Shown: positions 1-64,000 of the stretch, one piece after another
How positions within the stretch are numbered: position 1 is the first letter of the stretch
Layout: each line of letters opens with the position of its first letter
The notes under the pieces: model-generated
Database searches by the model: none
What the model was told of the DNA's origin: nothing
Seen by the model: only the letters and a program-made list of their open reading frames with translations
From: Paenibacillus polymyxa
GTDB lineage: Bacteria; Bacillota; Bacilli; Paenibacillales; Paenibacillaceae
Reading direction: 5' to 3'
NCBI RefSeq assembly: GCF_015710975.1
Contig: NZ_CP049783.1
Span: forward strand, 5,280,001-5,344,000
Length of the DNA: 64,000 bases
Translations under genes and position numbers: made by a program

Positions 1-367
1 CTTGAAAGATCGTAGTGTCTTTAAAGCGAGTACGACGATTCCAACTAATCGTCGAATGGTCCGGAACTTTATCCGTTAAGCCCAGCCCCAGAAACCAACG
101 ATAAGCCAAGTTCGTTTGAATTTCACGCTCGAGTTGCCGTTCTGAGCGAATGCCATAGAAATAACCGAGAAAGATCATTTTAAACAATACCGTAGGATCA
201 ATGGCAGGACGCCCGTTGTCTGCACAATACAGCGGGCTTACCTTCTCATGAATAAAGGAGAAGTCGATATAGGTATCCACTTTGCGAAGCAAATGATCTT
301 GGGGCACCAGTTCTTCCAAGGAAACCAATTCAAAGGATTGTTGTTTGTCTCGATGAGATCGCAGCAT
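1..367 (-). mobile_element. IS1182-type transposase, 5' part (cut by window edge)
   Basis: The minus strand reads an open frame from an ATG at 367 through the left edge of the window (about 122 codons visible). The N-terminal sequence has the hallmarks of IS1182-family DDE transposases: a SFELVSLEELVPQDHLLRK stretch, then ADNGRPAIDP, a GIRSERQLEREIQ segment and a YRWFLGLGL block. Only the N-terminal dimerisation and early catalytic region is visible, so intactness cannot be judged. It would cut and rejoin DNA to move its own element. It lies immediately downstream of the SLH gene pair, and tandem hairpins separate them. The element's terminal inverted repeats were not identified. Confidence 0.85.
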
Positions 368-453
368 ACCAACACCGTCCGTTTCTATACAATAGTTACC
401 TATATTATATAACATTAACGCGGTGTCGTCTTAAACAAATTTAACATAAAAAT

Positions 454-507
454 AGGCTGTCGAAACTTTCTCGACAGCCTGAAAGCCGGCGATTTTATCG
501 CCGGCTT
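454..507 (-). terminator. Tandem hairpins ending the SLH operon
   Basis: Two perfect stem-loops follow the stop codon of the 528-5114 gene: an 11-bp stem at 483-493/497-507 and a 10-bp stem at 454-463/471-480. On the minus strand the second is followed by ATTTTT, as in an intrinsic terminator. The second hairpin may belong to the neighbouring insertion sequence. Confidence 0.75.
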
Positions 508-527
508 CCCGTTAATTCAACAAAATA

Positions 528-3500
528 TTATGGAGTATGATGGCCAAAATATTGGAGCGTTCCATTGGGATAAGAGTTCCACTCTCCTGGAAGGTTATAA
601 GAGGAGGAACCGGACTTAATCCCCGATTTTCGGATAATAGTCCCATTATTCAGCATAAATTGCGTTTTGCCGTCAGGATCACCTAAGACATCGATCGTTA
701 CACCGTTCTTTTTCAGGACATAGCCTGTCGTTACATTTTTATCTGATTCTGATAACATCATTTCTTCATTATAATAGGCCACAGGAACAATGTCGAAAAA
801 GTCATAAAAGATGGAATCGATATATATATAAGGCATGCCTTTGTAAAACGAATTAATAGGCTGGCTCCACACTTTAGGAGTATTTGTAGCTAAATTGTAT
901 TGATGAATCTCAAGTGAGTATCCTGCATTTTCTATAGGCTTAGAAGTATCTCCTACCGGATTGTAAAACAGCTCAATGGCAGTACGGGTTTTATCCAAGG
1001 ATAGATACTGAGAAAAATACAGTTCCTCCGGTCCTTGAGGGTTTGAGATCACTTGAAATACAGTAGCAGATCCGTTTGCTCCGATTACCCAGAAGTATTG
1101 AAAAACACCCCCGTTCCACGTCCAAACCGTCCCATTAAGAGGGGTTGGTCCAGTAAAGGTAGAATCTGCCGTACCCGAATAGACTTTAAATGAAGTTTCA
1201 CCTGGGAACACTGTTGACATGTCATAAGTAATCGGATCTTTGACCCCTTGCTTAGTCCGGATTTGAATAATTCCATTCGTTGCAAGAGGGGCATTCGTTA
1301 CCTGAAAATTATAGGTGGCTTTTCCGCCATGCCCATCATCCGCAGTAATTGTTACCTTGGTACTTCCTGCCTGATTACCTGGAGTAAGAGTCAGCGTTGA
1401 TCCGTTAACCTCTGCATTTACCATACCGCTTGATTCAACAGTAGAAGTAAACGTCAGGGCGTCCCCGTCAGCATCACTGAACAATTGAGATAAGTCGTAG
1501 CTTCTTGCATTCGTAACTTCTGCAGTCAACACTTGTTCATAAATGACCGCATCTACTTGAGGCGGCTGATTAGAAGACGGGTTAGGCAAGCCGGATGATT
1601 GGACGCTGACCTGGAAGCTGGTTGAGGTTTCCCCTCCACGACCATCCATAGCTGTGATTTCTATGCTCGTCGTTCCTGCACTTAGTGCCTGAATTTTCAA
1701 TTGAGCTCCAGCGATTTCCGCCGAAGCAACGGACGGATCGGAAGAGGTTGCCTTAAAGGTCAACGTATCCCCATCAGGATCAGTAAAAACGGAACCTAAA
1801 TCGAGTGAGTAAACCTCACCACCTACAGTAAGCGACTGGTCGGCAGGTTTAGTTTCTACTGGATTCTGATTCTCCGGAGTTCCAGCTGTGACGGTGGCTT
1901 TAAAAGTTTCGATCACTTGCCCTCCCCGGTCACCTGTTGCTTTGATCGATACTAATGTGCTACCGATCGTTAACGGTGTAAGAGTGAGCATATCCCCATA
2001 AACGTCAGCCGTCACAACAGTCGAGTCAGAAACACTAACATCGTAAGTTAAAATATCGCTATCAGGACTGGAAAAGAAATCGTTTAAGGACAATTGAATA
2101 TCGCCTGTATTTATTTCTTTTATCTGGTCCGGAATCCCTGACGAAACTGGGGATTCATTGACAGTAACATCAAAATCAGTAGTGACCTCGCCCCCGCGAC
2201 CATCTTCTGCTTTAAGCTGAATCGTTGCTGTTCCTGAAGAAATTGCATGGACGGTGACTTGGTTTCCGTTAACGGATACAGCAGCAACTGATGAATTCGA
2301 CGATTCTACCGAAACATCCACTGGATCGCCATCGGGATCGTGGAATACAGAAGATAAATCCAGGATATAATCTGCATTGCCTAAAATCAGTGTCTGATTA
2401 TCAGGCTTCTGATCTATAACCGGTTTTTGGTTAGGAACAGCGGTTACTTCCATTTGGAATGACTTGCTTGTGCTGCCTCCATGGCCATCAGATGCTTTAA
2501 CGGATACTGCTGTGCTGCCAATCTTTAATGGTGTAATGGTAAGCGTGTCCCCATTCAACACTGCAGTCGCAACCGAAGAATCGGAAATATCAATGCTGTA
2601 TGATAACGTATCCTGCTCATGGTCGGTAAAGAAGTTGTTTAAAGATAATTGAATGTCGCCTGAATTGATTTGTTTCGTTTGATCCGGAATTCCCAAGGAT
2701 GCCGGAGGTTCATTAACGGTAATATCAAAATTGGTCTTAACCTCGCCTCCAAGGCCATTTGCCGCTTTTAGCTGGATGTTTGCTGTTCCTGAGGAAACCG
2801 CATGAACCGTAGCCTGGTTTCCGTTAACAGAGACCGTCGCAATGGATGGATCCAAGGATTCTGCCGAGATGGTTAGCGGGTTGCTATCTGGATCAAGAAA
2901 TACCGGGGATAAATCCAGGATGTAGTCCGCATCGCCAACAGTAAGCGTTTGGTTGCCTGGCTTCTGATTTACAACCGGATTTTGATTAGGTACTGCAGTT
3001 ACCGCCAATTGAAACGACTGGCTTGCGCTGCCTCCACGACCATCGGATGCCTTGACGGTAACTTGGGCATGTCCTACAGTTGCCGGAGTTAATACCAATT
3101 GATCACCAGTCAGGGTAAAGGTGGCAATGGAAGGATCATCGATCGCAACCTCATAGGTCATGGGATCATTTTCAGAATCCGTAAAAAACGATCCCAAAGA
3201 TAAGTTTACGTCGCCGCTCCCCAACTGCTTGCTTTGATCAGGGATACCCGATGAAACAGGAGATTCATTGACACGAACTTTGAAATTCGTTCCCGCTTTT
3301 TTCCCGGCCTGGTCATCGGCGGCAATCGTAATGGTTGCAGTCCCTTTGCCAACAGCCTTAATAAATAGATTTGTTCCCTCTACTCGAACTGTACTGATTT
3401 TTGTACTAGACGACACTGCCGTATATTTGAGCTCGGACTGCTCCTCGTCCGTAAAATGACCAAGCAAGTCAATTTGAAGTTCAGAATCGCCCACCGTTAC

Positions 3501-5114
3501 GGCCTGATCGTCATATTTGGTCACTAACTTCGGCGCTGTATTGGTAACAACCGTAGAACGCGAGCTACCAGAAGAAGTTGTAGTGACTCCTGATACCGTC
3601 GAAGAGGACACACCTGCTGCAAATGAAGTATTCGTGACTTGGCTGGAGGAGCTTACACTAATATTTGCTGCAGAGTTATTTACTTGTAAATTTGAAATGG
3701 TTCCAGCTACCTCCAGACTGACCGGGGTGGAACTGTTCACAGCCAATGTATTAATGGAGGCCTTGCCTGTCAGAGCTACGGACTGATCGCTGTTGACCGA
3801 CATTTGCTGAATAGTCCCCTGCAACTCTACCTGCTGGGCACCGGCAAGAACATTCAAATGCTGTATCGTTGAGGATGAATCATTTTCAATCGTTGCATTG
3901 GAAGTCAATGTCATTTGATCCACCGTCGAATTTCCTTGAATGACAACGTGGACATCCTGTTTGGAGACCTCGACATCCTTCAGCTCAGATGCATCAAATA
4001 ATACGGTGTTCTGGTCACCACCCTGAATATATGTTTTTCCTTGTACCGTAAATTTAGAGGCATAGAAATCATGTCCAAGGCTTGACGTAACTGTAAAGCT
4101 ATTTTTGACATTCAAATTCATAACTGAAATGTAATCACCGTCAATAGTTAAGTCTCCGTCAATCGTAGAGTTATGACCATCTAATACAAGATTACCACTG
4201 AATTCGGAAGCTTGCCCTACCGGGGCTTGCCCGCTCGCATGGATGACTAGTTTGGTGATCGATTCGATGATCCGCTGTGATGCTACAAATTGAATATCTG
4301 CTCCTTTGAGAATCTCCTGGTTAGAGGTTTGCAAGATTCCTTTAACTGAATCCGAAAGTTTATATTCAATCCCGTTAATCCAAGCCTTTCCATCCTCCAC
4401 TTTTTGGAGTTGGACAACATGGTCCTTAGGGAAAAAGGTAGACATCATATACTGGGCTATATCTTGACGTTGAACAGACGATTTAGGTTTGAAAGCGGAT
4501 TGATCCGTCTCCATGGAACCCGACTGTAAAGCCGTATTTACGTAAGGCCGTGCCCACGGGCTAACCCGATTCCAATCAGTAAGTTTAGCAGACTCCGTGG
4601 CGTCAGCTGTGATAGGAAGCCCGGCGGCCCGCATAAGCAGTACTGCCGCCTCCTCTCTGGTCACTACCGCTTTGGGTCTGAATTTGTTACCGTCGTCTCC
4701 ATTCATGAGTCCTGCACGGTGTACAGCCTCAATATAGGGACTCGACCAACTTTTCGAGTCTACATCCGCAAAGCTACTGGTTGCTGCTTTAGAAATAGAG
4801 AGTTGCAGAGCTTGAGTTAATAGAACCGCCATTTCTTGACGAGTCAACAAATCCGTTGGCCGATAAGATCCGGATGGGTCTCCACGCAGAAGCCCAGCTT
4901 CAATGGCTTGGAGGATGCTTGTCTTTTGCTTAGAAGCAACATTATTGATGTCTTTAAAAGGCAGGCTGGCCAGAGCTGCTCCGTTTGATGCATCACTGGC
5001 AGCAGATGCAATCGTCTGCAAGGCTGTTGGAGCAACAAGTGCAGCCAAAGCTAATGTAATCAGCCATTTATTAGGTTTAGAACTCATGATGTTCCCTCTA
5101 TTCTTTTTATTCAT
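528..5114 (-). CDS. SLH-anchored surface protein with Ig/cadherin-like repeats and C-terminal lamin-tail-like domain
   Basis: Predicted 1528-aa exported, wall-bound protein. It has a signal peptide (hydrophobic core about residues 18-38, ending ASAAS). Three SLH modules follow (about 45-230; two are typical, with GDPSGSYRP and GDDGNKFRP), which would bind pyruvylated wall polymer. A beta-helix-like region comes next. From about 530 to 1330 there are roughly eight diverged Ig/cadherin-like modules, each with an F.DP(D)GD.LT motif and ending in DGRGG. The end (about 1360-1510) resembles a lamin-tail domain (LYFSQYL...IELFYNP). The ATG at 5114 overlaps the stop of the upstream SLH gene (TAATG). 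A second ATG at 5087 has a better-placed AGAGGG and would remove nine residues while keeping the signal peptide. Probably adhesive or structural; no catalytic motif was seen. Confidence 0.85.
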   Translation of the reverse strand: MNKKNRGNIMSSKPNKWLITLALAALVAPTALQTIASAASDASNGAALASLPFKDINNVASKQKTSILQAIEAGLLRGDPSGSYRPTDLLTRQEMAVLLTQALQLSISKAATSSFADVDSKSWSSPYIEAVHRAGLMNGDDGNKFRPKAVVTREEAAVLLMRAAGLPITADATESAKLTDWNRVSPWARPYVNTALQSGSMETDQSAFKPKSSVQRQDIAQYMMSTFFPKDHVVQLQKVEDGKAWINGIEYKLSDSVKGILQTSNQEILKGADIQFVASQRIIESITKLVIHASGQAPVGQASEFSGNLVLDGHNSTIDGDLTIDGDYISVMNLNVKNSFTVTSSLGHDFYASKFTVQGKTYIQGGDQNTVLFDASELKDVEVSKQDVHVVIQGNSTVDQMTLTSNATIENDSSSTIQHLNVLAGAQQVELQGTIQQMSVNSDQSVALTGKASINTLAVNSSTPVSLEVAGTISNLQVNNSAANISVSSSSQVTNTSFAAGVSSSTVSGVTTTSSGSSRSTVVTNTAPKLVTKYDDQAVTVGDSELQIDLLGHFTDEEQSELKYTAVSSSTKISTVRVEGTNLFIKAVGKGTATITIAADDQAGKKAGTNFKVRVNESPVSSGIPDQSKQLGSGDVNLSLGSFFTDSENDPMTYEVAIDDPSIATFTLTGDQLVLTPATVGHAQVTVKASDGRGGSASQSFQLAVTAVPNQNPVVNQKPGNQTLTVGDADYILDLSPVFLDPDSNPLTISAESLDPSIATVSVNGNQATVHAVSSGTANIQLKAANGLGGEVKTNFDITVNEPPASLGIPDQTKQINSGDIQLSLNNFFTDHEQDTLSYSIDISDSSVATAVLNGDTLTITPLKIGSTAVSVKASDGHGGSTSKSFQMEVTAVPNQKPVIDQKPDNQTLILGNADYILDLSSVFHDPDGDPVDVSVESSNSSVAAVSVNGNQVTVHAISSGTATIQLKAEDGRGGEVTTDFDVTVNESPVSSGIPDQIKEINTGDIQLSLNDFFSSPDSDILTYDVSVSDSTVVTADVYGDMLTLTPLTIGSTLVSIKATGDRGGQVIETFKATVTAGTPENQNPVETKPADQSLTVGGEVYSLDLGSVFTDPDGDTLTFKATSSDPSVASAEIAGAQLKIQALSAGTTSIEITAMDGRGGETSTSFQVSVQSSGLPNPSSNQPPQVDAVIYEQVLTAEVTNARSYDLSQLFSDADGDALTFTSTVESSGMVNAEVNGSTLTLTPGNQAGSTKVTITADDGHGGKATYNFQVTNAPLATNGIIQIRTKQGVKDPITYDMSTVFPGETSFKVYSGTADSTFTGPTPLNGTVWTWNGGVFQYFWVIGANGSATVFQVISNPQGPEELYFSQYLSLDKTRTAIELFYNPVGDTSKPIENAGYSLEIHQYNLATNTPKVWSQPINSFYKGMPYIYIDSIFYDFFDIVPVAYYNEEMMLSESDKNVTTGYVLKKNGVTIDVLGDPDGKTQFMLNNGTIIRKSGIKSGSSSYNLPGEWNSYPNGTLQYFGHHTP

Positions 5115-8100
5115 TATGGCGCCTCGCTGCTAAAGATACCGATATTATCCGTATAATCGATTCCTTCATCAATCCATTCACTTTCCTCGTAGTGGCCTGC
5201 ATTTCCATGGGTAACACCGGATTGTCTAGCTATAGTGGTATGAGGCTGAAACACCGCCGTATCAATCAACTGATTATCGTAATAGAGCGATAAAGTGACA
5301 GGTGCTGAATCATCGTTATAAAATCCCATATCCGTGAAGTAATCTACATGTGCATCACCAAAATACATGGTATCTCCTATCACAAAAGTAGCTCCACCTG
5401 GAATAAAAGCACCAGCGTCTTGACTTATTTCAATCGAATTTCCACCGTTACTGCGTTCAATTCTAATTTTTGAAGCATCCAATTCCTCAGAACCTGCATT
5501 ATAGAGCTCAATAATCTGCATCATAGAGTCGCTCTCCCCCCATGCCAACTCAGAGAAGAAAAGTCCCTTTTTTTCTCCAACAGTGACTTGGAAGATCGTT
5601 TGAACGGTTCCCCCCTTCCCATCATCTGCGGTGACTGTTACTGTAGCACTTCCTAATGCAAGCGGAGTAATACTCAGTTGGTCACCGGTAACGGAAACCG
5701 TTGCTACGCCAGGGTTCGATGAATCAGCAGAATACGTTAGCAAGTCCAAATCTTCATCTGCAAAAGTTGAAGCAAGTCCGATAGTTGTGTCCATAGCACC
5801 CGCTTCTGTAGAAATATCATTAATCGCGCTTTGAACAACAGGAGCATGATTAACCGCAGGCAAAGGAGTCACCGTTAGAGTGAAATTCGTATCCACTGTG
5901 CCGCCGTTTCCGTCATCTGCCGTTACCGTAATCGTGACCGTCCCCGCGTTCACTGGCGTTATTTTCAGATCGCTTCCGTTTACCGCTACTGTCGCCACGC
6001 CCGTATCTGTCGAGGTTGCGGTGAATGTCAGCGCGTCGCTGTCTTCATCTGCGAACACACCTGCAAGGCTCACGGTCTTGATGCCGTCTGCGACTCCTGT
6101 CGTTACATTGCTGATCGACGTTTCCACCGTCGGGGCATGGTTCACGGCTTCGGGGATCACCGGTGTGATCGTCACGTTGAACTGTGTATCCACTGTGCCA
6201 CCGTTTCCGTCATCTGCCGTTACCGTAATCGTGGCTGTACCGGCGTTCACTGGCGTTATTTTCAGATCGCTTCCGTTTACCGCTACTGTAGTCACACCCA
6301 CATTCGTCGAAGTTGCAGTGAATGTCAGCGCGTCGCTGTCTTCATCTGCGAACACACCTGCAAGGCTCACGGTCTTGATGCCGTCTGCGGCTCCTGTCGT
6401 TACATTGCTGATCGAAGCTTCCACCGTCGGCGCATGGTTCACAGCTTCCGGAATCACCGGTGTGATCGTCACGTTGAACTGCGTATCCACCGTGCCACCA
6501 TTGCCGTCATTTGCTGTTACCGTAATCGCGGCTGTACCGGCGTTCACTGGCGTTATTTTCAGATCGCTTCCGTTTACCGCTACTGTAGTCACACCCACAT
6601 TCGTCGAAGTTGCAGTGAATGTCAGCGCGTCGCTGTCTTCATCTGCGAACACACCTGCAAGGCTCACGGTCTTGATGCCGTCTGCGGCTCCTGTCGTTAC
6701 ATTGCTGATCGAAGCTTCCACCGTCGGCGCATGGTTCACAGCTTCCGGAATCACCGGTGTGATCGTCACGTTGAACTGCGTATCCACCGTGCCACCGTTT
6801 CCGTCATTTGCCGTTACCGTAATCGTGGTTGTACCCGCGTTCACTGGCGTTATTTTCAGATCGCTTCCGTTTACCGCTACTGTAGTCACACCCACATTCG
6901 TCGAAGTTGCAGTGAATGTCAGCGCATCGCTATCTTTATCTGCGAACACATCTGCAAGGCTCAACGTCTTGATGCCGTCCGCAACTCCTGTCGTCACATT
7001 GCTGATCGACGTTTCCACTGTCGGCGCATGGTTTACGGCTTCTGGGATCACTGGCGTGATCGTCACGTTGAACTGGCTGTTTATGGTCCCTCCCTTGCCG
7101 TCGTTCGCCGTAACCGTGACCTTGGTTGTTCCTGCACTCACCGGTGTGAGAGTCAGCTGACTTCCATTCACTGCTACCGTCGCTACGTTCGTGGCAGAAG
7201 ATTCTGCTGTGTAAGTCAGAGTGTCTCCATCAGCATCAGTAAAACTATTTGCCAGATTAATCTTTTTAGGCTCATCTGCTGTACTTAACGTAGTGTCAGT
7301 AAACCCAGTAGTAACGCCTGGCGCATGGTTAGTCACTGATTTTGTTGAACTTCCACCTCCAGAGGAAAATGTCACGCTGCTCGACGTAACTGTAGTCGGT
7401 TCTTGAAACGTTCCGTCAGTCAACTGAATTTGTCCAATCTGCTTTTGTACTTCGTTGTAATTTTGGATAACTTGTGAAACGGATGCATCTTTAGGCAGCT
7501 TAATCGTTTCAACTTTAAAATTCGGATTCAATGTCACTTTAGCGTTCGTATTGGCAACTTGAAGCTCCGCAATTGTTCCAGTTCCTTTAATAGAAATACC
7601 ATTGCCAGAATTCACAGTAAGATGGTTTACGTTGCCATTCAGCTGGATATTAGAAACACCGTCATTAAGCTCGATTACTCCTTGGATATCCCCTTTAATC
7701 TGAACACCATCACCTGAAATTCGAAGCAGGCTGCTCTCCGGCAGACCATCAGTGTTTAGCACAACATCTTTTTGTACGATCTCCAATTGTTGCAGCCCGT
7801 CCACATTACGATTGCGCGAATTAAACTTTAATATAGCTCCTTTTAACGCATCTTTATTGGAGTTTCCGATCAACTCTTTCAACTTTCCTTCTATTAAATA
7901 AGGAACATTATCGATCGTTACAATGTCTCCATCAATGCTATTGATAGTAGCTGTTTGCTCTTGAGTTTTGAAAATATCCAAGAGAAAAGGAGCAATATCC
8001 TCCCTTTTTACTTCACCTGTGGGATTGAGCTTGCTGTCATGAATGTCAATTAAGCCCAGACGAAGTGCCGTATCTACCGATCCAGCCGCCCATTGGCTTA

Positions 8101-8584
8101 CCAAGAACTGATCTTTGGGCAAAATGCTTGATCCGCCCTCTGCATTAACCCCTCCAACTGCACGAACAAACACGGCTGCCAGCTCTTCACGTGTAACAGG
8201 ATCGTTCGGACGGAAATTCCCTAATCCATCCCCGGATAGAAATCCAGCTTTTTGTGCGGCCTCTATATATGGCGCAGCAAATTGTTTACTTTGCACATCT
8301 TTAAAAGTAGAAGAACTCGAAACAGGGTCCAATTTTAAAGCTCTGACCAATAATACTGCCAGTTCCTGACGAGTTAATGTTGCTGCAGGGCGAAAGGTTC
8401 CTTGAGGATCTCCCGATAAAAGCCCCTGGCGTACAGCTTCTTGGATGGCTGCCATTTTATCACTCGTCACATAGGATGTATCTGAAAACAAATTATCGGC
8501 AGGCGTTGCAGCGTAAGCAGAAGTACCAAACGTCGCCTGAAGAGCAACAAGAGCGGCTGCCCACTTAAGTGAATAAACCTTCAA
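5114..8584 (-). CDS. SLH-anchored repeat surface protein with C-terminal lamin-tail domain
   Basis: Predicted 1156-aa exported protein. A signal peptide (about 1-26, ending AYA) is followed by three SLH modules (about 30-205), the first two with GDPQGTFRP and GDGLGNFRP. A linker comes next, then six Ig/cadherin-like repeats of about 99 residues (about 425-1000), each starting NHAP and ending NDGNGG or DDGKGG. The C-terminus (about 1005-1150) is a lamin-tail domain (LFFSELAWGE...QIIELYNAG). Translation begins at a TTG at 8584, eight bases after a perfect AGGAGG; no ATG is near. Its TAA overlaps the ATG of the next SLH gene, so the pair should be co-translated. Four central repeats are almost identical at DNA level, so copy number may vary between strains. 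Confidence 0.88.
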   Translation of the reverse strand: MKVYSLKWAAALVALQATFGTSAYAATPADNLFSDTSYVTSDKMAAIQEAVRQGLLSGDPQGTFRPAATLTRQELAVLLVRALKLDPVSSSSTFKDVQSKQFAAPYIEAAQKAGFLSGDGLGNFRPNDPVTREELAAVFVRAVGGVNAEGGSSILPKDQFLVSQWAAGSVDTALRLGLIDIHDSKLNPTGEVKREDIAPFLLDIFKTQEQTATINSIDGDIVTIDNVPYLIEGKLKELIGNSNKDALKGAILKFNSRNRNVDGLQQLEIVQKDVVLNTDGLPESSLLRISGDGVQIKGDIQGVIELNDGVSNIQLNGNVNHLTVNSGNGISIKGTGTIAELQVANTNAKVTLNPNFKVETIKLPKDASVSQVIQNYNEVQKQIGQIQLTDGTFQEPTTVTSSSVTFSSGGGSSTKSVTNHAPGVTTGFTDTTLSTADEPKKINLANSFTDADGDTLTYTAESSATNVATVAVNGSQLTLTPVSAGTTKVTVTANDGKGGTINSQFNVTITPVIPEAVNHAPTVETSISNVTTGVADGIKTLSLADVFADKDSDALTFTATSTNVGVTTVAVNGSDLKITPVNAGTTTITVTANDGNGGTVDTQFNVTITPVIPEAVNHAPTVEASISNVTTGAADGIKTVSLAGVFADEDSDALTFTATSTNVGVTTVAVNGSDLKITPVNAGTAAITVTANDGNGGTVDTQFNVTITPVIPEAVNHAPTVEASISNVTTGAADGIKTVSLAGVFADEDSDALTFTATSTNVGVTTVAVNGSDLKITPVNAGTATITVTADDGNGGTVDTQFNVTITPVIPEAVNHAPTVETSISNVTTGVADGIKTVSLAGVFADEDSDALTFTATSTDTGVATVAVNGSDLKITPVNAGTVTITVTADDGNGGTVDTNFTLTVTPLPAVNHAPVVQSAINDISTEAGAMDTTIGLASTFADEDLDLLTYSADSSNPGVATVSVTGDQLSITPLALGSATVTVTADDGKGGTVQTIFQVTVGEKKGLFFSELAWGESDSMMQIIELYNAGSEELDASKIRIERSNGGNSIEISQDAGAFIPGGATFVIGDTMYFGDAHVDYFTDMGFYNDDSAPVTLSLYYDNQLIDTAVFQPHTTIARQSGVTHGNAGHYEESEWIDEGIDYTDNIGIFSSEAP
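5852..7033. repeat. Four tandem 297-bp near-identical coding repeats
   Basis: Four consecutive copies of a 99-codon unit lie inside the SLH gene. For example, the motif GTTGAACTG recurs at 6176, 6473, 6770 and 7067, exactly 297 bases apart. The copy nearest 5852 is two codons shorter. The flanking first and sixth protein repeats are clearly diverged, so the four central copies look recently duplicated or homogenised. Confidence 0.9.
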
Positions 8585-9361
8585 TGGTTGTACCTCCTAA
8601 TTACTTTTGAGTAAAACGACCCATTCGATCTTCGAAAAGTCGGGTAATAAGTCCGATCCACTATATTTCTCAACAAAAAAACACGTTTATATTAATCTTT
8701 TGTTCATATATTTATCGAAAATAAGTGATTTATGTCGTTTCGAATTAATATACACGGAACCACTGAACCAATTCTGAACAAAAGTTATTATAATGGTGCT
8801 AGTTACAGCAAGTGCCCAACTCTATTCTTCAAAGAACTCATTTCCGCGAGTGATTTATCAGAATCCTCCATTAATTGCGACTCATGTTCTATAAAAAAAT
8901 AATCGCAGGCTAGATACCTGCGATTATTTTTAAGTAAGACAATCTTATCCAAAGTATAGAATTACGTTATAAAATGATTAGTTTGCCAAGATTAGCATTG
9001 TCGACAATTGTGCGCGTTCATTTTACATTGGAAAGCAGCAGCTTCTCGTACCGTTCCGGGAAAACTGCTGCTTTCATGTTCTTATTACACTTTGGCACTT
9101 GCAAAATGAGCATGTTATCAAACAATCAGGATAAGCGGTACCGATTAACAGTGTTGGGATTGGAACAACGTGCAGTTTGAGCAAAACGTGCGTGATGCGA
9201 TCTACGGCTTTTTCCAGAGGAGAAGTGATCCACATGGCAATGACAAATCGGGTAACTTGATCAAGCTTACTTAAAGCTAGTAAAAGAGTGTTACATTTGA
9301 GGCGCAAAATACATTTGTTATTCGCATTGTTTTCGGACGTAACTAGTCCGTAGATAACAAA
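8585..9361. other. Gene-poor stretch between SLH operon and L31
   Basis: About 780 bases with no convincing gene. Bases 8585-8760 hold the leader and presumably the promoter of the SLH operon, but I could not fix a good -35/-10 pair. Two strong hairpins are present (8895-8931, listed separately, and 9031-9041/9065-9075, an 11-bp perfect stem with no U-run). A minus-strand open frame between 9300 and 9074 has no start site or recognisable family and may be gene debris. Confidence 0.5.
8895..8931. terminator. Bidirectional terminator-like hairpin
   Basis: A 15-bp perfect stem (core AATCGCAGG/CCTGCGATT) with A-tracts on one side and T-tracts on the other could end transcription from either side. 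It probably shields the SLH promoter region. Confidence 0.7.
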
Positions 9362-9407
9362 AAAGCTAGGTTTACGAATTATCAACATAATCCGTAAACC
9401 TAGCTTT
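9362..9407 (-). terminator. Terminator after the L31 gene
   Basis: A 15-bp perfect stem (9362-9376/9393-9407) lies ten bases after the L31 stop and is followed on the minus strand by TTTTG. Confidence 0.85.
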
Positions 9408-9416
9408 CGAAGAGTC

Positions 9417-9662
9417 TTACTTAAGGTTGTATTTTTTGTTAAAGCGATCCACACGTCCACCGATATCCACGTTTCTTTGTTTACCAGTGAAGAACGGGTG
9501 GGAAGCGGAGCTAGTATCTACACGGATAACTGGGTATGTGTTGCCATCTTCCCATTCCATCGTTTCTTGCGAATACTTAGTGGAAGCACTCAGGAAAGAG
9601 AATCCACAGCTAGGGTCTAAAAAGATAACTTTATTCAATGTTGGATGAATATCTTTTTTCAT
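9417..9662 (-). CDS. rpmE2: 50S ribosomal protein L31 type B (zinc-independent)
   Basis: 81-aa ribosomal protein of the large subunit. It starts MKKDIHP and contains [17 protein letters not shown] and SHPFFTGKQ, typical of type B L31. The zinc-binding CxxC pairs of the type A protein are absent (a single Cys in DPSCGF). In Bacillus such paralogues replace the zinc form when zinc is short and are repressed by Zur. The ATG at 9662 was chosen because AGGTGA sits five to six bases upstream; a GTG nine bases earlier has no ribosome binding site. No promoter or Zur box is obvious directly upstream, so it may be read from the L33 promoter about 700 bases away. A strong terminator follows. Confidence 0.92.
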
Positions 9663-10172
9663 TTGTTTCACCTAATCTTTCATGTAGTTTTAGTTTCAAA
9701 CTCAAACGTACTGCAGCAATGCTCCATCAGTTAGCAAAAAGAGCGGTTATGTCTCAGAAAAAAAGACGACAGATCGTAACAGTTGCGCTCAAGGTCGTAA
9801 ACGACAAGCGAACGATGCCGTATATATCGCATCGCCCATTACACGAACGCTCTGGATCTTTCGTTAGCCTCCATCGTTATATAAGCATATTGTGAATGGT
9901 TCTCCGGCTCGTCCTGCATGCTGACATCAGCATAGGAGAACTCGGTGGCCACGTGCTTTCGATTCAAAAGGCAAAGCGTGCCATGTAGCTTAGCATCTAT
10001 CAAACAACCATGAAAAGAAGCCGTCCTCTTAGGTGCTAGCTTTAACTTTGGACACTCTGTCCACTGGACTAATTCAAGTTTTCGCCGGTTCCATAACGCA
10101 GGCTTTATGCAAACTTAACAGGCTCCGCTCACGAAGCAGAATCATTCAGGTTGCTATGCAGCAAACCACAAA
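9663..10172. other. 510-base gap between L33 and L31, possible decayed gene
   Basis: No intact gene was found. On the minus strand, bases 10114 to 9839 form an uninterrupted frame of 91 codons with a coding-like C-terminal half (KHVATEFSYADVSMQDE, HSQYAYITMEANERSRAF). It lacks an in-frame start with a ribosome binding site, and I recognise no family. It could be the remains of a zinc-regulated gene once lying between the two ribosomal protein genes, or an RNA leader. A small GGACA/TGTCC hairpin lies within it. Confidence 0.3.
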
Positions 10173-10322
10173 TTATCTAGTTTCACGATGAATCGTGTAC
10201 TTTTTCAAACGCGGAGAGTATTTTCTCATTTCAATACGCTCCGGATGATTTCTTTTGTTCTTGGTTGTTGTATAGTTGCGATCACCGGATTCGGTGCATG
10301 CCAAGGTAACAATAACGCGCAT
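10173..10322 (-). CDS. rpmG: 50S ribosomal protein L33, zinc-free form
   Basis: 49-aa ribosomal protein. It begins [20 protein letters not shown] and continues [11 protein letters not shown], ending [12 protein letters not shown], which is diagnostic of L33. The zinc-ribbon cysteines are mostly lost: the first pair is reduced to CTES and the second reads SPRL where zinc forms have CPRC. It is therefore the C-minus paralogue expected under zinc limitation. An AGGAGGAAGAACAA ribosome binding region precedes the ATG. A sigma-A type promoter (10389-10417) and a Zur-like box (10366-10380) lie just upstream, inside and after the end of the preceding gene. Confidence 0.93.
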
Positions 10323-10365
10323 TTGTTCTTCCTCCTCAATTGGAATACATGGTATACAATTACAA

Positions 10366-10380
10366 TAGTAATTTTTACGA
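10366..10380 (-). promoter_or_regulatory. Zur-type operator of the L33 gene
   Basis: TAGTAATTTTTACGA (plus strand) closely matches the Bacillus Zur core TCGTAATnATTACGA as I recall it. It lies eight bases after the -10, across the expected transcription start, which fits zinc-dependent repression. Confidence 0.7.
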
Positions 10381-10388
10381 TTAGTTCT

Positions 10389-10417
10389 ATTCTATAATTC
10401 ATGCTCCTCTTTGTCAA
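10389..10417 (-). promoter_or_regulatory. Sigma-A promoter of the L33 gene
   Basis: On the minus strand a perfect TTGACA (10412-10417), a 17-base spacer and TAGAAT (10389-10394). The promoter is embedded in the last codons of the upstream gene, whose TAG stop is part of the -10 hexamer. Confidence 0.8.
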
Positions 10418-10970
10418 CCTTGGAGTCGTGGTTTGTTGCTTCTTTTACCGTGTTCCAGCGATTACGGTACTGTACTAGCTTAGGATGAAGTTCCAAGGGT
10501 TCACTCGAAAGCACCAACCTGACGTTTCTAATCCATTCTCCAAAGGATGCATAGGAAGCGCACAAATTAGCAGTTTCAGGACTCATATACAAAAAAAGCG
10601 GAGTTGCATACTTTTCCGCCAAAAAACGAATGGCTGCTTCAATCGGCGTATACTTTTTTCGCTTACCTTCCCAGTTCTCAATCACAACAGCACTCAAAGC
10701 CTGCTCTCGCTGCCACTCTCCCAGCTCGTCGACCCGCTTATAATACGAGCGTACTGGCAGCTTCCACATTCTTCTGACGGTTTCTTCATGTAGTGGATAC
10801 AGCACCAGCTTTGTAAAAGATAGTGCAGCCCCCGTTTCGGCAAAAAGCTCCAGCTCACTGGCTGTAGTCTGCTCAAACGTATCATAGTAGACCATAGTCC
10901 CTTTGTGCGTTTCGATTGGTGGTTCATAACCATAGGGTACATATTGAAGGTTTCTTGTCATGCTGGGCAC
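10392..10970 (-). CDS. Conserved hypothetical protein
   Basis: About 192 aa, soluble, no signal peptide or membrane segment. I do not recognise the family. Visible features are an aromatic-rich N-terminus (LQYVPYGYEPP), a stretch running through TGAALSFTKLVLYPLHEETVRRM, and a highly charged C-terminus (DSKVDKEEHEL). A GTG at 10970 has AAGGA five bases upstream; an ATG three codons later (10961) has GGAG eight bases upstream and would give 189 aa. The promoter of the L33 gene is embedded in its last codons. It appears monocistronic between the MFS operon and L33. Confidence 0.7.
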   Translation of the reverse strand: MPSMTRNLQYVPYGYEPPIETHKGTMVYYDTFEQTTASELELFAETGAALSFTKLVLYPLHEETVRRMWKLPVRSYYKRVDELGEWQREQALSAVVIENWEGKRKKYTPIEAAIRFLAEKYATPLFLYMSPETANLCASYASFGEWIRNVRLVLSSEPLELHPKLVQYRNRWNTVKEATNHDSKVDKEEHEL

Positions 10971-11046
10971 TCCGTCCTTCCGTAGAAAATTTCTCCTTCT
11001 ATATTATACCCTTGTTATGGCATGAGCTTACATAAAATGTTTATCC

Positions 11047-12423
11047 TTATTCGACAGCAGGCCTACTGCCACGTGCCCCTCGCCGGAACTGCAACGCATA
11101 AAGCCCCATCGTCACAAGTGCAATCAGCGCAAGCACCGTAAATATATTGCTAAAATTGAACACCTGGACATTAGATACAACAGGATTCAAATGAAAGGAC
11201 GAGGAACTATCTAACGTTTTGCCCAAAATACTTGTTGTGATCGCCCCGGCAATGAAATTCAACAGAGATAACAGCCCCATTCCAACACCAATCTGATCTT
11301 TCGACAAAGTACGAGAAATTGTGTTGGACATGGCAATCTGCATAAAGGTCTGACCTACATTCCCGAAAATAAGCAAAAACAAAATCAGATACGGAGATGC
11401 ACCTACAAACGTGGACAAGCTGATAAAGCAGATAAATAATAGCGATACGGCTGTATACACCAGAACTGAATTCCCTTTGCTATCGGCCAAGCGCCCCCCT
11501 TTTTTTCCTAATAGAGCTGACGCAATAGCAGCGGGAAACATAATCAGCCCAATCGTTGCTGGTGTAAGCTGGTTGAGACTATTCAGAAACTGTGGTGCCA
11601 AGTAAGGCAATCCAAAGCTAATCCCCGTCCCTAAAAAAGCGATAAGAAGCCCATATGAATATTGCTTGTTACGGAACAGCTTCGGCTGGATGAACGGATC
11701 GTGGGCAGTATTAATGCGCCATATAAACAGTCCAAATAAAACCACACCGATCAGAAAAAATAACATATTGGCTTGTGAAATGGAAAGCAACAAGAAGGCC
11801 ACTGTTCCACCCAGCAATAATCCACCCAGAAAATCAAACTTCTGATCCTCTCCTCGCTGATCGTCCAAGTATTTGCGAAAGAACGGCAAAGCGATCAGTG
11901 GCAGCATGGAAATGACGAACAGAAAACGCCAGCTCGCAAAGCCTGTAATCAAACCAGAAATAATAGGAGCCAGTGCAGTGCCTAATGCTAAGCCGATTGC
12001 TGTGACGCCCAAAGCTCGCCCTCTTTTTTCAGCCGAGAAATAACGAACAGGAACAATCATAGCAGTTGCCGGAATAACAGCAGCCCCTGTGGCCTGGAGC
12101 AAACGAGCTACAATTAACATCCAAAATTGATTGGCCAACAGCCCAATAAGCGAGCCTAGTGCAAAAAAGATAATCCCAAATGTCAGCAAATCCTTGAGAC
12201 GATACTTATCTGCCAGCTTACCGTAGGTCACCGAGCCAACCGCATACACGATCATATAACCCGTCAGCAGCCAGCTTACATCGGAGGCACTAATATGAAA
12301 TTCCTCCCGGATCACAGGCATTACTACATTAAACATAAAAGCGTTCATCACTGAAAAAACAAGTGTGAAGGCCAAAACACGCATAAGCTTATCCGCATTG
12401 GGATAAGTTTGTTCTTTTATCAT
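11047..12423 (-). CDS. MFS drug-efflux transporter (DHA2-like)
   Basis: 458-aa integral membrane protein with about 12-14 hydrophobic segments. Major-facilitator signatures are visible: GKLADKYRLKDLL in the first cytoplasmic loop and a TM5 antiporter-like motif (GLALGTALAPIISGLI). The layout resembles proton-coupled drug exporters such as the TetK/TetL, Bmr3 and QacA-like group. Start ATG at 12423 follows GGGAG by seven bases. It lies 91 bases after a MarR regulator on the same strand and probably forms a two-gene operon read from the promoter at 13035-13063. Substrate is unknown. Confidence 0.88.
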   Translation of the reverse strand: MIKEQTYPNADKLMRVLAFTLVFSVMNAFMFNVVMPVIREEFHISASDVSWLLTGYMIVYAVGSVTYGKLADKYRLKDLLTFGIIFFALGSLIGLLANQFWMLIVARLLQATGAAVIPATAMIVPVRYFSAEKRGRALGVTAIGLALGTALAPIISGLITGFASWRFLFVISMLPLIALPFFRKYLDDQRGEDQKFDFLGGLLLGGTVAFLLLSISQANMLFFLIGVVLFGLFIWRINTAHDPFIQPKLFRNKQYSYGLLIAFLGTGISFGLPYLAPQFLNSLNQLTPATIGLIMFPAAIASALLGKKGGRLADSKGNSVLVYTAVSLLFICFISLSTFVGASPYLILFLLIFGNVGQTFMQIAMSNTISRTLSKDQIGVGMGLLSLLNFIAGAITTSILGKTLDSSSSFHLNPVVSNVQVFNFSNIFTVLALIALVTMGLYALQFRRGARGSRPAVE

Positions 12424-12514
12424 TTGGTTTCTCCCTCTCCTGTTAACACCTTATCTAGGTGACTTTTTATAGCTTATGGATTCCCCATCCGGGCACATTT
12501 TTCTATTTATCCGT

Positions 12515-12931
12515 TCAAACGCAGGTATTCGCAGGACGGTAATCGTGAAGAATTTTTTTGAGCAAACCGCGCAGCGCCTCTGACTCTCCGACAGATAACG
12601 TTTTGCCTACGGAGCTTTTAATTTGCTCAATGGTACGTTCGGCTACCTTGTGAATCTCCAAGCCTTCCTCGGTCAAATAGATTTGCTTCATTCGCGCATC
12701 TTCCGGATGACTTTGGCGTACTGCCCAGTTTTTCTTAACGATCCCGTTAACCAGGCTGGTAACACTTGATTTATCAATAAGCAATAGCTTTTCCAAATCC
12801 GTATTGGTGACTCCAGGCGACATCGCCAGTATATAGAGCGTCTGCGATTGTGGGGAGGTAAGCCCCAAAGGGCGCAGTGCTGTTTCAATCTCACGCCGGA
12901 CAGTGGTGAAAATCCATTTAATTAAATACAT
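12515..12931 (-). CDS. MarR-family transcriptional regulator
   Basis: 138-aa winged-helix regulator. The core (about residues 20-95) has the MarR pattern: LTSPQSQTLYILAMSPGVTNTDLEKLLLIDKSSVTSLVNGIVKK, then a wing with HPEDARMKQIYLTEEG. The start was set at the ATG at 12931 because a GGAGGAG lies directly upstream; longer in-frame starts lack a ribosome binding site. It probably represses itself and the downstream MFS pump by binding the palindrome at 13017-13034, and is released by a small ligand, as is common for marR-efflux pairs. Confidence 0.88.
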   Translation of the reverse strand: MYLIKWIFTTVRREIETALRPLGLTSPQSQTLYILAMSPGVTNTDLEKLLLIDKSSVTSLVNGIVKKNWAVRQSHPEDARMKQIYLTEEGLEIHKVAERTIEQIKSSVGKTLSVGESEALRGLLKKILHDYRPANTCV

Positions 12932-13016
12932 CGTGCTCTCCTCCTCCCATGGAAGACAAACGGGGTACACCTCACTTCCCATTTCACTGCTAACCTCCAT
13001 ATCTATCGAATTTTAA

Positions 13017-13034
13017 TAGTTTGAATTCCAACTA
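13017..13034. promoter_or_regulatory. Palindromic operator for the MarR regulator
   Basis: TAGTTTGAATTCCAACTA is an 18-base palindrome with one mismatched pair. It starts next to the -10 hexamer and covers the expected transcription start, the usual position for MarR autorepression. Confidence 0.65.
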
Positions 13035-13063
13035 ATTTTAATCAGCCGCCTATTTGGTGTCAA
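13035..13063 (-). promoter_or_regulatory. Promoter of the marR-MFS operon
   Basis: Minus-strand TTGACA (13058-13063), a 17-base spacer, TAAAAT (13035-13040). Confidence 0.8.
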
Positions 13064-13144
13064 TACCTTCGTAAAATGATCGTCTACTAAATACAGTCAG
13101 TTTCAAAATAACGAATACATTCTATATATAAACTTATACATAGC

Positions 13145-13177
13145 AAAAAAACAGGCCCTGAAAGGAACCCGCCTTTT
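13145..13177 (-). terminator. Probable terminator of the GTPase/tubulin operon
   Basis: Just after the stop at 13194, an AGGC...GCCT imperfect hairpin precedes seven Ts on the minus strand. The stem is weak, but the U-run and position are right. Confidence 0.5.
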
Positions 13178-13193
13178 TACTGTCTATAGTTGC

Positions 13194-16100
13194 TTAGTCC
13201 GCAGTTTTCACTTGAACTAGCGGATAATCTTCCCCATCAACGGTAACCGTGCTAGCATCATTTAGCTCTAGCCGTTGCCAAATGGTCAACAACGTACGAT
13301 AAGGATACTTGTCGAGGTCATATTCCGTTATTCCTGTACCATTATCGGACGTGCTGGTCGTGGTTTTATCAGTTGCTATACCGCTACCCTCAGTTGATAT
13401 CTCTGAAGTCGCGCCTCCGTCTGTGTTGTCTGTCACTGCTCCAGTCTGATCAGAGGTTTTTCCGCTGGATGTACCGTTCAAATCTGTAGAACCACCACCT
13501 GTGGATTCTCTGTCTGCTGTCTTGCTTTTGGTGGTAGCTCCCTCAGTGTTAACGTCACCGGACGAACCATTGTTAGCTTTACTGGCTGCTTCCTTATCAT
13601 TCTGTTCAGCAAGCGTAAAATTTTCGTATGAGTGCTCCTGTTGATCCGCGCCGACAATGACGAGTTTTTTAGGCTTAAATTCTGCCTGCTCTGCCGATGT
13701 TTGAAACGCAAACAACAGCTTGACCATTTTCGTAGTGGACTTGGTGTTAGGTACATGTGTCACTATTGCAGTAGGCTCCTCTTTTACCGGCACTATAGGC
13801 TCTACTGGCTGTTGTACAGGCTTTGGAGCAGCGGCAGGCGTTGGTGTGTCCACAGATCCAATTACCCCGGTTGCTTTCAGGCCGCCTAATGTACCTGCAA
13901 TAATGATTAATACGATCCCAGAAATCACCCCGCCTTTGCGGAAACGACGAAGCGTTTTGACCAAAGGCGTATCTGTCTCACGCTTTGCTGCCAAATAGAA
14001 ATTTTTAAACACAGGCTTAGCAGATTCAAAATATTGACGCCAAAGCGTCTTTTTATGCAGTCCCTCTCGTCCTTCCTTTTGGAAGAATAAAAGCAACGCA
14101 CGCCGATAGGCTGGCTCAAAACCACCACGTGGAGTAGCAAACTCAGCGTGTTCCTCCGACCAGCGGATAAAGCGGTACATCGTATCGTTATCCTTCGCCC
14201 ATTTGCGGATCGAACTGACCAGGCGAGCAAAATCCAGTATTCCCTCGCCAGTACCATCAGAACGATAGAAAGCTGGCAACAGACGGGCAAAATGGCCTTC
14301 TGCAAGCTGCTGGGGCAGCCAACCATAAGCCCAATCTTGCACCTTTTCTACTTCGCTTGGCTCCAGACCGTCTAGCACCGATGGTTCCGGGTCCTCCGTG
14401 TTAAACCAATCATAAGCCGCAATCAATCGCACGGCTTGTCCCTTGAGAGGAGCAGGCAACTTTCCAACCCACTGTACCAAATCAGGCCGTGTGAAAAACG
14501 GAATCTGTACGACCTGATCAGGTGAAATTTCTTTTAGCTCTACTTCAGTGAGCAAATACCGATCCGCTGCTTCCTGTAAGCGTTCTGTCAATCCGGATTG
14601 CTCCAGCGGGGACAGTGTGCCTACGGCAGAACTACTGTCCCATTGACGCAAGCGTTGGTGAATGGCAGCCACAGCCTCTACCGGCTTTCTCTCAGCACGT
14701 AGCTTGCCCATCAATGCAGATTCGGCCAAAAGCTGAAAATCGACATTCGCCGACACTTCGATATACCGACTGCCCCATTCATGCACCACGGCCAACAGGC
14801 CCTTTACATCAGGCGTTCTTTTCATCTGACTGTCCATGTAGGGAATGAACAGCATTTTGGTGAGTGCCGGATTACCCAGTACTTTCGTAAAATAGACCTT
14901 GCCTAATGACGGATTCTCTTCAATCGTATGATAAATATATGTGACTGCTTCCGTATTCCTGGCAGTATAAGCATTGTTTAGCGAACGGATTAAATATTCT
15001 ACCAGCCGATTTTCGCTGCTACGTGCATGAACTTTATAATAGTCCTTGAAGCAATCGACCAGCCCTACATCCGGAATATGTCCATCCTTCACCCGATCAA
15101 ACTCATGATCAAAAAATGAAAGAAACAGATCATTCAGCCGTATTTTACGTGGTAGCGCATCAGATGGCGATAAATAATCAGTTAAGCTTCGTAACACAGT
15201 GATTCGCTGCTCGTTGTATAATGACCGCTCTCCCTGTTCAATTCTGTACAGCGTAATGAGCTCATGATAGCTGGAAGGCATTAGTTCACGTCCTGCCTCC
15301 ATGCCTGTCAGCATTTGCTCGGCAAATTTGAGAAAATCGTCCGCAACCCCGCCATTCAGTAGCGTACGGACAATCCAGTCAAAATAAGGCTGTTTCACCT
15401 GCTCTGCATCCACATTCAGTATTCGACTATTGTTAGAGAGGTCAAATACAAAGTCCTTTTCTACATTCCGATCACCGGGACGCAAGCTGAAAGGCTCAAC
15501 GAACATTAAGTGAATGCCTTTTCTGCTGTTCGGTTCCTGCGCATATGTAAGAAACCCGAGTCTGTTGCGAAATGCATAAGGCAGTGCCGCGTACAACACA
15601 CTCAGCAGCTGCTTGGCTGAGGATGCTACCGCTTCTGCTGGCACATTCAGCGCTACATATACCTTTTTGCGACCAGCGGCTGACATCATGACTGCGTACA
15701 AGAGCTGCTTGAACACTTCTTCGCTCAGCTGCAATTGAGCCAGCACTGCAGACGGGTCAACAGCGGGGAATACACTACCACCAGGTAGACGCTCTAATTC
15801 CGGTAATTCCGTTCCCTGCTCAATATCATAGGTATCGACAAACGAAGTGTTCAGCCACTGCTTATAATCAGATGGAGACTCACCATGTCCGGCCGGAATC
15901 ACATAGTTATGCGTAAAAAAAGCGCTCCGCAGCCCAGTGAAATCCGCTGCTTTATAAATACTGCGTCCGAGCACTACATCCCCGGACTCTGTCCGTACCA
16001 GATGTAAAGCTTCCGGATAGACACTCTCCTGCTTCTCACCACGCGCTGTCAAAGCCGCAGGCGCATCATACACACATAAAGGATGCAACACCTTTTTAAT

Positions 16101-16223
16101 AAATGAAGTATCCAGTCCTTTGGAATTAGCCACGGTATCAAAGCCTTCGGTAGAACGGAAAATACCACGCCGTTCCCGTGTGTACATCTGCTGCTGTATC
16201 ATACGAGAGGTAGAATAACTCAC
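13194..16223 (-). CDS. GAP1-like GTPase-associated membrane protein
   Basis: About 1009 aa when started at the GTG at 16223, which overlaps the TGA of the GTPase gene (GTGA) and follows GGGGAG by nine bases. The N-terminus (YTRERRGIFRSTEGFDTVA, later HPLCVYDAP) matches what I recall of the N2-type domain of GTPase-associated protein 1. A long alpha-helical middle part follows. One transmembrane segment (about residues 768-788, GIVLIIIAGTLGGLKATG) is preceded by a basic RRFRKGG, putting the large N-terminal part in the cytosol. Outside are a Pro-rich stalk, a Ser/Thr/Gly/Asp-rich low-complexity stretch of roughly 100 residues and a short conserved end. It is likely the partner or effector platform of the adjacent GTPase; the role is inferred. 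Confidence 0.72.
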   Translation of the reverse strand: MSYSTSRMIQQQMYTRERRGIFRSTEGFDTVANSKGLDTSFIKKVLHPLCVYDAPAALTARGEKQESVYPEALHLVRTESGDVVLGRSIYKAADFTGLRSAFFTHNYVIPAGHGESPSDYKQWLNTSFVDTYDIEQGTELPELERLPGGSVFPAVDPSAVLAQLQLSEEVFKQLLYAVMMSAAGRKKVYVALNVPAEAVASSAKQLLSVLYAALPYAFRNRLGFLTYAQEPNSRKGIHLMFVEPFSLRPGDRNVEKDFVFDLSNNSRILNVDAEQVKQPYFDWIVRTLLNGGVADDFLKFAEQMLTGMEAGRELMPSSYHELITLYRIEQGERSLYNEQRITVLRSLTDYLSPSDALPRKIRLNDLFLSFFDHEFDRVKDGHIPDVGLVDCFKDYYKVHARSSENRLVEYLIRSLNNAYTARNTEAVTYIYHTIEENPSLGKVYFTKVLGNPALTKMLFIPYMDSQMKRTPDVKGLLAVVHEWGSRYIEVSANVDFQLLAESALMGKLRAERKPVEAVAAIHQRLRQWDSSSAVGTLSPLEQSGLTERLQEAADRYLLTEVELKEISPDQVVQIPFFTRPDLVQWVGKLPAPLKGQAVRLIAAYDWFNTEDPEPSVLDGLEPSEVEKVQDWAYGWLPQQLAEGHFARLLPAFYRSDGTGEGILDFARLVSSIRKWAKDNDTMYRFIRWSEEHAEFATPRGGFEPAYRRALLLFFQKEGREGLHKKTLWRQYFESAKPVFKNFYLAAKRETDTPLVKTLRRFRKGGVISGIVLIIIAGTLGGLKATGVIGSVDTPTPAAAPKPVQQPVEPIVPVKEEPTAIVTHVPNTKSTTKMVKLLFAFQTSAEQAEFKPKKLVIVGADQQEHSYENFTLAEQNDKEAASKANNGSSGDVNTEGATTKSKTADRESTGGGSTDLNGTSSGKTSDQTGAVTDNTDGGATSEISTEGSGIATDKTTTSTSDNGTGITEYDLDKYPYRTLLTIWQRLELNDASTVTVDGEDYPLVQVKTAD

Positions 16224-17485
16224 TGTGATTCTCTCCCCTCGATGTACTTCAACTTGTATAGCAGCCAAATGAATGGCTCATCTACACGGATCGGACTAAC
16301 CAACCCTTGCAGCTTTTGCTCCACCGGATTGCTACCTAAAGCAGAAACCGCGAAATAGGCTGTATCTGTAAAATATACATCCATTGTGCCCTTGAACGGC
16401 TTATCCACCTTCTCGATAAAGCGCCGAACTTCGCCATCAATGTTGGCGAACTCATCCAAATCCATGTATTTGCGATGTTCCATTGGATTAAAAATATTGC
16501 TGTTCGTCTTGATATAAGTGCCTTCTTCATCTGCCAGCGCAGTAAGCATGTCGCTTTTGGTCAAGACCACAGCGGTTGGAATGTCCGTCTTGCCTTTTTC
16601 CTGGTATGCGATAAAGTCACCGAACATCGTAAGTACGACATCACGCGGCTCATCATATTGCGAGACCCATTCACCAGGCTTATCGCCAAGATTAATCTTA
16701 ATACGTTCCCGGATAGAACGGATTTGTAGTGGATCGACCATAAAAAGAATACCCGCAGAATTTTTAATATGCTGTCCATGCAGTCCCAGATAGTCCTGAT
16801 CGACCATCCCCTCACCAGCTACATCAAAAAATACCAAAGTCAGTGGTGGCTTTTCCTCATCCTTAAATACAAACTGGAAAATAAAAGGCTCCTGCATCTT
16901 TTCTTTTTGCGTCGATGTAAGCAGATCGCCACGTTCAAACAGTGGTTCCTCATACATCGTGCGGAACTTGCGGCTGATCTCTGCATTGAGCGGCATGCAA
17001 GCCGCGTCAAAATGGTCGGCCGTCACATGCTGCAGCGTGTGAATCAGGGAGGTCATATATACAGATTTCCCCGCCTGTGAAGCTCCAATAATCGAAATGA
17101 TATTACTCGGCACCTTGCCTGCGGTTACAGGCAGCTCGTTATGGCAGTGTGGGCACAGTCGGTGACGCGTCAGCTCACCGTAACGGTCCGTCAGACCTGT
17201 CAGCACATGATCTGAATACAAGCGATGCTCCTCAGGTACATCATAGGGATGAAGAATGGCCTCCATATCATGCACACTATCCAAGCCAAAACGCTCCCGA
17301 TATTTGTTCAACAGCTCATCTTCACCCAAAGCATAATCCTCATCATCTTCGCGGTGATGAGAAGCACGGAATACCACTTCCTCTGGTGAAAATTTACTAA
17401 AGCAATAAGGGCACACAATATCATAGAATAACGGCCGTGGCTCGGCCTGTGGCTTTCTTCTGAATAAATTGCTAAGAAAACTCAT
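16220..17485 (-). CDS. Zinc-ribbon P-loop GTPase of a conflict/signalling system
   Basis: 421-aa soluble protein. Two CxxC pairs (CPYC 25-28, CPHC 111-114) form a split zinc ribbon with an acidic insert between them. The GTPase core follows: Walker A GASQAGKS (134-141), a G3-like DVAGE (221-225) and a G4 TKSD (309-312, preceded by VVL). The combination resembles the double-GTPase families reported next to GAP1 proteins, although only one nucleotide site is evident here. It starts after GGAGG, 16 bases from the upstream gene, and its stop overlaps the GAP1-like gene. It probably acts as the nucleotide-driven switch of the system at the membrane. Confidence 0.8.
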   Translation of the reverse strand: MSFLSNLFRRKPQAEPRPLFYDIVCPYCFSKFSPEEVVFRASHHREDDEDYALGEDELLNKYRERFGLDSVHDMEAILHPYDVPEEHRLYSDHVLTGLTDRYGELTRHRLCPHCHNELPVTAGKVPSNIISIIGASQAGKSVYMTSLIHTLQHVTADHFDAACMPLNAEISRKFRTMYEEPLFERGDLLTSTQKEKMQEPFIFQFVFKDEEKPPLTLVFFDVAGEGMVDQDYLGLHGQHIKNSAGILFMVDPLQIRSIRERIKINLGDKPGEWVSQYDEPRDVVLTMFGDFIAYQEKGKTDIPTAVVLTKSDMLTALADEEGTYIKTNSNIFNPMEHRKYMDLDEFANIDGEVRRFIEKVDKPFKGTMDVYFTDTAYFAVSALGSNPVEQKLQGLVSPIRVDEPFIWLLYKLKYIEGRESQ

Positions 17486-17501
17486 CGGTTGTGGCCTCCT
17501 T

Positions 17502-18143
17502 TCATTCAGGGACTAATTCATATATCGTGCCATACTTCTGACCGTCCGTAAAAAACAGCCGCACATACTCATCTCCCCCCACTTCAATAGCGGGTAAAAC
17601 ATTCCGTCCTGCGGCAAAGGGTGCCGTGAACGCATACAAGGTTCCATCGTCCCGGTCTGCCGGATAGCCACCGCGCTTCTTCACGTAGCAAAGCGCCTCC
17701 TGCGGAACAGGAACTTCGGCTGTCACCTGAATCTGGACTGTTTTGCGGCTGCGAAACCAGCTTTTTTTATGGTGAACCGCATATTTGATTTTAGCCCTAC
17801 CCGTGCTCAACTCCAGTTGGTTGGCTCCGTCTTGCTGGCGGATTACAAAGGTTTCACCAGCCTCCCGAACAGCTGGATACACGGTATACCGCACACGTCC
17901 AATGCCTTCAATTCGGTCACGATAGCTGCCAGCGGCCTTATATTCCTCGCGTGTAAAAAGCTTCAGTTCAGAAGTCGGTGCTTCATTCTGTCTATTCGCA
18001 CCTGTATCAGCTGATTGTTTGGCAATATAGACCACGGCTGCGCCTTCAGGCCACTGCCAGCGTAACACAACCCGGTTGTCGTCAATTTTGTGGCTCAGCT
18101 CCGAAATCACAGGATCATCGGGCTGTGCATCCCTATACTGCAT
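17502..18143 (-). CDS. Beta-sandwich (FN3-like) protein of the GTPase/tubulin operon
   Basis: 213 aa, no signal peptide or membrane segment. The N-terminal about 100 residues look like a fibronectin-III-type sandwich (VVLRWQWPEGAAVVYIAKQ, later GRVRYTVYPAVREAGET); the rest is also strand-rich, with a basic KKSWFRSRK turn. I know of no enzyme motif in it. The ATG follows GGGAGG by nine bases. It is 18 bases after the multi-pass VWA gene and 16 before the GTPase, so the genes are co-expressed and it probably serves as an adaptor. Family not recognised with certainty. Confidence 0.65.
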   Translation of the reverse strand: MQYRDAQPDDPVISELSHKIDDNRVVLRWQWPEGAAVVYIAKQSADTGANRQNEAPTSELKLFTREEYKAAGSYRDRIEGIGRVRYTVYPAVREAGETFVIRQQDGANQLELSTGRAKIKYAVHHKKSWFRSRKTVQIQVTAEVPVPQEALCYVKKRGGYPADRDDGTLYAFTAPFAAGRNVLPAIEVGGDEYVRLFFTDGQKYGTIYELVPE

Positions 18144-18161
18144 AAGTTCCCGCCTCCCGTT

Positions 18162-19451
18162 CTAAAACCCACTGTTACGTCGATTGCGCGTCGGGCCTTC
18201 TGGTGTCCCTCTCCGGTGGCCTGACGGTCCCCCCTGGCTCCCACCACCAGAAGATCGGCGAGTATTTTCCGCAATCGGCAGAACAAGCGAAAAGACAGCA
18301 ATAAGGGCCGCCAGTACGAGCGCTGCCAGCAAACGAATCATCAAGTCACCTATAGGCGAGCCCGATAACCCTCTTTCCAAAATCAAGCCAGCGAGCAAGC
18401 CGGCTGGAACTCCACCAATTGCGAAATTCCTCGCGAGAAAACGGTTATCAAACATCAATCCAAGAGCCAACCCTAATAGAACCCCAATGATAACCAGAGC
18501 CGTTACGCGATAAATGGCAAAATACAGACTGTGGGCATACTCACCTGTCCGCTCCGTTACCAGCGTGCGATCACCAATTTTGTTATATATTTTACCGAAC
18601 GCCTGAGTAAGTCCTTGGGCATTAGCTACATTAGAATAAGTTCCGCCCGTTAGGCTGGCAATATTTTGCAACAAAGCTATACCTTCCGATTCTGCCAGTT
18701 TCAGGCCGATCGTATTAATCGGAATCTGGCGGGCAATGTAAGGAGCCAATGCGGTCTGAGTATCCAGTTCGCTAAAGCCGTCAGAGAGCATAATAACGAG
18801 TGAACCTTTTTCCGCATTGCCTTGGGTTTCAATCTCCTTGATCGTCTCGTCCAAAGCAAGCCCAATGTCTGTACCGGCTGACATTATAGTCTGCATACTA
18901 TCGATTTTGGAATAAACCGCTTGCTTCTCTGCGTCTGTGCCAACGGGAGTAAATGGCTGCACCAACTGCGCAGTGGATTCAAATGAAACAATGGCTACGC
19001 GCTTGTCACCATCCATTTGCCCAATTAGACTCTTGGCAGCCGTTAGGCGCTCATTATCGGGATCTGTTTGCTGCATACTCCCGGAATTATCAATCACAAG
19101 CACGAGGTCCTGTACACTCTTGCGCCCTTCAGGGTTAACCTGATACCCCAGTTCTAATAGCAGACCTGCCACGAACAACATGACGAGTGTAGCAGGTACT
19201 AGTAATTTCCAGGACAATCCGGAGTATCGTTGTCGCCATGAATGTCCATTTAACTGTGGCGAAATCAGTTCGCCGATAAGGCAGCCTAGACCAATGCACA
19301 GCGCCATGATGCCAAAATATAGCCCGATCACGATGATATGCGGCCAGTGGCCTATTAATTTGTGAAGAATAAGCTCTCCCAAGATGAAGCCTACTACAGC
19401 GCCCAGCAAGCCAAACACCAATAGGAGAACGTTAAATTTACGCTGCTTCAT
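18162..19451 (-). CDS. Multi-pass membrane VWA-domain protein
   Basis: 429-aa integral membrane protein. Three N-terminal transmembrane segments (about 7-27, 38-60, 84-103) precede a von Willebrand factor A domain (about 115-300) with a complete MIDAS: DNSGS (121-125), Thr in SAGTDIG and Asp in IMLSDG. Three more hydrophobic segments follow (about 327-395), then a Gly/Arg/Ser-rich tail (RRSSGGGSQGG). The VWA domain should bind a metal and a protein ligand. Position in the operon suggests a membrane receptor or scaffold for the tubulin-like and GTPase components. Ribosome binding site AAGGAAG is rather far (about 12 bases) from the ATG. Confidence 0.8.
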   Translation of the reverse strand: MKQRKFNVLLLVFGLLGAVVGFILGELILHKLIGHWPHIIVIGLYFGIMALCIGLGCLIGELISPQLNGHSWRQRYSGLSWKLLVPATLVMLFVAGLLLELGYQVNPEGRKSVQDLVLVIDNSGSMQQTDPDNERLTAAKSLIGQMDGDKRVAIVSFESTAQLVQPFTPVGTDAEKQAVYSKIDSMQTIMSAGTDIGLALDETIKEIETQGNAEKGSLVIMLSDGFSELDTQTALAPYIARQIPINTIGLKLAESEGIALLQNIASLTGGTYSNVANAQGLTQAFGKIYNKIGDRTLVTERTGEYAHSLYFAIYRVTALVIIGVLLGLALGLMFDNRFLARNFAIGGVPAGLLAGLILERGLSGSPIGDLMIRLLAALVLAALIAVFSLVLPIAENTRRSSGGGSQGGPSGHRRGTPEGPTRNRRNSGF

Positions 19452-19495
19452 AAGATTCGTTGCTTCCTTCCATCATTAAAGTAGGATAATTATGG

Positions 19496-21862
19496 CTACC
19501 GCAATTCCGGCAACCGGTCCACGTCGATTCCATGAAACACGAAACCATTCGCAGTATATGTCTCATAATACGTTTTGCCGTTGCGGTAAACCATCAGATC
19601 CTCCAGATGGAAGCCGCCCATCAAATGCAGTTTTTCCACCCCGCTGCTGCGACGCTCATGAACAAAACCCAGCTTGTAAATTCGCGAAGTAATGTCCACG
19701 TCCATCGCATAAGGAAGAAATTCGCCTTCGTAGTCACCAAAAAAATACTTTTCTTCATACCGATGCTCATGGGTATAGTCGAGCAAACGTACATTGATTC
19801 CGCCGTGCTCTTCTAACGTTTGATACAGTTTTTTAAACAGTTCATCCTTTGGAACGACCAGCCGATTTTCATATGCAGCAGCTACATTGGCACGACGTAA
19901 TAATTCTTCTTCGAATGTCTGATTAAATGGCTGTGAGCTGAGAATCAAGGTACGGCAGGTCTGTGTAACTCTATCCACCAGCGCGGATAAACCTCCATCC
20001 AGCAAGCCAGATACAGGTCCCATATGCCGGGTGTCAAAGAATATAGATTTTCCCCGCTTGCTTTCTAGCTCACGCATGACATCCTCCGTCACACGCTCAT
20101 AATACTCGAACAGGTTTTGGCCTGTGTAACTGTCAGCCTGTCGAATACTGTCCGTTGCAGTTTGATGTAATTCACGCTCCAGGTTGGCAAGCTGTACTGT
20201 AATATGCTTGGCCTGTGCATGCCATTTTTCCAATGCCAGTTCATAGCGGCGAAGTAGCTCCAAATCCACTTGAATCCGCAGCATGTGCATTTTATGCCCA
20301 TAGACTGTTTCAGTCAGGTAACGGATCAAGCTGCGCACATTATGTTTATCCATAAGTGGCAGCCGTTGAAAGGGCTGATCCTCTACTCGTCCGTTGTACA
20401 ACACATCCAGTTCGGCTGCACTAATCTGCAAATCATTGGACGTATCACGAATCAGTCCCCGAACAGCCGTAAGTACATTCCCTGTTTGATTTTCATCTGT
20501 CCAAGCTGTCAGCTCGAAAAAGCCGATTTGAGGATGTTCCTTAGCAGCTTCGTTTACGGCCATCTGCAAACGCATATCCGCCTGAAAATCTCCCAAGCGC
20601 TTATGTACGATCCGTTCACAGTTGTCGCGGAAAAAGGCTTCGCAGCCCTGACCAAACAAGGCTTCCTCTGCCTCACGCAATGTCATTCGTTTCAGCGAGC
20701 CGTAACTGGCTCCGCTGGTCATTAGTGCGCTCATGTCCATGATCGCCTCATTGTCAGGAACTAGATCATTTCGCGTGCGACTGCGCTCAGCAGCATCTAA
20801 ACCAAAATAATTCAGCTTATCGCGTATGTCCCATTCCTGCTCTGTTTTCATACGCTCTAACAGCTTGACATAAAAGTGGTACAACACCGTAAGCGCAATC
20901 GACTGATTAGGTCGGTTAACCCGGGAAAATCCGGCCGACACATAACCCTGCCGCCCGGATTCCGTCATGATGTTATTTTTAAACGATGTATTATTGTAGC
21001 CCCCATCCTTTGACCGATAGGAATCCCCTGCCTGATAACGGTTTTTAAGAAGCTGAATGTGGCAAATAATATCACAGCTCTCGCGCAAGCTATTCGGCAC
21101 CGTTACGCCTCGCTCGTTCTTGTCAGACAGCACATAGACAAGATCGAACAACGGAGATGGAGCATGAGATACCGGGATGGTCAATTTGTCCTCGGTCATA
21201 TGCAGCGGTGCTGTAAACGTATATGCTGGGCTCTGGATGTAATCCAACTCCCGCATAAAAGCAACGGATGTTGCACTCCTGTAGCCGAATTGGGCAGCCT
21301 GATCGCTTTCGCTCACCAACACATACAAATCCATTTGTACCGATTTAAAAGATTGCGCAAAAATATACTCTGCCAACAGCGTAATTTCAGGAATTAATAC
21401 GTTCATGGGATCATCCGCTGTTGTCAAGATCGACAAATGTACACGCTCGAACGAGGAATACAACCGTCCGTAATCAGCCAGATGTCCACTAGCACGGCGC
21501 AACGCGGTGTTAAGTTCAATTAACTTCGATTCATGGGTATAAAAAGCCTGGTGCAAGTCACGGCGTAGCGTTTGGTGGCTACTTTCTTCCGGTACTGCTA
21601 TCGTATGAACGATGGCATCCACCGAGCGGTCTACAGCCGCATGTTCTTCCTGTGAGCGAATCTGAATATAGGTTACCCCTGTGCTGTTATCCCACTTGGT
21701 CCGGTTGATATCTGCAATTGTGTTCATCACCGGGCTCATGCGATCGCCGATAAAAAGAAACACGGACGGGAAATGGATGCTGCTGCGTCCATCCCCGCTT
21801 CCGATTAATTGGTCCTCTGCGGCTGCATAGTCAGCCGCATAACGTAACAGCTGCTCTCTCAT
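19496..21862 (-). CDS. Diverged tubulin-superfamily paralogue, predicted nucleotide-binding-dead
   Basis: 788 aa, soluble. I find no standard family signature, but it can be aligned by eye to the preceding tubulin-like protein. A strand FPSVFLFIGDRMSP sits where the partner has NPILIIGLGGTG. A strand-loop VHLSILTTADDP sits where the partner has LMVFLLSGLSGGTGSGT. Helix and strand order continues through ELDY (partner KELDYW) and PLFDLVYVLSDKNERG (partner PPFNLCHLISATNTEG). The glycine-rich nucleotide loops are lost. The C-terminal 500 residues are helical, with a beta-rich end. It starts two bases after the tubulin stop. I infer a dead subunit pairing with the active tubulin; structural prediction would decide. 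Confidence 0.6.
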   Translation of the reverse strand: MREQLLRYAADYAAAEDQLIGSGDGRSSIHFPSVFLFIGDRMSPVMNTIADINRTKWDNSTGVTYIQIRSQEEHAAVDRSVDAIVHTIAVPEESSHQTLRRDLHQAFYTHESKLIELNTALRRASGHLADYGRLYSSFERVHLSILTTADDPMNVLIPEITLLAEYIFAQSFKSVQMDLYVLVSESDQAAQFGYRSATSVAFMRELDYIQSPAYTFTAPLHMTEDKLTIPVSHAPSPLFDLVYVLSDKNERGVTVPNSLRESCDIICHIQLLKNRYQAGDSYRSKDGGYNNTSFKNNIMTESGRQGYVSAGFSRVNRPNQSIALTVLYHFYVKLLERMKTEQEWDIRDKLNYFGLDAAERSRTRNDLVPDNEAIMDMSALMTSGASYGSLKRMTLREAEEALFGQGCEAFFRDNCERIVHKRLGDFQADMRLQMAVNEAAKEHPQIGFFELTAWTDENQTGNVLTAVRGLIRDTSNDLQISAAELDVLYNGRVEDQPFQRLPLMDKHNVRSLIRYLTETVYGHKMHMLRIQVDLELLRRYELALEKWHAQAKHITVQLANLERELHQTATDSIRQADSYTGQNLFEYYERVTEDVMRELESKRGKSIFFDTRHMGPVSGLLDGGLSALVDRVTQTCRTLILSSQPFNQTFEEELLRRANVAAAYENRLVVPKDELFKKLYQTLEEHGGINVRLLDYTHEHRYEEKYFFGDYEGEFLPYAMDVDITSRIYKLGFVHERRSSGVEKLHLMGGFHLEDLMVYRNGKTYYETYTANGFVFHGIDVDRLPELR

Positions 21863-21864
21863 AC

Positions 21865-24800
21865 TTACTTCAACTTTCTGCGGATGTCGTTTAATTTTCC
21901 AGCCATTTGAGCATAGAATGCATAAAGTTCCGCTCCATTAGCCAGCTCTACCTTTTCATATTCCAATTGATTGCGAGCCTCTGTATAAGTTGCAGCCAAT
22001 TCATCCAACTTCGCCAGCAGTGGTGTAATATCCTCAGATGAAGTCAATACAGCATCACGGCGATCCGCTTTGCGCATTAAAGCTGCAAATTTCTTTTCTT
22101 CCAAACCACGGAAGTTTGTAAACACTTCAAACTCCACATAATTGCGGCTCTTCATGACGTTGGCAAACGGCTCCCACGCTTCTTCCTCTTCATCACGATC
22201 ATAGACGTACAAAGCGCCTTTTTTCGTAATCGTGTCCGTGTAGAGCGCCTGAATGAACTGATCCAACCATTTTTCTTCATCCTGATATTTGCCCAGCAAA
22301 GCTTCCAGTTCAGCAGCTTTTGCTTCGATTTGTATATATTTCGCCAGCTCATCACGAACCACCTGCGTTAACTCTGGTGAACGGATCAGGTTTTCCTTCG
22401 CCATCTCTTCATTGATGCTGCCAAAGATGTCCTTGCTTCCGGCCTGTTCGAGCCCTTCAGCCAGTAGACGTTTCAGCTCAGACCATGCTCTTTTCACCTC
22501 GCCCAAATTCGGCTTGGATTCCTGCAATCGCATATCGTAGGCTACCAGTAGCGCATTCAGATCTAGCGCTTTTGAGCGAATTACAGTAAAGCGGCTGCTT
22601 GTATTTTGATCAACATCCTTCTCCCGAATTACGCCGAGTGACTTGGCACGGTCGAAGTCATTGCGAATGCGGGCGTTGTGGGCTTGCACACGGGAGTTGA
22701 CGTAAGTTTCTCCCCATGACTTTTCAGGAATCGGCGACGGCAGATTCGTCCAGTTGTTCTGACCTGTCTGCACCAGATGTCGGCCAATACCTTCGCGGTC
22801 AAGAATGGTTTTCTCATAGCTCTCTTCATACACTTTGAGCGGCGTATATACAAACAGAGGAACACCATTACGCGTATTGAGCCAGAAAATCCGGTTACGG
22901 ACTTCACTTTCTTTAATAGTAAAGTGCGATTTGCCAATTGCATTATTTTGATAATTGCGAACGCCCTTCAGGATATTAGGCGACTGTACAGGTACCGAAA
23001 CGAATCCCCATGACGGGAAGTACAAATTGCCAGAACTATTGCTCAAATGGAAGACAGGTACAGCCTCCTCATCCAGCTTGCTTGCAATGTAACGCTCCAC
23101 AAATTTTTCAATTGCTTCGTCCTGTCCGTATTTCATGACCAGGAAGTCTTCCATAGAACGGGTAATGAGATCACCGAATTTGTCAGTCAAGAAATTAGAA
23201 ATCGAGCTGATGATATCCATATCCTGATCTTTCACCCATTGATCTGAATTTTCCAGCAATTCTTGGGCAAAATCACGGATCAAATCGTCACCATTGCGAT
23301 TATCCAGCAGCTTGGTCACAACTTCCGAGATATCCGGTACACTTACCAGATTCCAATAGTACGTCTTGTTTCCTTTGTGATCGGATTGTTCCTCGCCGTT
23401 AATCAGCAGATCGCCGTTCTTCTCGAAAATGGCACTCAGTGCATTCAAAATTTCAGTAAATACATTATAAATGCGGTTATTTTCTTTATTTAGCAGGTCA
23501 TACAGGTCTTCATAGAATTCAATGAGCTGCTCTGTACGTTCCACATCAGCCCGCAGCCAATATTCATTAATTTTTGCTTCAATGTATGCATTTTTCTTCT
23601 TATCCTTGGATACAAACGCACTCTTGGCATCGCCCAGCTTCTCGTTCGCCTGCTCTCGCGCCCATTCAATGTCCGTAGGAATACGGTGCAGTGATTCACG
23701 CAACGTTTCAACATAGGAAAGCAGCATTTTCAGCAAGCTAAACCCTTTTTCAGTATATATCATGCGGGATACATAAAACGGCCCTTGCTCGGGATGTAGG
23801 AACATCCGGCGGATTTGGTCCGTAAACTGTCCTACAATTTCGCCTGGAAGCTGTTTCTTCGCTTTGATATATTCTTCGCGAGCACGCGTCAGGAACGTTT
23901 GCTCCAGCTCAGTGTCCATATTAACTACTTGCATCTTAACAACATTGTTATAACTTAGCCGTTCACTGTTTTCAAAGCCTGGAAGCGGCTCAGGTACACG
24001 GGACTCAAAGTTTTTGATCATGCTATCCAGATCCACGCCCAGCTTGCGGGCAAACTTCTCTACATCCTCCTGATTTGGCGCTTGCTCAAACATTTTGGAC
24101 ATTTTACCAAACATCCGGTAAGCCAGATATGTCGTCATTTCCTCCATGGGCAGCACTGCCGAAGAAGCTCCGATAATATTGTAATCGTAGTTTGCTGGAT
24201 ACGCCTTATTCATTTGCGCGATGTTGGTACGAATGTTGCTGATATAGTCATGAATGGCGAATTCTTCGCCTGACTGTTTTTCCTCACTCGCCATAAAGTT
24301 GGTGATGTTCTCGGCGGTGACATTCATGCAGTAATCATAGGCATTTTCCAACAGCTTGCCTTCCGTATTCGTAGCCGAAATAAGGTGACACAGATTAAAT
24401 GGCGGCAGCGGCGAGTTTACAGTCAAAATGTTACCGTACTGTTGCTTAAAGCGTTCGCCACGACTGTCCACATTCATCCAGTAGTCCAGCTCTTTCAATG
24501 CAGCATAGCCGTTCTTTTTAATATATTCACGCGTATGCTCGCTCAGGCTTTTATTCGCCAGATTAATATCCGGCGTGAACAGATAACCCAGTGTGTTAAC
24601 ACGGTCTACACCAGCGGAACCATAATCGCGCTCAATGATGCCTCGGACGATATATGAGATATCAAGGAAAGTACCACTCCCTGTACCGCCGGACAATCCA
24701 GACAGCAGGAATACCATAAGCTTCTTGTTGGTGCCTTCAGACAGGGTTTTGATTTTTTTGTCAATGCTTTGTACGACCTGATTGATTTTGGTGAACAATA

Positions 24801-25254
24801 ACAACCGTCCAGCCTGACGCACCCCTGCCGCCCCGTTCATACCGTCGGTAATGCTCAGCTCAGGAGACAGCCAGTCAGTGATATATGGCTCTAGAATACT
24901 GCGGTTTTGCAGCAATCCACCGATTTCCGCATTGGATAGCAGTACAAACTCATTGATGGGGTCCAAACCAATCCCTTTGTATTTTTTGTTACGGTCTTGT
25001 TCATTCGTTTCAAAAGCGAGAAATTCCACATTATCCGGCTTCTCGCTCTTTTTCTTGGAAATCGGGTCTGCAGGCAGCTTGAATCTGCGGTTTATTTGAT
25101 ATTTCAAGCGGAGAAGGGCGTCAATCCCCGTTCCCCCAAGTCCGATAATTAAAATAGGATTATCAATGGTATCTACTCTGATCTTATCGCTTACGATCCC
25201 TCCGCCGAGTGATACGTCTAATTGTTGGATATGCTCTCTAACTACTGGTTTCAT
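21865..25254 (-). CDS. Large tubulin/FtsZ-superfamily GTPase-like protein (Tubulin_2 type)
   Basis: 1129 aa, soluble. The N-terminal 400 residues form a tubulin-like nucleotide domain: GLGGTG (38-43) as the first glycine loop and the tubulin signature SGLSGGTGSGT (185-195), then ELDYW and PPFNLCHLISATN. The remaining 700 residues are long helices rich in charged residues, much larger than FtsZ or tubulin. ATG follows AGGAGG. It probably polymerises or acts as a GTP-dependent switch. It lies second in the operon, between a secreted VWA protein and a diverged tubulin paralogue, which suggests a membrane-associated nucleotide-driven assembly rather than cell division. Confidence 0.82.
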   Translation of the reverse strand: MKPVVREHIQQLDVSLGGGIVSDKIRVDTIDNPILIIGLGGTGIDALLRLKYQINRRFKLPADPISKKKSEKPDNVEFLAFETNEQDRNKKYKGIGLDPINEFVLLSNAEIGGLLQNRSILEPYITDWLSPELSITDGMNGAAGVRQAGRLLLFTKINQVVQSIDKKIKTLSEGTNKKLMVFLLSGLSGGTGSGTFLDISYIVRGIIERDYGSAGVDRVNTLGYLFTPDINLANKSLSEHTREYIKKNGYAALKELDYWMNVDSRGERFKQQYGNILTVNSPLPPFNLCHLISATNTEGKLLENAYDYCMNVTAENITNFMASEEKQSGEEFAIHDYISNIRTNIAQMNKAYPANYDYNIIGASSAVLPMEEMTTYLAYRMFGKMSKMFEQAPNQEDVEKFARKLGVDLDSMIKNFESRVPEPLPGFENSERLSYNNVVKMQVVNMDTELEQTFLTRAREEYIKAKKQLPGEIVGQFTDQIRRMFLHPEQGPFYVSRMIYTEKGFSLLKMLLSYVETLRESLHRIPTDIEWAREQANEKLGDAKSAFVSKDKKKNAYIEAKINEYWLRADVERTEQLIEFYEDLYDLLNKENNRIYNVFTEILNALSAIFEKNGDLLINGEEQSDHKGNKTYYWNLVSVPDISEVVTKLLDNRNGDDLIRDFAQELLENSDQWVKDQDMDIISSISNFLTDKFGDLITRSMEDFLVMKYGQDEAIEKFVERYIASKLDEEAVPVFHLSNSSGNLYFPSWGFVSVPVQSPNILKGVRNYQNNAIGKSHFTIKESEVRNRIFWLNTRNGVPLFVYTPLKVYEESYEKTILDREGIGRHLVQTGQNNWTNLPSPIPEKSWGETYVNSRVQAHNARIRNDFDRAKSLGVIREKDVDQNTSSRFTVIRSKALDLNALLVAYDMRLQESKPNLGEVKRAWSELKRLLAEGLEQAGSKDIFGSINEEMAKENLIRSPELTQVVRDELAKYIQIEAKAAELEALLGKYQDEEKWLDQFIQALYTDTITKKGALYVYDRDEEEEAWEPFANVMKSRNYVEFEVFTNFRGLEEKKFAALMRKADRRDAVLTSSEDITPLLAKLDELAATYTEARNQLEYEKVELANGAELYAFYAQMAGKLNDIRRKLK

Positions 25255-25278
25255 AGATATGACCTCCTAAGGGTTCGT

Positions 25279-27081
25279 TTAGCTGTTTACTGAAATAAAC
25301 TCCAGTAAAATGGTTTTGTCCACACTAGCCAGCGGGATCGTCAGACGATCACCGTTTTTCAGTTCAAGACCGTTGCCTGTGTCTACAGCACGCCCGGATT
25401 TTTCAATCGTAATCTCCGGAGTGCTACGCACCACAATCCGATCCTGATTCGCTGGCGTGAACACGACCTTATCGGTTCCGGCAAATTCCGGCGCCAGTTG
25501 CAGCAACTGGTGTAAATTGAATTTGCCCCGGAAGGTGTTCAGCTTCTTATACTGCGGGTATGTCTTTTCGCCGGTATTTTCATCCCGGATTTCCAGTACG
25601 ATCTGGCCGACAAAGCCACGATTAGCTTTTTTGACAGCCTTCCAGATGAAATATGCCGCTACCAGCAGAACGAGCAGTCCCACCCCTAAAAGAATGAGTG
25701 GCAGCAGCTTAGACTTCTCAGCAGGTGTCGTAGGCTGGGTTGTGCCAGTATTCGTACCACTCGCCGCCCCAGCTTTGGCGCTGATGGTTACAGGCTGCGT
25801 TTCACGGTAAAAGCTCTTCTCCTCTGCTCTGACGGTTAGTTCATAGTCATGCTCATCTGGAATCGTATAAGAGCCGGTAAAAGCATCCCCTGCGTTAGTT
25901 AGGGGCACTTCATTTGTTGTACCCGTATCAAGGTCTTTGACCTTCAGGACAGCATTCATATTCGCATACAATTCCTGATCCTGATACTGCTGGTTATTGC
26001 TCGTCAGATAGGAACGAATCTGTACCGTGTCACCTTTTTTGTATGATTTCGCAGGCGGCGCGTCCAGCTTCAATTCCAAATCATAGTTAAATACCAGATT
26101 AATATCAATCTTATCCTGCTGCACTCCCTTGACTTGAAGCTTCCAGTCGCCAGCCACAGGCTTGAGCAATTTAATCAACGAGTAGCTTTTGGACTTGGAC
26201 AGCAGTACATCACTCGAAGGAATCGGCTTCGTATTGCCCGACGGGTCTATTAATCTCGCGTCCACTGGTTTCGAGGACATAATTGAAATATTGGCTTCCA
26301 GCACGCTATCGTTTGGTACGGTTACCGTAACGTCCTGATAGTCGCCGTTGGCCGTAATGGACTGCAAAGGCACCACTTTCAATTTCAGATTGCTGGCGAA
26401 AATTTCACTCAAAATATTCGGCAGATCGTCCGCCGAGCTTGTAATAAAGGACTTGCCTCCCGTTTGCTGCGCGATGTCGGCGAGTTTATTCTTATTTAGC
26501 TTTCCATCTGCATTCAAACCGATGGTATAGATCGGCACACCGCTTTTTTTAGCCTCGGCTACAGCCTGCGCCATATCCTGAGTGGATTGGCTTTCAGTTC
26601 GACCTGTCGTCTTATTAAAATCGTTGTTACCATCAGCTAACATAACGATCATAGGCGCATGTCCGGCTGTTTTGCCATCCTGCAAAATACGGATCGCTTC
26701 CTTGACACCTACGGAGGTGTCAGTATACGCTCCCCGGTTCAGCCCGTCAATAAATGTCTTCAGTTCCTGCTTATCCGCTTCGGATGAAATATTAAGCAAG
26801 GCTTTCTCGCGTTGTACGACATCCGTATACGCTACAATCCCAACCTTGTCATTTTGCGTTGACAACATATCAATAAACATTTTCATGGCTTCATTGCCAA
26901 TCTTCCCAGGATCACTGGTGTTCATCGAATTACTTACATCGACTACCAACACCGCATCCACTTTAGAAGCTGAGGGTGAAGCGGCATTCGCCGTCTGTGG
27001 CTGCCAGGCCGAAATCGAAGTCATGATCATTGTACATATGATTCCGATGACCAAAAACCATTTTCTGTCTCTACTAAACAT
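25279..27081 (-). CDS. Exported, membrane-anchored VWA-domain protein
   Basis: 600 aa. Signal peptide (hydrophobic about 9-24, ending TANAAS). A VWA domain (about 40-225) has an intact MIDAS: DVSNS (48-52), Thr in GAYTDTS, Asp in VMLADGNND. Two beta-sandwich-like extracellular parts follow (about 230-455), then a Thr/Pro linker, one transmembrane helix (about 472-492, LLPLILLGVGLLVLLVAAYF) and a strand-rich cytosolic C-terminal domain of about 105 residues. The topology would let an outside ligand signal to the cytosolic tubulin and GTPase proteins encoded downstream. ATG follows AAAGGGG by eight bases. It is the first gene of the operon. Confidence 0.85.
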   Translation of the reverse strand: MFSRDRKWFLVIGIICTMIMTSISAWQPQTANAASPSASKVDAVLVVDVSNSMNTSDPGKIGNEAMKMFIDMLSTQNDKVGIVAYTDVVQREKALLNISSEADKQELKTFIDGLNRGAYTDTSVGVKEAIRILQDGKTAGHAPMIVMLADGNNDFNKTTGRTESQSTQDMAQAVAEAKKSGVPIYTIGLNADGKLNKNKLADIAQQTGGKSFITSSADDLPNILSEIFASNLKLKVVPLQSITANGDYQDVTVTVPNDSVLEANISIMSSKPVDARLIDPSGNTKPIPSSDVLLSKSKSYSLIKLLKPVAGDWKLQVKGVQQDKIDINLVFNYDLELKLDAPPAKSYKKGDTVQIRSYLTSNNQQYQDQELYANMNAVLKVKDLDTGTTNEVPLTNAGDAFTGSYTIPDEHDYELTVRAEEKSFYRETQPVTISAKAGAASGTNTGTTQPTTPAEKSKLLPLILLGVGLLVLLVAAYFIWKAVKKANRGFVGQIVLEIRDENTGEKTYPQYKKLNTFRGKFNLHQLLQLAPEFAGTDKVVFTPANQDRIVVRSTPEITIEKSGRAVDTGNGLELKNGDRLTIPLASVDKTILLEFISVNS

Positions 27082-27144
27082 CGCTTGTACCCCTTTGCCG
27101 ATTAATTCTCATTCTAAATTACAGTTGTACTCCACTACTATTAA

Positions 27145-27150
27145 ATTATA
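27145..27150 (-). promoter_or_regulatory. Possible -10 of the VWA-tubulin operon
   Basis: A perfect TATAAT on the minus strand 64 bases before the start codon, but with no recognisable -35 at 16-18 bases. Either an activator-dependent promoter or chance. Confidence 0.35.
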
Positions 27151-27230
27151 ATGAGTTTTACATGAGCGCTAGCTGAAAATCCTGCCCGAACGGCCTGAAT
27201 GCGACCAAAAAGCCTATTATATCGCGAGAT

Positions 27231-27260
27231 TTTACCAATATCCTGCAGTAATGATATAAT
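27231..27260 (+). promoter_or_regulatory. Candidate promoter of the divergent two-gene unit
   Basis: TTTACC (27231-27236), an 18-base spacer and TATAAT (27255-27260) on the plus strand, about 120 bases before the small membrane peptide gene. Confidence 0.45.
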
Positions 27261-27382
27261 TATACCCCAACAAGGGCAATCGGGCACCAGTCTTCTCCTT
27301 TATACGACAAAAATAACCCTAGCGAAACCCACTCATGTAAAACAGTAAAAATAAAAATCTAAGCAGAAAGAGGAAGTACACT

Positions 27383-27535
27383 ATGATCTCATACGGATGT
27401 TTGGCGATTATGTTTCTTTTTGTCGCCATTAAATCACTAATTTACTATATACATAAAAAACGCGCCCCGTCGATTGCACAAATCGACACCGAGCTTCTTG
27501 CGCTGCTGAATCGGAGAAGTGAGCACAATGAATAG
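27383..27535 (+). CDS. 50-aa single-pass membrane peptide
   Basis: Short frame with good translation signals: GAGGAAG six bases before the ATG. The product has a transmembrane segment at about residues 3-22 (YGCLAIMFLFVAIKSLIYYI), a basic HKKR directly after it, and a soluble tail ending AQIDTELLALLNRRSEHNE. Its stop overlaps the start of the zinc-ribbon gene by eight bases, a sign of translational coupling. It diverges from the VWA-tubulin operon and probably belongs to the same system. No family recognised. Confidence 0.6.
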   Translation: MISYGCLAIMFLFVAIKSLIYYIHKKRAPSIAQIDTELLALLNRRSEHNE

Positions 27536-28445
27536 TTCCAAGCAGGCTGTGCAATTTCGCCCCTTTACCCGCACAGAGCATGCCTTCCAAAAGCTGAGAG
27601 TCTGCAAGCGTTGCGGACAATTCACCGCCCTTTGGGAAGAGAAATGTACAGCATGTGGTCGGGATACGCTGGTTCCTGTAGAGCAATATGCTAAACTCAG
27701 AGCCAAACGTTATTTTCATAAAGACCTTGCTGTCGGCATTGCGTTGCTGGCTGCTTCTATCTTTTTCGCTCACTCGTCACAGCAAATGCTACTGTGCGGT
27801 ATCGTCGGTGCGTTTCTCCTCCTGCCCTTGGTCCTTCTACAGCACCGCATTGTTCTTTATGAACAGCGTAGGCAGCTTATACGCCTATTCAGAGGCCGTA
27901 TAGGACAGATCCAGGAAGGATTGGGCGTGAATCATAAGAACGCAGTAGCCCTGCGGCAGCTTAGTGAGCGTGTCTGCTATGAAATGCTACGCGAGATTGC
28001 CGTACTCATTCACAATGATCGGATAAGGCTCCAGCAGGTCGCTCTGCTGCAATCTTTTGTTCTCCGCAAAGATATGGAATTAACGCTCGATCCTCTTCTG
28101 ATCAAAAGCTTTGAACCCCTTATGGTCAGATACATTGGAGAGGTTGCCAGACTCAATCGTGAGCTGATTAAGGACCGTACATTCCGATATGTGGTTTTTT
28201 ATGAGCGCCGTATTTTGGAAATGGCCGGGGGCGAAGATATTCTCGTTCGCGTAGCCAGCGCAGCAGTCCGTAAAAAACGCTACGTAGTCACCCATGCCGC
28301 TTTCATCTCCAGATATGTTCGGAAGCTACCAAAGGAACGAATCCAACGTTTATATCATATCATTCAGGAGAATCCGTTAGAACCCTTTGGAGATTTGGCC
28401 GATGAAGTGAAGATCATGTACCTGATGGAGCAGTATAAAAGCTGA
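27528..28445 (+). CDS. Zinc-ribbon membrane protein, divergent partner of the tubulin/GTPase operon
   Basis: About 305 aa from the ATG at 27528 (a GTG at 27519 adds three residues). A zinc ribbon lies near the N-terminus (CKRCG, then CTACG, residues about 25-45), followed by two adjacent hydrophobic segments (about 65-102, a hairpin) and a helical, Arg/Lys-rich C-terminal 200 residues (RRQLIRLFRGRIG, FVLRKDMELTLDP, KKRYVVTH). The zinc ribbon echoes that of the GTPase on the other strand. It overlaps the 50-aa peptide gene and ends before a bidirectional terminator. Function unknown; the divergent position and shared style suggest a component or regulator of the system. Confidence 0.65.
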   Translation: MNSSKQAVQFRPFTRTEHAFQKLRVCKRCGQFTALWEEKCTACGRDTLVPVEQYAKLRAKRYFHKDLAVGIALLAASIFFAHSSQQMLLCGIVGAFLLLPLVLLQHRIVLYEQRRQLIRLFRGRIGQIQEGLGVNHKNAVALRQLSERVCYEMLREIAVLIHNDRIRLQQVALLQSFVLRKDMELTLDPLLIKSFEPLMVRYIGEVARLNRELIKDRTFRYVVFYERRILEMAGGEDILVRVASAAVRKKRYVVTHAAFISRYVRKLPKERIQRLYHIIQENPLEPFGDLADEVKIMYLMEQYKS

Positions 28446-28508
28446 GCTGCCATAATGCCCTTTTATATATGACGTCATTACCATGACAAACCACTGCAAT
28501 AAAGCAGC

Positions 28509-28551
28509 AAAAAACCGTCAGGATCGCCAATGTGCCTCCAGACGGTTTTTT
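28509..28551. terminator. Bidirectional terminator
   Basis: AAAAAACCGTC/GACGGTTTTTT, an 11-bp perfect stem between the convergent zinc-ribbon and esterase genes, with T-runs in both directions. Confidence 0.88.
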
Positions 28552-28582
28552 TATATGGATTATGATAACACACTTGAATCTT

Positions 28583-31339
28583 TCATTGGCCTTGTAGCTT
28601 ATGCTGCGCATGCCTAATGGAAGTAAAGTTAAATGCTCGTACTCCCTTGCTATCATACACAATAATCTCTTTATTCAAATACGGGTGTAGACCATTAAAA
28701 TATCCGGGCATAATCAGTCTGCGCATAAAAAGGTTCTTACCCAGCAGACGGGGTGAATTGGTCGCTACAACAAGCATCTGCTGGGTTGCTGACCATGGGC
28801 TAGGCTGAATATATGACAAACAGTACTCGCCTGTCGTAAAATCGTCACCCCATGTATACCCGTCCTCGGTACATGCAATTTGAAGATGCGCTTGATACTT
28901 CTGAAGCAACTCATGTCTGGACAAATCCGAAGTGATACAAATCACGTTGCTTTCAGCTAGCTTTTTCTCTGAAATATCATTAGAAGACACCACCGGATAA
29001 TGAACACCGATATACGGATTCCAAGTCGCTGTTCGTGGGCTAGCCAAGGCGTTCGCCGTCCGTCTCACCGCCTGCTCCTCCTCCGGTGTAGCATAGCTGG
29101 ATGGAAGGACAATGTGAAGTCGATCCATATAAACGTCAAGTACACCCATACCGTGACTAGCACCATTTCTTCCCACGCTTTGCAAACCCGCAATACTCTT
29201 AGCTGCATCCGCATTTTTGGTGGAGTCTTCACTGCTCTCTCCCTCCCGTTCAGCAATCAAACGGTATTCGGGTGAGGGGCGTTTGTGCGAGTGTGTTTTA
29301 ACAAAGCGAAAGCGGCTGTATTCTCGTAAATCCAACATGAAAATGCGGGCTCCAATACGAACCTGAGCGAGTTCCAAGGACATGTCCTCTTGCGAGAGAT
29401 GAATCACAAATTCTTCTGCGTGAACAGCCTCAATATCCAATTCACCAGTGGAGCTCATTTCGCCATACAACTCCGCATATTCCTCGTTTTCATCCATGCG
29501 CGTCAGTTCCAGCCAGTAAGCCCGATTATGTCTGCCCCGTTCCGTCCGATAGGCAATACGCTGAGGCACGACATCTCTTTTCCATTGCATAAGCCAACCC
29601 AGTATGCCGTCCAAAAGTCTTAACTCATGCGTATCCCAATGATTAGACTGCCGCTCTATCACACCTTTAAAATGGTTCGATGAAAGCTCTGTTACAGGAG
29701 CTGTGTATGCTTGGGCAAATAAATAATCCTGGTCACCACATACATCTAATATTGGCATATTGATCAAATTTTTCAGATGCTTGGGATGTGGCGTCCCTGA
29801 GATTACTGCAATAGCTGCAAACCGAGAAGGATAAGCCTGTGCCATCGCCCAGGCAGCATATGCGCCATTCGAGTAACCCGTCAGATAGATACGTTCTTCG
29901 TCCACTCGGTACGCTTGCAGTATGACATCTAGTCCCTCCAAAAAAGCTGCTTCTCCAATATAACTGCCCAGCGTAACGCCACGACACGAAAAAGTAACAA
30001 ATATAGCTTCGTCTTCCCAGCCCTGCCCAAAACCTCTATTCTGAAAATCTGGTAGCCCCAGCTCATATCGCTTGCCAGGCATTAGAACGATCAGAGGATA
30101 CCGTCGCTCAGCCGTGTAGTTGCTGGGAAGCTGGATTGTATACCGTTGTAAACTATTGTCCAAACGGGAGACAAAAAAACCTTCGCCAATGCCGTCAGCC
30201 GTCAAAAAAATATGTTCTTTCTGGAGCAGCGATGGGTGCTGTGACTGTTCGGTATGTCCATGCATAAAAATTTGTTTTAATAGCTTGATATATTCACGCA
30301 CCACCCGTGAATCCCAGATTTCAAAAGGATCTTCCGGCAAATCCGTTAATCGTTTTAATTCCTCAAGCAGGCCCTCTATTTGTATTTTCTGCGCAGAATG
30401 AAGAACATCTTTGGCGCAGGCTTGAATGAAATGATCATACTCTTCCTGTAAGCACTCCACGACGACTGACAAAGGCCGCACAAGTACCGAATACACAAAA
30501 TGATGCTCTACGGCCTCATGATCCCGATATGTAACGGTGAAGTGCAGCATTCCCGTCTTCCTGGCCTTCTCCTCATCCCAGGCGTAGCTTTGCTCCTGCT
30601 CCCAATGGGCTGTAAACCGATCCAGCTTCATACCCTCATCATTCGTTACCTCGACCCATAACGTTTGATCTGAGGGAAGAAGTACCCGATCCTTACGCAA
30701 CAAGTAAAATAGGATCGGGCTGTTTTCTCCTTCCCTGCCAGCACTTTGCTCAACTTCTAACCAAGCCATATGATTACGTATATTACGCTCTACGAATTCA
30801 CGATGCAGTTCTATCACATCTGGTTCATCGCATACCTGATTTCCACTGATACGAATAGAACGAGCCTCATCAGGAATAAACGCAGCAATGATAACGACCG
30901 TGTGGTCACCTTCCTCCAGATATAAGCGAAAGGGACCAGATTCTGCATATACCAATGTTCCATCTATCCAAATTTGTCCAGTTCCTTCAAACGGTCTGAA
31001 AATCACTTCCTGTGCTGTCATACAACGTAGATTTGAAACCAGCAAAAGTCTTTCTTGTTCAGCCAAAGGCGGAAAAACACCTAGATTCAGTTCAGAGGTC
31101 CGGGGATCAAGCTCGGTCAATAATCGGCATGCTGCCCTTCCCCCTGCTGAAAGCTCAATTCCATCTTCACTACAAGCCTTTTCCAAATTCCATTCCTCAT
31201 GCGTAAAATGACTAGACCATTCCCTGCCCACACCACAATTTTCCGGAAGCTCGACTGGACCGACTGCATAAGCAGACGCCAGACGTACCGGATGATCCAA
31301 CAGCACAGTAGTTGCCTTTTCCAGATGTGTGAACCTCAT
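28583..31339 (-). CDS. Large alpha/beta-hydrolase (esterase/peptidase-like) multidomain protein
   Basis: 918 aa, no signal peptide, so cytosolic. An N-terminal beta-rich region (about 1-330) is followed by an alpha/beta-hydrolase domain (about 370-600). The nucleophile elbow is GYSNG (about residue 487), preceded by YLTGY; a candidate acid is in LDVCGDQDY and a candidate His in SNHWDTHEL, with an oxyanion-type LIVLMPGKRYE. A mixed C-terminal part (about 600-918) has no family I recognise. The arrangement resembles peptidase S9 or PHB-depolymerase-like esterases with accessory domains. ATG follows GGAGGGGG. It appears monocistronic; the substrate is unknown. Confidence 0.75.
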   Translation of the reverse strand: MRFTHLEKATTVLLDHPVRLASAYAVGPVELPENCGVGREWSSHFTHEEWNLEKACSEDGIELSAGGRAACRLLTELDPRTSELNLGVFPPLAEQERLLLVSNLRCMTAQEVIFRPFEGTGQIWIDGTLVYAESGPFRLYLEEGDHTVVIIAAFIPDEARSIRISGNQVCDEPDVIELHREFVERNIRNHMAWLEVEQSAGREGENSPILFYLLRKDRVLLPSDQTLWVEVTNDEGMKLDRFTAHWEQEQSYAWDEEKARKTGMLHFTVTYRDHEAVEHHFVYSVLVRPLSVVVECLQEEYDHFIQACAKDVLHSAQKIQIEGLLEELKRLTDLPEDPFEIWDSRVVREYIKLLKQIFMHGHTEQSQHPSLLQKEHIFLTADGIGEGFFVSRLDNSLQRYTIQLPSNYTAERRYPLIVLMPGKRYELGLPDFQNRGFGQGWEDEAIFVTFSCRGVTLGSYIGEAAFLEGLDVILQAYRVDEERIYLTGYSNGAYAAWAMAQAYPSRFAAIAVISGTPHPKHLKNLINMPILDVCGDQDYLFAQAYTAPVTELSSNHFKGVIERQSNHWDTHELRLLDGILGWLMQWKRDVVPQRIAYRTERGRHNRAYWLELTRMDENEEYAELYGEMSSTGELDIEAVHAEEFVIHLSQEDMSLELAQVRIGARIFMLDLREYSRFRFVKTHSHKRPSPEYRLIAEREGESSEDSTKNADAAKSIAGLQSVGRNGASHGMGVLDVYMDRLHIVLPSSYATPEEEQAVRRTANALASPRTATWNPYIGVHYPVVSSNDISEKKLAESNVICITSDLSRHELLQKYQAHLQIACTEDGYTWGDDFTTGEYCLSYIQPSPWSATQQMLVVATNSPRLLGKNLFMRRLIMPGYFNGLHPYLNKEIIVYDSKGVRAFNFTSIRHAQHKLQGQ

Positions 31340-31482
31340 AACATTCCCCCTCCAGGTTTTTGTTTCCTCAGAGACGTAGCCGCGTTATATTCGGTTTAAC
31401 CTTCAAATGAACTATATAAAACTATTCGTTGTCACCTCTATGTACTCCTTTGTGCTTTCCAAAAAGAAGCTATTCTCACAAC

Positions 31483-31510
31483 AAAAAAAGAGGCAGCTTC
31501 TGCCACCTCT
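31483..31510 (-). terminator. Terminator after mccB
   Basis: A GGCAG/CTGCC stem with bulged AGA/TCT extension precedes seven Ts on the minus strand, 22 bases beyond the mccB stop. Confidence 0.75.
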
Positions 31511-31532
31511 CTGGATCATTATGCTTATTTTC

Positions 31533-33588
<2,056 letters not shown>

Positions 33589-33713
33589 AATTTCAAGCTC
33601 CTTTTAATGGCGAATCCAAAATAAACCAACGGTCAAAAATTAGCGCCCATTGTCGGAGAAATTCGCTGTCTTCTCCAAAAACATAGTAATGCGGTAAGTA
33701 TTGATGCAATAAG

Positions 33714-33742
33714 ATTTTATGTGTATTTGAAGCTTTTGTCAA
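33714..33742 (-). promoter_or_regulatory. Promoter of mccAB
   Basis: Minus-strand TTGACA (33737-33742), a 17-base spacer, TAAAAT (33714-33719), leaving a leader of about 120 bases. No riboswitch was recognised in the leader. Confidence 0.8.
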
Positions 33743-33841
33743 ATGGACCAGTCACAACACCCACACCCTTGATATCCTGCCTCGATATGATGGAGAATAA
33801 TCTCTCAAAATTCCCTTTTCTAACATAGGAGGATGCTATCT

Positions 33842-34204
33842 ATGGGTAAGCAATGCTTAAAGATAGCTGCCGTATATTTTGCCCTCGGTGCGCTGCTCAG
33901 TGCAATCATTGGCGTGTCGGGTGATTATAGCCTGTCCCCTATTCAGTCTCATATCCATTTACTGGGTTGGACGACTCTTGGGATCATAGGTCTAATCTAT
34001 GTGGCCTTTCCTGCACTTTCAGTTACGATTTTGGCACGTATCCATTTTTGGATACATAACATCAGTCTGCCAGTGTTGATATTGGCGATTATAGGTAAAA
34101 ATTACGCGATTGTAGAGGCTGGAGTGTGGATCGTCATAGGATGGGTGTTACTGGCGGCGGGTATTATGCTGTTTATGGTGAATATGTGGGACAGACTGCG
34201 TTAG
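33842..34204 (+). CDS. Small four-helix membrane protein, heme-copper-oxidase subunit I-like fragment fold
   Basis: 120 aa with four hydrophobic segments. The pattern SPIQSHIHLLGWTTLGIIGLIY resembles the short cytochrome-c-oxidase-like proteins that have a conserved His pair near helix 2, but it is far too short to be an oxidase. Start at 33842 gives nine bases between AGGAGG and the ATG; an ATG at 33833 is too close to the same AGGAGG. It stands alone on the plus strand between mccA and a terminator. Possible roles are heme or quinone binding; not certain. Confidence 0.7.
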   Translation: MGKQCLKIAAVYFALGALLSAIIGVSGDYSLSPIQSHIHLLGWTTLGIIGLIYVAFPALSVTILARIHFWIHNISLPVLILAIIGKNYAIVEAGVWIVIGWVLLAAGIMLFMVNMWDRLR

Positions 34205-34237
34205 AGCACATAGGTTCACTTCACTGGTCATAGAAAA

Positions 34238-34266
34238 AAGGAGCCTGGTCATTGCCAAGGCTCCTT
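34238..34266. terminator. Terminator after the small membrane protein
   Basis: AAGGAGCCT/AGGCTCCTT stem; the A-tract before it would also serve the minus-strand gene ending at 34322. Confidence 0.75.
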
Positions 34267-34321
34267 GATGTCCTCATTATAGGTTGCAATATATAGCTGT
34301 GCTAGCTATGTGCCCTTACTG

Positions 34322-34621
34322 TTAATTTACTGCTCCATCCTGTACATGTTCTTTACAGAAGTTTTCAACTGCTTGCAGCTCATCCTCTTCAAGTTCAAGC
34401 TCGATGTAACGATCCGTTGCTTTTTCAAATAATTCATACTTCAGCAGTCCTGTCTTTCCTTCGTCTACTAAATAAAGAGCACGGATATATATTCCGTTTT
34501 CAGTGTATAGCTCGTCGTCTTCCTCTACCTCTATCTCAATGATAAATTCATAACGCTGTCCACTCAAAATACCAAAAGCATCTTTAATTTGATCTACTGT
34601 ATATGCTGTAAAATTCAACAT
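34322..34621 (-). CDS. Small acidic conserved protein (possibly DUF6509)
   Basis: 99 aa, strongly acidic (IEIEVEEDDELYTENG, ELELEEDELQAVENF), soluble. The pattern YTVDQIKD..GILSGQRYEF followed by DDELY resembles a small uncharacterised Firmicutes family that I recall as DUF6509. ATG follows GGAGGG by nine bases. It overlaps the end of the DinG-like helicase gene by seven bases, so the two are translationally coupled. Function unknown. Confidence 0.7.
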   Translation of the reverse strand: MLNFTAYTVDQIKDAFGILSGQRYEFIIEIEVEEDDELYTENGIYIRALYLVDEGKTGLLKYELFEKATDRYIELELEEDELQAVENFCKEHVQDGAVN

Positions 34622-36582
34622 GTTTTTATTCCCTCCGGTTTTCCTTCAATTACGGTGCATTCTACGCCCGCAGGCAGTAGTTGTTCAACTTGTGTGCGTA
34701 CTTCTGGACGATTCAAATCGTGACCCATGATCGAGATCCAGCCCTGATCATTACGCGAGCGGATTAAACGCCCTATGCCCTGTCGGAGCCTAAGTGCCAT
34801 GTGAGGCATATCTATCTCATTGAACGGATCTGCTGCATCCTTGCGCAAAGCCGTAAAAACCGGATCGTTCGGAGGAAATGGCAGCGACCAGATGATAACA
34901 TGTGACAGGGATGGTCCAGGGATGTCCAATCCTTCCCATAATGTAACAGCGCACAACACACTCTCCTCATCATTCTGAAAAGCGGAGATCAGATGGCTGA
35001 TTTCAGCCGAACCTTCATACAGAAAACGATAGGCAGATGCCTCTGGGTAAGCAGCGAGTCCCCTTTGGAAGGCAGTCAGTTCCTCCTGAGAAGGAAACAG
35101 GATAAGCGCTCTTCCCTGCGATTTCTTCAGTAGCGTCAGCGCTCTCTGGATTGGATTATGTCCCGCTTGCAGCGGGTACAATGCCGCTTGCATCTGATCA
35201 CTGTAGTCATAAGGTGAAGCGACGGAAAACGTTAACGGGTTTTCAATACCCAGACTCTGCGCCATATAGTCAAATGAACCCTCCACGGAAAGTGTAGCCG
35301 AAGAGAATACGATTGGAATATGCTGCGCAAATACTCGTTCTTTGAGAATCTCTTTTACCATCTTCGGCATAACCACAAGCGTTAATCCATCCTGGTCCTC
35401 CGTCACCCACGAGATGAGAAGTTCAGGACGCTTAAACAAAGCCAAAGCAGTTTGAATCATATCCAAATGTTCTTCTACAATTTTGACTTGATACTCATCC
35501 AGAGAGAATAACCCGCTTTCAAACACAAGCTCTTCCTCGATCGTGCCGATCAGTTCACCAAAACGGTTCACCTCCCGAATCAACGATTCATTCAGGATAA
35601 ACTCCTTGCGATTAGACCCCTGTACTGGCTGACTGTTCTTATTGAGCGCGGCGAACAATGCCTCGCTTTGGGAGATTGCATCTTCGATCGTCATAGCCAG
35701 AGATTCCCGCACTTCCCCCTCTAGCAGTCGGGTAATAATAGACTCAAATTGAGTGTGCTTAAGCTTGTAAGTAAGCGCATTTTGTGCTGCTGTCTCCAGC
35801 AAATGCCCTTCATCAAAAACAACAGAGCTGTGCTCTGGCAGCAACGGCAGCTGACCCTCGCGCTTTCTCGCTTCGTAGGTCCATACATGCTCCATGTAAA
35901 AGTCGTGAGAGCAGATGACTAGATCTGCCGCTTTGCGGTAATGATCACGAGACAACGTCTGTCCGCAACGATGGCGCTGATGACAAACGAGACAGTCTTG
36001 AAATACATCCCATCCCAGTCTGCTCCACTGTCCATCTGTTAGCTCGGGATACTCTTTCCGGTTCCCGTATGGAGTGAAGGACTGTAACGTATCTGGAAAA
36101 TGAACAAAATCAGGCAGACCCTGATAAATATCGCGGAAAACATCTGCGTCCTCATCCAGTCCGCTTCGCCCCTCATCCAGCTTGTTCAGGCAAATATATT
36201 GATCCGGTGACTTCCCCAATCGAGCATCAATCGTCAAGCTTAAGTGCCGTGCCAGCTTGGCGATATCTCCTTCTGGCTTCACCAGTTGTTCAATCAATGA
36301 TTCATCCGCACAGGCAATAATCGCGGGTTTTCTCATGTATCTGGCATATGCAATAGCGTACAGCAGGTATACCAGCGTTTTGCCAGTGCCTACACCTGCT
36401 TCTGCAAAAATGGTCTTTTTTTCCTTATAGGCACGTTCCAGCTGGAATGCCATATAAATTTGTTCATCCCGAACCTCAAAGCCGACTTCAGGCAAAACTT
36501 CGTAAAATACATCTGCAATCCAGTCACTTGCCTGCTCAATAAACGGCTTGGACGGATCAAAGGCAAAAGGGTAAGTAGTCAA
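34615..36582 (-). CDS. DinG/XPD-like ATP-dependent DNA helicase with probable Fe-S cluster
   Basis: 655-aa superfamily 2 helicase. Walker A AGVGTGKT (62-69), motif II DEGH (about 256), and a C-terminal helicase half ending in motif VI-like RQGIGRLIRSRNDQG. Four cysteines between motifs I and II (one in YICLNK, three in DCLVCHQRHRCG) match the Fe-S domain of XPD/DinG enzymes. It would unwind 5'-3', for example at R-loops or damaged forks. Translation starts at a TTG (36582) with GGAGG ten bases upstream; no ATG lies near. The downstream small acidic gene overlaps its end. Confidence 0.88.
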   Translation of the reverse strand: MTTYPFAFDPSKPFIEQASDWIADVFYEVLPEVGFEVRDEQIYMAFQLERAYKEKKTIFAEAGVGTGKTLVYLLYAIAYARYMRKPAIIACADESLIEQLVKPEGDIAKLARHLSLTIDARLGKSPDQYICLNKLDEGRSGLDEDADVFRDIYQGLPDFVHFPDTLQSFTPYGNRKEYPELTDGQWSRLGWDVFQDCLVCHQRHRCGQTLSRDHYRKAADLVICSHDFYMEHVWTYEARKREGQLPLLPEHSSVVFDEGHLLETAAQNALTYKLKHTQFESIITRLLEGEVRESLAMTIEDAISQSEALFAALNKNSQPVQGSNRKEFILNESLIREVNRFGELIGTIEEELVFESGLFSLDEYQVKIVEEHLDMIQTALALFKRPELLISWVTEDQDGLTLVVMPKMVKEILKERVFAQHIPIVFSSATLSVEGSFDYMAQSLGIENPLTFSVASPYDYSDQMQAALYPLQAGHNPIQRALTLLKKSQGRALILFPSQEELTAFQRGLAAYPEASAYRFLYEGSAEISHLISAFQNDEESVLCAVTLWEGLDIPGPSLSHVIIWSLPFPPNDPVFTALRKDAADPFNEIDMPHMALRLRQGIGRLIRSRNDQGWISIMGHDLNRPEVRTQVEQLLPAGVECTVIEGKPEGIKTC

Positions 36583-36763
36583 TCGGGCTGTGCCTCCAAT
36601 TCGTTCATAATGTGCATCCTTTCATTATAACGCAAAACAAGCTAAAAAGAACATGTAAACTGTAAGAATAACTTACGTTTTTTATTTTTCATGAAATTCT
36701 ATAAAAGATAGGACATCGAGGGGTTTGTTTGTGAGGACGTAACACTGCCATAATGAAAAAACA

Positions 36764-36803
36764 AAGGAACCAGCAAATGCTTTCAGGCACTGGCTGGTTC
36801 CTT
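36764..36803 (-). terminator. Terminator after the siderophore-binding protein gene
   Basis: An 11-bp stem AAGGAACCAGC/GCTGGTTCCTT directly at the stop codon, followed on the minus strand by TTTGTTTTTT. The 180 bases between it and the helicase gene hold nothing else that I can identify. Confidence 0.88.
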
Positions 36804-36805
36804 AT

Positions 36806-37810
36806 TTACTTTTGCTTCATCAAATCTGGAATTTGTTCCAGCAATCGTTCTCTCGTAATGGCATCATCAAAATTCCACGAGCTGTCAAGCGTATAAACCC
36901 GTTTATTCTGAACGGCAGGAATCGTTTTCCACACTTCACTATTCATCAGGTTTCTGGTCGTTGCAATTGTTTCTTCACTCTGATCCGACAGAATAAAGAG
37001 TTCATCCCCGATAAATGAAGGAAGTACCTCGTTAGAAATGGTAGCAAAGCGCTCTTTTTTATCAATCAAGTCTGTCTGTACCTTGGAAGCTGGTATAAAG
37101 CCGAGCATATCATACAACGACACGGATATACCCTGATGTCCCATAACATACAGGTTATCCCCCATAACTAACAGCACTGTTGCTGTCTCTCCCGGCTTAA
37201 TGTCAACATCCAGCTTGGCCTTTATTTGTTTGGCCTTCTCGTCATATAAGGTTTTAAACCGATCTGCCTCTTTAGTTTTTCCAAGAAGTTTACCTAGCTC
37301 CTGCATACGTTCAAAAGTTGCCAATTCGGAATTAAGAACCACGGTAGGTGCAATTTTAGCTAACGTATCAATCGTCTTTACATCCCAATTATCAAAAAGA
37401 ATAAGGTCTGGTTTCAGCATCGTCAGCTTTTCCAGATTCACCGGGTAGCCTATATCGATAATATCCTTGGTAAGGTCTGCGTACACTATTTGTGACTGAA
37501 TGACACTCAGACTCGCACCTGCTGGACGTACACCCAAGGCAAGCAAATCCCCTGGATCACTGCCTACATAAACAATTTTCTGCGGATTTACCGGAATCGT
37601 GACTTTACGTTTTTGAAAGTCTGTATATTCCCGGGTGGTCGGCGTTGTAGATGCCGTTTCCTTTTGCTCCGTGCTGTTTGTAGCCTGTCCTGCCGTAAGG
37701 GAAGTTTGGGCACCATTTTCTTGTGAGCTACAAGCTGAAAGTACAATGGCTATAATAAGCATTACACTCGTCAGCACGGGGAATCGAGGCGATATTTTTA
37801 TATGTTGCAT
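36806..37810 (-). CDS. Iron-siderophore ABC transporter substrate-binding lipoprotein
   Basis: 334-aa lipoprotein: signal peptide with lipobox LSAC (24-27), Ser/Thr-rich linker, then a two-lobed class III binding protein (about 70-330) of the BtuF/FhuD/FecB type, with KIVYVGSDPGDLLALGVRPAG at the first lobe and LKPDLILFDNW before the hinge. It would deliver a ferric siderophore or heme-like iron complex to an ABC permease encoded elsewhere; no permease or ATPase is adjacent. A perfect Fur box and a promoter lie upstream, so it is an iron-starvation gene. ATG follows GGAGG by nine bases. Confidence 0.88.
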   Translation of the reverse strand: MQHIKISPRFPVLTSVMLIIAIVLSACSSQENGAQTSLTAGQATNSTEQKETASTTPTTREYTDFQKRKVTIPVNPQKIVYVGSDPGDLLALGVRPAGASLSVIQSQIVYADLTKDIIDIGYPVNLEKLTMLKPDLILFDNWDVKTIDTLAKIAPTVVLNSELATFERMQELGKLLGKTKEADRFKTLYDEKAKQIKAKLDVDIKPGETATVLLVMGDNLYVMGHQGISVSLYDMLGFIPASKVQTDLIDKKERFATISNEVLPSFIGDELFILSDQSEETIATTRNLMNSEVWKTIPAVQNKRVYTLDSSWNFDDAITRERLLEQIPDLMKQK

Positions 37811-37845
37811 ATGATGTATCCTCCAAGTTATGTAGTTTCATAGAA

Positions 37846-37864
37846 AATGATAATCATTATCATT
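37846..37864. promoter_or_regulatory. Fur box
   Basis: AATGATAATCATTATCATT, a 19-base perfect palindrome matching the Fur consensus, just downstream of the -10 of the siderophore-binding gene. Confidence 0.92.
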
Positions 37865-37870
37865 CACTTT

Positions 37871-37899
37871 ATATTACATAATAGTCCCATCATCTGCAA
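37871..37899 (-). promoter_or_regulatory. Promoter of the siderophore-binding gene
   Basis: Minus-strand TTGCAG (37894-37899), a 17-base spacer, TAATAT (37871-37876); the Fur box follows at once. Confidence 0.65.
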
Positions 37900-37910
37900 C
37901 GGCGATTTCC

Positions 37911-38429
37911 TTAATTCATTCTATTAGAAGCTACTGGAGGCAGGGACGATTGCTGCTCATGTCGCTGCAACTCTTTTTTATTTACAACTAAGGTGCTGGC
38001 ACAAAGATCGTGGACTCCCTGTTTTTTCGCAGTAAAAGCGACCACAATGTAAATAAGACGTAAAATCACAAAAGAAATGGCTTTAATCCAATAACGCCCT
38101 GAGGCATGTAAGAATCCAAGACGCTTTCCTTCCTTATCTACAACAACTAAAGAGAACACGAGCTTACCTGGTGTTGCTCTTACCTTCGACGACTCCCATA
38201 ATACACAGTACAGCCATGGCACCATGAGCCAAAAGATTAGCGGCCACCACAAAAGCAGCATTTGTATGAACACCGTCTCCTTTATACCCAAAATATCTGG
38301 GATGATGTAAATTGCTCCCCCTATTGAAAGGATTATGGCAGTAAGGATGATTAGATCAATCATAAACGCTGCCGTTCTTATCCAAAATCCTCCGTAAATC
38401 TTTCTTACACTATCACTTGTTACTGTCAT
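37911..38429 (-). CDS. RDD-family membrane protein
   Basis: 172 aa with three or four hydrophobic segments. The RDD signature is present: GGFWIRTAAFMIDLIIL near the N-terminus, TPGKLVFSLVVVD in the middle and a late Asp in QGVHDLCASTLVV. RDD proteins are small membrane proteins, some linked to ion or osmolyte transport, most uncharacterised. The ATG at 38429 was chosen because AAGGAG precedes it (12 bases, somewhat far); an upstream TTG at 38483 lacks a ribosome binding site. Monocistronic. Confidence 0.82.
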   Translation of the reverse strand: MTVTSDSVRKIYGGFWIRTAAFMIDLIILTAIILSIGGAIYIIPDILGIKETVFIQMLLLWWPLIFWLMVPWLYCVLWESSKVRATPGKLVFSLVVVDKEGKRLGFLHASGRYWIKAISFVILRLIYIVVAFTAKKQGVHDLCASTLVVNKKELQRHEQQSSLPPVASNRMN

Positions 38430-38710
38430 AATGATGTATAACTCCTTTGCATTCGTTAAAATCCATTTTATTCCTTTGCCCAAGGAGATATCATACGGCC
38501 ACCTCCCTGAATTGTCAATTTACGAATAAACACTCATAAACAAGTGAAAAGACCTATTTCCATGCATTAAAGTGGACATTTTTATAGGATTTAAGAGCTT
38601 ATATACCGTGATTTTACTCTGATTAGGCACGAAATAAGCGCTGCTACAGTCTCTTATCTACCTACACGTAGTACTTTGGCATCGAATTAAAATCAGCCTT
38701 TTCACGCATA
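38430..38710. other. Intergenic region between the RDD gene and the GH88 terminator
   Basis: About 280 AT-rich bases. It must hold the RDD promoter, but I could not settle on a clear hexamer pair. No small gene, RNA or repeat was seen. Confidence 0.5.
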
Positions 38711-38750
38711 AAAAAACAGCGTATGTGTAAATGAGTTTACACATACGCTG
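38711..38750 (-). terminator. Terminator of the polysaccharide operon
   Basis: A 15-bp perfect stem (38717-38731/38736-38750) with six or more Ts following on the minus strand. Confidence 0.92.
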
Positions 38751-38813
38751 CCTAGTTATTATATCGATTTGACAAGCAACAACTCAGCTCGAATGAGCTT
38801 GTTCCTGACCATC

Positions 38814-39956
38814 TTACTCACTATATTTTTTGCCCTCCACACTAAACAAACCTTCCTCACCACGCAGCTTTGCCAATGCTTCGACAAAGAAATAATCGCC
38901 GTAGATGATGGGCACATTGATGTGTTTTTGCTCAGGATAATGTACGGTTCCGTTCATCAGCAATCCCTCATGTTCTTCGCCCCATGCCGTACACGTGTGA
39001 TGCAAACCCTGAAGGATGGATTCTGCAGCTTTTGTAAATTGCTCAGCACGTGCCGAATATTTTGCTAGTTCCAGCAAACCGCTAGCTGCAATGGCCGCAG
39101 CTGACGAATCCCATGCTTCGCGGTGTCCTTCTTCTGCTCTAAAGTCCCATACAGGCAGGCAAGCATCGCCCAATTGGGACAGGAAAAAGTCAGCCGTGTT
39201 CTCGGCCACCTTTAAATAACGCGAATCGCGTGTGTATCCATACGAAAGCGTAAAACCGTACAAAGCCCAAGACGTGCCACGTGCCCAGGCGGAACCGGGA
39301 GCAAATCCCTGTCCGCCATGCTCAGCGACCTTTTTTCCAATCTCCGGATCGAACTCAACCACATGCGCAATGGAGCCGTCCGAACGAACGAACTCACGTG
39401 CCACGGTATCTGCATGCTGGACAGCGAGAGCCGCAAAGCGTGGATCTGCACTTTCCTCCGAGGCCCAATAGAGCAAGGGTAAATTCATCATACTGTCTAT
39501 AATCGCAACACCCCGTGTATCCATATCCTTCGAGTGGAAGTTCCACGCGCGAATAAAGCGGCCATTTACGTTAAAACGGGCAGCCAGCAAATTAGCAGCC
39601 AATAACCCCCGTCTTCTGGACTCTGAATCTCCAGTCAACCGATGGGCGGCCACACCGCTGAGCAGCCAAATAAAACCGAGATCATGGTCTACAGCTTCGC
39701 TATTGTAGAGTATTTTTTCCAACCGGGCCTCACACCGTTGTGCAATTTTGGCAGACTCCCAATCAGGACGTGCCCGATGGGCCAGCCATAGCAGTCCCGG
39801 ATAAAAGCCTGCTGTCCACCACGCTTCCTCACGATTATCATAACGCCCACCCTCTGCAACATGTGGAAAGGCGTCCCCCAGTCTTGCCGCCAAGGCAAGC
39901 GTTTTATCCAATGCCAGCTCCCACGATTGCTCCAGCCACGCTTCTGATTTTGTCAT
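38814..39956 (-). CDS. Glycoside hydrolase family 88 (unsaturated glucuronyl hydrolase-like)
   Basis: 380-aa cytosolic (alpha/alpha)6-barrel enzyme. The two catalytic-type aspartates known from Bacillus unsaturated glucuronyl hydrolase appear in context: Asp92 in VDHDLGFIWLLSG and Asp154 in GVAIIDSMMNLPLLYWAS. Such enzymes hydrate and open the delta-4,5-unsaturated uronic acid left by polysaccharide lyases. The ATG at 39956 follows an AGGGA-rich stretch; an upstream GTG has no ribosome binding site. It is third in an operon after a heparinase II/III-like enzyme and an unknown glycan-active protein, so the unsaturated substrate is probably produced by those enzymes. Confidence 0.88.
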   Translation of the reverse strand: MTKSEAWLEQSWELALDKTLALAARLGDAFPHVAEGGRYDNREEAWWTAGFYPGLLWLAHRARPDWESAKIAQRCEARLEKILYNSEAVDHDLGFIWLLSGVAAHRLTGDSESRRRGLLAANLLAARFNVNGRFIRAWNFHSKDMDTRGVAIIDSMMNLPLLYWASEESADPRFAALAVQHADTVAREFVRSDGSIAHVVEFDPEIGKKVAEHGGQGFAPGSAWARGTSWALYGFTLSYGYTRDSRYLKVAENTADFFLSQLGDACLPVWDFRAEEGHREAWDSSAAAIAASGLLELAKYSARAEQFTKAAESILQGLHHTCTAWGEEHEGLLMNGTVHYPEQKHINVPIIYGDYFFVEALAKLRGEEGLFSVEGKKYSE

Positions 39957-40012
39957 TCCTTTTTCCCTCTCCCTTTCCACATGATTGAAGATAACTATGG
40001 CTCCCGAACTAT

Positions 40013-41923
40013 CTATTCAGGTAACCGAATGATAAAGGAAATGCGACTGCCGCCACACTCTAGACGCGCTCCCTTAAGTAAACCATTTCGGCAGGCTACG
40101 GCAGTCAATTCATCCGGCCATACGACGTTTGTTCCTTCCGTCGTGGGAATGACTTCAAGACTTGCGCCTGCGTATTCTACGCGAATGCTTTCGGTTTCTT
40201 CCCCGGCTGCCATCACATGATGAATCACACTTCGTTCCCGACCGTCATACGCCATCAATGGAATAAGTGCCCCCACATTCTGAATATTGCCCTGAAGCTC
40301 ATACGACACTTCAATTTTGCCGGGCACCTGACGATAATGCGTTCGGATTTCCCTCACCCCCGGGAATGGACCTTCCCACAGCAGAGTGAAATCTGTCTCT
40401 CCATCAGACGCTGAGCTGCGCTCCATCTGTACGTTTCCTCCGCCATCCTGCGGATCAATCCCTCCATCACGATCGAACTCCAATGTACCGGGGATTCCTT
40501 CTGACAAGCTGTGCCATTTTCCGTCTTCGGTTTGCCAGGCTGGTGTATAGCTCAGCGGGAAAATATCTCCCTCCGCGAAACCCGTAAAGCCGCGATCTGC
40601 GTGTCCTGCTGAGGATGGGCCGATCAGAGACGGCAGCGCAGAACGTTGAATACGTACGATGCCCGGAATATTGTACGGATCGTTGATTGAGGTCTGAACA
40701 AGCATTTGCTGCCCGTCTACAGCTGCAATGACGGTCTGAAACCAGCCGTCCGTTGCCAACACCCGACTGCCGATCTCCGCCGGGATGGAGGTCGGAGGAA
40801 TACGATCAATCTCCTTCCCATGTAGGAGGGTATGGGCCAGCACCGCTGCCGTCCACAGACTGTAGCAGGTATGATTCGAGTACACCTCAAAGCCATGGCG
40901 TGCCTCAGACGAATAATGGTTGCGAACGATATGCAGCTTGCCATCATCGGTCTGCCATCGGCTAATGGATTGCCAGCATAGATCTGCTGCCCGCCGAAAT
41001 GCACCTGCAAGCCCATGCTCGCCTGCTGTATACGCCTGCTGAGCATGTGTTGTAAAAACAAAGGCCGCAGCCGCTTCGTTCCATTGGTGCTGCGCGCTTC
41101 TTCCACGCGGAGGAATTTCCCCATGTGGGGATAAAGTCAGCAATGAGCTAAGTGCACCTCTGCGAAGGTAGTCACGCACTTCGAGAGCACAGCCGCCATT
41201 ATATCCGCTCTCCAGCATCACGCCCAGATGAAACCGTGTGACAATATCGTAGGCGAATGGGCTATTGGGCCGATCCAACGGACCATCTTGGTACAGCCCC
41301 AAACCGGTAAAGCGAGGTAAATGGTAGTTGCGGATATACGTCTCCATCCACTCAGAATCGGCTGCAATCCCTTCAGTGGCACGCAAAAACTCGCCGGAAA
41401 TCATGATCGCGTTCCAGTTGATCATCCGGTTTGGATTTTTCATTTTGCTCATCGTAAAAATGTAAGTCTGCTCAGGTTGAATCCTGCTCAACTGCTGCTT
41501 CCAAGCCGTGGCTTGCTCTGGCAGCAGATTTTTAAGGATACGATACGCCCCCATCATCATAATTGGAAAAAAGTCCGGGTGATGATCTGGCGCTTTTTCG
41601 TCCACTACACAGGCTATGCTATGCGTCAAGGCCGCAGCAGCAGATTCGAGTAATTCATGCCGGCCTTCTTTGACCAGCACAGCCGCACTCAACGCATAGG
41701 ATGGGGTGGAGTAATACCGTTCACTTTCAGAATGAGGGTCAATGATAGCTCCGTTTTCATCTTGATACAAGGCATATGCACGAACCAGCTTTTCCAGCAC
41801 AGCCAGCTTACGTTCGTGTGTCCATCCATCATTTTCTCGATTTGGTGCGCTTTCCACCTGTTGTATAAATCTCTCCAGTTCCGTCTGCCAAGGGTATACG
41901 CTGCCTGTTTGAAGCTTATTCAT
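40013..41923 (-). CDS. Predicted glycan-active protein (lyase/glycosidase-like), family not recognised
   Basis: 636 aa, no signal peptide. An N-terminal helical half (about 1-370) resembles an (alpha/alpha) toroid with repeated aromatic and acidic residues (YYSTPSYALSAAVLV, NRMINWNAIMISGEFL, YQDGPLDRPNSPFAYDIVTRFHLG split over several turns), and a beta-rich C-terminal half (about 400-636). This is the general plan of toroid-plus-sandwich polysaccharide lyases and of its operon neighbour. The ATG at 41923 follows GGGAGG by eight bases, 16 bases after the heparinase-like gene. It probably degrades the same uronic-acid polymer; catalytic residues cannot be assigned from sequence alone. Confidence 0.65.
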   Translation of the reverse strand: MNKLQTGSVYPWQTELERFIQQVESAPNRENDGWTHERKLAVLEKLVRAYALYQDENGAIIDPHSESERYYSTPSYALSAAVLVKEGRHELLESAAAALTHSIACVVDEKAPDHHPDFFPIMMMGAYRILKNLLPEQATAWKQQLSRIQPEQTYIFTMSKMKNPNRMINWNAIMISGEFLRATEGIAADSEWMETYIRNYHLPRFTGLGLYQDGPLDRPNSPFAYDIVTRFHLGVMLESGYNGGCALEVRDYLRRGALSSLLTLSPHGEIPPRGRSAQHQWNEAAAAFVFTTHAQQAYTAGEHGLAGAFRRAADLCWQSISRWQTDDGKLHIVRNHYSSEARHGFEVYSNHTCYSLWTAAVLAHTLLHGKEIDRIPPTSIPAEIGSRVLATDGWFQTVIAAVDGQQMLVQTSINDPYNIPGIVRIQRSALPSLIGPSSAGHADRGFTGFAEGDIFPLSYTPAWQTEDGKWHSLSEGIPGTLEFDRDGGIDPQDGGGNVQMERSSASDGETDFTLLWEGPFPGVREIRTHYRQVPGKIEVSYELQGNIQNVGALIPLMAYDGRERSVIHHVMAAGEETESIRVEYAGASLEVIPTTEGTNVVWPDELTAVACRNGLLKGARLECGGSRISFIIRLPE

Positions 41924-41939
41924 TCTGTATGCCTCCCAT

Positions 41940-43856
41940 TCAACATGAAGATTGATGTATGGTAAAAAATAGATTGCAATCGACACTTGCTGAGCCGTTC
42001 CAGCGATTGGAATCCAGTTGCAGTGATGTCATATAAAATACAAAGGGCACTCCGTCATGATCTATATGCTTCACAGCCTCCAGCCTCTGCCTCAGCGCGC
42101 CAGCATCATAATTTAGCCTAACCACTGCATTCGTTCCTTTCCATTCCACGAAGCCTGCTCCTGTATTAGGCTGAATACGGCTGATCAAAAGCTCCTCCAC
42201 ATCCCACGGCTTGACGTTCATACTAGACGTTTCAAACTCAAAATGATCTGTGACAGTAAGCCTTGCTCCCTCGTTTCCCTCCAGTACACTCCAGGCAAAA
42301 GAACGGGTGAAAACAGCCAATTCATCTACAGCATAAGCAGATGTCAAGTCGAGCTTAAAGCTTGTAACTTTCTGTGCTCCCTCCTGCTCATCCATAGCAA
42401 CATCCAGCACGACCGCCCTTGCCTTTGCCCCAGATTGCTGTGTGGTCCCATTGATGATAGGCACGGAATGACCGCTGGAGGAGATATTGATAATCGACTC
42501 CCGTCCCGGTGAAAAATAGGCTTTCGTGTATAAGCCTGCTCCCAGATCACAGAGTAAATTTTCGCCGCCGCCATGAAGGATGAAATGTCCAAGATCATTA
42601 TGATTGTGCGGCTCATTGTTATGCCCACCCTTGGCTGAAAAAGCAAGTATTGCATCTGAATGATCCTGCTGCCCCCCAGATCCATGATGACTAGAACTGA
42701 GGCTACGGCACATCAACCAGCCGAGTTGCGGCAAATAATCGATTTCGGCTTCACCGCATCCATACACCAAGGGATTCGTCCAGACTAGGTTACGCAATAC
42801 ATGAGCCCAGCGGCGACACGGATCTTCCAACAAACCAGGTACGCGAAAAGGAAGTGTAGATGGGCGTCCTTGCAAATAATTCACATGAGAGATGAGTCCG
42901 GAAGGTAACCGTTCAGTTTCACTACTATCTGAATAATTAGCGAAAATACCGTCCGACAAATGGACCCGTTCTGCGAAGGCTGCGATTTGCCTTACCTTTT
43001 CCGAGTTCAAAATATCCACAGCTCCCTCGGTAAACTCACGTAGCATATCGGCAAAATATATAAAGTACCCAAAGCCATACACCCAATAACCTACGCCTTC
43101 GGGACATCCCCCGTCCTCTCTGTAGCCTGCCAAAAAACAATCCAGTGCGCCCAGCATACGCTCGATGGCTACCGCTTTGGAAAAGTCGTCTTTTGCCAGC
43201 AGCAATGCAGCAATTCCGCAACCCGAAGCGCATACTGCCGACCAGTTATGCTCTGCCGTTTCCCAATCATAATGATGAGGCTGCCAAAAAACAGGTTCCA
43301 GTACACGGTGTTCAACCTCTTTGTGCACCTGAACGACTACGTGATCAGCCAGCTTTTCTCCAAGCAGCAATAAAATTTCAACCAGCATTTGCGCTGTTTC
43401 GGACGCGAATAAATCCACCTGCTGCCAAGGCGGTGTTACAGTGTCCTCTTCGTTGACATGTGCAGGAAGCGCCCAAGTGTACTCGCTGCATATGTCCAGC
43501 AGTCCGCTTTCCACCTCTTTCATCTTCCGAGGCACCGGATCGGCAACAGCTGCCAGCACGATAGCAACTAGTCGTCCGCGCCGTTCGAAGTATACATCCT
43601 CATACGGCTTGCGCTCCCCTGTATTAGCAAATTGCCGGAACAGAGACAATGGTAGTTCAGGCCAAGGCGCTTCCCGAACATCATTGCAGATGCGTTCGAT
43701 GTCCTTCCAAAGCTCGGCGAATGCCGGTTTATCGACAGTTGCCCGTAGCCTTTGGGTCCAATTGCTCCTTAACCGTTGTCTTGCTGAACCCTGCACTCCG
43801 CCAGCCAGCGCGTTGACGAGCCGCGAAGCAGGCCAAGCCTCCTTCAGAAGACTCAT
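41940..43856 (-). CDS. Heparinase II/III-family protein (polysaccharide lyase-like)
   Basis: 638 aa, cytosolic, with an N-terminal helical toroid (about 1-350) and a C-terminal beta-sandwich. The heparinase II/III signature is clear: GGHNNEPHNHNDLGHFILHGGGENLLCDLG, followed by YTKAYFSPGRESIINISSSGHSVPIING (quoted as motif positions about 413-480; key residues Asn, His, Asp of the NHND core and later His/Pro). It would cleave acidic polysaccharide or oligosaccharide chains by beta-elimination. Start ATG 43856 has GGAGG eight bases upstream; longer starts would put the cre site and -10 inside the gene. First gene of a three-gene operon. Confidence 0.85.
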   Translation of the reverse strand: MSLLKEAWPASRLVNALAGGVQGSARQRLRSNWTQRLRATVDKPAFAELWKDIERICNDVREAPWPELPLSLFRQFANTGERKPYEDVYFERRGRLVAIVLAAVADPVPRKMKEVESGLLDICSEYTWALPAHVNEEDTVTPPWQQVDLFASETAQMLVEILLLLGEKLADHVVVQVHKEVEHRVLEPVFWQPHHYDWETAEHNWSAVCASGCGIAALLLAKDDFSKAVAIERMLGALDCFLAGYREDGGCPEGVGYWVYGFGYFIYFADMLREFTEGAVDILNSEKVRQIAAFAERVHLSDGIFANYSDSSETERLPSGLISHVNYLQGRPSTLPFRVPGLLEDPCRRWAHVLRNLVWTNPLVYGCGEAEIDYLPQLGWLMCRSLSSSHHGSGGQQDHSDAILAFSAKGGHNNEPHNHNDLGHFILHGGGENLLCDLGAGLYTKAYFSPGRESIINISSSGHSVPIINGTTQQSGAKARAVVLDVAMDEQEGAQKVTSFKLDLTSAYAVDELAVFTRSFAWSVLEGNEGARLTVTDHFEFETSSMNVKPWDVEELLISRIQPNTGAGFVEWKGTNAVVRLNYDAGALRQRLEAVKHIDHDGVPFVFYMTSLQLDSNRWNGSASVDCNLFFTIHQSSC

Positions 43857-43898
43857 TCGCATTTCCTCCCCATGAGAAGCATTCGTTTCACCCTCTTT

Positions 43899-43912
43899 TG
43901 TTAACGCTTTCA
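43899..43912 (-). promoter_or_regulatory. cre site (CcpA or LacI-type operator)
   Basis: On the minus strand TGAAAGCGTTAACA matches all defined positions of the catabolite-response element TGWAANCGNTNWCA. It begins at the last base of the -10 hexamer, so binding would block transcription when a preferred sugar is present. A local LacI-type repressor could use it as well, but none is encoded nearby. Confidence 0.85.
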
Positions 43913-43940
43913 TTGTATCTAACAATCAGCCTAAATTCAA
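43912..43940 (-). promoter_or_regulatory. Promoter of the polysaccharide operon
   Basis: Minus-strand TTGAAT (43935-43940), a 17-base spacer, TACAAT (43912-43917), overlapping the cre site by one base. Confidence 0.75.
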
Positions 43941-43970
43941 AGGGGTAGGAATACAATTGGAAAAATATAA

Positions 43971-44011
43971 AAGAACCTCCACGCCACGTTGTCGTGGTCA
44001 TGAAGGTTCTT
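43971..44011 (-). terminator. Terminator after the CDF gene
   Basis: AAGAACCT/AGGTTCTT outer stem with an inner CCACG/CGTGG stem; TTTT follows on the minus strand. Confidence 0.75.
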
Positions 44012-44056
44012 ATTTACATTCTTAAGCTCCGTCCAGGTTCGCTTTGGTCCATTTTT

Positions 44057-45049
44057 CTAAGTTTTAGGCTTCTCTTGTTTCCAGTTTCTAATCCCGTCAT
44101 CCTCTAGAATCCCCAATGCGGCATCTGAAATATTAGGATCACGCAGCAGAGCATCCTCGACTCTAAATTTGATATCATCAGCATCGGCCAGCGTCATGCC
44201 CGAAGTAAGCTCAATTACCCCTTCGACGTGATAGTAACGCCCCTCCTGCAAAATACGCATTTGAGAAATATCGGTCACATGTGTATCTGCCAGGATAATG
44301 GAAGCCACACGTTCTTCGATATCGGGAGGTGCTGATACACCAATCAAGCCCACCATGTTGTCATAACCGACCCGGAACGCTACACCGACCATCAGACAGC
44401 CGATGAGAATACTCGAAATTCCGTCCAGCAACTTAAAATCTGTCAGCGATGTGACCACTACAGCTAGCAGGGCGAGTACCCCACCTGTCGTTGCAACCAA
44501 ATCCTCATAGAACACCAAACGGGTTGGTGGCGCAGCACGTCCCACATGACGAAAGGCAGAGGTAAAAATACTTAGCCCCTTCGCTTCCACTCTGGATTCA
44601 TGCAGCACTTCTTTCATCGCTTTGCTCCATACAAATCCGTCAACCGCCAATGACAAAACCAGCACCACTACATTAATCCAAAATCCTTGTGCAGATTCAG
44701 CCGGATGCTGTAGCAAATGAATTCCTTCCAATGCAGTTTCGTAGGCCATAATCGTTACGACAATAACAGCAACCATACAAAAAAGATTAATTACCCGTCC
44801 AAAGCCAGTAGGAAAACGTTTCGTAGGTTTTTTCTCTGCCAATACACTGCCCGCAAATACAAACATTTGGTTCACTGCATCCGCAATGGAATGCATCATC
44901 GTAGCAAACATAGAGCCACTGCCTGTCAAGGCAAAAGCAATCCCCTTAATCAGGGCAATGCCGGTATTACCCAACGCTGCCGAGCCTGAAGATTTATTTC
45001 CTTTTTTGACCATACTCCAAAAGGAGTCCTCTCTCTGTTTCACTTCCAT
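44057..45049 (-). CDS. Cation diffusion facilitator family transporter
   Basis: 330-aa membrane protein with about six hydrophobic segments and a cytosolic C-terminal domain. CDF features: SGSAALGNTGIALIKGIAFALTGS in TM1-2, the metal-site pattern HSIADAVNQ (H and D on helix 2), and a second acidic site in VFYEDLVATTGG on helix 5 rather than the usual HxxxD. It exports divalent metal (zinc, iron or manganese) in exchange for protons; the altered second site makes specificity uncertain. The ATG at 45049 follows AGGAGGAG. A perfect 8-bp inverted repeat in the leader may be a regulator site. Confidence 0.85.
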   Translation of the reverse strand: MEVKQREDSFWSMVKKGNKSSGSAALGNTGIALIKGIAFALTGSGSMFATMMHSIADAVNQMFVFAGSVLAEKKPTKRFPTGFGRVINLFCMVAVIVVTIMAYETALEGIHLLQHPAESAQGFWINVVVLVLSLAVDGFVWSKAMKEVLHESRVEAKGLSIFTSAFRHVGRAAPPTRLVFYEDLVATTGGVLALLAVVVTSLTDFKLLDGISSILIGCLMVGVAFRVGYDNMVGLIGVSAPPDIEERVASIILADTHVTDISQMRILQEGRYYHVEGVIELTSGMTLADADDIKFRVEDALLRDPNISDAALGILEDDGIRNWKQEKPKT

Positions 45050-45070
45050 CTTGTAGCTCCTCCTGAGGTA

Positions 45071-45099
45071 TACATAATCTGACATATCCACATTATGTA
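45071..45099. promoter_or_regulatory. Inverted repeat in the CDF leader
   Basis: TACATAAT (45071-45078) and ATTATGTA (45092-45099) are perfect 8-base arms, 13 bases apart, between promoter and start codon. Possible metal-regulator operator; no match to a known box was established. Confidence 0.45.
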
Positions 45100-45133
45100 A
45101 TCGCTTGTTATGTATTATTTTTAACCCGTCCAT

Positions 45134-45162
45134 ATTCTACCTAACCAACTGAGGAGAATCAA
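45134..45162 (-). promoter_or_regulatory. Promoter of the CDF gene
   Basis: Minus-strand TTGATT (45157-45162), a 17-base spacer, TAGAAT (45134-45139). Confidence 0.65.
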
Positions 45163-45190
45163 TACAAATGATAATATATTCCTTCGAAAA

Positions 45191-45227
45191 AGAATGCTCC
45201 ACGCCACCCTACGGCATGAAGCATTCT
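45191..45227 (-). terminator. Terminator after the S14 gene
   Basis: AGAATGCT/AGCATTCT stem followed by TTTTTC on the minus strand, about 50 bases beyond the S14 stop. Confidence 0.8.
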
Positions 45228-45280
45228 CGTTACAACCTGCTATCAGATAAACACATATAAACAATTAATCGGTTTCTAAA

Positions 45281-45550
45281 TTACCAGCTAGATTTCGTAA
45301 TGCCTGGTATTTGGCCTTTATGGGCCAGCTCGCGGAACGCAATTCGGGACAGCTTGAATTTGCGCAGGTATCCTCTCGGTCTGCCTGTCAGCTCGCAACG
45401 GTTTTTCAAGCGGGTTGGGGATGAGTCCCGAGGAAGCTTTTGCAAAGCCTCATAGTCCCCTTTTGCTTTTAATTCACGTCTCAAATCCGCATATTTCGCT
45501 ACAATTTCCTGACGTTTCTTCTCTTTTACGACTTTCGATTTCTTGGCCAT
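45281..45550 (-). CDS. rpsN: 30S ribosomal protein S14, zinc-independent form
   Basis: 89-aa small-subunit protein. It starts [20 protein letters not shown] and ends with the S14 core [39 protein letters not shown] (positions about 51-89; key features [10 protein letters not shown] and FR.LAH.G). It lacks the two CxxC pairs of the short zinc-binding S14 and has the longer C-minus length. In Bacillus this paralogue rescues 30S assembly under zinc limitation and is Zur-repressed. AAGGAGG precedes the ATG at 45550. A promoter and near-perfect Zur box lie upstream. Confidence 0.93.
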
Positions 45551-45647
45551 GTACAATTCCTCCTTGTTATATATGCCAATCATAAAGGTTCCCCATCGCG
45601 ATCGCGGGACGGAAGGGCACAAATATGGACATGCTTTTGCATTTTAA

Positions 45648-45662
45648 TAGTAATAATTACGA
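45648..45662 (-). promoter_or_regulatory. Zur-type operator of the S14 gene
   Basis: TAGTAATAATTACGA (plus strand) matches the Zur core TCGTAATnATTACGA at all but one or two positions. It lies about nine bases after the -10. Confidence 0.82.
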
Positions 45663-45671
45663 TTAATGTTT

Positions 45672-45701
45672 AATATACCTCTGCTTCAAGTAGATTGTCA
45701 A
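45672..45701 (-). promoter_or_regulatory. Promoter of the S14 gene
   Basis: Minus-strand TTGACA (45696-45701), an 18-base spacer, TATATT (45672-45677). Confidence 0.75.
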
Positions 45702-45733
45702 CTCAAACATTTCAAAACACTATACAGCAAAAA

Positions 45734-45789
45734 GCCGTTGCTCTAGCAGAACCGTTTCATTGCGGTGAACGGTCTGCCGTGACAACGGC
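45734..45789 (-). terminator. Terminator of the peptide ABC operon
   Basis: A two-part hairpin: outer GCCGTTG/CAACGGC and inner GCAGA..ACCGT/ACGGTCTGC, then TTTTTG on the minus strand. Confidence 0.85.
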
Positions 45790-45814
45790 ACAAAACTTGC
45801 TGAGTTAACTTCGT

Positions 45815-46783
45815 TCATTCAGCCAAATGGCAAGCCACCCAGTGATCTGGGCGAGCTTCACGATAGAATGGAATCTCTTGAGAACAGCGGTCGATTGCAA
45901 AGGGGCAGCGCGTATGAAACTTGCAGCCCGAAGGCGGATTCACCGGACTTGGAATATCTCCTTTGAGCAAAATTCGTTCTCTTTTTAGCTTCGGCACTGG
46001 TATAGGCACAGCCGACAGCAACGCCTTCGTATACGGATGCAGCGGATTGCCGAATAACTCGTCACGCGAAGCTGTTTCGACCATAGAGCCTAGGTACATC
46101 ACGCCAATACGAGAACATAAATGTTCAACTACGCTCAAATCGTGGGAGATGAACAAATATGTCAGACCCCGCTCGGCCTGCAATTTGGCAAAAAGGTTAA
46201 TAATCTGCGCCTGTATGGACACATCCAGCGCTGACACCGGCTCATCAGCGATGATCAGATCCGGTTGAAGCGCCAGCGCGCGGGCAATGCCAATCCGTTG
46301 ACGCTGACCTCCCGAAAATTCATGCGGGAAACGGTCGATATGATATTCCGACAATCCGCACAGCATAAGTACGTCCAGCACGATCTGCCGGACCTCCTCT
46401 TTGGTAGCTATACCGTGGTCGAGCAGCGCCTCACCAATGGCATCTCCGATCCGTACACGCGGATTCAGCGAGCTGTACGGGTCTTGAAAGATCAGCTGAA
46501 TTTTAGGACGAAGTTCCTGCATCCCTTTGGCCGACAAGCTGTGGAGATCCACCCCTTTGTATTTTACGGTACCATCTGTTTTATCCGTCAATCTGACAAT
46601 TGTGCGGCCCACCGTGCTTTTACCGCTCCCCGATTCCCCCACCAGACCGAAGGTTTCACCCTGACGGATCGTAAAGCTTATATCGTCTACTGCCCGCACG
46701 TGCCCTGTAGTACGATTCATAAAACCGGACTTCACCGGGAAGTATGTTTTTAAACGGTCTATTTCCAAAAACGGCTCAGCCAT
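45815..46783 (-). CDS. Oligopeptide/dipeptide ABC transporter ATPase (OppF/DppF type)
   Basis: 322-aa ATPase. Walker A GESGSGKS (49-56), signature [15 protein letters not shown], Walker [14 protein letters not shown]-loop in [12 protein letters not shown], and the C-terminal Opp/Dpp extension with a Cys pattern ([18 protein letters not shown]). It powers uptake of peptides or related substrates with the OppD-type ATPase encoded just upstream; their genes overlap by eight bases. The ATG at 46783 was chosen for the GAGGAGG upstream. Last gene of the five-gene operon. Confidence 0.92.
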
Positions 46784-47759
46784 AAACAACCGCCTCCTCA
46801 TACAACCAGCAGGATGCTTTCTGCTGAGCTGAAACTTCTTTTAATGTAGGCTCCTTTACACGACAAATGTCCATGCAATGCCCGCAGCGGTCATGAAAAT
46901 AACAGGAAGTCGTCAGCTCCAGTGGATTAGGTACCTGTCCGGGGATGGAATACAGCTCCTTTTGGCGCTGATTAAGCACCGGTTTGGACTTGAGCAACCC
47001 CTGTGTATAGGGATGCTTGGGGTGATTGAATAGCTGCACCACTTCGCCTTCCTCGACGATCTTGCCCGCATACATCACGATTACATAATCGGCCATCTCC
47101 GCAACAACACCCAGATCATGGGTGATTAGCATGAGCGACATATTGGATTGGGCTTTAAATTCACGCAGCATGTCGAGAATCTGTGCCTGAATTGTTACAT
47201 CTAGTGCCGTGGTCGGCTCATCCGCAATAAGCAGCTTGGGTCCGCAAGAAACAGCAATAGCAATCATAATTCGCTGCAGCATCCCTCCGCTCAGTTCATG
47301 GGGGTAGCTTTTTAAAATCTGCTCCGGTCGGGATATGCCGACCTGTTCAATCAGCTCTAGCGCCCGCTTGCGAGCTTGCTTTCGGCCCATCTTTAAGTGC
47401 TCAATCAGTGGCTCAGACAGTTGTTCACCAATGGTCATCACCGGATTTAATGAAGACATCGGCTCCTGAAAAATCATAGAGATTTCATGTCCGCGAATCG
47501 TGCGCATCTCATTTCTACTAAGCTCTAGCAGATCGGTTTCCTCAAAACGGATACTTCCACCTGCCACTTTACCACCGGGACTCTGAATCAGGCCCATGAT
47601 CGACATGGCGGTAATACTTTTGCCGCAGCCCGATTCACCGACAATGCATACCGTCTCCCCCGGCTTCACGCGAAAGCTGATATCATCCACCGCTTTGACC
47701 GTTCCTTCTTCTGTATAAAAATGAGTGCTTAAATGTTCAATGGAAAGTAAATTGTCCAT
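46776..47759 (-). CDS. Oligopeptide/dipeptide ABC transporter ATPase (OppD/DppD type)
   Basis: 327-aa ATPase. Walker A GESGCGKS (41-48), signature LSGGMLQRIMIAIA, Walker B LLIADEPTTALD, H-loop LMLITHDLGVVAE, and a Cys-rich C-terminal oligopeptide extension (SCYFHDRCGHCMDIC). Forms the ATPase heterodimer with the OppF-type protein. The ribosome binding site is moderate (AGGTAGGTGAT). It follows the frameshifted permease gene by 13 bases. Confidence 0.92.
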   Translation of the reverse strand: MDNLLSIEHLSTHFYTEEGTVKAVDDISFRVKPGETVCIVGESGCGKSITAMSIMGLIQSPGGKVAGGSIRFEETDLLELSRNEMRTIRGHEISMIFQEPMSSLNPVMTIGEQLSEPLIEHLKMGRKQARKRALELIEQVGISRPEQILKSYPHELSGGMLQRIMIAIAVSCGPKLLIADEPTTALDVTIQAQILDMLREFKAQSNMSLMLITHDLGVVAEMADYVIVMYAGKIVEEGEVVQLFNHPKHPYTQGLLKSKPVLNQRQKELYSIPGQVPNPLELTTSCYFHDRCGHCMDICRVKEPTLKEVSAQQKASCWLYEEAVVYG

Positions 47760-47772
47760 GGTGCATGATCAC

Positions 47773-48697
47773 CTACCTCTTATGTTTCGGGTCGAGTACA
47801 TCCCGCAGCCCGTCACCAAAAATATTAATAGCGATGACTGTTGCAAAAATAGACAGGCCTGGTGGTATCCACAACCAAGGTCGTTGCTGAAAATCCAGTA
47901 CATTGTTGGCGGCATCAATCATATTGCCCCAAGTCGGTGTCGTGGGCAACACGCCAAGACCAAAGAAGCTGAGTACAGATTCACTAAGGATGGCTCCGCC
48001 AATGTTCAATGTAGCGATAACGATCAACAATGGCAAAATATTCGGCAGCAGATGCTTAAAGAGCTTTCGGCGATTCGATAGTCCTAGTACCGTCGCTGCC
48101 TGCATAAATTCACGTTCTCGCAAACTAAGCATCTGACCTCTCACCATCCGTGCAATCCCCGGCCAGTTGACCAGACTCAGCATCAACATGACGATATACA
48201 TCCGTTGATCAGGCGGAACCTTCCAGTCAGATAACAGCGCACCCATAATAAATAGCAATGGCAAACTGGGTATAGTCAGCAGCAAATCGGCAATGCGCAT
48301 AATGATTTGATCCGCAATTCCGCGAAAATAGGCGGATATAACCCCAGCGTTGCTCCTAAAAGACAGACAACACCATAGAAGCCAAACCCACAGTAAGAGA
48401 AATTTGACCTGCCTGCATCACACGTGTCAGCACATCCCGTCCCAGCTTGTCTGTTCCTAGCCAGTGATGGATATTCGGCGCCTTGTTCATTATTAATATG
48501 TTCGTTTTGTTATCGGAATAAGGAGAAAATAACGGACCGATAAAACAGAGCAAAAACATAAATACCACGACGAGCAGCCCAGCCATAGCAAGCTTGTTTC
48601 TGAACAGCTGCCGGAGCGCTTGCTGCCACATTGAAGATTTGGCATTTAATCGCAGTCTGCCGTTGCTCTTGCTCAAATTACTGCTCACGGATGACAT
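47773..48697 (-). pseudogene. DppC/OppC-type ABC permease, frameshifted
   Basis: Two abutting frames together make one permease. The first (48697-48356, 113 aa) has the N-terminal helix and LFSPYSDNK...HHWLGTDKLGRDVLTRVMQAGQ, typical of DppC, and stops after SMVLSVF. The second continues through SAYFRGIADQIIMRIADLL to the family's permease loop REREFMQAATVLGLSNRRKLFKHLLPN and ends DVLDPKHKR. The span of 925 bases is not a multiple of three. Adding one T to the TTTT run and one G to the GGGG run about 15 bases later restores VFLGATLGVISAYFRG, a plausible family sequence. The break near 48335-48358 is either a genuine mutation, which would cripple the transporter, or a homopolymer reading error. 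AAGGAGG precedes the ATG. Confidence 0.85.
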
Positions 48698-48712
48698 TCC
48701 ATAGCCTCCTTC

Positions 48713-49666
48713 TTACACTTTCACACGCGGGTCAGCAATGCGATACAAAATATCGGATAACAGCGTCCCGATCACGCTCAATATGGCAATCAGCATCGTA
48801 AAGCCCATCAGCAGCGGATAATCCCGAAGCGAAAAAGACTGCATGTACAACTGACCGATCCCGGGCCAGTTAAAAATCTTTTCGATAATCAGAGATCCGC
48901 CAAACAGCGCAGGCAATTCAAAGCCAACGAGCGTAATGGCAGGCAATAGTGCATTTCTCAATGCGTGTGTAAAAAGCACCTTTCTTTCCATTAAGCCCTT
49001 TGCACGAGCTGTACGGATATAATCCTGCTGGATCACGTCGATCATATTGCTGCGGAAGTAACGGGTCAGCGAACCCAAGCCCAGCAGTGTCATCACGATC
49101 ACCGGCAAGGTCATATGCTGGAGAACCTCCTTCACATACTCCATGCCTGTAGCGTTACTACCCGTATTGAGCATCCCGCCCGGTGGCAGCCATTTCAGAT
49201 CGACCGCCGCAATTTTGATTAGATACAGTCCGATAAAAAAAGAGGGTACAGACATCGCGGCAAAAATCACCACCATGACCAGTGTATCGAACCATGAATA
49301 CTGCTTGTAAGCAGCAACCACACCAATAATGACTGCAATCAGCCAGGTCAGGAAGGTGGATACAATGGCCAACAAGAATGAATTCCAGATATATTCATTA
49401 AATAAGGTTAGCACCGGTTTCTGTTGAGCGAGCGAATAGCCGAAATTACCATGCAGCGCATTGCCTAGCCAGTTTCCGTAGCGCTCAAGAATAGGCTTAT
49501 TCAACCCGTAAATTTCCCTCAGCTCCGCTTTTCTCTCCGGCGACAGCTTCAGATTACCGCTAATGAAATCTCCCGGTGTCATGGCATACAGAAAAAAAAT
49601 CATCATCGAAGCGGCCAACAAAATAATAATCATGTACGTCAGTCTTTTCGTTAAAAACGAGCTCAT
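48713..49666 (-). CDS. DppB/OppB-type ABC permease
   Basis: 317-aa inner membrane protein with six hydrophobic segments. It has the DppB N-terminus (FLTKRLTYMIIILLAASMMIFFL), the early PGD motif, GNFGYSLAQQKPV, and the permease EAA loop DYIRTARAKGLMERKVLFTHALRNALLP. It forms the channel with the DppC-type partner encoded 15 bases downstream. AAAGGAG precedes the ATG. A strong hairpin separates it from the binding-protein gene upstream. Confidence 0.92.
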   Translation of the reverse strand: MSSFLTKRLTYMIIILLAASMMIFFLYAMTPGDFISGNLKLSPERKAELREIYGLNKPILERYGNWLGNALHGNFGYSLAQQKPVLTLFNEYIWNSFLLAIVSTFLTWLIAVIIGVVAAYKQYSWFDTLVMVVIFAAMSVPSFFIGLYLIKIAAVDLKWLPPGGMLNTGSNATGMEYVKEVLQHMTLPVIVMTLLGLGSLTRYFRSNMIDVIQQDYIRTARAKGLMERKVLFTHALRNALLPAITLVGFELPALFGGSLIIEKIFNWPGIGQLYMQSFSLRDYPLLMGFTMLIAILSVIGTLLSDILYRIADPRVKV

Positions 49667-49719
49667 GACAGACTCCTTTCAATTCATGGTCGGGCTACTC
49701 ATTACGCGTCCTCCATTTG

Positions 49720-49764
49720 GCGGACCCCTTGATCCGAACCTGAAGTTCTTCACAAGGGGCCCGC
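49720..49764 (-). other. Intercistronic hairpin after the binding-protein gene
   Basis: GCGGACCCCTTG (49720-49731) pairs with CAAGGGGCCCGC (49753-49764) with one mismatch. There is no U-run, so it is probably an mRNA-stabilising or partially terminating structure that keeps the binding protein in excess over the permeases. Confidence 0.65.
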
Positions 49765-49773
49765 AAAGGTGGC

Positions 49774-51498
49774 TTATTTAAGGGACCACTCGAACAGATT
49801 ACCAGACAAACCAATGAATGGGCTGACCTTTACATGTTCCATTCGACCATTGTAAGCATATACAGTCTTCTTGTAGTTGGTGAAAATAACGGGTAGTTCA
49901 TCATTTAGCAGTACATATAATTCCTTATATATTTTCTTACGCTCTTCCATATTCGTCGTAGCCAAACCTTTTTCATAGAGCTCTTTGAGCTTCGGATTGT
50001 TATATCCCTTGATTTCACCATTGACGAACGGCTCGATTCCATCAGATGGGTCTGTCAGCATGGCTGTCGAGAAGGCGGCGAGATCATAATCTTTACCTTC
50101 CACTTTGGCGACCATTGCATTAAAGTCTGCAAAGATTTCCGGTTGCAAGTCAACGCCAATCGCTTTATAGTTTTCAGCCGCAAGCGCGATAAAGGTGTCT
50201 GTTTCTGGACGTTTGGAGGTCAGCAAGTGAATGGTCAGCTTCTGGCCGTTTTTCTCACGAATGCCATCACTGCCTTCTACCCAGCCCGCTTCATCCAGCA
50301 GCTTTTTCGCTTGCTCCGGGTCATAGTTGTATGGATTGATTCCATCGGTCGTGTATGACCAGAATATAGGAGAAGCTGGAATGTTGGCGACCGCCCCTGC
50401 TCCCTGTGCTGCGTCAACATAAATGCTTTTGCGATCCAATCCATAGGTCAACGCTTGACGAACCTTTTTATCCTTCAGCTTTTCATTTTCCAGATTGACT
50501 TGCAAATATCCATAGGTGCTCGGTGTATAAGGCAAAATATTCAAAAAGCCGAGTCCTTTCAGCTTGTCGATATTTTCTTGCGTTGCGGTAAAGGAAGCAA
50601 AATCGGTATCCCCTGTTTCGATGAATTGCCAAGCATCGCCTTCCGCTGTCTTATATATGAAGTGTTTCGTTTTCGGTTTGCCTTTAAAAAAGTGATCGTT
50701 TGCCTCCAGACGAACTTCTTGCCCTGGAATGAATTTTTCCAACTTATATGCCCCATTCCCCAATGGGCTACCATGCAAATTTTTAAAATAATCCAGCTGT
50801 CCGAACTTATAATCCTTGCCGTAGTAAGCTTTGGACAATACATATTCACCGAGAATAGTCAGAGCCAGCGCGTTTGGCTTTTCCAATGTCACAGAAATAG
50901 TCTGTGGATCAATTACCTTAATTCCATCAATTTGTTGTGCCTTGCCTTCCGTATAGGCTTTGCCGCCTTTAATGTTCAGCTTTCGGATTTGGCTATCGCC
51001 CGGATAGGCTTTGTCATAGATTAACGTCCAGGTAAATGCGACATCCTCTGCTGTCAAAGGTGAGCCATCGCTGAATTGGGTATTGGGAACCAGATGAAAC
51101 GTATATGTTAAATTATCCTTGGAAATATCCCAGCTCTTCGCCAGATTGGGCAGCGGAAGTCCCTTCTCATCTACCGTAACCAGCGGAGTCCATAACTGCG
51201 AAATGACGTTGCCGTCATAGCCGCTTTGGTTAAAATACGGCGTAAATACTCCGGCCGGGTCAGTCAGGCCTACAATAATGGTGTCGTTTCTTTTTTTGGA
51301 CACTTCCGGCAATTTGGACATATCAGAAGCCTTTACCAGACTTGTTAATGGCTGCGCTGTAGCAGTTGTCTGTGTGTCCCCATTATTTTGGGCAGTAGTA
51401 TTGTTGTTGCTTTCCGATCCACCGTTAGAGCAAGCTGCCAGCAAGGTAGAGCTCGCCAGAAGTAGACTGCTAAGTAAAATAATACCCTTTTTCAACAT
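49774..51498 (-). CDS. Peptide/nickel-type ABC transporter substrate-binding lipoprotein
   Basis: 574-aa lipoprotein. Signal peptide with lipobox LAAC (20-23), Asn/Thr/Gln-rich linker, then a family 5 solute-binding protein: SWDISKDNLTYTFHLVPNTQFSDGSPLTAEDVAFTW (positions about 125-160; key residues F, DG, P, D), and the later KVRQALTYGLDRKSIY and DPEQAKKLLDEAGW motifs. Captures oligopeptides or similar compounds for the downstream permeases and ATPases. First gene of the operon, with a strong promoter (51562-51590). GGGGGG lies close to the ATG. Confidence 0.92.
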   Translation of the reverse strand: MLKKGIILLSSLLLASSTLLAACSNGGSESNNNTTAQNNGDTQTTATAQPLTSLVKASDMSKLPEVSKKRNDTIIVGLTDPAGVFTPYFNQSGYDGNVISQLWTPLVTVDEKGLPLPNLAKSWDISKDNLTYTFHLVPNTQFSDGSPLTAEDVAFTWTLIYDKAYPGDSQIRKLNIKGGKAYTEGKAQQIDGIKVIDPQTISVTLEKPNALALTILGEYVLSKAYYGKDYKFGQLDYFKNLHGSPLGNGAYKLEKFIPGQEVRLEANDHFFKGKPKTKHFIYKTAEGDAWQFIETGDTDFASFTATQENIDKLKGLGFLNILPYTPSTYGYLQVNLENEKLKDKKVRQALTYGLDRKSIYVDAAQGAGAVANIPASPIFWSYTTDGINPYNYDPEQAKKLLDEAGWVEGSDGIREKNGQKLTIHLLTSKRPETDTFIALAAENYKAIGVDLQPEIFADFNAMVAKVEGKDYDLAAFSTAMLTDPSDGIEPFVNGEIKGYNNPKLKELYEKGLATTNMEERKKIYKELYVLLNDELPVIFTNYKKTVYAYNGRMEHVKVSPFIGLSGNLFEWSLK

Positions 51499-51561
51499 AA
51501 TCCCCCCGAGTTAAATGATTAAATTCCGATAGAACAAGTTGTGATTAAGAAGATAAACCTC

Positions 51562-51590
51562 ATTATAGGAATTTATTAGGGTTCTGTAAA
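51562..51590 (-). promoter_or_regulatory. Promoter of the peptide ABC operon
   Basis: Minus-strand TTTACA (51585-51590), a 17-base spacer, TATAAT (51562-51567). Confidence 0.8.
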
Positions 51591-51666
51591 GGGAGAACTG
51601 CATTTTTTTATATAAAAACTCTGCTCATCAATATCTATCCGAATTCTTGTACAAATATAAATAAAA

Positions 51667-51696
51667 CCTCTCAATCCCTAATAGTAGATTGAGAGG
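51667..51696 (-). terminator. Terminator after the methyltransferase gene
   Basis: CCTCTCAAT/ATTGAGAGG stem followed by TTTTATTTAT on the minus strand. Confidence 0.85.
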
Positions 51697-51718
51697 CTGT
51701 CTCTTATTTATTGTTATA

Positions 51719-52633
51719 TTATTTTTTTATAGCATGGATATAATGAATCGTTTCGAATGCGGACAAATAATCTGCCCTCTCACCAAAGAAAAGGCTATTT
51801 ATTGTATCCGGGGATAGATGTTCATAAATTAGTAAATCTGAAGCTTCTAACATTCCCTCAATTTCATCATAAGCAAAGCATGATTTCATGGGTTCACCAC
51901 TTACTGAAGCCATTTTCACCATATTTTCAACTCGATTAGACATGCCTTTCTCTTTAAAAAGGTTTTCATCTGCATAGTCAAAAACGATCGAACTCCCCGA
52001 TGGGACCTTGGTAAACAAATGATTTATTAATCTTGAAATTTCCTCCTTAGTTAAATAATAAGAAACACCCAGAAGGCTAAAGAATGTTTTTTTATTAGCA
52101 AACCCTTCATCCAATAGATTGGAATACGAAAATGGATGGGCAAAGTCCATAGAAACCAGATGAAGATTGCTCGGTATTTTTAAATTTGCATGAGCTAACC
52201 TTTTCTTTTTAGATTCCTGTGTTGCTGGATGATCCATTTCAAATATTTCTAAGCTATTTTTCAATTCTGGATGTCGGAAACAAAACGTATCTAACCCGGC
52301 CCCTAGTATGACATACTGCTGTAATCCTAACCTAACTTCATTAAGTAATACTTTTTCACAATATGCAGCACGTGCTAAGGTCGTTGGAGAAAGTTGAACT
52401 TGTGTAATCCATTTTAAAATTTCATCCGGATCATCTTGGAACCTTTGCGCAATATCTTTATTGAAAAACGCTATTCCTTTAATCATATTCTCTCTGATAT
52501 CTGAAAACTCATTTTGGGAAATTAAATCTTTAGCCATAAAATCATCAAAAATTTTGGGTGTGTCATGTTGACTATGATATGCTCGGCCAAAAGCTGATAT
52601 TAAGGAAGTTAAACTAGACTCATTTGGCTTCAT
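51719..52633 (-). CDS. SAM-dependent methyltransferase of the leucine carboxyl methyltransferase (LCM/PPM) family
   Basis: 304-aa soluble enzyme. SAM-binding motif QQYVILGAGLDTFCFR, then EMDHPATQESKKKRL and a post-motif SLLGVSYYLTKEEISRLI, the standard order for the LCM-type family that in bacteria modifies small molecules, often in natural product pathways. The ATG at 52633 follows GGGAGG by eight bases. The gene is AT-richer than its neighbours and stands alone with its own terminator, which hints at acquisition. Substrate unknown. Confidence 0.85.
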   Translation of the reverse strand: MKPNESSLTSLISAFGRAYHSQHDTPKIFDDFMAKDLISQNEFSDIRENMIKGIAFFNKDIAQRFQDDPDEILKWITQVQLSPTTLARAAYCEKVLLNEVRLGLQQYVILGAGLDTFCFRHPELKNSLEIFEMDHPATQESKKKRLAHANLKIPSNLHLVSMDFAHPFSYSNLLDEGFANKKTFFSLLGVSYYLTKEEISRLINHLFTKVPSGSSIVFDYADENLFKEKGMSNRVENMVKMASVSGEPMKSCFAYDEIEGMLEASDLLIYEHLSPDTINSLFFGERADYLSAFETIHYIHAIKK

Positions 52634-52760
52634 ACATTGATCCTCCCATAAAAACAAAAATAAGATTCCCCTGGCCAGGAGAACCTTATTATAATATCAA
52701 TATAATTAATTGTAAATTATAGCACAAATAAATAATTTTGTCAATGATTAATATTGCGAC

Positions 52761-53699
52761 CTACCTTCGCTCCATATAACCAAGGATACTCTCATGCATC
52801 TCATCCACAGCCGTAAGCCGTGCACTGTAGCCAAGCAATGTTTCGCCATCAAAATGTGCATGAATAAAGCCAGCGGCACGGAGCTTAAATATATGATCAT
52901 GCGTGATTCCCTTGGATAGCTTGAGATGACGGACAATCTCAATGAAGGTTCGCGGGGACTGGCTTTGGTACAAATATTTTAAAATCTTGAGCCTGCTCTT
53001 CTCCCCTAAACTTCGAATCATTCGGTATTCCTGTGGTGATAAAAAATCATCCTCCTGAACATATACTCCTCCGGAATAATGACATAACAAAAGTGACCCA
53101 AATCGATAAATAATATTCATCGGCTGAAAATGATATTGCGGTACCAGCAACACCTGCGTCAGTCCAGCGGAAGGCTCGAATCGGAAGCCATTAGTTATAC
53201 GATCCACCCGCTCCATAGAGCTATATGCGTTCTCCTCCCGTTTTCTGCATTCAGCTTCCAGTTCCAGGCCGCTAAGGATACTTGTATCCACGTGACGAAA
53301 ATACTCCTCGTTCCAGCCGGATAGCAGTTGCAAAGCAAGTTTACGGAGGTTCTCCATGTCGTCAGACAGCGGAATCCCATAGGCTGATGCCTGTTGCTTT
53401 AGTTCCTGTAAAGACTGGCTTTCCAAACGATCCACGACCTCTTCAACGCCCCCCTGATCAGAAAGCATACATACAAGTCCATAAATAATTTTCCAGTCTG
53501 CATTGATTTCCATGGACTCCAGTAACGCGGACAGCCTCGGAGACAGCGTTCCACGCACTTGGTCCGCCCATCTGGATGCTATTAAATCTGTCTTCTTATA
53601 CGCTTTACGACAAATAAAAGTGTGTAAGCTGCTGAGCAGTTCAAACACTGGTCCATATGCTACATGTACATCATAAGGAGCATTCACGTCGTGACTCAT
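52761..53699 (-). CDS. ArsR-family helix-turn-helix regulator with large N-terminal domain
   Basis: 312 aa. The N-terminal about 225 residues are a helical domain seen in a group of ArsR-type regulators (possibly DUF5937). The C-terminal about 80 residues are a winged helix: EYRMIRSLGEKSRLKILKYLYQS, then ELVRHLKLSKGITHDHIFKLRAAGF-like recognition helix (seen as EIVRHLKLSKGITHDHIFKL) and a final wing with HFDGETLLGYSA. No metal-binding Cys motif. AGAGGA precedes the ATG. It may control the adjacent methyltransferase or itself. Confidence 0.8.
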   Translation of the reverse strand: MSHDVNAPYDVHVAYGPVFELLSSLHTFICRKAYKKTDLIASRWADQVRGTLSPRLSALLESMEINADWKIIYGLVCMLSDQGGVEEVVDRLESQSLQELKQQASAYGIPLSDDMENLRKLALQLLSGWNEEYFRHVDTSILSGLELEAECRKREENAYSSMERVDRITNGFRFEPSAGLTQVLLVPQYHFQPMNIIYRFGSLLLCHYSGGVYVQEDDFLSPQEYRMIRSLGEKSRLKILKYLYQSQSPRTFIEIVRHLKLSKGITHDHIFKLRAAGFIHAHFDGETLLGYSARLTAVDEMHESILGYMERR

Positions 53700-53860
53700 C
53701 GCTTTCTGTCCTCTTTTCTTTCATATCTGATGTCCATTATACATACTATCGTACATCCGTTCATTCTTAGTGATTCATTCATACGAAAATGAAGGCACAA
53801 TACTGATGCAAAGCCAAAGTCAGTCCCATCCGAGTCAAACTGTTTATCTATAAAATAAAA

Positions 53861-53898
53861 AAGGTTGTCTCCCACCAAAAATCGCAGGAGACAACCTT
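53861..53898 (-). terminator. Terminator after the metalloprotease gene
   Basis: A 12-bp perfect stem AAGGTTGTCTCC/GGAGACAACCTT with a T-rich tail (TTTTTTATTTTA) on the minus strand. Confidence 0.92.
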
Positions 53899-53917
53899 TG
53901 AATACATACATTTTCTT

Positions 53918-54853
53918 TTAACGGGTGGGAAAACGAGAGGTGTCTTTCTTGACCTGGCTCCAGGTATAACGCAACATCCAGGTATCCCACTCCGTAATTT
54001 TAGGAGAATTTCCGGCCCACATAATCGTAGGCACAGGGAACCCGCCAGGTGGACGCTCGTGCTCTTCATAGAAATCAGGCAAGCCGAATCCATGCCCCAT
54101 CTCATGCTCTGTGATCTGAACTTCATCCGAATTCAAGGTGCTCAGGATATAATCATCAGGCATACGTTGTCCCCAGTCACCACCGGCTCCACCCTGAAAA
54201 TTAGACGTTCCCCATAAGTACATATCAAATCGCTTGTCCAGTCCCCCCGGATACGTATAGTTAGGGTCCATAAAATGTTCAAATCTCGACAGTGCATTAG
54301 GAGCAACCGGAAGTTTTGCCGGAATATTGGGGTCTGTTTTACTTAAGTCATCGGTAATCGTATCCGTGTAAACGATTTCATTCGATTGTTTGTTAAGAAT
54401 CTGCGACGGATTTGCAACGGCCCAGCCTACTATTTTTACAGTAATATAATTATACGGCCAGCCGTCATATCCTTTTAGCTGCTTATTCCAGTTATTTATT
54501 TGGCGACTTAGCATGGAAGCCATATCTTTACGCTGCTGAAGAGTGATATTTTTAGAGGATTGCCAGCGTACTACATAATTTATCGTTCCTTTTCCCGCAT
54601 AAATTTGATCAAAAATCAAATTTTTACGGTTGGTCGAGCCTTCTTTGACTATCCTATTCTTCCAAACCCATTCTACCGAAGGCTTAAATTTAGCAGGTAT
54701 TTCAGCGGCAGCCAAGCTATTACTCGTTATTTCTATATTCGAGGTGCTTTCATAATCTGAGGCTGCTGAACCGACATTAGCTCCGCCAACCAGTAAAGAA
54801 GCAGCCATTACCAATGAAAAAGAAGCCATGATCATTCCTTTTTTCTTCGGCAT
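53918..54853 (-). CDS. Secreted zinc metalloprotease (HExxHxxGxxD)
   Basis: 311 aa. A signal peptide (about 1-30, hydrophobic ASFSLVMAASLLVGG, ending GSAAS) indicates secretion. The zinc site is HEMGHGFGLPD (250-260), the extended metzincin-type HExxHxxGxxD with Asp as third ligand, and a downstream TIMWAG provides a Met-turn candidate. The mature part has few known motifs otherwise. ATG 54853 follows GGAGG by seven bases. Monocistronic with a strong terminator. Probably an extracellular protease; the substrate is unknown. Confidence 0.82.
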   Translation of the reverse strand: MPKKKGMIMASFSLVMAASLLVGGANVGSAASDYESTSNIEITSNSLAAAEIPAKFKPSVEWVWKNRIVKEGSTNRKNLIFDQIYAGKGTINYVVRWQSSKNITLQQRKDMASMLSRQINNWNKQLKGYDGWPYNYITVKIVGWAVANPSQILNKQSNEIVYTDTITDDLSKTDPNIPAKLPVAPNALSRFEHFMDPNYTYPGGLDKRFDMYLWGTSNFQGGAGGDWGQRMPDDYILSTLNSDEVQITEHEMGHGFGLPDFYEEHERPPGGFPVPTIMWAGNSPKITEWDTWMLRYTWSQVKKDTSRFPTR

Positions 54854-54992
54854 TTTTTCAACCTCCGTACCTGTTATTTTTACGAGCACATTCAAAATAA
54901 CAAACGTTTATCTCTCACCTACACCCACTCTCAATTTTGAATTAAATAACAATTTTATATTATCATTGGAATAATATACCGTCAAACAAAAA

Positions 54993-55018
54993 GATCCCCT
55001 CTTCATAGAGAGGGGATC
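54993..55018 (-). terminator. Terminator of the sulfur-salvage operon
   Basis: A 10-bp perfect stem GATCCCCTCT/AGAGGGGATC followed by TTTTTG on the minus strand. Confidence 0.9.
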
Positions 55019-55044
55019 AGCATCCATAGAGTAGCGTTGTATTC

Positions 55045-56202
55045 CTACTCTATGGATTTCAACGCCGATTCAGCCAGTGAAGCTAGCAACTTCGCTGTTC
55101 CCGGCAGCGCGCGTTCGTCCAGATCAAAGGCAGGATGATGCCATTCCTGGCTTCCCGCAGTGCCGATAAAGACAAACACACCTGGGACGTTCTTCTGATA
55201 AAATCCAAAGTCCTCGCTTGCCGAGGAAGGTATAGGGCGAACGACCTCCAGACCAACCGCTTCGGCCGCCTGCACCGCGATAACAGCCAACTTACCGTCG
55301 TTCAGTACAGGTGGAGGGCCCTCAATCCAGCGAATGGTCGCTTTCGTGCCAAAAGCATCGGCTACGCCCTTGACGACCTGCTCGAAGCGTTCAGCCACCT
55401 GAGCTCGGACGTTCTCGTCAAAGGTGCGAATGGTTCCGTCCAAATGAGCGCGGTCCGGAATGATGTTCCAGGCATTGCCACTGTGCAGCTTCGTGACACT
55501 GATGACCGCGCTATCGAGCGGGTTAACGCTCCTGCTCACAATCGATTGCAGTGCCGTAATGATATGCGACGATACCACAATGGGGTCAATCCCTGCATGC
55601 GGAACTGCCGCATGTGTGCTCAAGCCCTCCACCTCAATGTAAAATCCGTCTGCCGCTGCCATTAGCGGTCCTTCTTTGATACCGACCGTGCCTACGGGCA
55701 GGTCTGGTTTGTTATGCAGGCCGAAGATGGCCTGTACCCCTGCCAGCGCACCGCTTTCCAGCACTTGGGCAGCGCCTTTGGCTTTCTCCTCGGCTGGCTG
55801 GAACACCAGTCGAACCGTCCCTTTCAGCTTTTGCTCCCGCTGCTTCAGCAATGCGGCTGCACCTAACAGGGATGCCGTATGAAAATCATGCCCACAGGCA
55901 TGCATCTTGCCAGGATGTAGCGAAGCATAGGGCAATCCCGTCTCCTCCTGGATGGGCAGTGCATCAATGTCTGCACGAAGCGCAACCGTTGGACCTTCCT
56001 GCTGTCCGCCGATTTCCGCTACCAATCCGGTACGCAGCGGCACATCCAGAATCGTTATATTCTGTTCTTCGAGCAGGCGGCGAATATAGGCAGTAGTTTC
56101 AACCTCCTCGTTAGACAGCTCGGGATAACGGTGCAGATGACGGCGAATTTCCACCAGCTTCTGCTCCAAAACCTGCTCCTTTGTCCCGGTTGATCCACTC
56201 AT
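55045..56202 (-). CDS. M20-family N-acyl-amino-acid amidohydrolase
   Basis: 385-aa cytosolic metallo-amidohydrolase. Metal-ligand motifs: GKMHACGHDFHTA (Cys103, His105), FQPAEEKAKGA (Glu pair), and a late HHPAF. It removes an acyl group from an N-acyl amino acid. As last gene of the cystine/sulfur operon it corresponds to YtnL of B. subtilis, thought to deacetylate N-acetylated cysteine conjugates so that cysteine can be recovered. AAAGGAGG precedes the ATG; it follows the monooxygenase by 57 bases. Confidence 0.9.
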   Translation of the reverse strand: MSGSTGTKEQVLEQKLVEIRRHLHRYPELSNEEVETTAYIRRLLEEQNITILDVPLRTGLVAEIGGQQEGPTVALRADIDALPIQEETGLPYASLHPGKMHACGHDFHTASLLGAAALLKQREQKLKGTVRLVFQPAEEKAKGAAQVLESGALAGVQAIFGLHNKPDLPVGTVGIKEGPLMAAADGFYIEVEGLSTHAAVPHAGIDPIVVSSHIITALQSIVSRSVNPLDSAVISVTKLHSGNAWNIIPDRAHLDGTIRTFDENVRAQVAERFEQVVKGVADAFGTKATIRWIEGPPPVLNDGKLAVIAVQAAEAVGLEVVRPIPSSASEDFGFYQKNVPGVFVFIGTAGSQEWHHPAFDLDERALPGTAKLLASLAESALKSIE

Positions 56203-56259
56203 CCCTATTCCTCCTTTGTGAATCCATTATTGGCTATAACTTTCTTATGTCAATAGTAT

Positions 56260-57276
56260 CTAGAACTGCACAGGCAATCCGGCAAAAGCCTCATGCAACA
56301 ACTCGAATGAGCGCACACGCTTTTCGATATCCCGTATGCCTGTCGTCACGATCAGTTCATCAGCCTGATACTTCGCTTGTATATCCGTCAGCGCAGCATA
56401 GATTTCGTCTTTATTTCCTTTGTTAATTTGTGCTTCTGTAACTTCAATTGTATATTCTTCACCCGATTGCTTACCAAATTCCTCTGCACTTTCCAGCGCG
56501 CCCACCGTAGCCGTTTTGCCACTGGCCAGGTGAATCTTGTATAGCTTCTGCTCACCGGCCAACTCCGCTGCTTCCTTGGAAGTATCCGCCACAATAACCG
56601 ATAGTGCAAAAAGAGCCTTCGGCTCACGTCCATAACTGTAATCGAAAGACTCCCGATACGTACGGAATGAATCCAGTGCAACCTGTTCACTACTATTAAT
56701 AAATTGCGAGAAAACATAGGGCAACCCCAAACGCGCAGCAATGCCAGCACTGTCTGTGCTAGTGCCCAAAACATAAATATCTGCTGGTGTTTCTGGAATC
56801 GGATTCGCCTGTAATCCGGCGAGCGGTCCTTCTTCAGGCGGGATATTATGAATATAGCGGCTTACTTCATCAATTTTCTCTTCAAGAGAAGGCGCATCAT
56901 GCACGTTGCGTTGTAACGCCTGTGTAGATTTCGGCAACCCGCCTGGCGCACGTCCGATACCCAAATCTACACGCCCCGGTGCAAGAGAGGCTAGCACATT
57001 AAAGTTTTCAGCCACTTTATATGGACTGTAATGCTGAAGCATTACCCCGCCAGACCCGATGGTAATACGCTCGGTACGTGCTAATAGATGGGAAATAAGC
57101 ACCTCTGGTGATGAGCCTGCAACCTGCTCGGAATCATGATGTTCTGATACCCAAAAGCGTGTGAATCCCAGTTCTTCTACACGCTGCGCCAGCTTAATTG
57201 TGTTGCGAAGGGCCTGTGCCGCCGTTTCACCCTCGTGTATAGGGCTTTGATCCAATACTCCGATTTTTATGCTCAT
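56260..57276 (-). CDS. LLM-class flavin-dependent monooxygenase (YtmO-like)
   Basis: 338 aa, luciferase-like TIM barrel. It begins SIKIGVLDQSPIHEG, followed by FWVSEHHD, SGGVMLQHYSPYKVAE and RVDLGIGRAPGG, typical of the single-subunit LuxA-like YtmO/YhbW group. It would oxidise a sulfur compound using FMNH2 supplied by the flavin reductase encoded upstream. The ATG at 57276 has GGGAG just before it and begins 14 bases after the ATPase stop; a TTG further up overlaps that gene. Confidence 0.87.
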   Translation of the reverse strand: MSIKIGVLDQSPIHEGETAAQALRNTIKLAQRVEELGFTRFWVSEHHDSEQVAGSSPEVLISHLLARTERITIGSGGVMLQHYSPYKVAENFNVLASLAPGRVDLGIGRAPGGLPKSTQALQRNVHDAPSLEEKIDEVSRYIHNIPPEEGPLAGLQANPIPETPADIYVLGTSTDSAGIAARLGLPYVFSQFINSSEQVALDSFRTYRESFDYSYGREPKALFALSVIVADTSKEAAELAGEQKLYKIHLASGKTATVGALESAEEFGKQSGEEYTIEVTEAQINKGNKDEIYAALTDIQAKYQADELIVTTGIRDIEKRVRSFELLHEAFAGLPVQF

Positions 57277-57290
57277 GTCTCCCTCTCCCG

Positions 57291-58043
57291 TCAAATGGAA
57301 TAGTTATATTCTGGTGTAATTCGCTTCAGAAATTGCTGAGTACGTTCCTCTTTGGGGTGATTAAAAATAGCGTCCGGTGTGCCTTCTTCGATAATATGGC
57401 CACCATCCATAAAAACCACATGATTAGAAACATCACGCGCAAAGCCCATCTCATGTGTCACAACAATCATTGTTATGCCTTCCTTTGCGATTTTGCGGAT
57501 CACCGACAGCACCTCACCCACCAGTTCAGGATCTAATGCCGAAGTCGGCTCATCGAACAAAATCACCTCCGGGTTCAGCGCCAAAGCGCGCGCGATGCCG
57601 ACACGCTGCTGCTGCCCGCCGGATAGCTGGCTCGGATAATGATTCAGTTTTTCGCCGAGGCCAACCTTTTCCAGCACTTCAATACTGATTTTTTTGGCTT
57701 CCTCCTGCTTAACCTTGCGGACAACAATGAGTCCCTCCATGACATTTTCCAGCGCAGTTTTATGCTTGAACAAATGATATTGCTGGAACACCATAGCCGT
57801 CTTTTTACGCAAGGCCAAGACATCCTTCTTCGCAGGTCGCTTGCAGTTCACGGTAAAATCGCCAATGCTGACTTCTCCGTCATTCGGCTTTTCCAGATAA
57901 TTAATGCAGCGTAGCAAGGTTGTTTTTCCTGAACCGCTTGGTCCTAAGATAACAACGACCTCGCCTTTGTTTACCGTCAAATCAATGCCTTTGAGCACTT
58001 CATGTTTGCCGAACGACTTTGTAATATTTTGCAGACGGATCAT
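57291..58043 (-). CDS. Amino-acid (cystine-type) ABC transporter ATPase
   Basis: 250-aa ATPase: Walker [10 protein letters not shown] (near residues 34-42), Q-loop [10 protein letters not shown], signature [15 protein letters not shown], Walker [15 protein letters not shown]-loop [11 protein letters not shown]. It is of the polar amino acid uptake type, equivalent to TcyN. The ATG overlaps the permease stop (ATGA). It drives the two permeases encoded upstream. Confidence 0.92.
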
Positions 58044-58750
58044 GATGCTCGACCTCCATTAAACACATTGATTTTTTTCTCCACCAAGCCGGATATTCGC
58101 TCAATCAATACCGTCAAGCCCCAAAATAGCAGTGCTGCCGCAATATACACCTCTAAATATTTCCAGTTGGTGGATGCCAGAATTTCAGCCTGTGCCTGGA
58201 TTTCCGTGACCGAAACCGTGAAGGCCAAGGTAGAGCCATGCAGCATCCCAATAACCGAATTCGTCAGGTTCGGCAAACTCACCACAAACGCCTGTGGAAA
58301 TACGATGCGTCTCAATACTTGCCATGTCGTCATACCAACCGCATAAGCCGCCTCAATTTGGCCCTTGTTGACCGACTGGATTCCGGAACGGACGACCTCA
58401 GACATATAGGCGCCACTGGTAATGGAGAACGAAATGAGTGCAAATACCATATAAGGAACGTCTTTGGATTGCAGTGACCAACCGAAATGCTTCGCTCCTG
58501 CATCAATCAACAAGGGCAAACTGAAATAAATAAGCAGCAGATGCATCAGCATCGGTGTACCTCGGATAAAAGTAACGTAAGCGTGAGAGATTTGCGACAA
58601 CACAGGAACGTTATAAATTCGTGCCAACGCCGTTATAATCCCGATGACCAACCCTGCTAGCACGGAAACCACTGTAATGATTAAAGTGTTGGGCAACGCC
58701 GAGAACAATCCCAAAAAGGCGGTGTATACAAATCCAAAGTCCAGACTCAT
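58040..58750 (-). CDS. Amino-acid (cystine-type) ABC transporter permease, second subunit
   Basis: 236-aa membrane protein with about five hydrophobic segments. It has the polar amino acid permease signature: [22 protein letters not shown] and the ATPase-contact loop [30 protein letters not shown], followed by RIVFPQA. Equivalent to TcyM. It overlaps both neighbours by four bases. Confidence 0.9.
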
Positions 58751-59526
58751 ATGCCTTTACCTCCTTTACTCAGACGAGGACTTCTCAGGTAACGCACCAC
58801 AAAACCTTTTCGTTTTGCGGGCTCTTTCTGTACTGAATCTCTATGCTCATGCCGGAGAAGCGTATTTTCCAGCACCTTGAATAATTTTTGTACAATCAGA
58901 CTGATCACCAGATAGATAAGAGACAATGCGATATACGTTTCAACAAAATGCTGGGTAGCCGAGCCTAATGTTTGCGATTTTCCTGTCATCTCCATCGCAC
59001 CGATGGTAAACGCCAGCGAAGTATCCTTCAAATTACCAATGACCAGATTGGAAAATACGGGAACCACCACAGCCAGCGCTTGTGGCAAGATGATACGTGT
59101 AAAAGTCTGATAGCCTGACATGCCGACTGACTGTGCAGCCTCGATTTGTCCCCGATCTACAGCTCCTACACCAGACCTGATAATTTCAGAAATAAAGGCT
59201 CCACTGTTGAGCGCATAGGTCGCTACAGCAAACCACAGCACATCCCACCTGGAGGAATTGATATCCACCAGCTTTAGTAACTCTGGCAGGCCGTAATACA
59301 CCAGAAACAATTGAATTAGAATAGGGGTTCCACGGAAAAAAGAAACATACACCTGAGAAACACGTTTGAGAAATGGAATGTTATACATGCGAGGCAGCGC
59401 AACCAACAGACCAATGATCAGTCCCAACACAAGCGAGCTTGCCACAATAAACAAGGTGATGTGCAAATAGGACAGCATTTTCGGGATAAAGCTAAAAACA
59501 TAATCAATATTGAACTCTCTGCTCAT
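58747..59526 (-). CDS. Amino-acid (cystine-type) ABC transporter permease, first subunit
   Basis: 259-aa membrane protein, about five hydrophobic segments, with YVSFFRGTPILIQLFLVYYGLP and FISEIIRSGVGAVDRGQIEAAQSVGM followed by RIILPQA. It is paralogous to the downstream permease and forms a heterodimer with it, equivalent to TcyL. A basic C-terminal tail (KEPAKRKGF) is present. GGAGG precedes the ATG. A stable hairpin lies between it and the binding-protein gene. Confidence 0.9.
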   Translation of the reverse strand: MSREFNIDYVFSFIPKMLSYLHITLFIVASSLVLGLIIGLLVALPRMYNIPFLKRVSQVYVSFFRGTPILIQLFLVYYGLPELLKLVDINSSRWDVLWFAVATYALNSGAFISEIIRSGVGAVDRGQIEAAQSVGMSGYQTFTRIILPQALAVVVPVFSNLVIGNLKDTSLAFTIGAMEMTGKSQTLGSATQHFVETYIALSLIYLVISLIVQKLFKVLENTLLRHEHRDSVQKEPAKRKGFVVRYLRSPRLSKGGKGI

Positions 59527-59549
59527 ATGCCTGCCTCCTTTCTATACAT

Positions 59550-59584
59550 CAGCGGTCAGAATACATAAAGTACCCTGACCGCTG
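59550..59584 (-). other. Intercistronic hairpin after the cystine-binding-protein gene
   Basis: CAGCGGTCAG/CTGACCGCTG, a 10-bp perfect stem without a U-run, between the binding protein and the first permease. Probably protects the upstream mRNA and uncouples binding-protein from permease levels. Confidence 0.65.
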
Positions 59585-59602
59585 AAATGTCCAAGTCTGT
59601 CC

Positions 59603-60454
59603 TTACTTCTTACTGCTGGAACCTACTTTTTTCACATCCTCCAGGGACTTTGTGAAGTCCTCTCCAAGCCATTTGATGCTCAGCTTCGACAACGTGCCGT
59701 CGTCCTTCACTTCCTGAATGGCTTTGTCCAGGTCATCCGCCAATCCTTGCTCATTTTTGTTCAGTACATAGAGCACATCCGATTGAGTCAAAGGATCACC
59801 GACGGTTTTCAGAGCTACTTCTCCTTTTTCATCGGTGTTAAAACGGTTCGCAAAGTCTGTCGTAATGGTCGCATCTATACGGCCGCTCGTAATTTGTTGC
59901 ACCGTATCATTGGCTGCACCAGACGTATATACGATATTCAGAGCATCCCCGTGGGTTTTGTTATATTCTTTCAGCACATACGCCGCATTACTGGTTGGAC
60001 TGGTGAGTACCTTTTTCCCTTTTAAATCATCAATGGAATGAACGCTATTATTATCCTTCGCTACAGCCACTCTGTTCAGAAAAATGCTATACGGATTTTT
60101 GTTGAACAGATACTTGGCTTCGCGTTCCGGGTTTTTCTCCATTTGATGCGATACCAGATCGATCTTGCCGGCATCGAGACTGAGCAGCAGATTTCCAAAA
60201 TCCATCGTTTTGAATTCAAACTCGTATTGAGGCAGGCGCTTGTCCAGCTCCTTAATCAGCTCCACATCAAAGCCTGTTAAATTTCCATTTTCGTCAATAA
60301 AGCATACATTTTTAAATTGAGTACCTGTGCCTACGATAATTTTCTTCACGTCTCCGCTTGAACCTGACGCACTAGACGTGTCATCTGAGGAACCGCAGCC
60401 TGCCAACACCAGAATGATTGCCATAACAGACAATATTGCAAACCACTTTTTCAT
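59603..60454 (-). CDS. Cystine-type ABC transporter substrate-binding lipoprotein
   Basis: 283-aa lipoprotein: lipobox LAGC (17-20) after MKKWFAILSV, Ser-rich linker, then a family 3 binding protein (FIDENGNLTGFDVELIKELDKRLPQYEFEFKTMDFGNLLLSLDAGKIDL, about residues 58-105; key motif GFDVEL), with later DLKGKKVLTSPTSN. Of the TcyJ/TcyK type, binding cystine or related sulfur amino acids. The ATG at 60454 follows GGGGG. Transcribed from the promoter at 60564-60592, which lies below the LysR gene. Confidence 0.9.
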   Translation of the reverse strand: MKKWFAILSVMAIILVLAGCGSSDDTSSASGSSGDVKKIIVGTGTQFKNVCFIDENGNLTGFDVELIKELDKRLPQYEFEFKTMDFGNLLLSLDAGKIDLVSHQMEKNPEREAKYLFNKNPYSIFLNRVAVAKDNNSVHSIDDLKGKKVLTSPTSNAAYVLKEYNKTHGDALNIVYTSGAANDTVQQITSGRIDATITTDFANRFNTDEKGEVALKTVGDPLTQSDVLYVLNKNEQGLADDLDKAIQEVKDDGTLSKLSIKWLGEDFTKSLEDVKKVGSSSKK

Positions 60455-60563
60455 ATGAATCCCCCTCATCTCTTTGCATATCAGCAGTTTGCGACATACA
60501 TGGTAGCTATAACATTTGATATTTTATAATTCCTATAAGCTTAATTGGTTTTAGGATGTGATT

Positions 60564-60592
60564 AATTTAACACTTGGAAATCAATACGTCAA
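60564..60592 (-). promoter_or_regulatory. Promoter of the cystine-transport gene set
   Basis: Minus-strand TTGACG (60587-60592), a 17-base spacer, TAAATT (60564-60569). The LysR-type palindrome at 60603-60619 lies just upstream. Confidence 0.65.
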
Positions 60593-60602
60593 TCCACCAA
60601 CC

Positions 60603-60619
60603 TATAGAACTTTTCTATA
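60603..60619. promoter_or_regulatory. Candidate LysR-regulator binding site
   Basis: TATAGAACTTTTCTATA, a 17-base palindrome with a T-N11-A core, centred about 54 bases before the expected transcription start of the transporter genes. It overlaps the stop codon of the lysR gene itself. Confidence 0.6.
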
Positions 60620-61505
60620 ACAAAACAGCCTCCCTGAAGCCTTCTGTCAGTGCATCTGCAAAATCCGAGGTCACTGCGCAGTCTTCTTTGGCCGCGATTA
60701 TGCTAATCTGCATAGATACCCCAGCCACCTCTGGAACATGAATGCGGAACAGCTTCTGATCCTTCACTTCACGGTTCACACAGACATCCGGTAAAAAGGC
60801 AATGCCCGCCTCTTGCAATACCAGCTTTTTGGCCGTGACCACATTGTCTACCTGAAAAGCTATATCCGGTGGCTGCTCCAGTGATTCAAAAGATCGATGA
60901 ATCCTCATCCAATCTAATGATCCGCATTCAAAAAACACCAGTGTTTCACGTTGGATATCCTGTATGCTAGCCTTACCTGTCTTCGTAAACGGATGGCCTT
61001 CATATACATACAGGGAAATCGGGTCTTCATAAAATGCAAGCGTACGAATAGCCGGATGCATCACTTTACGGACAAAACTAATGTCTACCTCACGGTTCAA
61101 CAGCTTATGTACCAGTTGATCCGTCGTAGCCGTCACAATTTTGTAGTTGATTTCCGGATACCGAGCACGAAGCTGCTTTAATATTTCAGGAATAATGTAG
61201 TTCGACACCGATATCGTGCAGCCGATTCGAATTTGCTGAGGGGCTTTCTTGCGCTGTTGAAGTTTTTGCTTCCCTTTTTGCAGCACTTGGAGCATCTGCT
61301 CTGCATAAGGAAGAAACTTTCGTCCATCCTCGGTCAGAATCGTTTGTTTGCTTTGACGGTCGAATAACTTACACTCAAGCTCGCGTTCCAGCGTCTGAAT
61401 CCGGGCTGTGACAGAGGGCTGTGACAAGAACAACGCTTCTGCCGCCTTATTAAAACTTCCATAATGATTCACGTATACAAAGGCTTCCATATTCTCGATA
61501 TTCAT
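60615..61505 (-). CDS. LysR-family transcriptional regulator of the sulfur-salvage locus
   Basis: 296 aa. N-terminal winged helix (FVYVNHYGSFNKAAEALFLSQPSVTARIQTLEREL, about 8-42; key residues A, S-Q-P-S-V) followed by the effector-binding domain (RIGCTISVSNYIIPEIL). Probably the counterpart of YtlI, activator of the B. subtilis ytm operon, answering sulfur status. The ATG at 61505 follows GGGGGA by seven bases; TTG two codons earlier is an unlikely start. Its own promoter is at 61566-61594. It sits between the oxidation genes and the transporter genes. Confidence 0.9.
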   Translation of the reverse strand: MNIENMEAFVYVNHYGSFNKAAEALFLSQPSVTARIQTLERELECKLFDRQSKQTILTEDGRKFLPYAEQMLQVLQKGKQKLQQRKKAPQQIRIGCTISVSNYIIPEILKQLRARYPEINYKIVTATTDQLVHKLLNREVDISFVRKVMHPAIRTLAFYEDPISLYVYEGHPFTKTGKASIQDIQRETLVFFECGSLDWMRIHRSFESLEQPPDIAFQVDNVVTAKKLVLQEAGIAFLPDVCVNREVKDQKLFRIHVPEVAGVSMQISIIAAKEDCAVTSDFADALTEGFREAVLL

Positions 61506-61565
61506 ACGCAAGTCCCCCAGTAAGTTTTATATACATTTATCCAATGAGTTAACTTGGTTTTTTGT

Positions 61566-61594
61566 ATCATAGAACTCACTTAACGACCTGTCAA
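61566..61594 (-). promoter_or_regulatory. Promoter of the lysR gene
   Basis: Minus-strand TTGACA (61589-61594), a 17-base spacer, TATGAT (61566-61571). Confidence 0.75.
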
Positions 61595-61612
61595 TGGAAA
61601 TATTGAAAATAT

Positions 61613-62143
61613 CTATAACTTTAACAGTTCATTTAGTTCTTTAACCGAACGGTCCAATCGTACAACCAACTCTTCGGACAATCCATATGCTCCACCCGGC
61701 AGGCGCTCGACCCACTGATCCACCGCATACACCCCACCAAGAATATGTCTTCCCCCCAGCGCGTTGAGCACCGGCTTCAGGGCGTAGTCAATGACCAGCA
61801 GATGGGCCAGTGTACCGCCGATAAATAAAGGCAAGACAGGCTTCTCTCTCAGACCTTCCTGCGGAACCAGATCCAGAAATATTTTCAATAGCCCTGAATA
61901 GGCGGCTTTATATACTGGCGAAGCCACAATGACGGCATCTGCGTCTGCAAGCAACGCAAGCGATGCTGTGACGTCGGGACTATTAAAGTTAGCTTTGATC
62001 AAATCCTCAGCTGGCAAGTCGACCACATTCAGTAATGTAACCTCTGCTCCAGCCTCCCGTAACTGCTCAGTTGCATAGTGAATCAGGCCGTACAAACGGG
62101 ATTGTGTAGATGGACTGCCTGATAGGATGACAACCTTGGACAT
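61613..62143 (-). CDS. NADPH-dependent FMN reductase (SsuE-like)
   Basis: 176-aa flavodoxin-like enzyme. It starts MSKVVILSGSPSTQSRLYG, the phosphate-binding loop of SsuE-type reductases, followed by ADAVIVASPVYKAAYSGLLKIFLDLVPQ and PVLPLFIGGT. It provides reduced FMN to the two flavin-dependent monooxygenases of the locus. AGGAGG precedes the ATG, 17 bases after the CmoJ-like gene. Confidence 0.9.
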   Translation of the reverse strand: MSKVVILSGSPSTQSRLYGLIHYATEQLREAGAEVTLLNVVDLPAEDLIKANFNSPDVTASLALLADADAVIVASPVYKAAYSGLLKIFLDLVPQEGLREKPVLPLFIGGTLAHLLVIDYALKPVLNALGGRHILGGVYAVDQWVERLPGGAYGLSEELVVRLDRSVKELNELLKL

Positions 62144-62160
62144 CTCATTCCCTCCTTCTG

Positions 62161-63501
62161 TTATACGTCAACTTTCACTTTGGACCTGGCTGCTGTATAA
62201 CGATTCTCAGGAATCGGTACGCCCAGGTTTTCACGCAATGTGCTAAATTCATAATCCTGACGGTAAATACCGCGCTCCTGCAAAATAGGCACAACTAGAT
62301 TTACGAAATCATGTAGGCCCGTTGGCACGTCGGAACCGATAATGAATCCGTCTGCGCCTTTTCCTTCAAACCACTCTTGCACTCGATCCGCCACCTGCTC
62401 AGCAGTCCCAATAAAAGAGGTTCTCGGCGTAGCTGAACGTAATGCAACCTCACGCAGGGTCAAATTCTGCTCTTTGGCTGTTCGTTTGATTTTATCTGTA
62501 CCACTGCGGAATGAATTACTGCCAATACCCTCAAGCTCAGGGAATGGCTCATCCAGCGGATATTGTGAGAAATCATGATGATCGAAAAAACGCCCCAAAT
62601 ATTTTAACGCAGCCTCGATCGTTACTAGATTGGTAATCTCCTCATACTTGCGTTCCGCTTCCTCTGGCGTACTGCCAATAATCGGCGAAATGCCTGGCAA
62701 AATGACAATATCCTCTTCTGATCTGCCATAGCGCACCGCACGTTCCTTCACATCACGGTAAAACTGCTGTGCTTCCTCCAAGGTTTCATGTCCTGTAAAT
62801 ACAGCATCCGCTTCCTTGGCAGCCAGGTTTTTGCCATCTTCTGAGGAACCCGCCTGGAAAATGACCGGCTGTCCCTGCTTGGATCGCCCAATGTTAAGCG
62901 GACCCTGCACAGAGAAAAACTCACCTTTGTGGTTCAGTGTATGCAGCTTGTCGGGATCAAAGAATACGCCGGCTTCCTTATCACGAACGAACGCATCCTC
63001 TTCCCACGAGTCCCACAGTCCTTTGGTCACCTGCAAATATTCATCGGCAATTTTATAACGCTGTGGATGCGATGGATGCTCCCCTTTGTTAAAGTTAAGA
63101 GCAGAACCTTCCAGCGGGGAAGTCACTACATTCCAGCCTGCACGCCCTCCACTAATATGATCAATGGAAGAAAACTGGCGTGCTACCGTGAACGGTTCGC
63201 TATAGGAAGTCGACAATGTGCCGACCAGTCCGATATGCTTCGTCACCCCAGCCAAAGCAGACAAAATCGTAATTGGCTCAAAACGGTTCAGAAAGTGAGG
63301 AATGGATTTTTCGTTAATAAACAAACCGTCTGCGATAAATACGAGATCAAACTTCCCTTCCTCTGCCTTTTGCGCCTGCGTTTTATAAAATTCAAAATTA
63401 ACACTGGCATCCGCCGGTACATCAGGGTGGCGCCAAGTCGTCATGCTTCCCCCAACACCGTGAATTATCGCACCCAATTTAATCTGTCTATTCTTAGCCA
63501 T
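62161..63501 (-). CDS. LLM-class flavin-dependent monooxygenase of the NtaA/SnaA/DszA group (YtnJ/CmoJ-like)
   Basis: 446-aa TIM-barrel monooxygenase. Family motifs: [17 protein letters not shown] at the start, [30 protein letters not shown]-like [14 protein letters not shown], and [17 protein letters not shown]. It resembles B. subtilis YtnJ, which acts in breakdown of S-modified cysteine conjugates. It uses FMNH2 from the SsuE-like reductase next to it. GAGAGGTGG precedes the ATG, 29 bases after the glutaredoxin-like gene. Confidence 0.9.
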
Positions 63502-63530
63502 GGCTCTTCCACCTCTCTTGAATATAATTG

Positions 63531-63800
63531 TTATACCGCTTGATTATAACTTTCCAGCACTTTACCCAGCTCTTCCAGATCCGGGTTAAGAAGTGCTTCA
63601 TATTTGTTATCTCCGCCTACCTCTACGACAGGAACATAGCGAATACCATATTTGGTCTCCAACACATCACGCAGTGCATCATTACCGTCCACTTGGATAT
63701 TTTCATACGGCTGATTTTGGGATTCTAGGTACGATTTTATCTCTCCACAAAAATGACAGCCGGTTTTGCTCCACACTACAACTTTAGGTTTGGATGACAT
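63531..63800 (-). CDS. Glutaredoxin-like protein (YtnI/CmoI-like)
   Basis: 89-aa thioredoxin-fold protein with CHFC (15-18) in [16 protein letters not shown] and the cis-Pro YVPVVEV. Resembles YtnI, always encoded with YtnJ-type monooxygenases. It may carry or reduce the sulfur product. The ATG at 63800 lies seven bases after GGAGG; an ATG two codons earlier is too close to it. First gene of the locus, behind the promoter at 63863-63891. Confidence 0.9.
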
Positions 63801-63862
63801 ATACATACCTCCGCGAGTTTAATGTTTATAATCCCGATTGATTAAATATGAATTATATCTAT

Positions 63863-63891
63863 AATGTATCCTGCTCCCTTCTTTCCGTCAA
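63863..63891 (-). promoter_or_regulatory. Promoter of the glutaredoxin-monooxygenase genes
   Basis: Minus-strand TTGACG (63886-63891), a 17-base spacer, TACATT (63863-63868). Upstream (about 63923-63936) an ATAGAAAATTTTA stretch loosely resembles half of the LysR palindrome. Confidence 0.55.
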
Positions 63892-64000
63892 TCGCTTGAC
63901 TAATAGACAATGGTAATTAAACGATAGAAAATTTTAATTTTATATTGCATTGAATCGGATAGGTGACAGCCTGTTATTTAAATTTGGGTAGATTAGAGTT

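Follow-up and report, generated by a model that had tools for sequence, protein, structure and literature searches.

The closest described relative of the locus analysed here is the Firmicutes "tubulin theme" of the GAP1-N2 proteins, published by Kaur, Burroughs, Iyer and Aravind. Section 29 of their paper lists two tubulin genes, two vWA genes, a zinc-ribbon DO-GTPase, an FNIII protein and GAP1, one of the vWA proteins being a multi-transmembrane (TM) protein with an extracellular vWA GAP1 having a polar C-terminal extension and the tubulins a C-terminal coiled coil (Kaur et al., 2020, eLife 9:e52696, PMC7159879). The same source predicts a conflict (immune-like) role, stressing highly variable effectors, and its Table 1 ties GAP1-N2 statistically to multicellularity (601 of 904 organisms). 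For operons of FtsZ-like, vWA and GTPase genes membrane remodelling had been proposed (Makarova and Koonin, 2010, PMC2875224). Two competing predictions, from 2010 and 2020, have been in print for the roles of GAP1/DO-GTPase and Tubulin_2, membrane remodelling versus immune conflict. No experimental study of the system was found among the matches listed in the literature outside subscription journals and preprints.

Seven of the nine genes described here match the part list of section 29, with the zinc-ribbon DO-GTPase upstream of GAP1 in both, and are the Firmicutes form of the GAP1-N2/DO-GTPase tubulin system predicted there. The preliminary description of this DNA had taken the combination with a tubulin pair as not described; section 29 describes the Firmicutes case, so that novelty of tubulin plus GAP1 is ruled out. 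What is added here are the sm-H gene pair as constant partners, an overlapping promoter-like element and the loss of the glycine motif in tubE. Section 29 makes no mention of an sm-H pair or an overlapping promoter and is silent on a missing GTP loop in the second tubulin. It gives the other vWA protein a YtkA domain, whereas Pfam detected none on vwaG, and the linked components are called variable in the paper while the set is nearly constant here. With the FtsZl1/Tubulin_2 operons the locus has in common an FtsZ-like protein, a diverged P-loop GTPase and a vWA protein that carries a signal peptide and an intact MIDAS, and they were likewise predicted to form a membrane-associated complex. 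However, the passages of PMC2875224 on these operons contain no GAP1, and they include OmpA proteins and kinases, none of which is among the nine genes here.

Gene content and the promoter region

The window, i.e., the whole stretch of 64,000 nucleotides that was analysed, contains nine ORFs at 13194-28445, seven on the minus strand and two on the plus strand. In transcription order the minus-strand arm starts with vwaG (25279..27081), a secreted VWA protein (Pfam VWA, 1.3e-16). Hydropathy points to a signal sequence, an extracellular VWA domain with MIDAS, a C-terminal TM at 462-480 and a cytosolic tail of ~120 aa; the DxSxSM pattern is kept in 40/40 orthologues and there are weak Pfam matches to MG2 and hemicentin-like beta domains. 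The second gene, tubF (21865..25254), codes for a Tubulin_2/FtsZ-like GTPase domain (5.5e-76 over residues 35-385) with the GGxGSG motif in all 40 orthologues. TubF belongs to the same superfamily as FtsZ and has the glycine-rich loop in common with it, but it lacks a Pfam match to FtsZ_C and carries an extension of ~740 extra residues. A separate ftsZ is also encoded by the host genome. The third, tubE (19496..21862), is a diverged tubulin-like protein. Its putative tubulin identity is based on weak profile matches: Tubulin_2 scores 7.3e-4 here, under the Pfam cut-off, 14 of 40 orthologues reach E<=0.01 (best 4.7e-6), eight operon orthologues from other genomes do reach the cut-off, and the profile match to tubF is weak (E 0.0033, probability 9.7%). 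The GTP-binding motif GGxGSG is found in one of 40 tubE copies and missing from the other 39, suggesting that this is probably a nucleotide-free tubulin-like protein.

Next comes vwaD (18162..19451), a multi-TM protein (Pfam VWA, 1.6e-17) with five strong hydrophobic segments by hydropathy, three N-terminal and two C-terminal of the VWA domain, which is predicted to face outside. The fifth gene, fn3C (17502..18143), codes for a tandem fibronectin type III protein whose predicted fold resembles FN3 pairs; a Pfam sequence match was not found for it. The zinc-ribbon DO-GTPase2 is encoded by gtpB (16220..17485; 34 bits, cut-off 27), sixth in order, with orthologues that keep the P-loop (39/40), DxAGE (40/40) and [TN]KxD (34/40) motifs, and CxxC pairs in all 40 that are compatible with one ribbon or two. 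The last gene, gapA (13194..16223), has GAP1-N2 (161 bits) and GAP1-M (97 bits), both against cut-offs of 24, then a marginal C-terminal TM at 761-779 (hydropathy 1.66 against a threshold of 1.6) and a polar tail of ~230 residues rich in Ser/Thr/Gly/Asp. Its start is most likely the GTG at 16223, an upstream TTG being disfavoured, which gives a GTGA overlap with gtpB at 16223-16220. Inside the operon the genes are spaced by 24, 2, 44, 18 and 16 bases, with one 4-base overlap; the range of 2-18 bases given in the preliminary description holds for 2, 16 and 18 and not for 24 and 44. The GTGA overlap that it named was located, as were the MIDAS, GGTGSGT and GASQAGKS motifs, which are all read in the translations.

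On the plus strand, sm (27383..27535) codes for a 50-aa single-TM protein and overlaps by 8 bases with H (27528..28445), which codes for a zinc-ribbon membrane protein of 305 aa from ATG, or 308 from GTG 27519. H consists of a zinc ribbon, a TM hairpin and a helical cytosolic domain; its structure model (pLDDT 93.3) had no PDB match at E<=0.001.

In the 301-bp intergenic region between the two arms (27082-27382) lie a promoter-like site toward vwaG (27251..27279, minus strand; TTGCCC and TATCAT with a spacer of 17) and one toward sm-H (27231..27260, plus strand; extended -10, TGnTATAAT), the -10 elements of which overlap by two bases. The pattern TTGN3N17TATCAT appears in 22 of 36 intergenic regions against a shuffled mean of 0.07, and the extended -10 of the other strand in 17 of 36 against 0.58, the regions being related sequences. 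None of the ten loci from other families has the motif. These counts point to an overlapping promoter-like element for both arms, conserved in Paenibacillus. The backing for the named site comes entirely from conservation, because a promoter scan of 12950-28650 gave 25 sites, close to the 23.3 expected. Of the SigW, SigB, SigH, SigE and SigF/G motifs none clearly exceeded shuffled levels upstream.

Conservation, selection and mobility

We searched 197 genomes of the host family. GAP1-N2 was present in 95 of them, always as a single copy, H in 96 (the same 95 and one weak partial match) and Tubulin_2 in 98 (the same 95 and three more). Being found in only 95 of 197 genomes, the system is dispensable rather than core. 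From 97 other Tubulin_2-positive genomes 40 other host-family loci were picked, and in 39 of them the same genes appear in the same order, the exceptional one (L143) having only a 27% tubulin. In three of these 39 the stretch cuts GAP1 off, in one H was not read, in one (L110) two frames make up vwaD, and some have inserts of up to 1.85 kb. The 50-aa ORF was missed by BLAST in three, i.e., sm was detected in 36 of 39; over all 80 named loci BLAST found it in 71 and profiles in at least 79. Ten further loci from two other families, picked by their H gene, have all nine genes, sm included, in the same order. A tenth gene, K, was not found in the host genome with a single query, the L140 protein. 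The neighbourhood survey proposed in the preliminary description thus finds the genes staying together, and its picture of nine genes with the named domains in one conserved locus of the GAP1/DO-GTPase class, which links extracytoplasmic VWAs with two nucleotide-driven machines in the cytosol, was right: the ORFs are there, the order is kept elsewhere and the profile search that it suggested assigned Tubulin_2, VWA, DO-GTPase2, GAP1-N2 and GAP1-M. Sm and H look like constant partners of the GAP1-N2 tubulin system, unreported so far.

The nearest relatives are in the P. polymyxa group, and four near relatives have the same flanks. Against three near relatives the dN/dS of all nine genes was 0.009-0.19 (sm 0.06-0.19), a range overlapping that of the flanking genes (0.017-0.147), although such gene-wide values can overlook a few selected sites. 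P. massiliensis (L149) was kept out of these ranges; there dS was saturated for most genes, with values of 0.085 for vwaG and 0.262 for sm. These ratios indicate that the gene set, which is nearly fixed, is under purifying selection. Over 30 genomes the median pairwise identity was 80% for TubF (80-81% with GtpB), compared with 88% for FtsZ and 71% for partial FtsA in the same genomes. GAP1 (35%), sm (37%) and H (40%) are the fast-evolving members. Searches of 72,556 plasmid and 50,697 phage records gave no TubF match at E<=1e-5. Purely vertical descent is not supported: the Mantel correlation between operon and marker genes was 0.41-0.49 (0.32-0.43 without genome G480), with 0 of 999 permutations reaching the full-set value, and two genera that group together in the marker tree are split in the operon tree. 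Therefore, some transfer inside the family, or a poor tree backbone, is possible. None of the eight system proteins scanned (all but sm) was matched in PADLOC-DB 2.0.0 (2023) at E<=0.1, and no toxin or recombinase family appeared in nine flanking genes scanned, an esterase included. A helicase at 34615-36582 showed a sub-threshold match of the type III restriction kind.

Possible roles of the system

The explanation that we favour, with a probability of about one half, is a membrane-attached, GTP-driven cytoskeletal assembly that would change the envelope locally upon binding an outside ligand, formed by the published system together with the two divergent genes. The outside VWA domains of VwaG and VwaD would bind a wall ligand in a divalent-metal-dependent way, and the signal would pass the membrane by the TM and tail of VwaG and the C-terminal TM of GAP1 to a GAP1/DO-GTPase switch. 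GTP-bound TubF would then polymerise, with TubE, which has lost the motif, as a putative non-hydrolysing partner or cap. H and Sm, with their membrane and cytosolic zinc-ribbon and helical parts, and the FN3 protein may scaffold or tether the assembly, and one overlapping promoter, its sequence conserved in Paenibacillus, may drive the two arms jointly or alternately.

That the genes are unrelated and neighbours by chance is extremely improbable, given the order held in 39/40 host-family and 10/10 other-family loci and the presence of H and Tubulin_2 in 95 of 95 genomes with GAP1-N2. A conflict system of the kind predicted by Kaur et al. (2020), in which an invader is sensed, the GTPase/GAP1 switch is thrown and the tubulins multimerise as the effector that stops or kills the infected cell, is a possible though less favoured reading. 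The preliminary description had implied such a role, and it agrees with the published prediction for the theme to which the locus belongs, with the patchy spread in the host family, with the operon and marker trees disagreeing on two genera and with the fast evolution of GAP1, H and sm, which could also be expected of a sensor under conflict. Against it, the gene set is nearly fixed with one GAP1-N2 copy, unlike the variable effectors stressed in the passages of PMC7159879, and four near relatives have the same flanks. Gene-wide dN/dS gives no sign of diversifying selection, tubF was not found in the plasmid or phage records, the eight proteins scanned had no PADLOC match, and the scanned flanking genes lack toxin or recombinase families, with one helicase giving the sub-threshold restriction-like match. 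None of these counter-points is decisive. Taken as a whole, the evolutionary behaviour does not look like that of an arms race, in spite of the departures between operon and marker trees, and these data weigh against its simplest form. The near-fixed set, the purifying selection and a tubulin that was not found in the plasmid or phage records fit a resident envelope or cytoskeletal machine more closely than defence in an arms race. A developmental or cell-wall machine, with an auxiliary tubulin ring or patch for sporulation, branching or swarming and VWAs that read the state of the wall, would be in line with the tie of GAP1-N2 to multicellularity and with the envelope topology predicted by hydropathy. 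We consider it unlikely, as no upstream sporulation sigma motif clearly exceeded shuffled levels and half of the host-family genomes lack the system.

The favoured envelope assembly can be worded more specifically, and then only tentatively, as a nearly fixed, nine-gene cytoskeletal machine that spans the envelope of Bacilli, where an obligate pseudo-tubulin would co-assemble with a catalytically competent tubulin under a GTPase/GAP1 switch driven by the outside VWA receptors, with the unreported membrane partners H and Sm made from the same overlapping promoter, and which would serve outside-to-cytoskeleton signalling and not immunity. As the nine-gene set in Paenibacillus is complete and near-constant, deletions could show directly what the system does, and H and Sm are constant parts that would be needed in any reconstitution of it. 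H could be among the uncharacterised families in additional file 6 of PMC2875224.

Gene content and order of the locus

The window (C1:5280001-5344000 of a 5.96-Mb, two-contig genome) contains a seven-gene arm on the minus strand, running from 27081 to 13194 in the order vwaG, tubF, tubE, vwaD, fn3C, gtpB and gapA (GAP1), adjacent genes lying 24, 2, 44, 18 and 16 bases apart except at one junction, where they overlap by 4 bases (GTGA). A 301-base intergenic region separates it from two genes transcribed in the opposite direction: sm, a 50-aa ORF on the plus strand (27383-27535) with AGAGGAAG ahead of it, and H (plus strand). H begins with an ATG at 27528, so that its first eight bases are also the last eight of sm. 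We fetched 40 loci, picked for spread among the 97 other Tubulin_2-positive genomes of the family Paenibacillaceae, and found the system in unchanged gene order in 39 of them, in some cases with as much as 1.85 kb inserted between genes. TubF, TubE, both VWA genes, FN3C and GtpB were present in all 39 (vwaD is broken into two frames in locus L110). GAP1 was seen in 36, being cut off by the fetched stretch in the remaining three, whose genomes contain GAP1-N2; H was seen in 38, the 39th being recovered by an H search of the genomes, and sm was detected in 36. In a second, named set, the best 80 of 309 relatives found by TubF, H is present in 79 loci and GAP1 in 74, several loci being truncated by contig ends; BLAST detected sm in 71 and a profile in at least 79. 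The nine genes also appeared in the same order in 10/10 loci of two other families, which had been selected by H.

Some loci showed peculiarities. In L277, one of these ten loci, H and vwaD are both broken into two reading frames; its genome (G651) is listed with 8% contamination, so the breaks may reflect either sequencing error or decay. Locus L123 (genome G355) has two vwaG-like genes (42% and 61% identity), one of them lying between sm and the second copy, which are ca. 2.2 kb apart. Besides, a third divergent gene, K (ca. 580-605 aa; e.g., L140:368-2185, minus strand), adjoins H in at least 18 of the 39 system loci, some stretches stopping shortly past H, and was found in 35/80 named loci, which have longer flanks. 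Judged by eye, K has an N-terminal TM followed by helical repeats and then beta structure, and is probably an accessory part facing outside. The L140 protein had no Pfam match at E<=0.01 and, as the one query used, found no K in the window's genome.

Selection and the shared intergenic element

The gene set is under purifying selection. In comparisons with P. ottowii, P. maysiensis and P. brasilensis, dN/dS was 0.013-0.016 for TubF and 0.009-0.023 for GtpB, 0.04-0.08 for VwaG, VwaD and TubE, 0.087-0.105 for GAP1, and 0.103-0.130 for FN3C, while H ranged over 0.061-0.139 and sm over 0.058-0.191. Values for genes in the flanks were 0.017-0.042 (cystathionine and cysteine synthase-like), 0.085-0.126 (MarR) and 0.123-0.147 (esterase). 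A fourth comparison, with P. massiliensis (L149), was mostly saturated, sm reaching 0.262 there. Over 30 genomes (29 for GAP1, 28 for sm) the median pairwise identities were 81% for GtpB, 80% for TubF, 58% for VwaG, 51% for FN3C, 50% for VwaD, 48% for TubE, 40% for H, 37% for sm and 35% for GAP1; the comparators FtsZ, partial FtsA and partial SpoIIGA (22 genomes) gave 88, 71 and 51%. TubE lacks the glycine motif.

A putative promoter element is conserved between the two arms. Of 36 intergenic regions, 22 have the vwaG-directed TTGN3-N17-TATCAT, against a mean of 0.07 after shuffling, and 17 have an extended -10 (TGnTATAAT) on the opposite strand, against 0.58; the 36 are a set of 37 minus the region of L123, which exceeds 1000 bases. 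The named set, which has loci in common with this one, gave 56/79 and 42/79, with varying spacers, and neither element was found in the ten other-family loci. The two putative -10 elements of the window share two bases (27255-27256). Pseudo-symmetrical bidirectional promoters at which one polymerase shuts out the other are described in PMC12825309. Most vwaG-sm intergenic regions of the other-family loci L268-L276 have, by eye, a conserved stretch of their own resembling TAGTGGTAATnnTGTCATA.

Distribution, descent and possible function

Of the 197 family genomes, 95 have GAP1-N2, 98 have Tubulin_2 and 96 have H, and comparison of the three lists gave one identical set of 95 genomes with all three. 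Beyond it, H matched G308 alone (weak and partial) and Tubulin_2 matched G325 and G470 (both weak) and G382 (6.0e-66). The system is present in 22/23 genomes of the window's genus, the exception being G456. In a phylum sample of 299 genomes, eight had GAP1-N2 and eleven Tubulin_2, both occurring together only in five of the window's family, and among 200 genomes of the class the H profile matched 26, sixteen of this family and ten from two others. Locus L143 (G382, same family) codes for a solitary Tubulin_2 protein with 27% identity to TubF; the other eight genes were not found in the fetched 20 kb, nor GAP1-N2 in that genome.

In the operon tree (39 loci and the window) genera g3, g220, g221 and g229 each hold together, g220 is nested within g219, and g1, g2 and g228 are split. 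An ftsZ/ftsA/spoIIGA tree (922 columns, 30 genomes) unites g1 (support 0.96), g3 (0.79), g219 (1.0) and, with no support value, g2, g228 being split as before. This disagreement counts against simple vertical descent. No TubF relatives at E<=1e-5 appeared in the plasmid or phage collections searched.

Our preferred reading of the module is a resident, membrane-attached and GTP-driven assembly that would couple outside VWA domains to a tubulin. The parts, their near-constancy, the loss of the glycine motif in TubE, the purifying selection and the conservation of the intergenic element are observed, while the ligand, the route of the signal and its output, like polymerisation and tethering, are inferred. 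A conflict system, the kind of function predicted by Kaur et al. (2020; PMC7159879), seems to us a rather doubtful alternative that we nevertheless keep, because the patchy presence, the disagreement of the trees and the fast evolution of GAP1, H and sm would fit it too. The Firmicutes GAP1-N2 tubulin neighbourhoods in section 29 of that paper match the seven-gene core part by part, and FtsZ-like/vWA/GTPase operons with a predicted role in membrane remodelling were described by Makarova and Koonin (2010; PMC2875224), so the core was already known and our loci may already be within those papers' data. The text of these papers, figure and supplements aside, makes no mention of H, sm, a shared promoter or the GTP-loop loss in the second tubulin. 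Tubulin_2 proteins are set apart as a divergent group in PMC9871819.

Neighbouring genes

By TubF, the nearest named relatives are Paenibacillus ottowii (99%) and P. maysiensis, Paenibacillus sp. BJ-4 and P. brasilensis (98%), and the window shares with these four the MarR, esterase and cysteine-pathway flanking genes. We assign the genome to the P. polymyxa group. A 918-aa protein with a PHB-depolymerase-like esterase/hydrolase region in its middle (28583-31339, minus strand) adjoins the system in 4/80 named loci, those of the four nearest relatives only. Further away on the minus strand are a 655-aa DEAD/Helicase_C_2 protein (34615-36582), with a type III restriction-like match below threshold, and a surface protein of 1156 aa (5114-8584) that combines SLH domains with bacterial Ig/cadherin-like repeats.
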